Origin: Asterella californica
Lineage: Eukaryota; Streptophyta; Marchantiopsida; Marchantiales; Aytoniaceae
Direction of reading: 5' to 3'
Assembly: GCA_036924285.1 (NCBI GenBank)
Contig: JAYKYS010000024.1
Coordinates: 744,001 to 808,000 of the forward strand
Length of the DNA stretch: 64,000 bases
Made by a program: the position numbers and the translations under genes. Within the stretch, counting starts at the first letter, position 1, and every line of letters starts with the position of its first letter. Below, piece by piece: positions 1 to 64,000 of the stretch. The notes under the pieces were generated by a model. That model was not told the origin of the DNA. It was given only the letters and a program-made list of their open reading frames with translations, and ran no database searches.

Positions 1-2010
1 TAATATTGTAGATAATGTTGGTGTATTTACCTCGAGTATTCTTTTATGCTACTATGAGTCAATATGCATTGAAGTTGATTCTCAATCACTCACACCAAGA
101 ACCGCATGACATGATCTCCTATCAAACACCTTCAGCAAATAGCTCGTCCTTTGCTCCAAACGTATTTACTAGCATATGCTTGGGGTCAAGTTATACTTCA
201 TGCAGCTCACTGATGATCATTTTGCTATCATCAAGATACCATTTTCAATCTCCTCATTCAGTTGGCAACTAGTTTTCTTCCATCGGTAGCATATCTTCAT
301 GTGTTTGGCTGCATGGTCTACATCCTTTGTCCTCTTAGGACTAAAACGGATCTCCCACGAAAACAGTCAATTATAACTCTCCATCCAAACTCAGGTATAT
401 TGATTAAACTCATCCAATTATTGACAACTTGTTTATTGCATGAACTACAGAATGCCTGGTTAAAAAGTTCACTATCTCATTGTTAGGAGGACATGAGTCA
501 ATAAAGAGAAAACTGCACAATGACTTTTAACTTCTGATGGTGAAAAAGTAAGCTAGTGTCTCCATATCCTTACACAAGCAAAGGAAAACAAGTCTTAACA
601 CATCTTCCATCTGAATCAAGTTGTTAACAATGCATCATGTGCATTTGCAAATACTATAAGTATCATGAGTTCGTGGTTGTACTCACAACTAATACATCCA
701 AGAAGTCTAAGGCTTGACAACAAACTCATCTGCGAAAATCTTGATCATAGAAAAAAATGTGTACGCTCTTTATGAACAACTACAAAAACAGCACTGAACA
801 AATGTCGAGGATGTGGTTGTAGGAGAAATGGATACGTAGATGCAATATATAGGAATGAAGAGACACTTATCATGGCAAGTTACCAATCATTACAATGAGA
901 TCAGATTAAGATGATACCTTAAGTTGTTATGTTGTTTTCATTCTCCTTTAAGATGAAATTGATACTCAAACCACTGTTGAAGCCAAAGTGTTCTTCTAAT
1001 TGATCGAGGTGGAAAGAAGCAGTCCAATCAGAGTTCTCGTCAACTATTAAAGAAAACGTCTTTGATCTCGTTCAAGAAATCTCATTGATATTACTCTTAT
1101 CGATCGTCATTGGGTGTTTTTAAGTAAACGGAATGGAAAAGAGGTTATTATCTGCTAATCTCTTTAATAATATCCAACCGTGTAATAGTTTAAAGTTTAA
1201 TCAACATTATGGCAGTGATACACAATAATACAAATGAAGCTCATGGCATTGTCATAGCTTATCTTTAGGGACAACTAGACAATGAGATGTATATGCGAGT
1301 TCTGGAAGGTCTACCAACTCAATAGTGAAGTTCAAGAACCCATCGGTCAAACTTTCATGGTTTAACGCAAATGAGGAGAATATGATATTTATTATCTTTC
1401 TCAAAATATCAAGTCTAATACGAGTTCAGAACAAAAGGGCTCATACGTCTTCATCAAATATTACCTTAGAGAATCTATCATGATAGCAATTTATGTTGAT
1501 GATCTCAACATTATGATACATATAAGGTTGTCAACGACATCACTAAAACCTTGAAAGGATAGTTCTCGGTTCTACTACTAAGTGAAACAGCTACTTAGAG
1601 AATTATTCTTGATCAAAGCACTTACCTTCAAAAATTCTTGACACACTTTTTGATAGATCAGCTCATGTTTTTTAAGACCCCATGATCTCTTAATGCGTCT
1701 CGTGACGTTTATGACCCTCGACAACTAGATGAGTAAGTTCTAGATCCACAATATCTGAATTTGACTATTTGTCGATGTCTTTATGCATTTGATTGGATCG
1801 CACATATAGATATTCTCTAGGTGATAAACCTTATAGCTCAATATAGTCACAAACCAAGCAAAAAGTATTGGATTGGGACAAAGAACTTGTGTTGTTGTTA
1901 CAAAGATCAAAGATGAGTTTTTATTTTCTAGCAGTTCTTTCAACACTGATCTAGTTGTTGATGCTGATGCTGGATTTCTTTTCGGTCCTCAAAGGAAGCT
2001 ATTAAACCCC
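1..2010 (+). pseudogene. Ty1/copia pol relic (integrase end, RT, RNase H start)
   Basis: This is the remains of a copia-type polyprotein with no long open frame. Around 275-470 a translated stretch with the core LHVFGCMVY followed by a basic run matches the region after the copia integrase core. Around 1470-1520 IAIYVDDLNIM is the reverse transcriptase active-site block (YVDD). Around 1730-1990 the order of motifs (a LDPQYLN-like block, NLIAQYS, then DADAGF) matches the RT-to-RNase H junction of Tnt1/copia-type elements. The pieces lie in order on the + strand but in different frames with many stops, so it is old and dead. No LTR is visible; the left end is outside the window. The family is recognised by motif order from memory, and alignment would settle its extent. 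Confidence 0.7.
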
Positions 2011-2212
2011 CACTGAGGGCAAGATAGAATCATTCTCTCCGGATGCCTTTGGCTAGATCGTGTCAGGGTCTAGGCGGGCAGTGACTCTTCCTGCCCCGAT
2101 CGCGAGACTTTCCACCTTGCTCAGCTTCCCGAGCAGGACTTGCCTTAGGTGATGCGTTCGTACTACCACAGGCAGTAGTCGACGGCCCGAATTTTGACAT
2201 TTCTCATCGTTG
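2011..2212. other. Unassigned spacer
   Basis: No reading frame, repeat or motif that I recognise lies between the copia relic and the tandem repeat. The GC content rises here relative to the relic. Confidence 0.4.
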
Positions 2213-2540
2213 CTTTCTCATCGTTGCTGTGCGCGTGCCATCTCGTCGTTGCTTTCTCTGTGTTTCCTCGTTCTGCTTTCGATCTCGGTGGAGTTGGCAA
2301 TAGACAGCAGGACTTTCTGCTTGTGCTATTGAACTCGGTGCTTTGTCCCTGTGCTTTGTATCACAGTGAAGTTGGCGGTAGGAATCAAGCTTTCTGCTTG
2401 TGCTTTCGATTTCAATGCTTTCTTGCTGTGCTTTGTATGTCTGTGGAGTTGGCGGCAGGAACTGGATTTCATGGTTGTGCTTTCGATCTTGGTGCTTTTT
2501 CTCTGTGGTTTGTATCTCCATGGAGTTGGCGGCAGGAATT
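2213..2540. repeat. 77-bp tandem repeat, about four units
   Basis: The core GAGTTGGC (AAGTTGGC in one unit) recurs at 2291, 2369, 2446 and 2523, a period of 77-78 bp. Each unit also holds a GTGCTTT-rich stretch, so diverged units can be aligned by eye. It opens reading frames on both strands, which I regard as products of the repeat and not genes. Confidence 0.75.
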
Positions 2541-2782
2541 AGATCTTCTGTTTAGGGAGTCTCGTTGAAGCTGAAGGTCTTCGCCTGAATCTGAAGGTCT
2601 TGGCTGTTGAATCTGAAGGCCTTGGCCTTGGTCTCGTTGAAACTGATGGATCTTGTTCAAGCACAGGACCCTTCCGCGTTCAAGCACAGAACCCTTCCGA
2701 GTGCACTGCCTACATTCGAGCACTGCATCACGTTTCGGGAGGCATTTTTGATCCGGTGGGTGTGAATATCGTGCTTTATCAG

Positions 2783-5401
2783 TGTGGTGTCCACAAATTA
2801 CAGGATTCACGAATTTTTGAAATTTTTAAGAATAATAACTTGTTTGTATAACTGAAGAAGCGTTGTTACTTAAGATTACGGCTTCCTTAGCAGGAAGACG
2901 ATCTTACGAGCTTTTTGTAATAAGAAGTTGACTTCTTCGGAAGACGACCGTCTTCCGAGAAGGGTCTTATCGGCGGTGTCTTCGGAAGACGGAAGACGGC
3001 GGAAGACACGCATCTTCCAGAAGACGGCAACCGTGGAAGCTTAACCTAGTAAAAGAGTGGGTGTACCTACTAGGTAACACCAAGAAGGTAGGAAGGTCGG
3101 GTAAGTCATCTCGGGTTGAAACCCCTAACATGTGGGGAAGATGCGTAGGAAGCGCATTAGCAGATTTCCAACTTCCCGCAGCAGGAGCGCTTCTTGGTTG
3201 AGGAGTTCGATTCGAGGGTGAGCTTTGAGTGAGGAGGCAGCGAGGTGAAATCAAGTGAGGTTAGGATCGATTCGAAGCTAGCAAGAAGGCAAGATCGAAT
3301 TGCTGAAGCGCAAGAAGCATAGTGAGTAGAAGACGTTTTTCTATGAGCTCCCGGAAGCTGACATTGGAGAGTGACTGAGTGGAATCGAAGGTGGAATTCA
3401 GGCATAGCCAGAAGCTGACAGTAGAAGCAGCCTTGTGGGGTCGCATTGGAGCTGGAACTAGAACCAGAAGCGCGCAGAAGATCAAAGACAGCTCGGGAAA
3501 TCGACAGAAGACAGTAGAGGTTCTTCCCATGTTCTCTTCCCTTCCCCACTGCTTCTCGCCTTGTTGGTATCCCCCGTGCTTCCCCAGTGGTTTGCAGGCA
3601 GTCTGATCAATCGAATCCTCCGTCCTTATTTTCCTATTGCGACATTGGGCATGGAAGCGCTGCCCAATTTCCGTCAGACATCTTCTTGATTCTTCCCGGG
3701 TACAATTCGAGCTTCCCTACCCATCGTCCTCAAATTGACGATCCTAGCTATCAATTTCCCTACCCTACTACTCCTCTACTCCCGAAACCTTGAACAGAAG
3801 ACGCTTCGGAAGATTGGAACATCTTCGGAAGACTGTCTTCAGAAGACGCTTCAGTAGCTTGACCGTCTTCGGAAGTCGACTGTACCCAATTCGTATCAAG
3901 AGTGGATTTGCTTTGCTTTTGTGTTAAGAGAGGCTTGGTACGAATCCTGAGTGGCGTGGTGAGTTCTTTTGTTATTTCGAGAAGTTGAAAGTCGGGAACT
4001 AGGCCTGTGTCTCTCGGTCTTTCAAGCTTCTCAAATCCACATCTTCCTAGAGAGACTAGAAGATTGGAAGGGCTGGCAAAATGTGCGAGAAGACGTGAGG
4101 GTCCATTTCGGGTCTCTTCTGTCCGACCCATAGCAGCCCATTCCTTCTTCTTCCCGAACTTAGGAGAGAGTCGTGAGAAGTCTTGCTGGCAGAATCTGGA
4201 GAGAATGGTCGAGGGTCATGTCTTCCCACCGAACAGCAAACTTCTTCTGAGTGTGTATGAGAGGTGAGAAGTCAGAAGAACAGAGTGCAATTGTCTTGAG
4301 TCTGTTGTGAGGATAGATTACGCGTAGGAAGACGAAGACAGGTGAGACCAGTGAAGAGAAGTCTGACTTTGGGAGGTCTTCCGAGAAAGACATTGAATCG
4401 GAAGCTATCCCGGGTGTCTTCCCAGAAGCCACTGTCACCACAGGAGCTCGCAACCATCTTCTGAACCTGTTATGCACTATACGTTTCGCGAATCTTGTAT
4501 CTTCTGATAGGAAGTAGGATGTAATGCAAGGTGGGTTGTCTTCTTGGTAATCCATGCGAGGCCTTGCTTAGTTAGGATTGTTTAGATATAGCTCGGAAGA
4601 TGAGAGCTATTTAGGAAGTACTGTTAGAATCCCAGAAGACGGAGTAGCTGTCTTCTGGAAGACTAGTTTCGTCTTCTGAGAAGTAGAAGCTAGATTGTGG
4701 GCACTTGGGAAGGACTGAGCCTTCAGCTCACAGTAAGTGCGTGTGGCTTAGTGCAACAGATCTTCCAGTATGTCGATGCATCCTCGAGGGTTGGTGTTAC
4801 CGGCAGCAGAGTTGCCGAGGCCACACCCTTCCTCAAGGAGATGGGTCTCGATTTCTTCCTGTGGGATTGGAACCTCGCAGCCCAGGGACTTCTAGAAGAG
4901 GTGTGGGCAGCGTTACCGTCCCGCAACCGTGTACCTGTGAAGACAGGAGTAGCTCGAGAAAGACCATCTTCCTGGACTGAAGATTGATGGCGCAGAGCCT
5001 TCCACAGAACAGAATCCGAGGATCGAGGATATTGGCTCGAGAAGAAGATCTTACCCAGGATCATGAGCAAGTGGCATGTGCCTGGAAGCACAACTTGCCT
5101 CTTCGTGGAGGACAGGCAGGGTAGGAACGGATGGAAGATCGAATCTTATCGGGAGCCGAAGAAGCGACTTCTGTCGAAGCTGTTTTTGCATCTCTTTCCC
5201 AAGGGAAAAGCGCAGAAGACAAGGTACTTGGGAGATCAGGACGTGGAGTTCCTGGAAGCAGTGTGGGATGAAGGAGTGTCCGTAAACTGGGGCTCATTCT
5301 TCCACATATATGTACAGGCGGAGCTAGCGTACTTAGGTACCCTGGCGGGAGGACACTTGACACCTTTTCTCTGTTACTTGTACATAGCCATGGGAGATCT
5401 C
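2783..5401 (+). repeat. Left LTR of element C, part 1 (A-type sequence)
   Basis: It starts with TGTGGTGTCCACAAATTAC and can be followed base by base against the LTRs of element A starting at 20246 and 40519, ending where element B is inserted. It is more diverged from the two A LTRs than they are from each other. It is rich in GAAGAC and GTCTTC and has a perfect inverted repeat with 9-bp arms at 2938-2946 and 2949-2957. Confidence 0.8.
4697..5400 (+). pseudogene. LTR-embedded ORF, N-terminal part (hybrid LTR copy)
   Basis: One frame is open for most of this stretch and matches the N-terminal domain of the protein region seen inside the LTRs of element A (22234 and 42519 onward). It contains the blocks LDFFLWDWNL, SSWTED, GRNGWKIESY and HLTPFLCYLY. 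A stop (TGA) at 4985, where a Trp codon is expected, interrupts it, and element B cuts it after 5401. The C-terminal coiled-coil part resumes on the other side of B. Function is unknown. Confidence 0.6.
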
Positions 5402-5405
5402 ACGG

Positions 5406-6791
5406 TATCGTGTCGGATATTGCGTGAAGGATGTCCAGGAAAACGCGAGGTTCCTGGCTGTGGAGATGTTATGTGCTGAAACAGAGACAAGACAGAGAAA
5501 AACAACCACGAAAACGAACGCTGCGATATATACACTCCAAATGTATGTACACTGCCAGCTCTTCCTCCTAAGAGCACAGAACTCAGAACAAGACCAGAGC
5601 AGTCTGTAACCTACTTCAAAAGCCTATGAAAACAACCCTTGAATCGCAACCCTGACCCAAAAACATCGAAGCGTAGCTCAAAGCAAGAGAAACTTCTCTT
5701 TGCTAACAAGCAGAGCCACAGCAATATCACGCGATCCAAACCCAAGTCCAAACCACATCCATGTACAAGTTCTTAGCTAAAGCTAGCTACCACAAGCTGT
5801 ATATAGCCAACCAGAACTCTAATGAACTCAAAAGAGCAAAACCCGTAGCGAAGAAACCGAAAAAGGCCTATCTGTGAACTTTCTCCTTTCGCCAAACGGA
5901 CTTCAGATGTCGATAGGGTCTCCTCCACTGACTCCGTTAACCCAAGAAATCTTCAGATCCGACTCCCAACAGCCGAGATATCGCCGATTTTCGGTCGCAG
6001 GTGACCGAACCTCCAAAAACTCCTCCCTGCGGCTTAAAATCGCACACACCGCACAAACGGATCGTCCAAACTGATATCCGTCTTCTCTGGCAGGTAGATC
6101 TAGCTACCCTGAACCCAACGAGACTCCAAACAAGTCGTTTGGAGTTCTCCTTGCAAAACCACGCAAGAAATTTGGTCGCAGGTTGCAAAAAACTGACGTA
6201 AATCAACTCCCTGCGGCTCAAACTTGCTCACCGCACCCAAACCAACAATCCAATTCACGTATAGTCTTCTCCTATGCGTAGATGAAGACTCCCTGATCGC
6301 GTAGGCACCAAGAACGAAGAGCTTGGCTCACCGATCGCGAAGAACAATCTAATCTCAGGTCGCAGGCGATGAAAAACCTGACGCAAGCGCTTCTCTGCGA
6401 GCCAATTTCACTCACAACTCCTAAACCGCCCGATGAAACCTTGTATCGTCTTCAATTTCCTGAAGAACTCGTTGTTTTGATCCGATGGATCCAAGGACAG
6501 CAAGTTTGGACTCCGGAACGACCGGAACGGTCCAACTCTCCTTCAGAGGTAACTGAAAATCTCAAATCTACTTCCTGCGTCTCAATTTCTCCCAGAACAC
6601 AACCCCCCGATCCGTCTCTTCAAGAACCGTCTTAACCTGTGCGTAGCCTGCACAGGTCTCAACCCGATGACACCTTGCGCGCGTGTATTGGACTTCCCAA
6701 TTCTCCAAAACGTCCACCGACAGGTCGTAGGAACAAGCAAGCCTCTTAAGCAGCCCCCTTACAACAGTCTCTGTACGTACAGTTTTCTCCT
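5406..6791 (-). repeat. 3' LTR of element B, truncated at its 5' side
   Basis: It is nearly identical to 12331-13716 in the same orientation. It lacks the 635 bp that complete the other copy (13717-14351), including the 157-bp tandem repeats. The breakpoint abuts an integrase reading frame that loses its C-terminus at the same point, so one deletion removed pol end, polypurine tract and LTR start. Confidence 0.85.
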
Positions 6792-9700
6792 TGTTGTCCT
6801 CCCAAGGTAACACACTCCATGTCAGAACGTGTTCTTCAATCGGCATGATAGGTTTCTGACCTGTGATGAGTTCCACCGGCATGTAACTTGTCACCGAGCT
6901 GTGCGTCGTTCGATCTGCCCATAACGCAAATGGTAAGAGTCGAGGCCACTCGCGCACCCTTCCGTTGCAGGCCTTCACCAAAGCCTTCACAATGGGTGGA
7001 TGACCACGTTCACTCTTGGCATTCCCTTCGGGGTTGTAAGCAGTTGTCAATGACAACCTCACCCCACACCTTGCAAAGAATTCACGAGCCTCATGTGCAT
7101 CTAACTCTCCCCGATCTGCAGTGATCTTTCCCACACATCCATACCGACAAACAACCTCTTCCAAGAGAAATCTACATACCCCTTCAGTTGTCTTCGTCCG
7201 AAGCGCCCTACCCTCGACTTGATTTGAAAGATCTTCTCTAGCAAGTACCAGGTATCTCATCTGCCACAATCCAACCGGCATAATCACCAAGTCTACCACC
7301 CACTTGAAGTGGATTTCCAATGGATAAGTCGGGTGTAATCCGTCACGATGTCGGATGTTCGAATACATCTGACATGTTAAACAAGACTCCACAAAAGATA
7401 CAACATCCCTGTACATGTTTCTCCACCAATACCGCTCTTTCATCTTTGTAAAAGTGGCCCAAATCCCTCGATGTCCAACCCAAAGACTCTCATGGAACGC
7501 CTTGAGCAACTTCTGCTGATCTTCCTTGTTGCAAATCACCCGTAGCGGTACCCCACCTTTCTGCTTCGGTTGCTTCCAAAGAAACCCATCCTGCAACATG
7601 AAGTTGTAGGCCTTCCTTCGAACTCTCCGAAACCTCTCATCCGTCCAACCTGTCTGCTTAACCATCGTACTAAGGTACCTCCCGATATCAAGCAAATCAC
7701 CATCATACAACCTTTCAACAAATAACTCATCTTCTCTTCTTGTCTGTGCAATCAAATAGAACTCTGTACCCACGTCGTCAATGTCTTCTACCATCTCATC
7801 CTCCCCATCATATCGAGCCCGGGATAACATATCCGCCATCAGATTATCCTTCCCTGCGATATGTCTAAACTCCGGGTTCAACGACTTGATATATGGGATC
7901 CATCGTAACATCGCAATATCAGGAGTTGAACAATTCATGATCATTCCTAACAACGGCAAGCAATCAGTTTCAACCACCACTATTGCTCCAATCAAATACT
8001 CTTTCTCAGTTTTCATGGCTGAAACAATACCCCACAGTTCTCTCTTCACTTGCGGATAAGCACGTTGTCGAGCACTTAACACCTTCGCTCCGAACCTAAC
8101 CGCAAACCTGTCTCCATCCTCATCATCCTGACCGACTGCCCATCCAATTGCAACTGGACTTGTATCTACTGTAAGAATCACCGGCCTAGCACCCTTGTAA
8201 TCAATCCTTCCCAGAACTGGAGGAGATGATAGTAAAGACTTCAGCTTCCTTATCGCATCAGTATGCTCTTCCTCCCATCTGAACTTGTGACCCTTACGCA
8301 ACAATCCATACAACGGATCCGCCACATGTGCATAATGAGGAATCCAAATGTGGTAGAATACACAAGCACCCAAAAATCTTCTTACTTCTGTCAGCGAGTT
8401 GCAAACCTCCTTCATCCTTCCAATTGCATCCACCTTGTTCGGATCTGGCTTCCGACCAAACGATCCACACAAATGACCAACGATCAAAACCTCTCTAACC
8501 CCAAATGTAGACTTCGCACCTGACAGCGTAAGATGAACTTCCTCAAGCCGAGATAAGATCTTCTCACAGTCTACGATGTGATCAGTGACGTATCGCCGAC
8601 ACCCCCTCTGATCTAATGCTTCATCCTTCTCATCTTCCACACATCATTTGATGGGGATGTCATCCAAGAACGGCATCGTCTTTTCAGGGATGAAGTCCCT
8701 TAGAACTCGATTCATCCCGTTCATCATGTGTGCTACCGAGTTGGTAGCTCCCTGTGGTAAGGTACACATCCTAACCAACCCCAAAGGTGTCCTCATTGCC
8801 CTGAAGCTTCTGCTCTCCTCCGCTAGTTGAAACTGATCATACCCTGAGTAAAGATCTCCCATCGAGTAAATCGCTCTTCCTGCAAACGCTTCTGCAAACT
8901 CATCCACAATCGGTCCCACCCCAGCATTTCTGATTGTTACTGCGTTCACCGGCTGCATGTCTTGGATGAACCGCAGCGACCCATTCTTCTTTGGTACTGT
9001 AAACCATCTGCTTGAATACGGTGCAAACGACGGCTCCAAGATCTTCATCCGCATCTTCTCCTTCAGCAACTCCACTAGTTTGGGCAAGTGAGCCCGCGGT
9101 ACTGGAATTGGTCTCAGGTTCCATGGCACATGCGGTACCGTGAAGATAACCATCGGGGTAACAACGTACGGATCTACACACCCAATCTCATGTGGCTCAA
9201 AAGCAAATGCTTTCCCATGTCGTGAAAGCATCTCCTTGAAGCACATCCTCTCTTCTGATAGAAGAGACCCATCAGATCCAATCTTCAACTCTTCAAGGGT
9301 CTTCTCTGTGAACTTGTGTCCTATCATTGCAGGATCTCTCAAACTCTTCTCCCTTGAAGCTCGGTCTATCTGTTGGTTAGTGTCTTCTGGCAAAGGACCA
9401 GCAACTGGCTTTATCTTCTTATCCACTGTCTTGTACCTTGTCTCAACTCGAACCTCTGGTGCACGGAATGATTCGATCACCGAATAGACCTCCCTTGAAT
9501 GAATCTGCACAACCTTATCCATATCCTCCCATCCAATAGACATGATCACTCGCAAAGGATCCTCCAACCCATCCTCTTCATAAACACCAGAAATCCATTC
9601 ATCCCCCTCTAGCTCACCTAGCTCTTTCAACATCAACTCAACATCACGCAAATGTTTTTGTTCTTTTCTTCTCAACTCTTCTACCTTTTTGTAGATAGCA

Positions 9701-9840
9701 ATCCCACACTCTGAAAATCCAACAAACCTTGTACTAAAGACACTATCTCCATCAAGCGAGAGTACCTTCTCCTGCGCACCACCACAATCCCGCTCTATAG
9801 TGGTACTCAACGAAAATCCTTGAACTCTTCACTCACTCTT
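6792..9840 (-). pseudogene. Element B pol: RT, RNase H, integrase
   Basis: One frame reads from about 9840 down to 8644, meets a TGA, and continues in the same frame from 8640. RT carries the palm motif FLDDIP just before that stop; related element E has a Gly codon there. RNase H has VDTSPVAIGW and ETDCLP blocks. Integrase has a zinc-binding region ending in CLTCQ, a catalytic triad set in VVDLV, TADRGE and GKSE-like contexts (here NAKSERGH), and ends abruptly near 6795 at VLPWED, after which the frame runs into LTR sequence. The frame is -1 relative to gag-protease, as in element E. The FLDD active site and the overall sequence resemble a Ty3 group I associate with fungi; that comparison is from memory. 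Confidence 0.85.
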
Positions 9841-10049
9841 GGAAGCGGTTTCTCCCTCAAACGATCTCGGTTGCGCTCGTGGTTGGACGGTACAGTTAAG
9901 AATTGTACCGCTCTCGTCCCATCTTGACTTCGGATCCTAGCATAAGCAGATCCGTCGTCCAGTACCTTTGTCTCCATCCGAGTTGCTATGATGAAAGATT
10001 GACCAAGGATGAGCGAGTATGATGTTGCTTCCTGAACAAAGAAGTTTTG

Positions 10050-10769
10050 CTAGATAGCAACATCACCTACGCGCACTCTGATGTCTGGACAAGCTCCATA
10101 CAAGTCTCCTCTAGTGTTGTTGGCTGCTCTTATGACCCATCCATGCTCTGTGTCGATCGGCCACTTCTTTCTCTTGTACAGCTCTTTCGACATGATGTTG
10201 ATTTCTGATCCATGTTCGATCAGAGCAACCACCGGCTCATCCAAGTCCTCGATCCTCACCAACGTCTCCATCGTAGCTCGAGCCCAGTGACTGTGGCTGT
10301 AATGACTTGAGCTCCGCTTCCCATCCTCCTCTTCATCCTCAAAATGCACCCTGCGCCTTCGATCTCTTTCTTCCTCTGCAGAATAGACACTGCACGTTGC
10401 AAGCTCTCTCTCCTCATCCACAGACATCCTAGTGTCCAAAGCATGCGATAAATCAGTCTCACCCGTAATCTGTCGTTTCCATTTGATGACATCGATGATA
10501 ACATCATGAAACTCACGCGTGACGATGCCTAACACTTCTCTCAAAGTAAACTCCACCTTCGCATTTAGAATGCGATCTTCCAAGACTCCCTTCAAGTCTG
10601 TTGACGCCTCGATATCCGACTGTAGCTTGTACGCAGCCGGCTTACCCTTCTCCTTCTGAGATTTCTCCTTCGATGGAGAAGGAGCATCGTCCATCGGTAG
10701 GTCTTGAGTTCCTGCATCCCGAAGCTCTTGGCGAACCTTCTCCCCTCGAGTCTGTCTCTTGGAAGAAGT
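10050..10769 (-). pseudogene. Element B protease region of gag-pro
   Basis: This continues the gag frame after one in-frame stop at 10770-10772. A basic and acidic N-terminal region is followed by the retropepsin-like block VALIEHGSEINIMSKEL. In element E the same block begins VALIDHGSE, so the catalytic Asp is replaced by Glu here and this copy should be inactive. The motif is D-H-G in the related copy, not the usual D-S/T-G. Downstream, an NNTRGDLYGACP block is shared with E. The frame ends at a stop at 10050; homology continues past it into the region before RT. Confidence 0.75.
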
Positions 10770-12275
10770 TCATTCCCCTGCATCCTTTGAATCTCGCCTT
10801 CTCTTCTCTTCCAACAATGCTTCGTGTTGGTTCTTGGCGATGTAAGCATGCACCGATAGAGCTTCTATTGGATCCTCCCATCCAGTATCCCTTCTGATCG
10901 TAGCAGCTGTCCTCTGCAACGTCTCACGTGCCATCTTCCCTTTTTGTTTCATGGAGATGGCAGATGACCACAACTCACTTGGCTCAACTTGCTTGTTGAA
11001 ACTCCTCTCAGCTTGATCCTCAACCCTTGTGCCATAAGTTCCAGCTTCCACCAATGCAACTGCTTGCGCTGATAGGTGGTCCTCAACCAACTTCTTCATC
11101 CCTCCTCTACCAAAGTTGGTCTGAAGAAGTGCACCAGTATCTCTCAGCGTTACCTTCCCATCCTTCCAGAAGATCACTCCTTGTTGCAAAATATCAGTGA
11201 ACTCCTTGCAATCTCTGCGTGGATGATCAGTACCATCGCACCAGATACACCGCTGGATCCAGCCTTGCTTCTCAACCGGTCTTGCTCCGCTTGTAGACCG
11301 CTTCTCTTCCAATCTTGTGAGCTTAATCTGCAGATCTCGCATTCCACGGAAAATCTCCTCAAAGTTTGAATTATCCTTCTTCGGAGATACCATAGGTGTT
11401 TGAACAACTGGAGCAACTGGAACAGCTGGAGCAACTGGAGCAACTGGAGCAACTGGAGCAACTGGTACTACCTGTCTTGTAACAGGAACCACTGGTCGGA
11501 CTACAGGAACAGGTGTTACAGCTGCAGGTGTTGGTGCCAGTCTCCTAACAGGAACCTTCTCTCGTCTCCGCTCTCTCTTGGTAAGCAGACCAACAGCTTC
11601 CTCAACCTTCTTCCAGCTGCTGGTCAATCCATCGTCCTCCTCCCGGTCTTCCAGAAGTACCTCTAGCTTCTCCTGCAACTTCTCATCTGCAGCCCGAAGG
11701 AATAGCTCTGTTTTGTTGGACTGCAACGTCAACTTCTCCATCCTGGTCAGCCGTGAAAACTGCTTCTCAAACTCCCTGAGCAACTCAGTAGCTTGTAGAC
11801 CCTTCCTTGATTGCTCAACCCACTCCAAGAATGACTTCTTGGTGACTCGATCAGAGTCTTCCAAGAAGTACTCATCCATCAAAGCACGGGCAAACATCTC
11901 CCAATCCTTGTTAAAATGCTTCGTTAGCATTTTAACATGATCCCTAATCTCTAGAGCTGCTGCTAACTCAAACGTCTCAATCATCTCATCTTCTGAGATC
12001 CGGTTCAGCTCCATCTCCTTCACATAATGCCTCAGATATCTTGAGACATCTCTCCCATCAAACTGGTCAATCCTGCTGACCACCGCTTGTAGCGCCTTCG
12101 TTGCCAAAGCTTCCTTCCGCTCATCAGACTGTTGCTGCCGTAAGAACATAGTGAAAGCTTGGAACATCGATGCAGTCGCCGGATCCAACTGCACCTTCGG
12201 CAACCCACTTGAACCACTAGCTCCATCTCCATCACCTTTCTCATCCCCACTCATGACTGCTAATCTCTTCTTCAA
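10770..12275 (-). CDS. Element B gag (capsid and one zinc knuckle)
   Basis: A 501-codon open frame starts 56 bp inside the 5' LTR; the likely start is the ATG at 12254 or the upstream one at 12275. The N-terminal half has the alpha-helical pattern of a Ty3 gag capsid. A low-complexity Ala-Pro-Val tract follows, produced by a 9-bp repeat at 11402-11466. A CCHC knuckle (CIWCDGTDHPRRDC) lies near residue 345. The C-terminal part has counterparts in element E from 54178 onward, which shows E has lost the N-terminal half. This is the longest intact gag in the window, but it is followed by a stop before the protease. Confidence 0.8.
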   Translation of the reverse strand: MKKRLAVMSGDEKGDGDGASGSSGLPKVQLDPATASMFQAFTMFLRQQQSDERKEALATKALQAVVSRIDQFDGRDVSRYLRHYVKEMELNRISEDEMIETFELAAALEIRDHVKMLTKHFNKDWEMFARALMDEYFLEDSDRVTKKSFLEWVEQSRKGLQATELLREFEKQFSRLTRMEKLTLQSNKTELFLRAADEKLQEKLEVLLEDREEDDGLTSSWKKVEEAVGLLTKRERRREKVPVRRLAPTPAAVTPVPVVRPVVPVTRQVVPVAPVAPVAPVAPAVPVAPVVQTPMVSPKKDNSNFEEIFRGMRDLQIKLTRLEEKRSTSGARPVEKQGWIQRCIWCDGTDHPRRDCKEFTDILQQGVIFWKDGKVTLRDTGALLQTNFGRGGMKKLVEDHLSAQAVALVEAGTYGTRVEDQAERSFNKQVEPSELWSSAISMKQKGKMARETLQRTAATIRRDTGWEDPIEALSVHAYIAKNQHEALLEEKRRRDSKDAGE

Positions 12276-12310
12276 AGTTCACACACAGAAGAAATCTCCA
12301 CCCCAGACCT

Positions 12311-12327
12311 TCACGACGAGTTCACCA
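12311..12327 (-). promoter_or_regulatory. Candidate primer-binding site of element B
   Basis: On the minus strand, three bases after the LTR end, the sequence reads TGGTGAACTCGTCGTGA. It starts with TGG, complementary to a tRNA CCA end. I cannot name the tRNA. Confidence 0.4.
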
Positions 12328-12330
12328 CCG

Positions 12331-14351
12331 TATCGTGTCGGATATTGCGTGAAGGATGTCTAGGAAAACGCGAGGTTCCTGGCTGTGGAGATGTTGTGCG
12401 CTGAAACAGAGACAAGACAGAGAAAAACAACCACGAAAACGAACGTTGCGATATATACACTCCAAATGTATGTACACTGTCAGCTCTTCCTCCTAAGAGC
12501 ACAGAACTCAGAACCAGACCAGAGCATTCTGTAACCTACTTCAAAAGCCTATGAAAACAACCCTTGAATCGCAACCCTGACCAAAAAACACCGAAGCGTA
12601 GCTCAAAGCAAGAGAAACTTCTCTTTGCTAACAAGCAGAGCCACAGCAATATCACGCGATCCAAACCCAAGTCCAAACCACATCCATGTACAAGTTCTTA
12701 GCTAAAGCTAGCTACCACAAGCTGTATATAGCCAACCAGAACTCTAATGAACTCAAAAGAGCAAAACCCGTAGCGAAGAAACCGAAAAAGGCCTATCTGT
12801 GAACTTTCTCCTTTCGCCAAACGGACTTCAGATGTCGATAGGGTCTCCTCCACTGACTCTGTTAACCCAAGAAATCTTCAGATCCGACTCCCAACAGCCA
12901 AGATATCGCCGATTTTTGGTCGCAGGTGACCGAACCTCCAAAAACTCCTCCTTGCGGCTTAAAATCGCACACACCGCACAAACAGATCGTCCAAACTGAT
13001 ATCCGTCTTCTCTAGCAGGTAGATCTAGCTACCCTGAACCCAACGAGACTCCAAACAAGTCGTTTGAAGTTCCCCTTGCAAAACCACGCAAGAAATTTGG
13101 TCGCAAGTTGCAAAAAACTGACGTAAATCAGCTCCCTGCGGCTCAAACTTGCTCACCGCACCCAAACCAACAATCCAATTCACGTATGGTCTTCTCCTAT
13201 GCGTAGATGAAGACTCCCTGATCGCGTAGGCACCAAGAACGAAGAGCTTGGCTCACCGATCGCGAAGAACAATCTAATCTCAGGTCGCAGGCGATGAAAA
13301 ACTTGACGCAAGCGCTTCTCTGCGAGCCAATTTCACTCACAACTCCTAAACCGCCCGATGAAACCTTGTATCGTCTTCAATTTCCTGAAGAACTCGTTGT
13401 TTTGATCCGATGGATCCAAGGACAGCAAGTTTGGACTCCGGAACGACCGGAACGGTCCAACTCTCCTTCAGAGGTAACTGAAAACCTCAAATCTGCTTCC
13501 TGCGTCTCAATTTCTCCCAGAACACAACCCCCCGATCCGTCTCTTCAAGAACCGTCTTAACCTGTGCGTAGCCTGCACAGGTCTTAACCCGATGACACCT
13601 GGCGCGCGTGTATTGGACTTCCCAATTCTCCAAAACGTCCACCGACAGATCGTAGGAACAAGCAAGCCCCTTAAGCAGCCCCCTTACAGCAGTCTCTGTA
13701 CGTACAGTTTTCTCCTGAATAATAAGAAGCAGGCCCCTTGCGTCTTTGATATAACGCCTGAAGCCCTAAATACTCAGTCAGCAAGTAACTAGGGGCCTAG
13801 CTTGATTTTACCTTCTTTCGAATCGCATAACTTCTTCTCTGGATGTCCAAACGAAGTAAACAAGATGCCCATGGAAAGCTGACAACGAGCTCTACCCATC
13901 TATGTGATAAAAGTGAAGATCCAAAGTTGCGCCAAAAGCCCGTAAGCTGGGGCCTAGCTTGTTTTCTCCATCTTTCGAGTCTTGTAACTTTTCCACTAGG
14001 CGTCCAAACGAAGTAGATGAAGTGCCTATGGAAAGCTGACAAGGAGCTCTATCCACTAATGCGATAAAAATGAAGATCCGAAGTTGTGCCAAAAACCTGT
14101 AAGCTGGGGCCTAGCTTGTTTTCTCCATCTTTCGAGCCCTGTAACTTCTCCACTAGGCGTCCAAATGAAGTAGATGAAGTGCCTATGGAAAGCTGACAAG
14201 GAGCTCTACCCATCTATGCGATGAAAATGGAGATCTGAGATTGTGCCAAAAACCCGTAAGCTGGGGCCTAGCTTGTCTTCTCATGAGTGTCTTTGGAGCG
14301 ACAAGCATCGAAGTTTTGAATTTCAGGTAGGAGCCGGTCCACGACACGACA
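12331..14351 (-). repeat. 5' LTR of element B, full length (2021 bp)
   Basis: The inner end is matched to the outer end of the truncated 3' LTR by the shared sequence TATCGTGTCGGATATTGCG on the + strand. The outer end is fixed by the ACGG target duplication at 14352. The outer third holds 157-bp tandem repeats. Short + strand reading frames repeated in both LTRs (6369-6635 and 13294-13560) are antisense to the element and look like chance. Confidence 0.8.
13792..14275. repeat. 157-bp tandem repeat, three units, in LTR of B
   Basis: GGGGCCTAGCTTG recurs at 13792, 13949, 14106 and 14263, exactly 157 bp apart. The units differ by only a few bases. They lie in the part of the LTR expected to be U3, so they could be promoter or enhancer repeats; that role is inferred. 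Confidence 0.85.
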
Positions 14352-14355
14352 ACGG

Positions 14356-15925
14356 AAGGTCAGTTGGTGAAGTATGGACCAACAGGGCAACATGAGACGA
14401 AGGAGGAGACCTCGGAAGAAGACGACCGAGCAGCAGCCGCAACTCCCCCTCCCACTCTGATGCCGCAGCTGAGGCCTAGCACTCACCAGAAGACGCTTCT
14501 GGTGAAGGAAGATGACTCTAGTGGGTCGAAAGACGTCACGCCTCCGAGGAAGATGGGTCCTAGAAGTATACCTAGGAAGACCACCTCCCTTATTCATTCC
14601 CTTACCTCGGAGTCTGACTCACCGGAGGAGTCCTTGAGCACCCGAGCTGAGCAGAAGACCGCTTCTGCCACACAAGGGAGTCTTCCGAAAACTCCAGAAG
14701 ACAAGGGATGGATACTCCTACTGCGATGCGAGGAAGCACAGTAAAGAGGACCGCAGACGAAGACCGATGAGCTCAAGACTATGACATCGGAGAAAGAGGA
14801 GCTTCTTCGGCAGAAGATGGATCGCGAGAAAGAACATGAGAAGGTTCTTTCTCTGATGAAGAAGGAGTTGGATGAGATGCGCGGGCAGCGAAATAGGTAC
14901 CAAGACACCGTCGTCGCTATGACGAAAGAGGTCGAAGATTTGAAGCAACGCGTCATCAAGGCCGAGGAGCTGGGCGCTCAACTTCGGAGTAGGATCGAGC
15001 CAACGTTAAAGAACTACTTCGCCGTCGAATTGGATACCGAGGAGCTGGGATTTCTTCACCAGATTAGAGAGGAGTTTGTAGCTGCAGATGCAGAGAGTAC
15101 CTCAACCAAGAACTGAGTAGCTAGGCTAGGCCAACGGGTAGTTAGGGAGCTTAGGGAGGTTAGAGCAACCGTAGAGTTCTCAGTTTGCGAGATAGGTAGA
15201 GAATTAGCAATAGGAAGCGGTGTTGTTCCTGGTGTCGTTTCAGACGCAGGACCTTCATCGGACGGGCCAGGAGTACTCCCGACTTCTTAGGAAGAAGATC
15301 CGTCATCTTCAGGAAATTCTGTATATAAGCGTTGTGTTGTTCGTATTCAGCACCTCTATGTGTTTTATCATTTTTGCATTTTCTATTTCCTGAGTTTGCG
15401 GAGCCATTGAGTGTTTGTCTACTTCGGGGATTTACCTACGAAGTATCGTAGTTTGCTGTGGTAGGAATTAGTCTGGGTGCCGAAGAAGTTCAATCTGGTA
15501 CTTCGGCGGAAGAAGAGTCTTCTTCGCTAGAGTTTTCCGAGAGCAGTAGTAGTGAAAGTAACTTAATGTGAAGATACTTAGCATTTATTGTGTTAGAGGC
15601 TACCTAGTAGCACTTCAGCAGTACTTCCTCGTGTGATATTTCCGTCCGTGGCTCTGTTTCTCTGTTGTTCATCTGTTTCTTGAGGTCCCTGACCTGTTTA
15701 GTATCTGTTATGTTATTTGTCATGAATTATCAACTCTGTCTTGTTGGATAGACCTGAGTTTGATCTCTATCGAGATTGATTTCTGCCCGTGAGAATAAAA
15801 GACAACCATAAAGAATCACCTTTGTCATATGTTTACTACTTTTGGATGATCTTTACTTGCATCTCTGTGGGTTCGATCCTTAAATTACTACTTTCGAGCA
15901 TCTTTTGATTTTCTTGTGTGTTACA
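14356..15925 (+). repeat. Left LTR of element C, part 2 (A-type then C-type)
   Basis: 14356 to about 14745 aligns with A-type LTR sequence at 43155-43545. From about 14750 to 15925 it aligns with the right LTR of C at 50300-51628, ending in the same GTGTTACA. A stretch matching 51037-51190 is missing at about 15490, between short GAAGAA-type repeats. The switch lies within the LTR-embedded coding region of both families. Confidence 0.75.
14781..15116 (+). pseudogene. LTR-embedded ORF, coiled-coil part (hybrid LTR copy)
   Basis: This open frame matches the C-terminal part of the ORF in the right LTR of C (50334-50843). It is rich in Glu, Lys and Leu with heptad-like spacing, a likely coiled coil. 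It ends early at a TGA at 15114, where the other copy reads through to 50843. Confidence 0.6.
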
Positions 15926-15943
15926 TATAGAAGACTGAATAAA

Positions 15944-15964
15944 TTTTGACGCCGCTGCCGGAGA
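15944..15964 (+). promoter_or_regulatory. tRNA-Asp-like primer-binding site of element C
   Basis: TGACGCCGCTGCCGGAGA resembles the tRNA-Asp primer site of plant Athila/Tat Ty3 elements (TGGCGCCGTTGCCGGGGA). It lies about 20 bp after the LTR end, farther than usual; element A has the same spacing. Confidence 0.65.
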
Positions 15965-15991
15965 TGCGAATGCTGAAATTATCCAAGATCA

Positions 15992-18790
15992 ATGAACAGA
16001 AGTCCAGAGACATGTATGTCGACGGGCAAGCCTGATCCTCCTGGAGACGTGCAATCTGAGAGAGACAGGAGGCGAGAAAGACGAGCATATTATCGAGAAT
16101 AGATTCTGGAAGAAGCTCGTCGGTTAAAAGAAGAGCATAAGAAAAGAGAACGAGGTTGGAGAACACCTAACTCAAAGGAATGGAAGAGGAAGGAACCAAT
16201 CTTTGGTGAATCAAGTTCACCCCGGACACCAAAGTCATTATCTCCAACTCCTCTCGAATCTGCTCAAAGAGAACTTGACTTCGAAGAAGTTACCACTCGA
16301 CTAAGTGCTGAGATCGAACATCCAGAAAGTGAAGTAGGGTGGAAACCTTTTCCCGAAGTCAATGTTGTTTTATATCCGCAGTTGTTTACTTCTGAACCAG
16401 AGGTAGGAAGTACTTCTGCAGATCAAGATCAGTTTACTTCTTCGAATGAAGAAGCTGCAACTAAGGCAGTAGAAGCTGCTACTACCTTAGTGGAACGTTT
16501 ACAGGCGCAGGAACTTATCCCTCAAGCATTGGTACGGGAGATTCTTTCGTTAACTCCAGTAGCTCAGAAGGACAGCGCTGCTCCTTATTTACAGCCAACC
16601 ACAAGATCGTCTTTATTCAAGAAGAGACAAGCTCAAGCAGCTACTGCTTCGGGTATTGCATCTGCTGTCCTTGTTCAAGCTGCAGTGCCAGCGCCGATTC
16701 CAACACCTGCCAAGATAGCAACTCAAGTTCCAAGAGCTCCATCCGTACGAAGCATGGCAGGCCAACCCATCACGAAGCATGGTTACCCAAAATTCAGAGG
16801 AGGATCTTCAGATGACAATGAAGATGCAGATGCTTACATTAAACTGTTTGAATCTGTATCTGTCACTAATAAGGAAGATGCTGAACCATATCGTCTGCGG
16901 ATCTTTCCAAGTCTTCTAAGGAAGAAAGCACGTAGCTGGTACAATCACGCAAGCAGAGTACCAGGAGACATCGATACTTGGGACAAGCTGAAGACAAAAT
17001 TCTTAGAGCGGTTCCAGGAAATTGGATACAATCGCCAAGTATTGGGGAAGCTGACCAGACTTGTCAGAGAGAAGAAAGAGAGCTTAAAAGATTATGTCCA
17101 AAGATTTTATAATCTACTGGACAGAATTCCGAGGATGAGAACAGCCAACCCATACTCTATGGATCAAGCTACGGAGTGGCTAGTTACGGGCTTACCAACT
17201 GAAATGGAGATTTGGTGTCGTCGAGGAAAGATGGATGTCATTGAAGAAGTTGTTGCTTCAGCAGAAGCATTCGAAGCATCCACCCTCGGAAGCAAAGGAT
17301 GATGGATAAAAGGGAAGAAGAAGGGGAAGAAAGAGAAGAAGGAGAAAAAGGAAGAGAAATTGACTCGAAGGAAGAAGCACAAGAAGAGTCGCAGAGAACC
17401 CTCTTTCTCCGAGGAATCTTCTGATGATGAGTCTTCTTCGGCCGAAGCCGAAGAATCTTCATCGACAAGTTCATCTTCTTCGAGCGAAGAAGAACAAAGA
17501 ATGAAACGAAGTTCTTCGTCTAAAGAAAAGAAAAGCTCGAAGGAAAAGAAGAGCAAAGCCAAAGGGGATAGTAGTCACCTTATGGAAGAGATGATTAAGG
17601 GTTTCGCGGATCTGAAAGTGCAGATGATAGGGACTCCTGACAGGAGAAAATCACCTTCGACATCACGACCAAGCTTATGGTGTACGACATGTGGGAAACA
17701 AGGACTTGCCAATACAGAGTGTACAAACACAAGGACGTTTCAAGCGCAACAAGTAGAATGGGCGCCCGCATTCGAGTCATATTATCGTTCATTTTTTATA
17801 GAGACTCCGGATGATGTTTATGGAGTACAATCAATCCCGCAAGTTACACCACCTCAAACACCCAGACCTTCCCAACCATCACCAATAACCCCGATCCAAC
17901 CCATACCAATTTCGAGGTTTGTACCAAGAGAGAGAGCTCAAAATGTCTCCTAGAAACATTGAATGAGTCAAGCAGGAGCGAATAAACCACCACCCCATGG
18001 GTCTTGTTTCAATTGTGATAGTACAGATCATTGGTCACCCAACTGCCCACATCCCAAGAAACAGCTAGCCTATGTAGCACTTTGTGCAAAGTGTCATCAA
18101 CCAGGACATGCCACGGCAGATTGTACCAATCCACCTGTGGAGAAAAGAGGGGTTCGCTTTGATCCGAAAACAGAACGGCCTGCGGAAGCACAACTGCACA
18201 AGGTGGACTTGGAAGAATGGAAAGCCGCTGGAGATGAAGGATGGCCACCAGAAGAAACTTGGGTTTACAAGGTGGATACCAGAAGCTCTTTCAAGACAAA
18301 GAGGAAGACGGAGGAAGCACCTCTAAAGACTCAATCAAAGAAGGAATTGAAGAAGCAGAAGAAGGCAAAAGATAAAGCCAAGAAGAAGATAGTAGAGGAG
18401 GATACTGAGGAAGAGGAAGAAGAAATACTGAAGAGCGTAAACCCTCCGAGACTACCAGTTGACATTACAGACGAAGTCCGCAAACTCCTGAAGAAAGAGT
18501 TACTACGAGTAGGAACTTCGGCAAAGGAAGCTGATACAACTTCAGCCGAAGTCTCAGAACGAGCGAGTTCGTCCGCACCCAAGATTTTCCGTACTTCGGC
18601 CACTGAAGACAAGACTGCGATCAAGAACGAGGAGGTTCCGAAGAAGCACAGTCGACCGGAACCCGTGAAGAAAGAACATGTGGCAACACCACACTATGAT
18701 GTGGTAGTTGATTTAGAAACACAGAAGGCTAACATAAGTTTCAAACAGCTGATTGAAGATAACAAAATTTACAGAAAATTGTTACTTTAA
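15992..18790 (+). pseudogene. Element C gag (capsid, zinc knuckles, charged region)
   Basis: A single frame runs from the ATG at 15992, 28 bp after the primer site. It is interrupted by TAG at 16098, TGA at 17300, TAG at 17951 and TAA at 18788. The capsid domain (about 16770-17290) has the retrotransposon gag pattern with ARSWYNHA, KTKFLERFQEIGY and a KESLKDYVQRFYNLL block. A Lys/Glu/Ser-rich segment follows. Around 17680 is a degenerate knuckle with Leu in place of the zinc-binding His; two good CCHC knuckles lie at about 18005-18130 (CFNCDSTDHWSPNC and CAKCHQPGHATADC). Element A has the same order, so this is a shared gag architecture. Confidence 0.85.
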
Positions 18791-19405
18791 GCACTGAAGA
18801 AACCCACTAAGATAAGAAGATTAAAGTTACCTTCTCTGTTTCATATCGAGGCAGAAGACCTAGGATCTCCAGAAGTGGAAGTGGAGGTTGCAGGTTGTGT
18901 GATCAGGAAAGTGCCAATTGACTCCGGGTCGGGAGTCAACATAATGACAGAAGACACGGCACACGCGTTGGGTTTCAGAAAGTTTGAAGAAACTCAACCA
19001 GTGTTACGACTGGCAGATCAAACGAGAAGACGACCACTTGGACTGCTGCGCAACATTCCCACCTTAATAGGCAGGATTTCTTTTAAACTTACTTATGTTG
19101 TGCTACGCCCTTTAGTTAAGTCTGGTTATCAGATTTTGATTGGGAGGCCATGGTTGTATGGTGCCAAGGTACTAACGGATTGGTACCGGCACCGTTTACA
19201 GTTCAAAGATCCACAGAAACCAACTGACAAGGCTGTGATGGTTTCCTGGAAGAAGATAACACATCAGGGCGAAACATATTCGATTGATGCTGGGTACACT
19301 TCAGGATCTGATTCATCAACAAGCAGCGCAGGAGAAAAGAGAGGAGACCCTTATTCGATGGTCAACTATCTACAGTGCTATGAGATGATGAAGAAGAGGA
19401 TATGA
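18791..19405 (+). pseudogene. Element C aspartic protease
   Basis: In the gag frame, the retropepsin-like motif VPIDSGSGVNIM (D-S-G) is followed by the flap and C-terminal region ending in YQILIGRPWLYGAKV. This catalytic motif is intact, unlike in element A. The frame stops at a TGA at 19403, and the RT frame that follows is shifted by -1; since element A shows no shift here, I take this as mutation. Confidence 0.8.
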
Positions 19406-19530
19406 ACGAGGCCGAATAGCAATCACAGCTAGGTCACGAGAGTGCAGAGACCAGTCATACATATGGTATAGTCCTTCCAGGAGCATCCCAAGACCTAGTC
19501 ATAAGCGAAGGTAAGAGCCCGAAAATTTCT

Positions 19531-20245
19531 GTGGTGGTACAAGGAGAAGAGTTGGAAGTGTATCGTCAGATGCTGATCCATTACCAAGATGTCTTCGCCT
19601 GGACTGTGGAGGACATGAAGGGAATACCTGCACAGTGGGGAGAACATCGTATCGATCTCATTGAAGGACCAGTACATGTACGACAGCGACAATACCGACT
19701 CAATCCAAAATATTCTCTGATGGTTAAAGACGAGATAGATAAGTACCTAAAGGCGGGTATTATTTTTCCTGTATTAAGCAGCGAATGGGTAGCACCCATA
19801 GTAGTGGTACCTAAGAAGCAAACAGGAAAGATAAGAGTCTGTCAAGATTTCAGAAAGCTTAATGCAGCAACAAAGAAAGATCATCACCCTTTACCATTTA
19901 CTGATACCATTTTGGATCATGTATCTGGAAAGGAATGCTACAGTTTTCTGGATGGGTTTTCAAGGTACAACCAAGTGTCCATTAGAGAGCAAGATAAGGA
20001 CAAGACTACCTTCACAACAGATTGGGGCACTTATGCTTATCACAAGATGCCTTTTGGACTATGCAATGCACCATCTACCTTTTAGAGGATGATGACCTCA
20101 ATTTTTCAAGATTATTTGCGAAAAAATTTTAGAGATTTTTATAGATGATTTTTGTGTTTTTAGCACACGTAAAGAACATGCAGCGTGTTTAGCCAAGACT
20201 TTTCAGAAGTGTAGGGAAGCCAGACTTGCATTACACCCTGAGAAG
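19531..20245 (+). pseudogene. Element C reverse transcriptase, 5' part
   Basis: RT fingers and palm blocks are present: RVCQDFRKLNAATKKD, FLDGFSRYNQV, MPFGLCNAPSTF. A TAG stop at 20083 replaces a Gln codon. A frameshift near 20130 precedes the active-site block FIDDFCVFS, an F-x-DD variant typical of Athila-like elements. The coding sequence is broken at LHPEKC by element A and resumes exactly in phase at 46424. Confidence 0.9.
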
Positions 20246-22233
20246 TGTGGTGCCCACAAATTACAGGATGCATAAATTTTTAAAATTTTTGAGATTAATA
20301 ACTTGTTTGTATAACTGAAGAAGCGTTTGTTACTTAAGGTTACGTCTTCCTTAACAGGAAGATGATCTTAAGAGCTGTTTGTAATAAGAAGTTGACTTCT
20401 TCGGAAGATGGCCATCTTCTCAATTGCGTCTTCGGAAGACGGGAAGACGGCGGAATACGGGACGACGGTGGAAGACAACCATCTTCCGGAAGACAGCGAC
20501 CGCGAAGGCCTGACCACGGATTTTTCAATAGAGGAGTGGTTGTACCTACTGGGTCGCACCGAATAGGTAGGTAGGTCGGGGAAGACACCTAAGGTCGAAA
20601 ATCCCTAATCTGCGGAGAAGATGCACAGGAAGCGCATTAGCACATTCCAACTTCCCGCAGCACAGCGCGCTTGAGAAGATCGATTTGAGAGAGTGAGCTT
20701 CGCAAGTGAGCTTTGAGAGAGGAATCGAGTGAGGACATCGAGGTAGGAGAGAACCAGTTGGCAGCTAGGCGAAGGACGAGACCGAATTGCTGGAGCACGG
20801 AAGGCAGAGAGCGAAGGTGTTTCTGTGAGCTCTCGAGAAGCTGACATTGGAGAGTAGCGAGTAAAATCGAAGGTGAAATCGAGGCGTGGCCAAAAATTGA
20901 CAGCAGGCGCAGTCGTGAGGAGTCGCATTGGAGCTAGGACCAGAGCCAGAAGCGCACGGAGGTCGAAGGCAACTCGGAGAGCAGAAGAAGACTGTAGAGG
21001 TTCTTCCTCACGTTCTTTCCCCTTCCCACTTCTTCTCGTCTTTGTCTGGTATTCCCCGCGCTTCCTTGGTTGGGTGCAGGCAGCCTGATCGATTACCCCC
21101 ACCCCCCATTCTTTCTATTGAGACATTGGGTGCGGAAGCGCTGCCCAATTTCTGTCAGACATCTTCTTACTTCTTCCTAAGTTCAATTCGAGCTTCCCTA
21201 CACCTCGTCCTCAAATTGACAATCTCAGCTATCAATTTCCCTACCCTACTACCTCTCTACCCCCGAAACCTGGAACAGAAGACGATTCGGAAGATGGGAA
21301 CATCTTCGGAAGACGCTTCTTAAACTTGACTGTCTTCGGAAGTCGACTGAACACAATTCGTATCAAGAGTGGATTTGTGTTGCTTTGTGTTAAGAGAGGC
21401 TTGGTACGAATCCTGAGTGGTGTGGTGAGTTGTTTTGTTATTTCGAGAAGTTGGAAGTCGGGAACTAGGCCTGACCCTCCCGGTCTTCCAAGCTTCTCAA
21501 ACTCCACATCTTCCTAGAGAGACTAGAAGACTGAAAGGCTGGCAAAATGAGCAAGAAGACGTGAGGGTCCATTTCGGGTCTCTTCTGTCGAACCCATAGC
21601 AGCCATTCCTTCTTCTTCCCAAACTTAGAAGAGAGTCGTGAGAATACTTGCTAGCAGAATCTGGAGAGAATGGTCGAGGGTCATGTCTTCCCACCGAGCA
21701 GCAAGCTTCTTCTGAGTGCGTATGAGAGGTGAGAAGTCAGAAGAACAGAGTGCAATTGTCTTGAGTCTGTTGTGAGGATAGATTGCGTGTAGGAAGACGA
21801 AGACAGGTGAGACCAGTGAAGGGAAGTCTGACTTCGGGAGGTCTTCCGAGAAAGACATTGAACCGGAAACTGTCCTGAGTGTCTTCCCATAGGCCACTGT
21901 TACCGTAGGAGCCGCAACCATCTTCTGAACTTGTCATGCATTTTATGTTTCGTGAATCTTGTATCTTCTTATAGGGAGTAGGATGTAATGCAAAGTGGGT
22001 TGTCTTCTTGTTAATCCATGCGAGGCCTTGCTTAGATAGGATTGTTTAGATATAGCACGGAAGACGAGAGCTATCTAGGTAGTACTGTTAGAATCCCGTA
22101 AGACAGAGTAGCTGTCTTCTGGAAGACTAGGTTTGTCTTCTGAGAAGTAGAAGCTAGACTGTGGGCACTTGGGAAGGACTGAGTCTTCAGCTCATAGTAA
22201 GTGCTTGTGGCTTAGTGCAACAGATCTTCCAGC

Positions 22234-23826
22234 ATGACGATGCATCCGCGAGGCTTGGTGTTACCAGCGGCGGAATTGGCCGAGGCCACTCCTTTCCTCA
22301 AGGAGTTGGGTCTCGACTTCTTCCTGTGGGATTGGAACCTCGCAGATCAAGGACTTCTGGAGGAGGTGTGGGCAGCGTTGCCACCTCGTAACCGTGTACC
22401 TGCGAAGGCAGGAGTAGCTCGAGGAAGACCATCTTCCTGGACTGAAGATTGGTGGCGCATGACTTTTCACAGGCCAGAATCCGAGAACCTAGGATATTTG
22501 CACGAGAAGAAAATCTTGCCTAGGATCGTGAGTTCGTGGCATGTGCTTGGGAGCACCACCTGCCTTTTTGTGGAAGATAGACAGGGGAGGAACGGTTGGA
22601 AGATAGAATCTTACCGGGAGCCGAGAAGCGACTTCTGGCGAAGTTGTTTCTGCATCTCTTTCCCAAGAGGAAAGCGCAGAAGACAAAGTACTTAGGAGAT
22701 CAGGACGTGGAGTTCCTGGAATCAGTGTGGGATGACAGAACGCCCATCTACTGGGGCGCGTACATCCACAACTATGTACAGACGGAGCTAGCATACTTGG
22801 GTACCCCGGCAGGAGGACACTTGACGCCCTTCCTCTGCTACTTGTATGTAGCCATGGGAGATCTTAGGGAAGATCAGCTGGCAGGGTACCCGATAAGACC
22901 TGCTGAGTACCCGATAAGAGCAGAAGACCGCTTCTGCAACTCCTGGGAGTCTTCCGAAGACTCCAGAAGACGAAGGATGGATGAGCGCTCCTGCTGTGAT
23001 ACGAGGAAGCGCAACGAAGAGAGCCGCTCCTCATCAGGAAGTCCTCCGAGTGCGGGAGAAGATCACCACCCTCGCAGAAGAGCAGACCACATGGAAGACG
23101 CAGCGAGAAGCTGCAGAAGTGCGAGCTGCAGTTGAGAAGACGCAGCGGGAAGCAGCGGAGGCTCGTGCACAGAAGATGTTGACACAGTCGGTGGAAGCGC
23201 TTCGGAAGAAGTTCAACTACACCGCGGGTAGGAAGTTACTTACCTTAGCTAGAGGATGGGACAGCGAGTCCAAAGCAATGTTGGTGGAATGCCGAGAGAG
23301 CATGTTCAGGTACTTGGATCGACAGATAGAAGGAGTGAAGACACTTTATGGTCTTCCCTCGCTTCCGACATCTGCAACCGCATCTTCCCAAGCTCCAGCA
23401 CCCTCGACTGGATCCGGAATGTGAAAGGAGGAGTTCGATCTCGCTGTGCACTTGGTGGTGACAGCGTTGGAAGCCGAGAAGACTTCAAAAGACGCCCCGG
23501 AAGACAGGAAGACGAGCCGTCTTCCCATGTATTTCGCGTGGAGGAAGCGACTTCCCCGGATCCCTATGACCGCACCCGTGCCTCAGAAGACGGAAGAAGC
23601 ACTGGTCGATTCCGCTTCTCAGAAGACGTTTCTGTCTTCCGAAGCAGAAGCCGAAGCCAAGGAAGACGCAGCAGCAGCGACAACAGGGCCAACAAGAGAC
23701 GATGAGGAGGAAGCCACCTCAGTGACACCCGAGGTAACTGCAGGGCTTTTTAGCTTATCAGAAGCCGCGTTAGGAGCTCCGATAGGAGCAGATCAGGTAG
23801 AGATTGCCTCCGTGCAATCTGAGTAG
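22234..23826 (+). pseudogene. LTR-embedded ORF in 5' LTR of element A
   Basis: This copy matches the one at 42519-44833 but has two internal deletions. The N-terminal domain (LDFFLWDWNL, GRNGWKIE) is followed by the coiled-coil region (VLRVREKITTLAEEQ, LRKKFNYTAGRKLLTLARGW) and an acidic tail ending SVQSE. The coiled coil and tail are in one frame from 22981 to 23826 with a single TGA at 23422. No known domain is recognised. Confidence 0.65.
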
Positions 23827-25100
23827 TTAGTAACTCCATTGACAATTCCAAATATAGTAGGATCGAACATGCTATCTTAAGGGTGGCAGTTTTTCCGTGT
23901 AATATTAGTTAGGATACCATGTGGCAGCATAGGTAGCATAGGAAGGACAAGGTGGATGGCCAATTCGGGCAAGGGAACCGCTTGCATGTGAGGTGACAAC
24001 CTCCTGTCAGCGCCTCTCTCTCCCTGGTTGTCGTCTCCCCTAGTTCTCATGGCCGCGACATAAGTAGGATCGCAGAGTAGGAGATAGAGTTCTGCCAGTT
24101 CTGAAAAGTTCAGTAGTCGATTCTATGGAGAGGGCAGACTAGACACATTAGAGAGAAGACACCTGATAGATAGTTCTTCGCACTACTGCCGTTGTTGGAA
24201 ACATACGAATAGTCTTGGAATACACAGGAGGGGTCTACATACTCGTACCAGCAGTGGTTCGAAGATGTAGATAGAAGTAGTGGACAGTCTAGGAACAGAG
24301 AACGGCATCCTCGTGCAGTCCTGTTAGCTAGACTGGTGTGTCGAGGAGTAGACGCAAGAAGTAGAGGGAGTGAGCTTCCCAATGCCATTGTGACTTCTTC
24401 TCGGGGAATAGATTGTGGATTTGAGTGCAGAAACTTTGCTCATGTCTTCTGGATGGTGGGTTCCTTGAATTCGCTCCCAATTGTACATGGGAAGTGTTCT
24501 TCTTGAGTGGCGATGACTGTCAGCAATTGTGGAAGTGTAGCTTGGCTCGTTAAGTAGAGCACTTGGGATCTACGTACGAACGGTCTTATGGGTAAGGGAT
24601 CCCAGAAGACAGAGTAGTCAGAGCAGCGAAGTGAAGAAGAAAAAAGTCTTCTTCCCACAGTAGAAGACTACATCCTCGAGTAGAAGACGGTGCAACAGTA
24701 CTCACGTTTGTTGTCTTCCTCCCCAAACTATTACAAGCAGGGATGGCTTGTTAGTCAGGATCCGGACTAGAAGCCTGTCGGAATCTTAATTTACTCTTTT
24801 CATCTTATTTTTCTCTTGTTTGGATTTTCTTATCTTCCCCATCTTCTCCCATCTTCCTCATCTTCTTACCTTCTTCTAGTGAGCTTCCGAGACTTCTATT
24901 GAGCTTCTGTGAAGGTGAATGTCGTTGTAGTGCTGCAGGAAGACTATTTCCGTAGGCAGAAGCCTGGGAAGGCTACAGGGGCATACACCCTGTTATTGAT
25001 CTAACCCGTTGGAATGTAAGTGTGAGAGTAAGGTGTAACAGCCGAACTAGTCGACTTCTGCGAAGCAGGACAGCCTTCTGGAGATGTGAGAAGACGAGCT

Positions 25101-25394
25101 TGTCACGTCAGTTTGGGCACCTCGGCTAGGTTGACCGAGTGCGAAGTGACGCATCCCGGTAAGGCCGTTAGTGCCGTTAGGGCGAGTTGGAGAGAGAGCC
25201 CACTAGGGGTAAACTTCGCAGGTAGGGCTTAGAGGCCTTAGTTCTTTGAGTTGAGCCTTCAAGCTCCAGGCTATGGTGGATAGTCTAGTTGAGTGTAACC
25301 CGGATTCTCTTCGCGTTTAGAGTGGGTTTGGCTTGACCGTTTGTGAGTAATCCTTGTTGTGGTGTTGGAGATGGTAATCTCTGTATTCAGATTA
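25101..25394 (+). repeat. 5' LTR segment of element DM
   Basis: These 294 bp match 34382-34675 almost perfectly. The 108-bp segment that follows in the 3' copy (34675-34782) is absent here. Confidence 0.85.
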
Positions 25395-26944
25395 CTCAAA
25401 GAACTGAGTGCAGGTCGAGGCGGAGTTCAGTAAGAGCTCGCAGATCTGAAATTGGAAATCGTCCGCTGGTATCTTCGGGCGTTGTTGTTCGTGGTTGATT
25501 GTTTGGAGCTGTGATCGAGGTGTGTGGGCGCCGCGCTACATTGCTGGTCGCAGATCGATTTGCTGTTGATTGGGGTCGAGTGGAGATTTCTGTCATGCGG
25601 AAGCGCTGCAGAAATTTTGCGGAATGTTCTTGAAGTGTGTTGTTGGAGCCGGATTGCGCGTTTGGGCGTAGCAGCTGAAATACTTGTCAATGTCGGGCCG
25701 GAGTGGACTCTTTGGAAGCGCATTGGAGAGACGATTCTAGCGCACTAAGTTTCGTGGAGTTTGGCCAAGGATTGAAGAAGTTATGGCATGTCGAAGTTCG
25801 CTGCCGTGAAACCCGCAAGCACTAAAAGGCTAGTTACGTCAGATTTTGGCTCAATTTCGTGGAGAAACTCGAGTTTAGTAGTTGTTTTGTGTGCGTGTTA
25901 GGAGTCATTTAGAGGCTTCGAGGAGCAGAGGTGCGTGAGTGCGGAGGCGGAGCGGAGCGGAGCTGAGCCTGAGCCTGAGCCCGAGCCCGCGCCCGTCGCA
26001 AGCCAGCTTGCTGGCGTGCGTGAGAGAGGTATCCAAGCTTCAGGTGTGTGGGAAGGGTAAAACCAGCTGGTCACCCATCCCAACACTATTCCTGGACCTG
26101 GACTCTTGACTCTGTAGTCTTAGCTTTGGCTTTACCACTAGACCAATAGCTCTTGGTGTCCTACAGGGATGCGTGCAAGTACTTATGGACTTGTATAAGG
26201 TAGTAGGAGACCTTCTCGCACGTCCCTAGAGGAGTGGTAGGGCGACCCCACAGTATTAAGGGGAAGCTATAGTTGTGGTAGTGTTTGCCTACACCGTAGA
26301 GGCGCGTATGGAGGCAATTGGTGGCAGTTGTCTTGGGTGAGCTAGTAGAGCTACCACGTGGATGTTTTTGGAGCTACTAGAGGTGTGGACATCTAGTTAG
26401 TGACCTCCAGTGTCAGTTACGACTGTTGGTGACCATATATTGTGCATGTGGTCACCGACAAGGAGTCGTCAGTCCGGGTGGGGCTGGGTTTCTCTTTATG
26501 TGAATGTTTGAGTGTGGAGGGTTATCGTTTGGACTTCTTGTGGTTGGAACCCCTCCATACTCTGCTTCCTGTTTGTGCGCCGCGTTTGCTTGTGTTGGCG
26601 CTTGATTTCCGGAGTGAGTTCACTCCAGTGTGCTGTCGATAGTGAGGTTGGAGTTGCGGACCAGTCAGACTATCTTTGTCTCTCTCACGGTGCGGTTGGA
26701 GTGACGACCAACAGACCGTGAGAGGCTGCCTGTGGTGATGGCAAGTACAGGTTGCCCTTACCTTGACCGTCCTAGTAGAGAATAGGTGAGCTCAGTAGGA
26801 GCGGGGTTAGGCAAGTGGTGGTTACGGTGGTGACGGAGATTGCGACATTCCGGTTGGGGAATGTGTTAGCGGGATTCTCTCATCACGGAGTTCTCGGGAG
26901 GTTCTGGTGGGGACTTCTCGGACAGTGGGTATACACGGAGTGGG
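25395..26944 (+). other. Leader of element DM, no supported gene
   Basis: About 1.55 kb lies between the LTR segment and gag. Reading frames here are short and overlap on several strands. There is a short GAGCCT/GAGCCC run at about 25960-25990 and a tRNA-like stretch at 26045-26162, listed separately. I found no TGG-initiated primer site directly after 25394. Confidence 0.5.
26045..26162 (-). repeat. Possible tRNA-derived (SINE-like) remnant
   Basis: Read on the minus strand, ATTGGTCTAGTGGTAAAGC resembles a tRNA D-arm and pol III A box. About 45 bp later comes GAGTCCAGGTCC, a weak B box, then GGGATGGGTGACC. Sequences of this form occur in plant SINE-like repeats and also resemble part of 5S rRNA. 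It is too degenerate to be a working tRNA. Evidence is motif-level only. Confidence 0.3.
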
Positions 26945-29900
26945 GTGAGGTACCGACTACCTACACCATTGCCGTCGGTTGTTCCAGAGGACGAGTCAGA
27001 CGCAGACAGCGCGTTTTATGGTGGTGAGTCTAGTGTCACCACACCGTTGTTGTGGGACATGGACGAGATCTATGGGGCCACGAAGGGGCCTCGACGTTAC
27101 TCGGGTACAGTTGGTACCATTGAGCTGGATGACTTCATCCAGGAGTTCGACAGTTGGTGCGATCTGCAGCAGATGCGGAACCCACAGCTGTTTACACCCT
27201 TCATGGCGTGGAAGGGTTTGTTCCAACACTTGGAGGGACGGCCGATGGACGGCCGATGGACGATTATCATGAGTTCAGGCGAGATTACAGTGTTGAGATC
27301 GAGTTGTGGAGACAACATTGGTCTCCCAACTACGTTTCTATCACTACTGGTGCAGTTTCGGGAGGCGTAGCACCTGCGAGTTCGGGTGCCAGTAGCAGTG
27401 GTACAGCCGCAAGTGGCGGAGTACCTACTACCAGCGGTGCGTCCACAGGTAATGGAGCGGGTGGTAGTGTGAGCGGGATACCACCAGGGTTTAACCCTGT
27501 GGTTCAGTTCTTCCAATGTTTGAGGAAGAACTATCAGGGTGTGCGGACCGACAAGTTGAGGAGTCTGCAAGAGTTCCAGCGGAAGAATGGAGAGAGCCTA
27601 CGCGAGGCGTTTACTCGCATGAGGCGGTTGATCAGCGTTACCCAAGGGGTGACGGAAGCACAAGCAGTTCAGTTCTGGTATGGGATACTAGACCGGGAGC
27701 TGCGTAGGAGAGTTAGAGATGCTACTCTTCTTAGAGATACCGCTCCGACGTTGGCGGTTGTCTTTAGTCTGGCTGAGCGGATTGAGCTCAACATGGTGGA
27801 GGAGAGGGTGGTGGTTGCTGGGTTCAGCAAGGAGACACCACATGGAGCGACCACCTCTTCTCGAGGATCACAGGCTACGCAACAGCGTGGTGATGGTGGT
27901 GGTGGTAAGGATCGTGCAGAGCAGTCACGATCGCAGGAAGGTGTAGGAGGATCTGGTGGGCAGAAGCCCATGCCGTCCTTCGCTAGTCAGCAGCAAGCGG
28001 GTCCTTGCTGGACGTGTGATGGTCCTCATCAGCAGAGGGACTGTCCACAGAGGAGAGGTTATGAGACGTCAGGGACATCAGGGACGTCTCCAGCACTACC
28101 TAGGCAATGTGAGCATTGCGGACGACCTGGTCACAGTAGTGACCGTTGTTTTGATCTCCATCCCGAGTTGCGGCAAAGGAAGGCTGATCGTGGACGAGGC
28201 GGAGGAGCTCAGGGAGGCCGTGGTGGTCGAGCTGGAGGTAGAGGTCCAGCACCTGGGAGAGGACCGGTCGGTCCACCGTCTGCTACGACGTCAGAAGCAG
28301 GTATGGCTGCTCGGATTGAGCAGTTGGAGCAGAGGATAGCTAGTATGGCTATGGCTCAGCGGAGATCAGGTGGAACAGAGGCTTCCACGTCTTATGGAGG
28401 AGAAGGAGATGACTTCGACTTCATGGCTGGTGTGGCGCAGATTGAGGCATATGCGGCAGTGACTAGAGGTGCAGTACGTGCCTCTGAGCCACGAGGTGCG
28501 TCAGTGGAGTTGGATCCACAACGCGGGGAGGCTGGTAAACAAGCCAGGCTCCCCCAGTCGTTCACGTTATCGGAGGCGTTGAGGACCACATCTATGGTTC
28601 CTAAACGACCTCCCGATGGTGCAGTAGAGTTGGAGGCATCGACATCCAGGAGTGGGTGTGATGTGAGTCCACCTTCGACGTCTGTGGATGCGACGTCGAA
28701 CTCGATGTTGGGGGCGGCTACAGCAGTTTTGCGAGCCCCACTGAGGGCATTGGGAGTCAACTTGGCTCCAGTGTTCCAGTTGGCGGCCACGCTCAGTGAG
28801 AGCGAGGATGTAGTTACCTCTAGTGCTGAAGTAGTTCAGCGAGAGGCGGTAGACGTGTCCATGGAGTCGAGGATCAGGACAGCTACCAGTGGTACTTGGC
28901 AAGCGGCGGCTGCTAGGTTAGATGAGTTACCAGCTAGGCTGGCGATTGACCGTGCTAGTTTGGCACCAGGTGTGGTATTGTTGGACAACAGAAGTGGTAT
29001 CTTTTGTTTGGTGGCACCTTCAGGGAAAGTGTATCGACCTCAGAAGGTCTTGTTAGACTCTGGAGCCCAACCGTTGATGTTGGGAAAGGCGGCGTGTATT
29101 GGTTTGGGTCTGAAGAAGTCCGAGATAGAGAGATGTCCATTCCAGTTGCAGACATCTCTAGGGGGATCAGGAGGTACGGCTCTGCACATGACACGTGAGA
29201 TGTTGACGGTGAGAGTTCGGCCAGATCACCCCACGGATGGCTCTATGGTGAGGGCCAAGGCCATCGTTACAGCCGCAGAGTCTTATGATGTATTGGTGGG
29301 AGGTGCTGTGTTGTACCCTATGGGGTTCGTGATCGACTATTGGGCGGAGACAGCATCTTACAGACCAGGTTGGCAGTCCGGTGAGGGACGAGTGAGCCGC
29401 TTACCAGTGCGGTTCAGTGCTAGAGTTGGGACGACGGAGCCTACACCAGGGACGATGGCATCCGTTGCAGGGTTCAGTTCGGTCATCACTTGGCCGGGCG
29501 AGTTGTTGGAGGGCAATGCTCATGCGGAGGATACTCCGATCTATGAGGAGGTGGAGGACATGCTTAGCATGTCTACGTTAGTACCATCTGCCTTGGATGT
29601 TCCACTCTGGAGTTCGAGTGGAGAGTTGCAGCAGTATGCTGATCAGTTGGTGCAGCAGGCTTGGAGTGAAGCTTTTGTACCACCAGTAGAGGAACAAAGG
29701 GTTGTTCTTGCTACTGGCCCTGTGACTTTATCACCGTTGGATACGACTCCCATTGTGTGGCAGTATCCAGAGGAAGGTGTATGTGTGCTGGAGCTGTTTG
29801 GAGGGATCAGCACAGGTTTAGTTGCGGTATTGCAGGCAGGTATACAAGTACAGCAATACTTGTATGTGGAGAGAGATGAGATTGCGAGACGCATCTCATT

Positions 29901-30906
29901 GCGACATGTGGCACGTTTGGTGCAGAGATATCCTGAGTTGTTGCCCATATCAGCTTTTAGAGGATACCAGCAAGCATTACCGTCGGATATTTCGCTGCTG
30001 GGGGCGCAGGATCTCACGTTTGTGGGCACCATTCACTTGGTGATAGCCGGATGGTCATGTCAAGGTCACACGCGTGCAGGGAGAGGTCAGGGTTTACATG
30101 ACCCGCGATCTAGGATGTTCTGGGAGATGTTACGGATCCTACGACATCTCCAGATGCATCAGGTGGATTCTCCAGCGTACATCTTGGAGAACGTTCCTTT
30201 GTTGGGTGATGCTCGTACACAGATGATGGCGAGTGTGCACCAAGTGCGGTCTTGGGTTGGACCAGCAGTGTTGTTGGATGCAGCGAGAGTGGGATCTCGT
30301 GCACATCGTCCACGGTTGTGGTGGACGAACTTGTTACCGAGAGAGGTGCTTAAGCACGCACACGATGGAGTGAGACGACCAGCGCACCTCACGATTGATA
30401 GCATCTTGGATGCAGGACGACGATCTCAAGTAGTGAGAGTCGTCGATAGGTCACCCATGGCAGTGGTGAACCTAGTGGGACGGCCCATGGTAGCATTACC
30501 CACATTGGTAAGCTTTCCAGCGTCACATCCTTACAGAGATGGAGGACCTGGGCTTGTGTGGGATGCTCAATTACGGCAGTTGGTGGAGCCCAATGCCGAT
30601 GAGAGAGAGCGAGCGATGAGTTTCACTACGGGTACGACGGTAGTAGCTTCGGTGTCGGAGGCTTCACGTCGTCAAGTATTGGGTCAAGCAATGGACTTGA
30701 ATTGCTTGACATGGATTGTTAGCCTTGGATTGGCTGAGCAGCGTCGGATGCGATCGACGGGTGTTACGGCTCGAGCACTCTTGAGCTCTTTGCCTACCGG
30801 GTCGGTGGAGGCAAAGGCTGGGGGCGAGGTAAGTGGAGTTCGTCATCCTTGGACATCATGGGATGTCATAGGAGAGAGTGTGGAGCTTGCAGCTAGAACT
30901 GCATAA
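26945..30906 (+). pseudogene. Element DM gag, protease and DNMT3-like cytosine methyltransferase
   Basis: Gag begins near 26945 in one frame and moves to the main 1250-codon frame (27154-30906) because GACGGCCGATG is duplicated at 27237-27258. In main-frame numbering: gag capsid to about residue 215; CCHC knuckles at 285 (CWTCDGPHQQRDC) and 319 (CEHCGRPGHSSDRC); protease LLDSGAQ with Asp635. Residues 876-1160 are a C5 cytosine methyltransferase: motif I VLELFGGISTGL, motif IV IHLVIAGWSCQGHT with the catalytic Cys969, motif VI ENVP at 1012, motif VIII AHRPRLWWTNL, and a C-terminal block ERERAMSF with RRQVLGQAMDL. The layout follows DNMT3A closely. The Pro usually before the catalytic Cys is Ser here. 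The frame ends at a TAA one C-to-T change from CAA. Confidence 0.9.
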
Positions 30907-33900
30907 GTTTTACGCACAGTAGCGGTGGAGGTTGTTGGTGGTGAGCAGAAGGAAACTGCTCCAGAGGCTGCAAGATAGCAGTCAACGACTTCGTCTTCTA
31001 CCTCTAGCATGGTGACAGAGGATACTTGGGAGCCAGAGATTGGACCCAAGCTTATAGGAGAGGAGAGACGAAGAGTCCAAAGATTCCTGAAGAGCTACAG
31101 GAATTGTTTTGCCTTCAGTATGAAGGATTTGGGTACCTTGAAAGGACCTGGTATACGGATCGACTTGGCTAATGACACGCCAATCTTTCGACGTCCTTAC
31201 AGGTACAGTGACATGGAGAGAGCCTTGATCCAGAGTCGGACTCAAGACTTGTTGGAGGCTGGGTTGGTGGAGATGTCGCATGGAGAGTATGCATCTGCCA
31301 CAGTTATGCCAGCCAAGAAGGATATGTATGGCAATTACACGGATAGGCGGATGTGTGGAGACTACCGTCCTATCAATCGGCAGACGAAGTCCGATAAGTA
31401 TGCCATGCCGACACCTGAGGAGATCTTTGATGCAGCGGGGCATGTGAAGGTCTTCAGTACTTTGGATCTTCGAGCAGGGTATCATTAGTTGCCAGTGAGA
31501 GAAGAAGATAAGTCCAAGACAGCATTTTGGGGAATTGACTCTCACGGCAAGGATTGTTTGTATCAGTGGCGGTTCTTACCATTTGGGTTGAAGAACGCCC
31601 CTGCTGAGTTCCAAAGGGTGATGGACAGCTAGCAGGATTGGATTTTGTCAGATGTTATATTGACGACATCTTAGTCTATAGTGCTACAGTGGAGGAGCAC
31701 GAGAGACACTTACGGGATGTGTTTGAGCGATTGAGAGCTCATGGGTTGAAGTTACACCCTAGGAAGTGTAAGTTCTTCCAGGAGTTGGTAGAGTATCTGG
31801 GCCACACCATCTATCCAGGTGGATTGGGTGTTCAACAGACGAAGGTTGAGGCTATTGCACGTATCCCACGCCCCACAGATGTGAGTCGAGTTCGAGCATT
31901 TGTTGGTTTGGCGAACTTCTATCGTCGATACGTGAAAGGATTTAGTGCAATTGCGAAGCCGTTGACCAAGCTGATGAAGGTGGACCAGGAGTGGCAGTGG
32001 GGAGATGAGCAGGAGCGAGCTTTCATAGAGCTCAAGGATAGGTTGACATCTGCTCCCATCTTGAGGAGACCCGTTAGGGGGCGTCCTTTCCAACTGCACA
32101 CCGATTGGAGTATGTTGGGACTTGGAGCAGTGCTGACTCAGCATGATGATGAGAAAAAGGAGTTCGTGGTGGCGTATGCCAGTCGCTCCAACAATTCAGC
32201 GGAGGCGAGGTATAGTTCGTATGAGGGAGAGTGTTTGGCGGCAGTGTGGGCTGTTGCACACTTTCGATGTTATCTGTTTGGGAACCCTTTTACTCTCATC
32301 ACTGATCACCAGCCGCTCAAGTGGTTGATGGAGTCCGACAAGCTTACAGGGAAGCTTGCACGATGGGCTCTGATCTTACAGGAGTATGACTTCCATGTAG
32401 TACATAGACCTGGAGTTGCAAACCTAGATGCCGACGGGTTGACTCGCAACCCGTGCACGAGTCAGCAGGATCAGACTGGGGCTCGCTGGCATGACGAGGT
32501 TGATGAGGAGATAGTGCCAAGGTGGCATGCATCTGCCTTTCTTTGTGTGTTGGCCATGAACTCTAGTATGGAGGGCCAAGTCGTATCTTTCTCTGATCAG
32601 AGAGTAGATGATGAGTCTCCAGATCCTGAGGGTGGAGATGGTGTTTCAGACCAGCGAGATATCCATGATGATGTGATCGTGATGGAGTATCTACGTACTG
32701 GTGTGGTAGTAGGCACAGTAAGTGCCAAGGAGCGAGATCGTGTCCTTCAACGAGCGAAGAGATTTCGACGAGAAGGACGACATGTACTTCGAGTGTGGGG
32801 TGATGGGAGGGTACGGATAGTACCACATCCATCCCAGAGGGCACAGTTAGTACGACATGCCCATGAGGAGTTGGGACATTTTGGAGTGAAGCGTACGCAT
32901 AGCTTACTCCAAGGACAGTATTGGTGGCGTGGTATGCACATCGATGTGCAACAGTTTGTCGCACGATGTGTGGTTTGTGATCGAGTACGAGCATCGTTTA
33001 ATGCTCCTACTCCACAGTTACACCCCTTACCGATTATGGGGTTGGGTTACCGTTGGAGTTTGGATTTTGCAGGACCCTTACCGTTGACCGTACGTCACCA
33101 CCGGTATGTGTTGGTGATGGTGGAGCACTTCTCCAAGTGGATTGAGTTGGTGGCATTACCAGACAAGGCGAGTGAAGGGACGGCGTACGCGTTCTTAGAT
33201 CGAGTGCTGAGTCGTTTCGGAGCACCAGCTGAAGTGCTGACAGACCAAGGTACAGAGTTCCTTGGTGAGTTTCAGGCCTTGTGTGATCAGGTGCTGATTG
33301 ATCATCGGACTACATCTCGAGATCATACTGAGGCGGATGGTTTGGCGGAGAGGGTAGTTCAGACGGTGAAGAGAGGATTGCGCAAGTATGGCTTGCAGAA
33401 GGGCCACTTGGGAGACTGGGATGTGCAGTTACCATGGTTGGCTATGGGCTACCGTTTTAGCCGACAAGCGTCTTTGGCTTCCTTCTCACCGTATTTCTTA
33501 TTGTATGGTCGAGATCCAGATCTACCTTCGGCCATTCGTCGTGATTCTGCTGAGGTGCTGGACCTTGATGACCCGGATATGTGGATGAGAGCATGTTCTC
33601 AACGAGCAGAGACATTTCGGAGAGTTATGCCTATGGCTTTTGAGAACCTAGCGATTGCCCAGCATAGAGACACGTTGCGGTATGCGACTATCCGAGGAGG
33701 AGGTTATCGGCCGTCGATTCGCAAGTTTCATCCTGGCGATTATATCTATCTACAGCAGACTGCACCGACGATGTTGGACGTGACCGCAGGGCGCACTATT
33801 TTACGAGTGCGTGAGGTGTTACCTTCTGGAGTACTCATGTTAGAGGGCCGTGATGGTGTTATGCGGAGGGACCATGTGCGTAATTGCGCGCCATGTCATC

Positions 33901-34100
33901 TTCCCAACATTGATGGTACCGTTGACCCAAGCTTAGCAGTTGTACGCGCGGGCTTGAGGTGTATGTTGTGTGGGTCTGCTGGTGGAGCAGCCCGTATGTT
34001 GGTGTGTGATGGTTGTTCGAGAGGTTGGGACATGTCATGTTTGACTCCACCTCTCAGTGTAGTTCCTACTAGACGGTGGGTTTGTCCTCGATGTATATAA
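30907..34100 (+). pseudogene. Element DM pol: RT, RNase H, integrase and PHD-like finger
   Basis: RT continues in the DNMT frame after stops at 30904 and 30976, with RMCGDYRPINRQT, and meets a TAG at 31486 in GYH-stop-LPV. A small deletion near 31632 shifts to the frame of the 820-codon ORF at 31638-34100, which opens at the active site YIDDILVYS. RNase H follows (HTDWSMLGLGAVL, YEGECLAAVWA, TDHQPLKWL). Integrase has a zinc-binding region (HEELGHFGVKRTH, CVVCDRV) and catalytic acidic residues in SLDFAGPL, LTDQGTEF and EADGLAERV. Residues 775-819 form a PHD-type finger: CMLC, VCDGC, GWDMSC, WVCPRC, with Asp where the zinc-binding His is normal. It occupies the place where chromoviruses carry a chromodomain. 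Confidence 0.9.
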
Positions 34101-34257
34101 CGGAGATAGTCGATTAGATCTTTGCGTGGTATGGATTGCAGACAGGCGACTAACGATGGGACAATGTAGCACCCGGCCTCCTGATCCTTGCACCCATGAA
34201 GGTGTGTATCACGTAGTTGGGATATGGAGCTATCTGGAGTTAGAGGGACCTAACCGC

Positions 34258-34272
34258 CAGTTAGGGGGGCGA
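34258..34272 (+). promoter_or_regulatory. Polypurine tract of element DM
   Basis: CAGTTAGGGGGGCGA directly precedes TTGTGGTACAC, the first copy of the 108-bp segment, so by the usual rule the 3' LTR should start here and not at 34382. Confidence 0.6.
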
Positions 34273-34782
34273 TTGTGGTACACTTGTGTATGTGTATGAC
34301 ATCGTCCATGTGTTATGTGTATGTGTGGTGTACCTCTGACAGCGATGTATGTTGTGTAGCGATGTGTATGCGCACGACAGCTGTCACGTCAGTTTGGGCA
34401 CCTCGGCTAGGTTGACCGAGTGCGAAGTGGCGCATCCCGGTAAGGCCGTTAGTGCCGTTAGGGCGAGTTGGAGAGAGAGCCCACTAGAGGTAAACTTCGC
34501 AGGTAGGGCTTGGAGGCCTTAGTTCTTTGAGTTGAGCATTCAAGCTCCAGGCTATGGTGGATAGTCTAGTTGAGTGTAACCCGGATTCTCTTCGCGTTTA
34601 GAGTGGGTTTGGCTTGACCGTTTGTGAGTAATCCTTGTTGTGGTGTTGGAGATGGTAATCTCTGTATTCAGATTATTGTGGTACACTTGTGTATGTGTAT
34701 GACATCGTCCATGTGCTATGTGTATGTGTGGTGTACCTCTGACAGCGATGTATGTTGTGTAGCGATGTGTATGCGCACGACA
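34272..34782 (+). repeat. 3' LTR region of element DM in permuted order
   Basis: The order is a 108-bp segment T (34272-34379), GC, a 294-bp segment B (34382-34675), then T again (34675-34782). The 5' end of the element has only B. Each T is GT-rich with repeated TATGTGTATG-like words. The outer boundary CGACA is fixed by the AGCT duplication. Confidence 0.85.
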
Positions 34783-35133
34783 AGCTGAACCCCCAGAAGA
34801 CGAGAATCGCTTCGGGAAGACGGTATCGAGAAGACCGGAAGAAGCAACCTGGAAGCAGGAAGATCGTCTTCTCGAGCTTCTCTGTGAATAATTGTGTGAT
34901 ATTTTAGTTGGTAGTTGTTTGATTAGTTCCAGAACACCATTTGGCGTGTCTGGAAGACGTGTGGTTTTGTGAGAAGACGAGATTTCTATGCAAAACCCGT
35001 GTGTTTGTGTTTTTGAAGAGATCTTAGAACTTAGAGCAGCGTTACTTGTGCAAATCCTCTGTGGGAATGATATCTTGTATACTAAATGGGCAGAAGGAGA
35101 AATCCTGCGTCACTACATATAGTGAGCATCCAT

Positions 35134-35153
35134 TTTTTGCGCCGCTGCCGGGG
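35134..35153 (+). promoter_or_regulatory. tRNA-Asp-like primer-binding site of element A
   Basis: TTTTTGCGCCGCTGCCGGGG lies 20 bp after the LTR end and matches the plant Ty3 tRNA-Asp primer site except at two or three bases. Confidence 0.7.
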
Positions 35154-35455
35154 AGTTCATCTTAGTAACTTCTGTTCTAAGCTTCCTGGATCTTTGTGCC
35201 ATTAGTTAGGTTCATTTCGAACTAACTTCGATTGTAGTTGAATGTGTTGTGGGACTCTATCTTGCTAGAAGACAGGAACCGCAACCAGAAGCTGATAAGA
35301 TACATCAGGAAAAGTTGGAAGAAGCCGCTTCCCTGCTTCCAAGAGTTCTTGGAAGACTCGATCTTGGAAGATTGCAGTGAGTGCAACCAGAAGCAGGAGA
35401 AGAAGACGTTCTGAACCTGTGATCGGTTGTTCAGTCATTCGGTCTGCCGGATCTA

Positions 35456-38400
35456 GTGGTAGAAGGAGAGGGACATCTGTTCTCAGTACTCTGGTGGATG
35501 CCTCCGACCAGAGGAAGAAGCAGAAGACGCACGGGTAAAGATCTTGAGTGGGTAAACTCACCCCAGCGAACCGCTTCTAGAGAGCAGCGGATATCCCTGA
35601 GACACCGAAAGAAAGAAGAAGAGTTCAGGAAGATCCGATCAGTAGAGTTGGAAGAGCCTTCCATCTCGAGCATAATCTTTGGCGAAGATAGAAGCCAACC
35701 GGGTGACCACGTGTATAAAGTAGATTTTGGTACTGGTTACTCGGAAGACGTCTTCCCAAGTGCGGAAGAAGCTTCTCAAGGTGAGGGAAGACTGGAGGAG
35801 ATTGTTCCAGACGTCTCAGAAGGTAGCAGTGACAGTAGTTCTGACTCAGAAGATGATCTTCGTGATTCAGACAGGCCTGGACCTTCGAGAAGACCATCTC
35901 CACCACCTGGACATGAGGGAGGAAGAAGTTGACAGTCGCACCAGCCGGCAGTCGACATGGCTTCCCACACTCGGCAGAAGTACCATCCGTACGACGATGA
36001 TGCTGACGCGGACGACTTCATCACGATGTTCGAGACCATCTCTCGATCCAACAAGGAAGACGCTGATGTTGACAGACTTCGTGTATTTTCCAGTTTGATC
36101 GTAGGGAAGGGAAGGAAGTGGATGAGTAAGATGTTGGATGATGGTGTAGTAATGGCCGCTTGGGCTACTCTAAAGGCAGCTTTTCTGAAGAGGTTCAGAG
36201 GAGTGGGCTACGATCGTATGACCCTCATAGAGCTTCAGAGGCTCGAACGGAAGAAGAAAGAGACACTGCGGGATTACACCGAGAGGTTTGAAGACCTCTT
36301 GGATCACATCCCTCAGAACCAAGGAAGACCAGGTTACTGTGCTCAGCAAGCCGTGGACTGGTACTTGGGAGGATTCTCTCAGGATATGGAATTGTATTGC
36401 AGAAGAGGAGGAGATGATGATTTAGCAGAGGTACAGAAGCATGCCGAGCAGTATGAAACCTCGAGCATCACTCGGAATATGACGAAAGATAGAGGAAAGA
36501 CCTCGAAGAAGTCGAAGAAGTCCAAGAAGTCTTCTAGGAAGTCCAAGAGGAAGTCCAAGTCCACTGAAACTGATAACAGTGATTCGGAAGCAGCCTCTAC
36601 TTCTGAAGAGTCTACGGTCGAAAGTTCAGAATCGGAATCTGAACCAGAGAAGAAGAGGCGGAAGAAGAAGAAGGAGAAGACGCGAGCAAGGGAGGAAGTA
36701 GTGCAGAAGATGCCTCAAACTCAGATAATACAGTCTGCACCTGATCTCCGCATCGATGAGGTTCTGAAGTAGTTTGCCGACCTGAAAGTTCATCTTCTGA
36801 ACCAGAAGGACAAGCGGAAGCAACCTACGGCTTCCCGGTCAAACCTGTGGTGCAACCTTTGTAACTCTTCCGGGCACACCAGAGATCAATGTACGCAGGA
36901 CCAAGCTGTCAACTGGGCAGGATGGGAAGAAGACGATGAGGGATATCTACACGATCCCAGTGGGGAAACTTGCTATAGAATTGAGACGATACAACCCTTC
37001 ACTCCTACGCCTCCCGCCCAATATAATCGTTATGTACATAGGGATAGAGCTAGCAATGTACAGACCAGGACGCCCTGACAGCCTTCTTCATCACAACGAC
37101 CTCTCAACCCTCTTCCTGGAGCGTGCAATAATTGTGGAGAGACTGGACACTGGTGGTCCACCTGTCCTCATCCGAGAAGACAGATTGGGCAAGTGCCCTT
37201 GTGTGAGAACTGTAAGGAAGCCGGTCATTTCACAGAGAATTGTCCTCAGACCTTACGTCCACGACAAATGGTTAGATTTGCAGATACCACGCCTCCTGCA
37301 GAAGCTACATCAACTTCTAAACTCGAGTTAGCAGTGGTACAGCACATCACGGTAGAAGAGGAAGATCCTGGGGATTGTACGGATTGCCTCCATATCGAGG
37401 AAGACGAACTGGACCTCGGGAAGCGCGAAGGAAAGGAACCCCAGCTGCAGAAGATGACTGCAGCTCAGAAGACGAAGTTACTTGAGGCAGCTTCTTCTTT
37501 CACTTTGGCGGATGGCACTGTTTGGAGCCCCAGCCCGGATTCAGACAGTTGACCTCCCGAAGAAGTCTTGGATGAAGCGGTGTTCAAGGTAAGTACCAAA
37601 AGCAAACGGAAGTTAGAATCTCGTCAGAAAGAGATCAAGAAGAAGAAGCAGCGAAAGGGGAGGTCATCTTCTCCTGAGCGGCCGTCTTCTCCTACTTACG
37701 ACCGAGAAGATCCGAAGTACTTTGCTCCTGACATTAGACAAGAGGTTGAAGCGATCATGCAAGAAGAGCTGGAGAAGAGACGGAAGATAGTACAGTAGCT
37801 TCCTACACCGACTACGGCAACACCTGTCTCACGGGAACAGCCTCCAGTCGAGGGAAGACACTCTTCTGGTCTTCCACTCAAGGAAGCAGCTACTGCATCT
37901 TCTTTGTTGGAAACACCAGTCACTCTTATGAAAAGATCTCCTTACGACTTCTTGCTAGACTTGTGGAATCAGAAGGCGAATGTAACTTTCCAACAGCTGT
38001 TGGATGACAACGCTGGTTACAAGAAGTTGTTACAATCTGTACTTCGAGGATCGAGGAAGAGGAGGACAGCTAGACTCCCCCAGAGCACCCCGATCCTAAG
38101 GATAGAGCATGAGAACTTGAGAGCCCCAGAACTTGATATGGAGATCCATGGCTGTCTTCTGAAGAAGGTACCCATCGATTTCGGCTCCGGAGTTAACATC
38201 ATGATTGAAGAAACGGCGCATGCCCTAGGCTTCACTGAGTTCTAGCCTACTCCGAGAATCCTCAGAATGGCGGACCAGACAAGAAGACGACCTTTGGGGC
38301 AACTGAAAGATGTCTTGACGGTAATTGGTGGAGTATCTTTTTACCTCACTTACATCATTTTGCGACCTGTAGCAAAGGTTGGATATCAGGTGTTGATAGG

Positions 38401-38938
38401 AAGACCATGGCTGTATGTTGCAAATGTAAATATCGACTGGAGAAGGCATCGTTTGAGATTTCCCAATCCTACACCCAAGCCAGGTGAGAAGACTAAGGTC
38501 TCGCTTCCTTGGATCAAGATTGGACACCAAGGTGAAACTCCGTCTACAACAGAGGGGTACACTTCAGAAGACTCAGCTGCGTCTTTTGACAGTGATGAAC
38601 GGTATAATGAGTTTGTGGTGAATAACTTGTGTACTACAGAAGTAGCAGAGAAAGTAGAAGATGTGGTCTGTGGACACATTGTGTGCTACGAGATTGCGGA
38701 AGAAGAGTTTCCAGAAGATGAAAATACCGTCTTCTCTTCGAAAGATCCGACAGTTGGTCTTCCAGAAGACGAATCTGAACCAGAAGAAGCTCCCAAACCG
38801 GAATACTTCGGTGCCAGTGAGTACAGTCACACTGAAGGAATGGTGAACCCGGATGATCTTCAAGAGATGGAGGTTGCTCCTGGGAAGAAGCTGAAGCTTT
38901 CCAAGGTGATCGAGGGCCAACAATTGGAAGACTTTTGA
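35456..38938 (+). pseudogene. Element A gag and protease
   Basis: One frame carries the whole region, with stops at 35930, 36770, 37079, 37550, 37796, 38243 and 38936; most can be read as single transitions from Trp, Gln or Arg codons. Capsid blocks (KEDADVDRLRVF, AAFLKRFRGVGYDR, KETLRDYTERFEDLL) match gag of element C. A Ser/Lys/Glu-rich segment with serial KKSKK repeats follows. Three CCHC knuckles are visible at about 36850 (CNLCNSSGHTRDQC), 37125 (CNNCGETGHWWSTC) and 37200 (CENCKEAGHFTENC). The protease motif reads VPIDFGSGVNIM: the Ser of D-S-G is Phe, which should inactivate it. Confidence 0.85.
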
Positions 38939-38944
38939 GAACTT

Positions 38945-40460
38945 TTGACGGAGTTCCAAGATGTCTTCGCATGGACCATAGAAGACATGAAGGGCATACC
39001 TCGAGAGTTGAGTACAGGCCCGGAAGACAGCATGTTAATGCTGACTACCTATCCAGATTGGAGACATAACGACGAGAAGATGAAGTGGAAGACGAGTTTC
39101 CTGACGAGAAGTTGTTTTCAGTTTTCGCAGAGACACTTTCATCTGAGGGGGGGCGTACCGCTTGCTTCCCAGAAGACGAGACTAGATCTTCTGATCCAGT
39201 CTTTGCAACTTCCACAGAAGAGTCGATCTTCAAGGACTTGAGGAAGTTCTTGGAAGACCAACAGTATCCCGAGGGATTGGATGCGGAGCAGAAGGCTGTC
39301 TTCTTACACAAGGCATGACCTTATGCCATCTTTCAAGGTATCCTGTTTCGAAAGGGACATGACGAGAAGCTAAGAAGATGCCTCGAGCCGTCAGAGATAA
39401 AGTCATTGATCACAGGTCTTCACTACGAAGATGCTGGGGGTCACTACAGGTTGAAGACCACAGTGAAGAAGATGCTAGACGCCAGATACTGGTGGTCAAC
39501 CATGTACCGAGACACTTTTCAGGAGATCAGGAAGTGCGATGCATGCCAGAGGGTGGGAAGACCGACAGCTACAACAAGGTGGCATCTTACTCCCATTCTT
39601 CCGCTCGCTCCGTTCGAAAAGTGGGGTCTATCGTCCCGGTGGCGAGAAGAACACGAGCACGGTACATCTTAATAGCCATCGACTATGCTACCAAGATGGT
39701 GGAAGGCGAGGCCACGAGAAAGAACGATGTTGCAGTAGTAGCAAGGTTCCTTTGGCATAACATCATCACTAGGTACGGATGTCCGCTGGAATTGGTATCA
39801 GATAGGGGTACTCATTTCTTAAATGAGACTATTTCCCTCCTGACCCAATACTTCAGGATTAAGCATCGGAAGACGACGCCATACAACCCAAAAGTGAATG
39901 GACTAACGGAGAAGTCGAACGGTCTTCTGTGTAACATCATGAACAAGGTAACTGTTAACCATGCGTATGATTGGGACACGAAATTGCCATCTGTGTTATG
40001 AGCTTTCAGGATTTCACCTAAAGTCACAACCCAGAAGACGCTTTTCTACCTAACTTACGGCATGACACCTATTGTGCCCATTGAGTTAGAGGTCCCAACA
40101 TACCGGTTAGCCGTATCCGAACGCATGGGAGAAGAAGAGAACCAGGAGCAGCGTCTTCTGAATTTTGTAGAGTTTGAAGAAGACAGGAATGCAGCTTTGG
40201 AGAAGACATACGAGGTGTAAGCGCAACGTAAGGTAAACTACGATAGCAAGTAAAGGAAGGTGACCGTTGCGGATGAGGACTTGGTTCTTCTCTATGACAA
40301 CCAACACCTTAAGTTCCCTGGGAAACTTCATCTTCGCTGGATGGGTCCTTACCGTGTCTTGGAGGTCTTCGACAATAGCTCCTTGCAGTTGGAAGAGTTG
40401 GACGGTACACTGATGACCACTCGTGTTAATGGGTGGCGCGTCAAGAAGTACTGGACGTAA
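38945..40460 (+). pseudogene. Element A pol remnant: RT and RNase H deleted, integrase decayed
   Basis: The segment FQDVFAWTIEDMKGIP, which normally stands just before RT, is followed within about 60 bp by an NADYLSRL-like block that normally ends RNase H. Hence about 1.4 kb coding for RT and RNase H is gone. The integrase zinc-binding region (HYEDAGGHYRLKTT, CDACQRVG) and catalytic core (IDYATKMV, SDRGTHFLN, GLTEKSNG) are recognisable. A frameshift near 39630 removes the first catalytic Asp block, and further stops occur at about 39999, 40217 and 40251. The C-terminus RVNGWRVKKYW matches element C. Confidence 0.85.
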
Positions 40461-40503
40461 ACAGAAGTGCAGAAGACACTGATGTTTGCGGGGACGCAAA
40501 CAT

Positions 40504-40518
40504 GTGAGGGTGGGCGTA
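40504..40518 (+). promoter_or_regulatory. Polypurine tract of element A
   Basis: GTGAGGGTGGGCGTA directly precedes the TGTGGTGCCC start of the 3' LTR. Confidence 0.7.
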
Positions 40519-43500
40519 TGTGGTGCCCACAAATTACAAGATGCATGAATTTTTAAAATTTTTGAGATTAATAACTTGTTTGTATAACTGAAGAAGCGTT
40601 GTTACTTAAGGTTACGTCTTCCTTAACAGGAAGATGATCTTAAGAGCTGTTTGTAATAAGAAGTTGACTTCTTCGGAAGACGACCGTTTTCGGAAGAGCG
40701 TCTTCTCAGTTGCGTCTTCGGAAGACGGGAAGACGACGGAAGACGGGACGACGGCGGAAGACAACCATCTTCCGAAAGACAGCGACCGCGAAGGCCTGAC
40801 CACGGATTTTTCAATAGAGGAGTGGTTGTACCTACTGGGTCGCACCGAATAGGTAGGTAGGTCCGGGAAGACACCTAAGGTCGAAAACCCCTAATCTGCA
40901 GGGAAGATGCGCAGGAAGCGCATTAGCACATTCTAATTCCCGCAGCACAGCGTGCTTGAGAAGATCGATTTGAGAGAGTGAGCTTCGCAAGTGAGCTTTG
41001 AGAGAGGAATCGAGTGAGGACATCGAGGTAGGAGAGAACCAGTTGGCAGCTAGGCGAAGGACGAGACCGAATTGCTGGAGCACGGAAGGCAGAGAGCGAA
41101 GGCGTTTCTGTGAGCTCCCGAGAAGCTGACATTGGAGAGTAGCGAGTAGAATCGAAGGTGGAATCGAGGCGTGGCCAGAAATTGACAGCAGGCGCAGTCG
41201 TGAGGAGTCGCATTGGAGCTAGGACCAGAGCCAGAAGCGCGCGGAGGTCGAAGGCAACTCGGGGAGCAGAAGAAGACTGTAGAGGTTCTTCCCCACGTTC
41301 TTTCCCCTTCCCACTTCTTCTCGCCTTTGTCTGGTATTCCCCGCGCTTCTTTGGTTGGGTGCAGGCAGCCTGATCGATTACCCCCACCCCCCATTCTTTC
41401 TATTGAGACATTGGGTGCGGAAGCGCTGCCCAATTTCTGTCAGACATCTTCCTACTTCTTCCTAAGTTCAATTCGAGCTTCCCTACACCTCGTCCTCAAA
41501 TTGACAATCTCAGCTATCAATTTCCCTATCCTACTACCTCTCTACCCCCGAAACCTGGAACAGAAGACGATTCGGAAGATAGGAACATCTTCGGAAGACG
41601 CTTCTTAAACTTGACTGTCTTCGGAAGTCGACTGAACACAATTCGTATCAAGAGTGGATTTGTGTTGCTTTGTGTTAAGAGAGGCTTGGTACGAATCCTG
41701 AGTGGTGTGGTGAGTTGTTTTGTTATTTCGAGAAGTTGGAAGTCGGGAACTAGGCCTGTGCCTCCCGGTCTTCCAAGCTTCTCAAACTCCACATCTTCCT
41801 AGAGAGACTAGAAGACTGAAAGGCTGGCAAAATGAGCAAGAAGACGTGAGGGTCCATTTCGAGTCTCTTCTGTCCGACCCATAGCAGCCATTCCTTCTTC
41901 TTCCCAAACTTAGAAGAGAGTCGTGAGAATACTTGCTGGCAGAATCTGGAAAGAATGGCCGAGGGTCATGTCTTCCCACCGAGCAGCAAGCTTCTTCTGA
42001 GTGCGTATGAGAGGTGAGAAGTCAGAAGAACAGAGTGCAATTGTCTTGAGTCTGTTGTGAGGATAGATTGCGTGTAGGAAGACGAAGACAGGTGAGACCA
42101 GTGAAGGGAAGTCTGACTTCGGGAGGTCTTCCGAGAAAGACATTGAACCGGAAACTGTCTTGAGTGTCTTCCCAGAGGCCACTGTCACCGCAGGAGCCGC
42201 AACCATCTTCTGAACTTGTCATGCACTTTATGTTTCGCGAATCCTGTATCTTCTTATAGGGAGTAGGATGTAATGCAAGGTGGGTTGTCTTCTTGGTAAT
42301 CCATGCGAGGCCTTGCTTAGATAGGATTGTTTAGATATAGCTCGGAAGACGAGAGCTATTTAGGAAGTACTGTTAGAATCCCGTAAGACGGAGTAGCTGT
42401 CTTCTGGAAGACTAGGTTCGTCTTCTGAGAAGTAGAAGCTAGACTGTGGGCACTTGGGAAGGACTGAGCCTTCAGCTCATAGTAAGTGCTTGTGGCTTAG
42501 TGCAACAGATCTTCCAGCATGACGATGCATCCGCGAGGCTTGGTGTTACCAGCGGCGGAATTGGCCGAGGCCACTCCTTTCCTCAAGGAGTTGGGTCTCG
42601 ACTTTTTCCTATGGGATTGGAACCTCGCAGATCAAGGACTTCTGGAGGAGGTGTGGGCGTTGCCACCTCGTAACCGTGTACCTGCGAAGGCAGGAATAGC
42701 TCGAGGAAGACCATCTTCCTAGACTGAAGATTGGTGGCGCAGGGCTTTTCACAGACCAGAATCCGAGAACCGAGGATATTGGTACGAGAAGAAGATCTTG
42801 CCTAGGATCGTGAGTTCGTGGCATGTGCCTGGGAGCACCACCTGCCTTTTCGTGGAAGACAGGCAAGGGAGGAACGGTTGGAAGATAGAATCTTATCGAG
42901 AGCCGAAGAAGCGACTTCTGGCGAAGTTGTTTCTGCATCTCTTTCCCAAGGGGAAAGCGCAGAAGACAAGGTACTTAGGAGATCATGACGTGGAGTTCCT
43001 GGAATCAGTGTGGGATGACAGAACGCCCATCTACTGAGGCGCGTACATCCACAACTATGTACAGACGGAGCTAGCATACTTGGGTACCCCGGCAGGAGGA
43101 CACTTGACGCCCTTCCTCTGCTACTTGTATGTAGCCATGGGGGATCTTAGGGAAGATCAGCTGGCAGGGTATGGGCCAATGGAGCGACAGGAGGTGAAGG
43201 AGGAGACCTCAGAAGACGATGACCGAGCGGCAGCCGCAACGCCCCCTCCCACTCTGATGCCACAGCTGAGGCCCGGCTCTCACCAGAAGATGCTTCTGGT
43301 GAGGGAAGACGAGTCTAGTGGGTCGGAAGACGTCACGCCACCGAGGAAGATGGGTCCCAGAAGTGTACCAAGGACACCCATCTCCCTCATTCATTCAGGA
43401 TCGGAGTCCGACTCGGAAGAAGACCTGCTGAGTACCCGATCAGAGCAGAAGACCGCTTCTGCAACGCCTGGGAGTCTTCCGAAGACTCCAGAAGACGAAG

Positions 43501-46418
43501 GATGGATGGGCGCTCCTACTGTGATGCGAGGAAGCGCAACGAAGAGAGCCGCTCCTGCCATGAGGAGTCTTCCATCTCGGAAGATGAGAAGAGTAGCTTC
43601 TTCTCGTGCGTAGAAGATGAAGGCCATCGTGGTGGAAGAGGCATCCTTGCCTCTAGAAGACAAAGTCGACACCTCCGAGCGAGTGGTGGAGATGAACTTG
43701 TCTTCCGCAGGAAGACGACTGGAGGAGTTCAACGCCTACTTCCAGAAGGAGATCCAGATAGCTATGGAGTTGCTAGAGAAGAGAGCGAAGGCACAAGAGA
43801 GGCCCTTGCAACCTGGATTCGGCCTGCGCACCTTGCTGCGACAGGGAGAAGACCAGAAGAAGACGGAGTCGCTGGAAGCTAGTCTCCGCACCATGGAGAA
43901 GCTCGCAACAAGATACAAGGTGGAAGCAGCCGCTTGTGCCAAGGAATCGATGCAACTTCGGAAAAGCAACCAGGAGTTGCAGGCGCGGATACAGCAGCGC
44001 AATCAGGAAGTCCTCCGAGTGCGGGAGAAGATCACCACCCTCGCAGAAGAGCAGACCACATGGAAGACGTAGCGAGAAGTCGCAGAAGCGCGAGCTGTAG
44101 TTGAGAAGACGCAACGGGAAGCAGCGGAGGCTCGTGCACAGAAGATGCTGGCACAGTCGGTGGAAGCGCTTCGGAAGAAGTTCAACTACACCGCGGGTAG
44201 GAAGTTACTTACCTTAGCTAGAGGATGGGACAGCGAGTCCAAAGCAATGTTGGTGGAATGCCGGGAGAGCATGTTCAAGTACTTGGATCGACAGATAGAA
44301 GGAGTGAAGACACTTTATGGTCTTCCCTCGCTTCCGGCACCTGCAACCGCATCTTCCCAAGCTCCAGCACCCTCGACTGGATCCGGAATGGAGAAGGAGG
44401 AGTTTGATCCCGTTGTGCACTTGGTGGTGACAGCGTTGGAAGCCGAGAAGACTCCAGAAGACGCCCCGGAGACAAGATGTCTTCTGGAAGACAGGAAGAC
44501 GAGCCGTCTTCCCAGATATTTCGCGTGGAGGAAGCGACTTCCCCGGATCTCTATGAGGTCCCCATGGTCCCTAGTACCGCACCCGTGCCTCAGAAGACGG
44601 AAGAAGCACCGGTCGATTCTGTTTTCCAGAAGATGCTTCTGTCTTCCGAAGCAGAAGCCGAAGCCAAGGAAGACGCAGCAACAGCGACAGCAGGGCCAGC
44701 AAGAGACGATGAGGAGGAAGCCACCTCAGTGACACCCGAGGTAACTGCAGGGCTTTCTAGCTTATCAGAAGCCGCGTTAGGAGCTCCGATAGGAGCAGAT
44801 CAGGTAGAGATTGCCTCCGTGCAATCTGAGTAGTTAGTAACTCCATTGACAATTCCAAATATGGTAGGATCGAACATGCTATCTTAAGGGTGGCAGTTTT
44901 TCCGTGTAATATTAGTTAAGATACCATATGGCAGCATAGGTAGCGTAGGAAGGAGAAGGTGGATGGCCAATTCGGGCAGGGGAACCGCTTGCATGTGAGG
45001 TGACAACCTCCTGTCAACGCCTCTCTCTCCCTGGTTGTCGTCTCCCCTAGTTCTCATGGCCGCGACATAAGTAGGATCGCAGAGTAAGAGATAGAGTTCT
45101 GCCAGTTCTGAAAAGTTCAGTAGTCGATTCTATGGAGAGGGCAGACTAGACACATTAGAGAGAAGACACCTGATAGATAATTCTTCGCACTACAGCCGTT
45201 GTTGGAAACATACGAATAGTCTTAGAATACACATGAGGGGTCTGCATACTCGTACCAGCAGTGGTTCGAAGATGTAGATAGAAGTAGTGGACAGTCTAGG
45301 AACAGGGAACGGCATCCTCGTGCAGTCCTGTTAGCTAGACTGGTGTGTCGAGGAGTAGACGCAAGAAGTAGAGGGAGTGAGCTTCCCAATGCCATTGTGA
45401 CCTATTCTCAGGGAATAGATTGTGGATTTGAGTGCAGAAACTTTGCTCATGTCTTCTGGATGGTGGGTTCCTTGAATTCGCTCCCAATTGTGCATGGGAA
45501 GTGTTCTTCTTAAGTGGCGGTGACTGTCAGCAGTTGTGAAAGTGTAGCTTGGCTCGTTCAGTAGAGCACTTGGGATCTACGTACGAACGGTCTTATGGGT
45601 AAGGGATCCCAGAAGACAGAGTAGTCAGAGCAGCGAAGTGAAGAAGAAAGAAGCCTTCTTCTCACAGCAGAAGACGACATCCTCGAGTAGAAGACGGTGC
45701 AGCAGTACTCACGTTTGTTGTCTTCCTCCCCAAACTATTACAAGCAGGGATGGCTTGTTAGTCAGGATCCGGACTAGAAGCCTGTCGGAATCTTAATTTA
45801 CTCTTTTCATCTTGTTTTTCTCTTGTTTGGATTTTCTTATCTTCCCCATCTTCTCCCATCTTCCCCATCTTCTTACCTTCTTCTAGTGAGCTTCCGTGAA
45901 GGTGAATGTCGTTGTAGTGCTGCAGGAAGACTATTTCTGTAGGCAGAAGCCTGGGAAGGCTACAGGGGCATACACCCTGTGATTGATCTAACCCGTTGGA
46001 ATGTGAATGTGAGAGTAAGGTGTAACAGCCGAACTAGTCGACTTCTGCGAAGCAGGACAGCCTTCTGGAGGTGTGAGAAAACGAGCTGAACCCCCAGAAG
46101 ACGAGAATCGCTTTGGGAAGACGGTATCGAGAAGACCGGAAGAAGCAACCTGGAAGCAGGAAGATCGTCTTCCCGAGCTTCTCTGTGAATAATTGTGTGA
46201 TATTTTAGTTGGTAGTTGTTTGGTTAGTTCCAGAGCACCATTTGGCGTGTCTGGAAGACGTGTGGTTTTGTGAGAAGACGGGATTTCTAGGCAAAACTCG
46301 TGTGTTTGTGTGTTTGAACAGATCTTAGAACTTAGAGCAGCGTTACTTGTGCAAATCCTTTGTGGGAATGATATCTTGTATACTAAATGGGCAAAAGGAG
46401 AAATCATGCGTCACTACA
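40519..46418 (+). repeat. 3' LTR of element A, 5.9 kb, complete
   Basis: TGTGGTGCCC to CACTACA, with the end fixed by the AGAAG target duplication. It is the most complete of three copies of this LTR type in the window. About 40% of its length is an LTR-embedded coding region. The first 400 bp is dense in GAAGAC and GTCTTC words, some in inverted pairs. I see no further gene in 44834-46418. Confidence 0.9.
42519..44833 (+). pseudogene. LTR-embedded ORF of element A (most complete copy)
   Basis: One frame runs from the ATG at 42519 to about 44465, with four stops (42720, 43035, 43611, 44070). At 42720, 43035 and 44070 the other copies have Trp or Gln codons. A 1-base loss near 44468 moves the acidic tail to another frame, ending SVQSE at 44831. 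Layout: an N-terminal domain of about 220 codons (LDFFLWDWNL, GRNGWKIESY, HLTPFLCYLYVAMGDL), a Ser/Pro/Glu linker, a long Glu/Arg/Gln-rich coiled coil (about 43620-44350) and an acidic tail. The N-terminal domain aligns with the ORF in the LTR of element C, including GRNG followed by PKK and a final hydrophobic Y-x-x-MG block. I do not recognise the family. A gag-like or envelope-like role cannot be shown; no signal peptide or membrane segment is evident. Confidence 0.7.
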
Positions 46419-46423
46419 AGAAG

Positions 46424-48437
46424 TGTTTCTTCGTGATGATTGAAGGAATACTTCTTGGACATAGAGTATCAGGCCGGGGCATAGAAGTAGATGTAGAGAA
46501 AGTTCGGGTAATACTCTCCCTGCAACCCCCTACTGACATCAGCGAGTTGAGAGCCTTCCTAGGACATGTTGGATATTACAAAAGGTTCATCAAAGACTAC
46601 GCCATACTTGCTGCACCACTGACGGAACTGCTAAAGAAGACGACAGAATACCATTGGCACGAGAAGCAGCATGAGGCGTTTGAAAAGCTGAAGAAGAAGT
46701 TGGCAGAAGCACCTGTCATGCGACCACCAGATTGAGAGACCTTTTCAAGTGTATGTAGACACTTCTGCGTTTGCTATTGGAGTGGTACTCAGTCAGAAGG
46801 ATGATGAGAAGAGGGACCACCCAATCTACTATGCGAGTAGACAACTTTCAGCAGCGGAAAAGAACTACACCACTACTGAACGGGAAGCATTAGGAATGGT
46901 GTACTCAGTAAAGAAGTTTAGACATTACCTCCTTGGCTATGAGTTTGTTTTTCATGTGGATCATTATGCGCTGAAGCATCTGGTACAAAAGTCAGACTTG
47001 TCAGGATGAATAGCAAGATGGATGTTGTTACTTCAGGAATTCACTTTCACAGTTCAGACCAGACAAGGAATTCATCATGAGAATGCTGATTACTTGTCTC
47101 GACTAAGGATGGGAGAACGAGTGGATACAGTGGCAGATGATTTTCCAGATGAGGAATTGTTTCAGCTGACAGTAGCACCTGCTACAAAGTACTATGGCCT
47201 GTACAGATATTTACAGACTTTGCAGTGCCCAGAAGAAATGGATGCTGAACAGCGAACAGTCTTCATACATCAGGCGGGACCTTACGAATTGAAGAACGGG
47301 ATTCTGTTTAAAAGAGGACCTGATGAAGAACTTCGAAGATGTCTGGAAGTGCATGAGATACCACAAGTGGTGGGAGCACTACACTCAGAGCCTGAAGGCG
47401 GACACTATGCACTGAGGAACACTGTGAAGAAGATTCTCTCAGCTGGATACTGGTGGCCGACGATGTACAAAGATGTTCATGAGATCATCAAGAAGTGTGA
47501 TAACTGTCAACGAGTGGGTAAGCCTACGCCAACCACTCAGTGGCCGTTACATCCAGTACTCCCATTAACACCATTCGAGAAGTGGGGGATTGATTTTGTA
47601 GGACCTATACAACCTGCAACACGCCGCACTAGAAGAAGGTACATACTGATAGCTACTGATTATGCAACGAAGATGGTTGAAGCAGCAGCTACCAAGAAAG
47701 ACGACGCAGCCACTGTGGCTGAGTTTTTGTACACACAGATCATTACTCGATATGGATGCCCACTGAAGTTGGTGAATGACCGAGGTACACATTTTTTGAA
47801 CAAGATGATAGAAGAACTGACAAACTACTTTGGTATAAAACACCGGAAGACAACACCGTATAATCCAAAAGCTAATGGATTGACGGAGAAATCTAATGGA
47901 GTGTTATGCAAGATTATGAATAAGATGACAGTGAATCATGCATATGATTGGGATACAAAGTTACCGGCTGTCTTGTGGGCGTTTCGGAATGCAGAAAAGA
48001 TAACAACCCGTCAGACACCCTTTTTCCTAACATATGGTATGACACTGATCATGCGAGTTGAATTTGATGTACCTACTTACAGAATCTTGTCTGAAGATAG
48101 ATTGTCAGTGGAGGAGAGTCAGCTGTTACGACTCAAGAATCTGATGACGCTTGAGGAAGACCGTGAAGAGTCTAAACGACTAACGGAGATCATTCAAATG
48201 AAGCGGAAAGAGAAGCACGATAAGAAGATCCGCAAGGTGGACATCAAAGATGGTGATTTAGTACTGCTGTATGACAGTAGGTACACCAAATTTCCAGGGA
48301 AGTTACACTTACGTTGGATGGGCCTTTATAAAGTAACGCGTCGTTATAGTAATGGTTCGGTTCAGTTGGAAGAACTTGATGGAACATTATTAGCCACCCG
48401 AGTCAATGGGTGGAGAATCAAGAGATACTACTCTTAA
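46424..48437 (+). pseudogene. Element C pol, 3' part: RT end, RNase H, integrase
   Basis: It resumes in phase with 20245. The RT thumb and connection block has LRAFLGHVGYYKRFI. A 1-base loss near 46734 shifts frame. RNase H has VYVDTSAFAIGVVL, TTEREALGMVY and HVDHYALKHL. A TGA at 47007 replaces an Arg codon. From 47022 a 471-codon frame is open: zinc-binding region (HSEPEGGHYALRNT, CDNCQRVG), catalytic residues in GIDFVGPI, NDRGTHFLN and GLTEKSNG, and the C-terminal KFPGKLHLRWMGLYKV block. The integrase is intact in this copy. Confidence 0.9.
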
Positions 48438-48460
48438 GTGTTCGCGGGGTCGCTTCACAA

Positions 48461-48475
48461 TTGAGAGGGGGAGTA
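48461..48475 (+). promoter_or_regulatory. Polypurine tract of element C
   Basis: TTGAGAGGGGGAGTA directly precedes the TGTGAAGCC start of the right LTR. Confidence 0.75.
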
Positions 48476-51400
48476 TGTGAAGCCTTGGTTTTTCGTTTTG
48501 TTAATTAATTGATTAGTTGTGAAGTAAATAAGAAGAATAGATGATAGAAGATAAAAGATATGAGTAGAATAGTGTTAATTAGAAGTTTAGTGAAGATTCT
48601 CAGTTCTGGAGGCATTTATCGAATCTATGGAGACACTGGAGAGATGACTTCCTCATAGATGAATTCCTCGAGCGAAGAGCTTTCTGACAATATGTTGTGC
48701 GAGACAATCGGAGACCGAATGACGAAGTTACAGCAGACCGAAGAATGTCAGTCGTCAAGAGAAAAACCCTAACTTCGGCACGTGCGGGAAAGCCTATCGC
48801 GAGATATAAGCCAGGTAACAAAGTAATTTACTTTACTGTTTTACTATTCCCAGAGCGATAGCAGGAGCGCAGCGCGCCGCAGTTTCCGATCGCCGAAGTA
48901 CATCTACTTCGCCGAAGTCATTGACTGGCGAGGAAGCCAATTTGAGAGGAAGAACTCGATTACGGGCGAGGAAGGGATTGCGATGAAGAATCCGTTTGCG
49001 GCAAAGCTTGTTGCAGTGATCCTAGGGATGCGAGGGATGCAGACGACTAAGGCACAGAGGCTTTGAGCACTGGAAGTTAATCGAGCGGCTCTTCGCCGCT
49101 ATGAGAAGGAGCTCGAGGAGATGGGATTAACATTCCTCTTACTTCCTTGGTGGGGAATGGTCTCTTCAAAATTGGTACACGAGTTGAAGGTTTGTAAACA
49201 GCATCCGGCCGATGACAACTATGAGCGGCCTTGTAATTGGACCGAAGATCACTGGTCCGGTGTCTTGGGAGTTGACGATGCAGGTCGGAAAGACGATCTT
49301 CTCTTCGACAGCGTCTCTGCCGCAGCTTCGTCCGAAGCAGTGAAGAATTTCCCCAAGCTCTTCAAGGAATTACCGCAGGGGAGGAACGGGTACAGGACGT
49401 GCGATTATGTTAATCCGAAGAAGAGAGAAGTAGCATATGCGATTATGGCGATCTTCAGACCAAGAAGAACGACATGCATGTCGAATTGGCAGATTAATTT
49501 CATCGAGCAGGTCTTCGCTGGGAGAAGAGCGCATTGGGCAAGGATCTTTCATCGTCATGTGCTGAAGCTTTGGAACGAGGAGGACATGGTGTACATAGGA
49601 CCATTTGTCTTGATGTTCTACATGGGGATGGGACTACTATCGACCGAACAGCAGAAGAAGTTAGGCTTCACCGCAGCAGCTGAAGAAGACGAATTTCAGG
49701 TGGTACAGACTCCAGCCCGAGATGCACAACTGGAGGAGTTCTTGAACGAGATCGAAGCCGAGGAAGCAGCGACCGAAGTAGCAAAGACAAGAAGCGTCGA
49801 CTTCAACAGCAGCTCCAGAGAAGGCGACCGAAGAGGTGAATCCGGCCGAGGACGACGATGTGGTCGAGGTATCTCCTCCGATCCGCAGAAGTGGGAGGAA
49901 GAAATCTCTGGAAGAGACACCGAGGTCTGCACAAAAGTTGCGAAAGAAGATGAAGATGACGAAGATAGTCCGGGCCGATGATGAAGCAGTCGAAGAGAAG
50001 ACTGAGGAAGTCGATCAAGGGGACAGTCCTCGGATGGAGAAGGACGTTGACACTACACCGAAGAGTACTCTTTCTCTATCGATGGTAGAGGAAATCGAAC
50101 AATTGGCTACTTTGGCGGCGTACCTCCATGAGGTAGTCGTGCCACTGCTGCACAGCTTGGAGGCGAACCGGGGGACCTACGAGGAAGTCATCGGTAGGAA
50201 GATGAACCTTGCAGAGTTAGTGCATACGATGCACTTCGTCCGAGGTAACTGGCAGGAAGAGAAGGAGAATTTGAGAGCCGCACTTCGCATGGCCTAGAAG
50301 GAGACGCAGGCGAAGACCGATGAGCTCAAGACTGTGACATCGGAGAAGGAGGAGCTTCTTGGACAGAAGATGGATCACGAGAAAGAACATGAGAAGGTTC
50401 TTTCTCTGATGAAGAAGGACTTGGATGAGATGCACGGGCAGCGAAATAGGTACCAAGACACCGTCGTCGCTATGACGAAAGAGGTCGAGGATTTGAAGCA
50501 GCGCGTCATCAAGGCCGAGGAGCTGGGTGCTCAACTTCGGAGTAGGATCGAGCCAACGTTAAAGAACTACTTCGCCGTCGAATTGGATATCGAGGAGCTG
50601 GGATTTCTTCGTCAGATTAGAGAGGAGTTTGTAGCTGCAGATGCAGAGGGTACCTCAGCCAAGAACCGAGTAGCTAGGCTAGGCCAACGGGTAGTTAGGG
50701 AGCTTAGGGAGGTTAGAGCAACCGTAGAGTTCTCAGTTTGCGAGATAGGTAGAGAATTAGCAATAGGAAGCGGTGTTGTTCCTGGTGTCGTTTCAGACGC
50801 AGGATCTTCATCGGACGGGCCAGGAGTACTCCCGACTTCTTAGGAAGAAGATCCGTCATCTTCGGGAAATTCTGTATATAAGCGTTGTGTTGTTCGTATT
50901 CAGCACCTCTATGTGTTTTATCATTTTTGCATTTTCTATTTCCTGAGTTTGCGGAGCCATTGAGTGTTTGTCTACTTCGGGGATTTATCTACGAAGTATC
51001 GTAGTTTGCTGTGGTAGGAATTAGTCTGGGTGCCGAAGAATTTGCTGTCGACATTTGAAATCAGAGTAGAACGTTTACGGCGAGGACTGAGAATAGACCA
51101 GCATCTGTGAAGTTAGTTTGCTGCGAAGACGTTTTTGAGCGAAGTTGACTTCGGAAGAAGTTGTTCTTTGGTGAGAACATTTTGGAAGAAGTTCAATCTA
51201 GTACTTCGGCGGAAGAAGAGTCTTCTTCGCCGGAGTTTTCCGAGAGCAGTAGTAGTGAAAGTAACTTAGTGTGAAGATACTTAGCATTTATTGTGTTAGA
51301 GGCTACCTAGTAGCACTTCAGCAGTACTTCCTCGTGTGACATTTCCGTCCGTGGCTCTGTTTCTCTGTTGTTCATCTGTTTCTTGAGGTCCCTGACCTGT

Positions 51401-51628
51401 TTAGTATCTGTTATGTTATTTGTCAAGAATTATCAACTATGTCTTGTTGGATAGACCTGAGTTTGATCTCTACCGGGATTGATTTCTGCCCGTGAGAATA
51501 AAAGACAATCATAAAGAATCACCTTTGTCACATGTTTACTACTTTTGGATGATCTTTACTTGCATCTTTGTGGGTTCGATCCTTAAATTACTACTTTCGA
51601 GCATCTTTTGGTTTTCTTGTGTGTTACA
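48476..51628 (+). repeat. Right LTR of element C, 3153 bp
   Basis: It runs from TGTGAAGCC to GTGTTACA. The last 1.3 kb matches 14750-15925. It carries its own reading frame over about 60% of its length. The LTR ends inside a host-type exon on the minus strand. Confidence 0.85.
48983..50843 (+). pseudogene. LTR-embedded ORF of element C
   Basis: The frame starts at the ATG at 48983 and reaches a TGA at 49064 that is one transition from CGA. It is then open through the N-terminal domain to 49981. A frame change near 49790 leads to the frame open from about 49800 to 50843, interrupted by a TAG at 50295. The N-terminal domain (MGLTFLLLPWW, NWTEDHW, GRNGYRTCDYVNPKK, FVLMFYMGMG) aligns over about 200 residues with the domain in the LTR of element A, though much diverged. 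An acidic linker and a Glu/Lys-rich coiled coil (about 50300-50620) follow, and the end is Ser/Gly-rich. Conservation of the same layout in two LTR families argues that it was once translated. Function is unknown. Confidence 0.7.
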
Positions 51629-53321
51629 CTCATGAAATTCTCTCTCGCACATATGTAGAATCGCATCTTCGCTGGTGTAATGTGTTTAGTAAGGAAGGCC
51701 GCCACAGCAAGATGCGTAGCTCCACCATGTGAAAAGCGTGCACCTTTTCCAAACTCGCGCTCACTACAAGATCGATCGCCTGGAAGAATACGACAATCCG
51801 AATGATCGCCAGCCCAATGTGATGCGGCAGTCAAGATGTCAAAACACATCAACTCCGGACGAAGGTCCCCTCTGCAACAAATGGATGAAATATGGTTAGA
51901 TAGCAAAAATTGTAATCACGTGGGATTGAAATATAGAAATCACAAAAGCGACAAACTACGACATAGAACTTATTATCTCTCAAAAGCACAATGAGCACAA
52001 GTGTAAATCCATGACTTGAGTTTTTAGCAATATCTTGTGCACCAAGCTCAAGGTATTTCAACCCTCGGGTGCGCTCAAGCTGCCAGTAGTCCTCTGTCGG
52101 AAGAGCTAGATGCTCAGCAATTCGATTCACGCGCACTATCTTTGAACCGCCTAGAGGAAGAGCTCTCATTCGACAAAAACTCTTTAATGTTGACACTGAA
52201 AAGATCGCTAGCTGGCTCCTGCTCCGTGCATCCTCGATTCCTTAATCACTTGTAGACATACGCACATCTTGCAACTCCTCCTTGAACTTGGTTACAATCC
52301 TCTTACACTTGTGCCAAAGATCATTTTGGTTACGGATCTCGTTCCTGCACCACAAGATGCAAGATGAAACCATGGAAAATAGAATTTTCTCAAAAACAAT
52401 TTCAATATAGCATATGAAGTTATATACCTATCAATAATAGTGTCAACAGCGTGATTATCATCATGGATAATCTCCAAGATGAACATGCGTTTCTCTTGGA
52501 GATTCTCAATTCCTTTCTGAATCCCGGCCGTCTCTATTCTCCAAGAGCTCTCAGCTTCCACCCGCGTCATCGTGACCATCTCAATAATCCGATTGTCGAC
52601 TGCATTGATGAATGAAACTGTCCCATGATATCCATTGCGAGATGAATCTCATCGGCAATCGACATATAGGATCAAAGGCTCTAGTGTGTACAATATTACA
52701 AAAACCACTTATAAGAATCTTGACAATAATAAAAAACACCCATAAATATCAAATATCTTATGTAGACCTCTAGCATACTCGCTATTGAGGTATAACTAAG
52801 ACCTGCACATAATGCAGCATGGTACATCTGCCCTATCACATCTGACGATCCTCTCTCTCTCTCTCCATCTCCCCTGTCAAAAAAACCGTCATATGGCATG
52901 CACCGCATCCTAACTTCAACTGCCAAACCTGATGCAACTCTGCAATAACTGGTGCGGAGCAATACAATACGCAATCTGGTCGTGGACATTTCACACGAAA
53001 TACATCACAAAACTCCATGATCTTTCCTCGGCCCCATAACCCATATTCGGCCTCCACGCGTGTGAGGGGCTCATCCTCCGTCTCGATGTGAGGCTCCTCC
53101 TCCAACTCATCAGTACGCACTCTCGTGGGTTCAACTTGACTATCAGGGACAATAGTCTGACTATCACTCACATGGTCTAGTGACTCTTGTTCAACTATAG
53201 ACTCATCATGCACATGCTCGGGAGCTGCTATACGTTGTACACGAGCAGCCAGTAAGACATCTATACGTCTTGCAAGACAGCGGCATGTGACGTTTGCGGT
53301 CCCAGTGCATGACGTAAACAT
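51629..53321 (-). pseudogene. Transposase-like multi-exon gene, cut by the LTR of element C
   Basis: Several minus-strand segments have clean splice sites. The first (about 53321-52840) has two Cys pairs (KCPRPDC, LGCGAC), then, after a frame break in a GA microsatellite, a block with QMYHAALCAGLSYTSI. A second (about 52640-52428) reads DSSRNGYHGTVSF and ends at a GTATAT donor. It joins the third (52345-52262) to give an NQNDLWHKCK block. A further exon (51871-51629) has ASHWAGDHSDC and THLAVAAFLTKH and ends exactly at the LTR. The order of an Asp block, a W-H block and a later block resembles Kolobok-like DDE transposase-derived proteins as I remember them. A TGA precedes DSSRN where a Trp would fit. 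An exon-like stretch at about 52196-51990 is unassigned. Confidence 0.45.
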
Positions 53322-54177
53322 GAGTAAGTGTCTAAACGATCCTCTGGAATCCGAATAACTTGAATGTTATTCGGACGTCTCTCCCCATGGTAGTTGATTT
53401 GATTAGAAGGAAATTGATCCCAACGTCAACCCGCCATACAGTCAAAATAGCGATTTGAGATACAAGTATGCAATGTTTATGAGTAACAACTTACTCCTAT
53501 ACGTCATGCCAACAAGTCCAACTTCAAAAAATCAATAACAAAATTTATATCATTTGAAACTCTAGAATAAGAACAAAATGCACAATATCATATAGGCTCA
53601 ACAATAAAATTTAAACTGAGTATAATCAACAAAGCTTCTGAAATTCAAATAAGAGACGCCACTAGCATAACTAGGAATAATTATTCATAAAATAAATCCA
53701 TATTCAAAACTAACATGACTAAACAGCTCTGCAGCTCATAAATCTGTACCTAAACAAATATATAAACATAAAAAATCCTATAATTCTATAGGTCTCAAGA
53801 ACATCACCTTGTAAAATAACATGAGAGTATGATGGCACATCAACACATTCAAATGACACACTTCGATTCAAAGTGAAAATGAATAAACTCTAGAGCAGGA
53901 GGTTAACTCCCCAAGCCTCTCCCACCTCACGTCCATCCAGTTACAGTCGAAGCTAAGAAGATAATGACTTCCTCCCCCTTCTTGCAAGGAGCACATCCTG
54001 TTTCAAACTGCCTTGGCATTTTCAGGGCAACTGCCCAAAGACTTGAGGATTTACTGCCCATGGATATTGGGACAACTGCCCAAGTCCAAAGGTTTTCAAA
54101 TTCGAATTTTTTCACAGTGGCTGCAGATATCACGTGAGAAGGATGTTTTGTGTCAGTGGGTACTGCATACGTATTTT
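53322..54177. other. AT-rich spacer, no supported gene
   Basis: AT-rich sequence without a convincing frame. ACTGCCC recurs three times at about 54030-54080 near the truncated end of element E. A minus-strand frame at 53927-54388 is antisense to gag of E and is not supported. Confidence 0.5.
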
Positions 54178-55931
54178 TGAAGACTGATTGGAAGGAGGTT
54201 GAAGAGGCTGTTTCTTTGCTGACCAAGAGACAGAGAAGAAGAGACAAGGTGGTGGTAAGTGAAGCAGCACCTCTGATAATTCCTGTCAAGCAGTTGCCTA
54301 CTAAGCCTGCTTTGGTAATTGCTAGAGAGGAAGACTCACCGCTTGATGAGTTGATTAAGGGTATGAAGGAGCTTAAGCTTAAGCTCACTAGGTTAGAAGA
54401 GAAGGAGCAGAATGTACAGCCTGCTATGCAGAGACCTCAGATGAGAGAAGGCTTTGTTCATCGTTGTATATGGTGTGATAGCTTAGACCATGTAAGAAGA
54501 GAATGTGGAGAGTTTTCAGATGCATTGAGGAAAGATCTGATCTTCTTCAAAGATGGTAAGATCCATCTGAGAGAGACTGGGATGATGTTGGGAACCAACT
54601 TTGGCAAGGGTGGTATGAAGAGGCTTGTGAATGAGATATCAGCATCACATGCTGTTTCTCTTGTGAATGCTGCTACCTGTGGAGTGAAAGTGGAGATGGA
54701 GAGAGAGAAAGGGACTACTGGGTTGTGGTCTGATGTAGTGCGGTCCGTAGCTAGAACAGAGCTAGACAAGGATGTGCTACGGAGGGTTGGCAACTCAATT
54801 CGAGAAACTACAGGATGGAATGATCCTGTGGACACCATGTTAGTGCATGCTTATGTTGCAAGAAGTCAGCATGAAGCTGTACTAGAAGAAAAACGCAAGA
54901 GGGAGGATGCAGGTGAGGCTTCTACAGCCAAACGACCTGCTACAAGGAGTGAAAGGGCTAGACAAGAGGCAAGACAGGAGACAACACCTACTCGGGAGGA
55001 AACTATGGAGGATCTACCACCTACAACACCAAAGGAGAAGGAGAGAAGCAAGGAGAAGGGTAAGATGTCTGCATACAAACTTCAGTCTGATATTGAGATT
55101 GCTACAGACTTGAAGCAGGTGTTAGAGAATCGTATCTTGAATGGGAAGGTTGAGTTTACTCTAGGTGAGATTCTTGGGATAGCAAAGCGTGAGTTCCATG
55201 AGGTTATCATAGATATCATCAAGAGGAAACGTCAGATTTTGGGTGAAGCAGCTACGCTTAACGCTCTAGGGACCAAACTGTCGGAGGATGAGGAAGATGA
55301 GATTGCTGGTTACTGCTCTCAAGTATCAGAAGGGAGTTCATATCAGCACGTGAGGTTTGAAGATGAGGTGGAAGCATCGCAGAAGAGCCATTACTCTCAC
55401 AACCATTGGGCAAGAGCAACCACAGAGACCTTGGTGAAGTTGGGAGATCTGGAGGAACCTGTGGTGGCATTGATTGATCACGGCTCAGAGATTAATCTGA
55501 TGTCTAAGGAGCTGTACAAGCGTGGGAGATGGCCCATAGACACCGACCATGGATGGCTTATCCGTGCTGCCAACAACCAGCGAGGAGAACTCTATGGTGC
55601 TTGCCCCAACATCAAGGTAACTGTGGGTGACATCAATGATGTTCAGAATTTCTTTGTGCAAGACATGTCAACCTATCCTATCATTCTAGGGCAGCCTTAC
55701 ATTACTGCTGTTAGAATGGAGACACGAGTTATGGATGATGGTTCAGCATATGCTAGGATACGTAGTAGAGACGGCAAAAGAGCTGTTGAGTTTTTGACCG
55801 TTGCTGTAGAACATGAGAGGAATCGTGATAGCTTGAGAGACCGTCCACTGCCTAAGATTACTCAAGAGTTTAGAGAGTCTAGGGGTTTTGGCAGAGTACC
55901 ATTGAAGAGCGAGACTTCAACGGTACAGTAG
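54178..55931 (+). pseudogene. Element E gag (C-terminal half) and protease
   Basis: The frame is open to a TAG at 55929. It starts in the KEVEEAVSLLTKR block that in B follows the capsid. A CCHC knuckle (CIWCDSLDHVRREC) lies at about 54470. A long charged region leads to the protease motif VALIDHGSEINLM at about 55465, a D-H-G variant with Asp retained, followed by YPIILGQPYI. This is the best protease of the B/E group here, but without the gag N-terminus the gene is not functional. Confidence 0.8.
55883..55889 (+). promoter_or_regulatory. Candidate -1 ribosomal frameshift site between protease and RT
   Basis: GGGTTTT sits in the correct phase (G GGT TTT) just upstream of the protease-frame stop. 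The RT frame, open from here, lies in -1. Element B also changes by -1 at the homologous place, but its heptamer reads GGATTTT. No pseudoknot was tested. Confidence 0.4.
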
Positions 55932-58900
55932 AGCTAGGATTCTCGCCTGATCCAGTAGAGCAGGAAGCTTTATCCACTGGCTTCTTAGGACTGACATCAT
56001 GTGGATCAGTGTGTTATAGGAAGGTTGAGAATCTGAAGAGGTTTGAGAGACAACATGTGAAGTATGTACAGCAGTCTTTGTGGGATAGTGGAGAGTTAGC
56101 CGGAGATGAATACATATCTGGAGTGTTTGAAGAGCAGTATTTGGTAGATACTATAGGAGAGTTGAAATCTATAGTACAAAGTTCTATAGATGATGTAGAT
56201 AGAGTGGTGAGAGTGAGCTCCAAGGAGCTTTATGATGTAATTGATAAATTTATAGATCGACAAGAGGTGTATGTGGAGACCAAGTACAAGTCAGTGGCAA
56301 AGAAAGTCAAACCAGTGGCTTTGCCTTTACCACTCGACTATAATCAGAAGATGGAGCAAGCTGCACGAGAACCGACGCTCAGAGGACCGAGAAGGATTGG
56401 GCACCAGTTCACAGAAGCAACACTGAAGGAGCTGAGGATTGGAGGTGATGGATTTCTTACTGAGCAAGAGAAGAAGAGCTTCAAGGAGATGCTATCTAGG
56501 CATGGTAAGGCGTTTGCGTTTGAGTCACATGAAGTAGGATGTGTAGATCCAAGTGTAGTTGCACCTATGGTAATCTTTACTATACCGCATGTGCCTTGGA
56601 ATCTACGTCCTATTCCTGTACCTAGAGCTCATCTACCAAAGTTGATAGATTTGCTCAATGAGAGGATTAGGATGGGTATCTTGGAACCATCTATAGCTCC
56701 CTACTCTAGCAGATGGTTTACTGTTCCGAAGAAGAGTGGAGCTTTGAGATTTATCCAAGATATGCAGCCAGTTAACAAGGTGACTATCAGGAATATGGGT
56801 ATAGGATCTATTGTAGACGAGTTTGCAGAGGCTTTTGCTGGTCGTGCTATCTATTCAATGGGAGACTTATATTCAGGATACGATCAGTTTCAGTTATCTT
56901 CTGAGAGTAGAGACTTTACTACAATGAGGACACCTTTGGGGTTACTAAGGATGTGCACCTTGCCACAAGGTGCTACCAATTCTGTAGCACATATGATGAA
57001 TGGCATGAATAAAGTTTTGAGGGACTTCATTCCTGAAAAAACTATGCCATTCCTTGATGATGTGCCGATCAAAGGATGTGCTGAGGAGGAGAAGAATGAG
57101 GTAAAAGATCAGAGGGGGTGTCGTAAGTTTGTTGCAAATCACATAGCCGACTGTGATAAGATATTGAGTCGGCTGGAGGAGGTTCATTTGACTTTATCAG
57201 GAGCAAAGTCTGTATTTGGAGAACATGAGGTGTTGATTGTGGGGCACCTATGTGGATCTTATGGTCGGAAACCTTGTCCAAACAAGGTTGATGCCATTCG
57301 AAGGATGAAGGAGACATGTGGGTCAGTTACCGAGGTGAGAAGGTTTCTAGGTGCCTGTGTGTTTTACCATATATGGATTCCGCATTTTGCTCATGTAGCA
57401 GATCCGTTGTACAAGCTGCTGAGGAAGGGGCAAAGATTTCAGTGGCAAGAGGAGCAGAGCGAGTCTATGAAGAAGTTAAAGGATCTGTTGTCTTCACCAC
57501 CAACTCTACGGAAGGTAACATATGAGTTGGGCAGATCTGTTATCCTTACTGTTGATACTAGTCCTATTGGCATTGGATGGGCTATAGGACAAGATGATCA
57601 GGATGGAAATAGATATGTGGTGCGTTTTGGTGCTAAGGTGTTAAGTTCACGGCAGAGAGACTATCCTCAGGTCAAGAGAGAGCTATGAGGAGTAGTTACT
57701 GCGATGAAGAGTGACAAGGAATACTTGATAGGAGCACCTGTGGTTGTAGAGACAGATTGTTTACCTCTCTTGGGAATGATTACTAGCTGTACAACTCCAG
57801 ATATTGCTATGTTGAGGTGGATAGCATATATCAAGTCCTTGAACCCAGAGTTTAGACATATTGCAGGAAAAGACAATCCTGTGGCAGATATGTTATCAAG
57901 GGCTAGGTATTACGATGAGAAGGAAATGATAGATGAACAGGAGGATGTGGGAACAGAGTTCTATTCTAGTGCTCTTGCTAGAAAGGATGGAAGCTGTTTT
58001 GCAGCTCCGTTGGAGTTTTTTGAGGAAACTGTGTATGATGGCGAGTGGTTGGATCTTGGGCGTTATTTGAGTTATTGGAAAGGCAAGAAGGCTGGTCTGA
58101 TGCAGATTTCAAGAGGATCCGTAGAACAGCTTATGGGTACTTTTTACATGAAGGACATCTATGGAAGCGCCCTAAGCTACAAGGAGGTATACCGCAGCGG
58201 GTGGTATGTGACTTGGAATTGCAGAAGAAGCTGATCAAGGAGTTCCATGAGAGTTTATGGGCCGGTCATAGAGGAGTTTGGGCTACATTTGCCAAGATGA
58301 AGGAAAAGTATTGGTGGAAGGGTATGTATAAGGATGTAGTACAGTTTGTTTCATCCTGTATACCTTGCCAGATGTATTCCAACGTACGTCATCGTGATGG
58401 ATTGCATCCTACTTATCCTTTAGCCATTCATTATAAATGGGTAGTTGATCTGGTAACTATGCCATTTGGACTTGGACAAATGAGATATCTAGTCTTGGCT
58501 AGAGAAGATCTATCTAACCAAGTCGAAGGCCGTGCTCTGAGGACGAAGACCACTGCTAGTGTCTGCCGCTTTCTACTTGAAGATGTTATTTGTAGGTATG
58601 GGTGTGTGGGAAAGATCACTGCAGATAGGGGTGAGCTGGATGCACAAGAAGCAGTTGAGTTCTTCAAGCGATTGGGAATCAAGTTGGCGTTAACCACTGC
58701 TTACAATCCTGAAGGGAATGGCAAGAGCGAACGAGGTCATCCGCCAATCATCAAAGCTTTGGTAAAAGCTTGCAAGGGTAAGATCCGTGAATGGCCTAGA
58801 TTGCTACCATTTGCTTTGTGGGCAGATCGTACAACTCATAGTACCGTTACAGGTTACATGCCAGCAGAGTTGATACTAGGGCAAAAACCTGTGATGCCGA

Positions 58901-59394
58901 TTGAGGAGGTTGTGCCTACTTGGAATGTTTTGCCATGGGAAGATGGTAGAAGTACGGAGGATCTTCTTGCATTAAGGATCCAACAGTTAGAACGGAGACC
59001 TGAGGATGTTGCCAAAGCTGTGGAAAGGTTGAAGACTGCTAGAGAGAGAAACAAAGGCAGATTTGATAGAACGCATAGATTACAACCCAAACCAGTTAAG
59101 GAAGGTGATTGGATGTTAGTCTATGATAGTAGTCTTGATAATCAGCATAGCGCTATCGGAAAGTTTTCCAAGAGATGGTTCGGACCTTATGTGGTGTTAG
59201 AAGTTTATGATAATGCCACATACTCTTTGAGAGAGTTAGATGGTGCAGTGCTCAAGATACCAGTCGCAGGGAAGAGAATCAAGCTCTTTAGAAGGAGAGG
59301 GGAGGACCAGAACATTGCAGAGCTTACTGAAGATGAAGCTGAAGACTCAATGGAGGTTGAAGATGAATTTGAAGCTGAAGCTGAAGAGTCTTGA
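55890..59394 (+). pseudogene. Element E pol: RT, RNase H, integrase
   Basis: From the frame change, the RT frame is open to a TGA at 57686 (a Trp position). RT blocks include RFIQDMQPVNKVTI, FQLSSESRDF and MPFLDDVPIKG. RNase H (VDTSPIGIGWAIG, VKREL) continues past the stop to ETDCLPLLGM. A 1-base shift near 58080 moves to the 449-codon frame that ends at 59394. Integrase has the zinc-binding region (HESLWAGHRGVWAT, CIPCQMY) and catalytic residues in VVDLVTM, TADRGELDA and GNGKSERGH. The C-terminus (KRWFGPYVVLEVYD) and an acidic tail are complete. No chromodomain or PHD finger follows. Confidence 0.85.
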
Positions 59395-59429
59395 TCTGGA
59401 TATGGCACATACCGGAGGATGTGCAGGTT

Positions 59430-59442
59430 CAGAGGGGGTGGA
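59430..59442 (+). promoter_or_regulatory. Polypurine tract of element E
   Basis: CAGAGGGGGTGGA directly precedes TGTCGCGC, the start of the 3' LTR, which resembles the TGTCGTG start of the LTR of B. Confidence 0.65.
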
Positions 59443-60820
59443 TGTCGCGCTACATGGCGGCTACATGCTTGACTTCTACTCCGACGCTTAGGTTTAGTAG
59501 TTCTAGAAGTTAGCTCATATTACTTCTAGTCCTTTATGTATATGTGTGACACCTTTGCATACGGTGTTAACACTATTTTGAGTCCTAGTAGGTTGATAGT
59601 ATGTTAGTTATCTTGTTCAGGCATTTGTGCGCTTGTGCAAGTGACTTCTTACTTGTCCATGACGTTCCATGTACATAACTTAGGATTTCCATGCTGATAG
59701 GGGTTTGAGCTCATGGGTTATACTTACTTGTCGCCCATGCACGCTTTCTAGCTGATTTAAGTTATTTTTCGGGGCTGCGTGTCGTTTTAGGTAGTTTAAG
59801 TTTTACGTTGGCACTCTAGGGAGCTTGACGTGGTAGCCTATGAGTAAAAATAAGTTGCCACGTGGTTTAGGGTACTAAAGGACAACCAAGTGGAGCTATG
59901 AACTCCCATTGGTCTGTTTTTGTCTTTAGTTTAACTCTAAATTTAGAAACAGAGCTCTAGAGTGGAGTTCGAGATTTTGGTGAGGGATCTTCGAAATCTG
60001 AGAGCACAGGGAGAGAGGGCTCGTCATGCCAAGCACTTCCAGTGAAATTTTCGATCGATTTGATGCAATAAAGACGAAGTTATGACCAATTGAAGTTCGA
60101 ATTGTGCTAGAATTGAATCACTTTTGTTGGATTTAGGGTTTTCAGTGTCACTCGCAGCAGATTTGAGGAAATTGCTTCAAAACTTAGAGGTTGTGTTCTC
60201 TGCCAGCAGGGCTACGATTTCACAAAAAGTTTCATATCGATTGAGTGACTGAGTAATTCAGGGCGGCCGCTGAAGCCGAAGGGGTCTGAAAAGCTCTTAA
60301 TCTAGAGCAGCGACTTCAAGGAAGGAGATCTGGAGTTCTACAAACAATCAGGAGTCCCAACTTCACAGGAGTGTTCAGCATGATGTGAACTGCAAATCCT
60401 GTAAGAAACTTCGAAATTGATCGAGCCAAACTCCTGTTATAGGTCGAAATAGCCATCTAGGTACCAGAAATTGCCGTAGTTTTCTTGCTCAAAACTCTTC
60501 TGTTCATATCTCCGTGTCAAAATTCGATCTCAGGCTGAAATTTCGTCTGTGAGTTCAGTAGTACCTCATTTGCATGTAAGGGAAGTTTAGAGGTCTAAAC
60601 CTTCATAGTTTTCCTCTCCGTGAGTGTCAAAGTTCACCGCCGGATCTTATTACTGCCAGCTAGACCTGAATTTCGCCTTCTGGGTATATTACTAGATCTT
60701 ACACATCTGTGTGAGTGTTTATAGCCCCTGTTGTAACCTGAAAGCCAACCTCTTGAGTGAACAACCACAGCCAGAAGCCCGGCGTTTTCCTAGGTAGACG
60801 GATTACACTCCGACACCGTG
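59443..60820 (+). repeat. 3' LTR of element E
   Basis: The start follows the purine tract. The end is placed near 60815-60822 because its last bases (GGCGTTTTCC, then CTCCGACAC) align with the LTR end of B. No tandem repeats like the 157-bp units of B are seen. No gene is supported inside. Confidence 0.65.
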
Positions 60821-60849
60821 TCCACGTGGGTTAGTGAGAGCCAGTTCAC

Positions 60850-63800
60850 CACGCAGAGCCACCGTGAAACGTGTCTCCAGATGCGGGAAAAGATCCTTCA
60901 GAGGCTTTAAAAATCTTTCACCACCGAAGTAGATGAGCGTGGTATTGTCAAACCCCATTGCTTGAAGGAGAAGAACCACTTGGACACAAGAGAGGAAAGA
61001 GCTGAGACCATGAGGAACCTTTAGTCTGAAGCATTCCCTTATACCCAGGATCACTCCGTTGCACACCGGAGAAGAGTAAGTTAGAAGTCCCAGGTTAAAC
61101 ATTTCTTCCCGGTAAGTAAGTACAACCAGGTCTGAGCGGGCTGAAGCTAGAACTGAAGCTAGATCTAAGACGAGAACCATCTCCGACTGCAACCCAACCT
61201 TACCTTGGTTCTTTTAGAATGCTCTACACAACTGGCACGGAGTTTAAACAATTTATGTATGTCTGAATTACAGAGACCCTGAGTCTAGCCATGGAAGAGT
61301 TCCTGGGAGAAGTCAACTACAATAGAGACGGAACTGACTTTTATGCTCTCGCCTGCTGAAGATTGCTTCCTAATTTCAGGCAGTCACAAGGTTGTGAACC
61401 GATACGTCAGGGAAACTTGAGAGGATTTATGTTATGGTGGAATTCAGTACGGAAACTATTCAACCAACAGCAAGCTAAGTCATGTGTTCGACAGATCGAC
61501 ATAACCGAGAGAGCGGGACGTTCTTCAGTGTACGCAGTGAAGGATGAAACGCAGCGCATACCTCTTGTGTTTTCCAGTTAAGCGCCGGCGGGAATACTCA
61601 AGTTTCTTCTGGGCAAAATACTCTCTACGGTACTTCTTGAGTATTTCCTGCTCCTCCGGCGTGAATATCTCCAGACACCTAGAGGTTATCGCACTCATAA
61701 TATATCAATCCTAAGCCGTAAAGCTACCTTCCTGGTTTCATGGTTTTCTCACAAGAAGTTCCGTATGACTAAGCTAGATCACAAAAAAAAGTTCATACCT
61801 CCACGGTTGCAAATGATTGTCGGTATACAACCAACTACAAGGTAAATAATATAATATACCCATCGTGATGATGGATGAATAGTCACAAATCGAAGTCAAC
61901 ATTCTGTGAATAACTTACCCTGCAAAAGCCAACAGATCCAACTCAAAGCGAAGATGAATTGCCATGTAAGGAACACCTGAGCGACGCCGCTGCACGATCA
62001 TGCTGCTCAGGTTTTTAATATTATCGCTGAACCTCAATGCGACAACGTAAACGCTGATATTCGTGGTTATCAAGTTTCTCGTCGAGACGATGCGAAAATG
62101 GGGTGAGATAGATAGCTCTCCATGCTTTTCCATTATCTCCAAGGCAGTAGTTTCATACCAGCTGACAGAGGCGTCACGAGGGGGCTTCAGCTGCAAAACA
62201 TCGATTGACTTCAACCCTCAATCAAATTCATAGCCACCATACTGGAACATTTGAAAACCATCCAACTATGTACACAAGCCCATTGAATGGAACAACGACT
62301 ATTCTAGATATATTGTTGGTATACTTACCTACTAGCTACAGCTGGACTCTATTCTCGGACTGATGGCCGACTGAAATTCATAAGCTACAGACGGCGATGA
62401 GTGCACGCTAAGCATTTCCACCGTTTACCTCCGTTCTATCTTAACGTCCTTCTAATACAGTCCTCTAAAGCACGATAACGACTAACTATTAATTGCGGCA
62501 AGGTCTCATGTGTTTACTCCACACCCCAAAGTATTTATTCCGTTCGGTAACCAATCGCGGATGTTTGAACAAACACTCTCAGCGTCGGATGAGCATGGAC
62601 AGCGCTTCCTCTGCTGATAGAAACACTCTAATCTCTACTGGCCGCTCATTAAAGCTATTTCGAAGAAAAGGAGAAACACTACAGACTCCCTAGTGCGGGG
62701 GCAAAAGCGTCACGCGCTCAAGTAGTAGGGGTGATGTACTCGGCATATAGCCTAGTTGCTTACGCAGACACATTCAAAAACTTACCCATTCATTACTAAA
62801 CTTAATCATGTTCCGTTAAAGTCCGAGGGAGAAACAACATGATGCCACAGGCCGTACCTGAAAAGGTCTTAATTTCAACTTTTTCTGAGCCAATTGTCCA
62901 TGTGAGTGGTATAGTCTGGATGACCTTCACGTCCTTCTTCAGAGAATCAATGAAATGCTCAACATCATAAATACCTGGAAAGCCACTGGAGAAAGAAAAT
63001 TTGGTTACTGTACGATGCCAACGTTGTGCTACCTTAGCAAACTAATAGAGAAAGGAGATACTCTCAGAACGTGTAACAGCATGCTTAGCCTGGATACCGC
63101 GGACTCCGCGCCATGCATGGACGGTTCTACAAGACGCTTAGAATGATAATAACAGGAAAATGAGGATTAATCGTATGAGAAAGTATATAATGGTACACGG
63201 GTAAAGCAGATATAGTACTCCTCTCACATGATCTAGATCATCCTATAGAGGATGATCCTACTATGAGAAGTATAGTTCATGCACTAAGATATTAACAAGC
63301 CACTGCCCTACATAATACTGCAAGTACTAATACCACCATCAGAAGGGACTACCATAAAAATGGTTCTATAGCTTAGCTTTCCATCGTTACTACGACACAT
63401 TAACTTGCGCTACGGTATTAACCCACAGCTATTGCAACAAGTTAACTTGCACATGGTATTTCGCTTGACTCTTAGCTCAAGTCAAGCGAAATACCATAAG
63501 CGAACGTGTAACAGATTTCAGTATTGGTTCTTGGTTCAAGACGGCACGTCGAATGTAGGACTGGAGTCTTCCATGTGACCACATTTTCCTACTACCTATC
63601 AACCTTGAGAAAACTACCACTACTATTCTTGACCTAAACAGTTTGAAAAAGTTAAGAAACTCCTAAAGAGATAAAAGCTAAACATCTTATATATTGTAAC
63701 GAAGCTAATCTTGATATTTTGCTTGTCGAATAAGAAACTACCCACGAGCTATTACAGTGAAACTTTATAGCACTGAACACTTTTTTTTGACAGGTGACCG

Positions 63801-63974
63801 GCTAAGATGTTGACGTGCTCAGCCCCTTGTAGCTGTCAAATACAGATGCTCCTCATTCACACCCATACAATGGAAGTGGGCAAAGTTGACGAGGAAGAGC
63901 ACCTGTCATCGTGCAAGAAAGAGTTGCTGACAAGCTGTGGCAATACCAACGTGGCATTCATAACTCCAGTTCTC
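60850..63974 (-). CDS. O-fucosyltransferase family protein, five exons of a gene continuing beyond the window
   Basis: Plant O-fucosyltransferase family proteins are Golgi-type glycosyltransferases. Exons on the minus strand: 63974-63903 (GVMNATLVLPQL), 62985-62858 (GFPGIYDVEHFIDSL, ending CAG before GTACGG), 62190-61919 (VALRFSDNI and GVPYMAIHLRFELDLLAF), 61678-61562 (TPEEQEILKKYR) and 60978-60850 (LLLQAMGFDNTTLIYFGGE, LFPHLE). Splicing 63903 to 62985 creates HDDSGFPGI in phase, and 61919 to 61678 creates FAGC in phase; both fit the family. The junctions 62858/62190 and 61562/60978 are out of phase, so one or two small exons, including the expected CPLTPEE block, are not located. The N-terminus lies to the right of the window. 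C-terminal exons are not seen; element E begins 30 bp past the last donor. Confidence 0.75.
63211..63277. repeat. Inverted repeat, about 60 bp
   Basis: A perfect core GATCATCCT (63236-63244), ATAG, AGGATGATC (63249-63257) is extended on both sides by imperfect pairing of a TAGTACTCCTCTCA arm with TATGAGAAGTATA. It lies between the first two visible exons of the O-fucosyltransferase gene. Confidence 0.5.
63453..63497. repeat. Perfect 18-bp inverted repeat with 9-base loop
   Basis: ATGGTATTTCGCTTGACT at 63453-63470 pairs with its exact reverse complement at 63480-63497; the loop is CTTAGCTCA. It is intronic to the O-fucosyltransferase gene. Confidence 0.85.
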
Positions 63975-64000
63975 CTGTGAGAAGCCACAAATGAAGAGGC

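What the first reader, a model, noticed from the sequence alone, without database searches (positions are those of the whole stretch)
29764..30800. DNMT3-type cytosine methyltransferase inside a Ty3/gypsy polyprotein
Seen: motif I LFGGISTGL, motif IV AGWSCQGHT, motif VI ENVP, motif VIII AHRPRLWWTNL and a C-terminal block in the order of DNMT3, in one frame with gag zinc knuckles and protease, between protease and RT. Known: retrotransposon-borne DNMTs were reported in charophytes and dinoflagellates in 2018. Inference: the element could methylate its own cDNA or shape host methylation. Placement between protease and RT implies release by the element's protease.
Basis: partly seen in the sequence, partly recalled or inferred. 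Interest (0 to 1): 0.9.

Follow-up and report, generated by a model that had tools for sequence, protein, structure and literature searches.

The report
Jumping gene carrying a DNA-methylating enzyme
This is one damaged copy of an abundant jumping gene that carries its own DNMT3-type DNA-methylating enzyme, a kind known since 2018, and the ends of its sister copies suggest that it inserts from an end-joined, probably circular DNA, a route that was set aside for retroviruses decades ago.

Summary
A DNMT3-type methyltransferase (29764-30765) follows gag and protease and precedes RT in a 9.7-kb Ty3/gypsy element (25101-34782). Gypsy-Dnmt3 elements are known (Klebsormidium, 2018). The window's genome (517 Mb, unnamed) holds at least 108 copies; in the 30 read, the domain is conserved (pN/pS 0.21; RT 0.14-0.19). 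The window copy is broken.

Beyond the finding: (1) Terminal repeats are split, B-coding-A-B-A. Of 30 other copies examined, 25 showed both ends; all 25 have an exact 4-bp target duplication at permuted ends (TGTC...GACA). (2) Inside the element these ends meet as a palindrome, GACA-GC-TGTC (24 of 24), while the B|A joint looks like joined cDNA ends: 18 of 24 exact, 6 variable, one holding the polypurine tract. Best reading: self-primed reverse transcription, end joining (circle or concatemer), then a DDE integrase opens the palindrome. (3) UAG-CAG-UCA (30 of 30) separates Gag-PR-DNMT from RT-RH-IN-PHD and fits a leaky-stop motif, which would put the DNMT at Gag level.

Methylation, circles and readthrough are inferred, not shown. 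Trees do not settle whether the domain came from a eukaryotic DNMT3.

The parts
25097..25100 (.). left copy of the target-site duplication AGCT
   Evidence: empty site in the paralogous repeat near 46048-46131
25101..25394 (+). repeat unit B, left copy; element begins TGTCACG
   Evidence: 98.6% identical to 34382-34675
25240..25250 (+). 11-mer AGTTCTTTGAG, predicted 5' end (R) of the RNA and self-primer
   Evidence: complementary to 25395-25405; on the + strand of the window found only here and at 34521; pairs with the PBS in the predicted fold. The RNA start itself is not mapped
25395..25405 (+). primer-binding site CTCAAAGAACT
   Evidence: adjoins B; 2 of 9099 control anchors do as well; seen in 28 of the 29 left ends found in other copies
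27133..30903 (+). open part of ORF1 in this copy: gag, CCHC knuckle, protease, DNMT
29764..30765 (+). DNMT3-type C5 methyltransferase domain
30904..30906 (+). TAA stop private to the window copy (1 of 30)
30976..30984 (+). TAG-CAG-TCA, conserved stop in a UAG-CAR-YYA (type I readthrough) context
   Evidence: 30 of 30 copies; motif in PMC3542737 (passages)
31009..32430 (+). RT-RNase H region; YIDD at 31656; in this copy broken by a TAG at 31486 and a change of frame before about 31638
32832..33400 (+). DDE integrase: H2C2 zinc site 32862-32978, catalytic D at 33063 and 33243, E at 33345 (D-60-D-35-E)
33960..34094 (+). PHD finger ending the integrase frame
   Evidence: Pfam 2.5e-8; MLL3 homolog 1.6e-12, KDM5B 1.1e-11; zinc-ligand His in 18 of 18 other loci that hold it, Asp in the window
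34260..34272 (+). polypurine tract GTTAGGGGGGCGA
   Evidence: the same stretch is found at the B|A joint of one other copy, L138
34272..34379 (+). repeat unit A, inner copy
34376..34385 (.). palindrome GACA-GC-TGTC, the two element ends joined by 2 bp
   Evidence: identical in 24 of 24 other A-B-A ends
34382..34675 (+). repeat unit B, right copy
34666..34684 (.). B|A joint, equal to the PBS-side cDNA end plus the polypurine-side cDNA end
34675..34782 (+). repeat unit A, terminal copy; element ends CGACA
34783..34786 (.). right copy of the target-site duplication AGCT

Best explanation
The finding is a damaged copy of an abundant, recently active Ty3/gypsy family. Shown from sequence: a DNMT3-type methyltransferase ends ORF1 (Gag-PR-DNMT) and is under purifying selection; a conserved UAG-CAG-UCA stop separates ORF1 from RT-RH-IN-PHD; the terminal repeats are split (B...A-B-A); the permuted ends carry 4-bp target duplications; the B|A joint varies between copies while the other joints hardly do. 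Inferred cycle: the RNA starts in the left B and primes itself through 11 nt, as in Tf1; ordinary strand transfers give a linear cDNA A-B-int-A-B; its ends are joined (2-LTR circle or head-to-tail concatemer), making B|A; the DDE integrase opens the palindrome GACA-GC-TGTC, drops the 2-bp spacer and inserts B-int-A-B-A with a 4-bp duplication. Because the DNMT lies before the probably leaky stop, it would be made at Gag level and packaged; its likeliest job is to methylate the element's own cDNA before integration. The PHD finger may tie the integrase to chromatin. The last two roles are inference.
For: DNMT; pN/pS 0.214 against PR 0.184 and RT-RH 0.188 and 0.138, linker 0.49. Catalytic Cys, ENV, W192 and N194 in 30 of 30, R187 and R189 each in 29 of 30, Pro of Pro-Cys in 28 of 30. 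Stop context 30 of 30 (PMC3542737). Ends: 25 of 25 copies with both ends seen have an exact 4-bp duplication; 23 B-int-A-B-A, 1 B-int-A, 1 B-B'-int-A. A|B palindrome 24 of 24. B|A: 18 of 24 exact, 4 with one extra base, 1 with the polypurine tract, 1 with a longer insertion. Integrase D-60-D-35-E. Self-priming 11-mer (Tf1: PMC7175516). Within-copy repeat divergence 0.29% against 2.1% between copies.
Against: No DNA circle, RNA end, readthrough product or methylation was measured. Concatemers would leave the same ends. Residues near-constant in 48 viral relatives differ in all 30 copies: motif I Asp to Gly, motif X Asn to Gln and Trp to Met. The nearest published element's DNMT gave no methylation in yeast, which its authors call inconclusive (PMC5890265). 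No CpG depletion: element o/e 0.77, window 0.72. An in-frame ATG at 31009 allows reinitiation instead of readthrough. The 30 DNMT copies are the most similar of 108 and include the window; the end set was picked by hand, mostly from copies with long open frames.
Confidence: 0.6

Rival explanations
1. The substrate is a head-to-tail cDNA concatemer, or a joint between two cDNA molecules, and not a circle; the integrase cuts two A|B palindromes in it.
For: The same ends would result. In one copy (L159/L160) left and right B differ at a site that also differs between subfamilies.
Against: Nothing here separates the two. 2-LTR circles are a known by-product of retroviral reverse transcription (PMC11054761, passages).
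Confidence: 0.25
2. The B-A-B-A layout is copied in full from an RNA that runs through the terminal A, with no end joining; the layout is simply DIRS-like.
For: The repeat order is the one described for DIRS-type elements and for KnitGypsy-Dnmt3 (PMC5890265); B|A is exact in 18 of 24.
Against: B|A varies in 6 of 24 and once holds the polypurine tract, while the A|B palindrome is identical in 24 of 24; B-int-A and B-B'-int-A copies exist.
Confidence: 0.12
3. Ordinary linear-cDNA insertions were rearranged afterwards, or the window copy is a one-off.
For: The repeat-rich setting.
Against: 4-bp duplications lie exactly at the permuted ends in 25 of 25 copies with both ends seen and in the window.
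Confidence: 0.02
4. A tyrosine recombinase integrates the element, as in DIRS.
For: Split repeats.
Against: No recombinase match in the three frames scanned with Pfam; intact D-60-D-35-E integrase; 4-bp duplications, whereas the DIRS model makes none (PMC3266345, passages).
Confidence: 0.01
5. The DNMT domain does not methylate but serves as a DNA- or RNA-binding part of the particle.
For: Altered motif I and motif X positions in 30 of 30 copies; no activity seen for the K. nitens domain in yeast, called inconclusive by its authors (PMC5890265).
Against: Catalytic Cys and ENV in 30 of 30; the N half with the catalytic motifs has pN/pS 0.136.
Confidence: 0.22
6. RT-RH-IN-PHD is translated by reinitiation at the ATG at 31009, not by readthrough.
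For: In-frame ATG 33 nt after the stop codon begins.
Against: The stop and its CARYYA context are identical in 30 of 30, and the 30 nt from the stop onward show no difference in 30 copies. Such conservation is also compatible with a coding or RNA role of other kinds.
Confidence: 0.3

Closest known systems
KnitGypsy-Dnmt3 of Klebsormidium nitens (de Mendoza et al. 2018, PMC5890265; text parts 1-4 of 7 read, figures and supplements not seen)
   Same: LTR Gypsy element with a non-rearranged Dnmt3 domain under purifying selection; repeats ordered as in DIRS (Fig. 4 legend).
   Different: There the DNMT is said to lie in the Pol ORF; here it ends ORF1 before a conserved stop. The parts read say nothing of target duplications, palindrome, self-priming or PHD for that element. 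The host here is another genome (517 Mb; K. nitens is about 0.1 Gb, recalled). No sequence of it was available to compare.
Tf1 of Schizosaccharomyces pombe
   Same: Ty3/gypsy; first 11 nt of the RNA complementary to the PBS (PMC7175516, passages).
   Different: Conventional LTRs and no DNMT (recalled).
DIRS and PAT (split direct repeat) elements
   Same: Split repeats in PAT; a circular intermediate in the DIRS model (PMC3266345, passages).
   Different: Tyrosine recombinase and no target duplication there; DDE integrase and 4-bp duplication here.
Retroviral 2-LTR circle junction model (Panganiban and Temin 1984, as told in PMC11054761, passages)
   Same: Integration from a palindromic joint of the two ends.
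   Different: For retroviruses linear DNA proved to be active; here the palindrome is a fixed internal part of every A-B-A end seen.
SymbioDIRS-Dnmt3 and SymbioLINE-Dnmt (PMC5890265)
   Same: Retrotransposon-borne DNMTs; SymbioDIRS-Dnmt3 domains methylate CG in yeast.
   Different: Other retrotransposon classes, other host lineage.

Membership tests
C5 cytosine DNA methyltransferase | Motifs I, IV (PC), VI (ENV), VIII (RxR) in canonical order and the fold | tested here: met
   Pro of PC in 28 of 30 copies, Ser in the window and one other
C5 cytosine DNA methyltransferase | Motif X Asn and Trp | tested here: not met
   Gln and Met in 30 of 30 copies; Asn in 48 of 48 and Trp in 47 of 48 viral relatives. 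DNMT3A itself has Arg, not Asn, there, so this is no strict requirement
DNMT3 | Closest to DNMT3 by sequence and fold, not permuted as in DRM | tested here: met
   but phage and viral DNMT3-type enzymes score as well or better, and the structure alignment was made of such relatives
DNMT3 | Clade with eukaryotic DNMT3 in a tree | tested here: inconclusive
   63-row tree: with DNMT3A/B and two viral rows, support 81/54, end branch 5.5. 28-row quick tree: at the base, on the side of HhaI and DNMT2 with support 31; DNMT3 clade not rejected, p-AU 0.64. Only two eukaryotic DNMT3 rows were available
Ty3/gypsy | Order gag-PR-RT-RH-IN with a DDE integrase | tested here: met
Ty3/gypsy | Conventional LTRs at both ends of the insertion | tested here: not met
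   Split repeats in the window and in 25 of 25 other copies with both ends seen
DIRS/PAT | Tyrosine recombinase and no target duplication | tested here: not met
Gypsy-Dnmt3 (KnitGypsy-Dnmt3 kind) | Gypsy with Dnmt3 domain and DIRS-like repeat order | tested here: met
   against PMC5890265
Gypsy-Dnmt3 (KnitGypsy-Dnmt3 kind) | Common descent with the K. nitens element | not testable with these tools
   No K. nitens sequence in the collections; protein database switched off
Self-primed (Tf1-type) elements | RNA 5' end complementary to the PBS | tested here: met
   the RNA start is predicted, not mapped
Type I stop-codon readthrough | UAG-CAR-YYA | tested here: met
   30 of 30 copies
Type I stop-codon readthrough | Measured extended product | not testable with these tools
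   No expression data

The most novel reading that the evidence does not exclude
A whole, recently active Ty3/gypsy family integrates from an end-joined (2-LTR circle) DNA whose internal palindrome is the substrate of its DDE integrase, a natural case of the circle-junction route dropped for retroviruses, while a DNMT3-type enzyme made at Gag level methylates that intermediate before insertion.
Probability: 0.45. Interest if true: 0.92.

Novelty: new variant of a known kind. Interest (0 to 1): 0.8.

Why it matters
DNMTs captured by gypsy elements were known, and so was the DIRS-like repeat order, but the papers found here do not say how such an element moves. The ends of 25 copies give a concrete route that can be tested: self-primed cDNA, end joining, then integrase cutting at a palindrome. 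A DDE integrase working from an internal joint would revive, for a retrotransposon, a model set aside for retroviruses in 1987. Placing the DNMT before a leaky-type stop predicts many enzyme molecules per particle, hence methylation of the element's own cDNA. The family is young and abundant, so both claims can be tested in one culture.

Tried and rejected
Relatives of the DNMT domain by direct search: none confirmed in viral contigs (8 stretches matched a pattern) or genome contigs (39); the RT-IN frame found nothing in viral contigs. Of those 80, 64 gave a complete frame by my script; 52 of 64 (240-400 aa) entered the large tree with 6 phage and 4 named proteins and the window; 48 entered the structure alignment. 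The first one-clade test did not finish and was replaced by a smaller 28-row one.

Dropped readings: a functional SCQ motif (28 of 30 copies have PCQ); an odd PHD zinc ligand (His in 18 of 18 other loci holding it); targeting to AGCT (26 duplications, three palindromic; weak leaning to A first and T last); CpG depletion as a mark of self-methylation. The wider fold round the PBS is not exceptional: z -1.31, 25 of 200 shuffles as stable. No tRNA gene in the window. One search was a faulty run (reverse-strand loci not turned); one search replaces it. Genome-wide junction counts and the host's own DNMT3 could not be searched.

Literature: ten searches of open-licence PubMed Central papers. Their listings showed no other paper on gypsy-Dnmt3 elements than PMC5890265 and papers that cite it; PMC6338049 (passages) states that DCM-encoding Ty3/gypsy and DIRS elements occur in several lineages, including green algae. 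None of the listings showed a gypsy family said to integrate through a circle junction. Subscription papers are mostly not held.
Full report
What is there. The window holds a 9.7-kb Ty3/gypsy element (25101-34782) nested in another repeat. Among solved structures DNMT3A comes first by sequence (4e-9), ahead of DRM, DNMT2 and HaeIII. AlphaFold2, on the window's own letters with 48 viral DNMT3-type relatives, gave pLDDT 72 and pTM 0.76; all 50 Foldseek rows shown are DNMT3-family entries.

Trees do not settle its origin. In a 63-row tree it falls with DNMT3A, DNMT3B and two viral proteins at support 81/54, on an end branch of 5.5. In a 28-row quick tree it sits at the base, on the side of HhaI and DNMT2 with support 31; a clade with DNMT3A/B is not rejected (p-AU 0.64). 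Phage and viral DNMT3-type enzymes score as well as or better than DNMT3A, so a viral source is open.

The window copy is broken: a TAA at 30904, a TAG at 31486 and a change of frame before about 31638, plus residues not seen in other copies. It is a member, not a model, of the family.

The family. The assembly (516.7 Mb, unnamed) gave 4532 first-look candidates, of which 108 were scored, the window included; the others are 95-97% identical. I read the 30 most similar, the window among them, so the sample is biased. No stop in the 380 residues: 28 of 30. Catalytic Cys, ENV, W192 and N194 are in 30 of 30, R187 and R189 each in 29, the Pro of Pro-Cys in 28. pN/pS: DNMT 0.214 (28 of 30 copies used, codon bootstrap 0.14-0.28), its N half 0.136, its C half 0.38; PR 0.184 (25 of 30); RT-RH 0.188 (28) and 0.138 (22); PR-DNMT linker 0.49 (26). 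The DNMT is constrained about as much as the polymerase. Against easy confidence in activity, the motif I Asp and motif X Asn and Trp of the viral relatives are replaced in 30 of 30 copies.

Where the DNMT sits. In 30 of 30 copies a TAG in the DNMT's frame (30976) is followed by CAGTCA, which fits the UAG-CAR-YYA type I readthrough motif (PMC3542737, passages). The 30 bases before it show one difference in 30 copies, the 30 from the stop onward none. The longest frame after the DNMT is the DNMT's own frame in 24 of 30 copies; in the other 6, the window among them, it is not. The likeliest reading is Gag-PR-DNMT as the main product and Gag-PR-DNMT-RT-RH-IN-PHD by readthrough. An ATG at 31009 leaves reinitiation open.

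The ends. Unit B (294 bases) begins the element and A-GC-B-A ends it. AGCT flanks the window copy and the empty site exists in a paralogous repeat. I then took the ends of 30 other copies, picked by hand from the 107, mostly ones with long frames. Both ends were found in 25; in 25 of 25 the flanks repeat exactly 4 bases, the left end is TGTCACG and the right end CGACA (CGATA in one). The forms are B-int-A-B-A (23), B-int-A (1) and B-B'-int-A (1), where B' lacks its first 19 bases and A is missing between the two. In 5 of 30 one end was not in the fetched stretch.

What the ends mean. The polypurine tract borders A and the PBS borders B, so ordinary reverse transcription would give a linear cDNA A-B-int-A-B. 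The genomic ends are instead the start of B and the end of A. Inside the element these meet as GACA-GC-TGTC, identical in 24 of 24 A-B-A ends. The B|A joint equals the right cDNA end plus the left cDNA end in 18 of 24; in 4 there is one extra base, in 1 a longer insertion, and in 1 (L138) the polypurine tract stands between B and A. The polypurine border at the inner A was seen in 25 of 26 right ends (L168 lacks it), and the PBS in 28 of 29 left ends found. A retained polypurine tract is what a cDNA end with its primer region still attached would leave on joining. So B|A is best read as made afresh by end joining, after which the integrase opens the palindrome, losing GC and making the 4-base duplication. 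B-int-A is what a 1-LTR circle, or a linear cDNA cut at both palindromes, would give. Circle and concatemer are not separated by these data.

Priming and age. The PBS CTCAAAGAACT is complementary to an 11-mer found on the window's + strand only in the two B units; 2 of 9099 control anchors do as well. In the predicted fold the two pair. Tf1 uses its first 11 bases in this way (PMC7175516, passages). Repeats within a copy differ at 28 of 9634 sites (0.29%; 24 copies, the window included, 12 of them identical), against 2.1% between copies: the repeats are renewed each cycle and many insertions are recent. Of the 28 differences 26 are transitions, as methylated DNA would show, but other causes are possible; CpG is not depleted.

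The PHD finger. The integrase frame ends in a PHD finger nearest to MLL3 and KDM5B fingers, kept with its His in 18 of 18 other loci that hold it. Ginger transposases, with gypsy-like integrases, include one with a PHD finger (PMC2836005, passages).

What is known. De Mendoza et al. 2018 (PMC5890265; text parts 1-4 of 7 and passages read) described gypsy elements with Dnmt3 in Klebsormidium nitens, under purifying selection, with repeats ordered as in DIRS. This element is of that kind. Added here are the 4-base duplications at permuted ends, the palindrome, the joined cDNA ends, self-priming, the DNMT before a leaky-type stop, and the PHD finger; figures and supplements of that paper were not seen and may hold some of this. 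For retroviruses, integration through the circle junction was proposed in 1984 and gave way to linear DNA from 1987 (PMC11054761, passages). The DIRS model makes no target duplication (PMC3266345, passages).

What stays inference: that the DNMT methylates, and methylates the cDNA; that the stop is read through; that the joined form is a circle; that the PHD finger guides the integrase.

Noticed in passing
20246-25100 with 34783-35117, and 40519-46418: Two copies (about 94-96% identical) of another long repeat; the DNMT element is inserted in the first, and the second shows the empty site.
   Followed up: partly
5401-13716: Another gypsy element on the - strand with long terminal repeats of 1391 bases, 97.9% identical.
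   Followed up: no
14752-15925 and 50305-51628: A repeat pair about 97% identical some 35 kb apart, perhaps the ends of a larger element holding most of the window.
   Followed up: no
54138-55928: Frame with a DUF4100 match (1.2e-6), overlapping the start of an RT frame.
   Followed up: no
L159/L160: Left and right B of one copy differ at a site that separates subfamilies, which could mean two different cDNAs were joined, or be a later mutation.
   Followed up: no
other copies, B|PBS border (loci L095-L175): The base just after the 11-base PBS varies (C, G or A) while the 11 bases do not in 28 left ends.
   Followed up: partly
phage records (H1-H20) and viral contigs L007-L086: DNMT3-type methyltransferases are common in phages: 183 of 50,697 phage records match the window domain.
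   Followed up: partly
L138, B|A joint: A polypurine tract sits at the joint between the two cDNA ends.
   Followed up: yes
26900-27400: The upstream part of gag appears to be open in another frame in this copy, while other copies have open frames of up to about 1380 residues.
   Followed up: no
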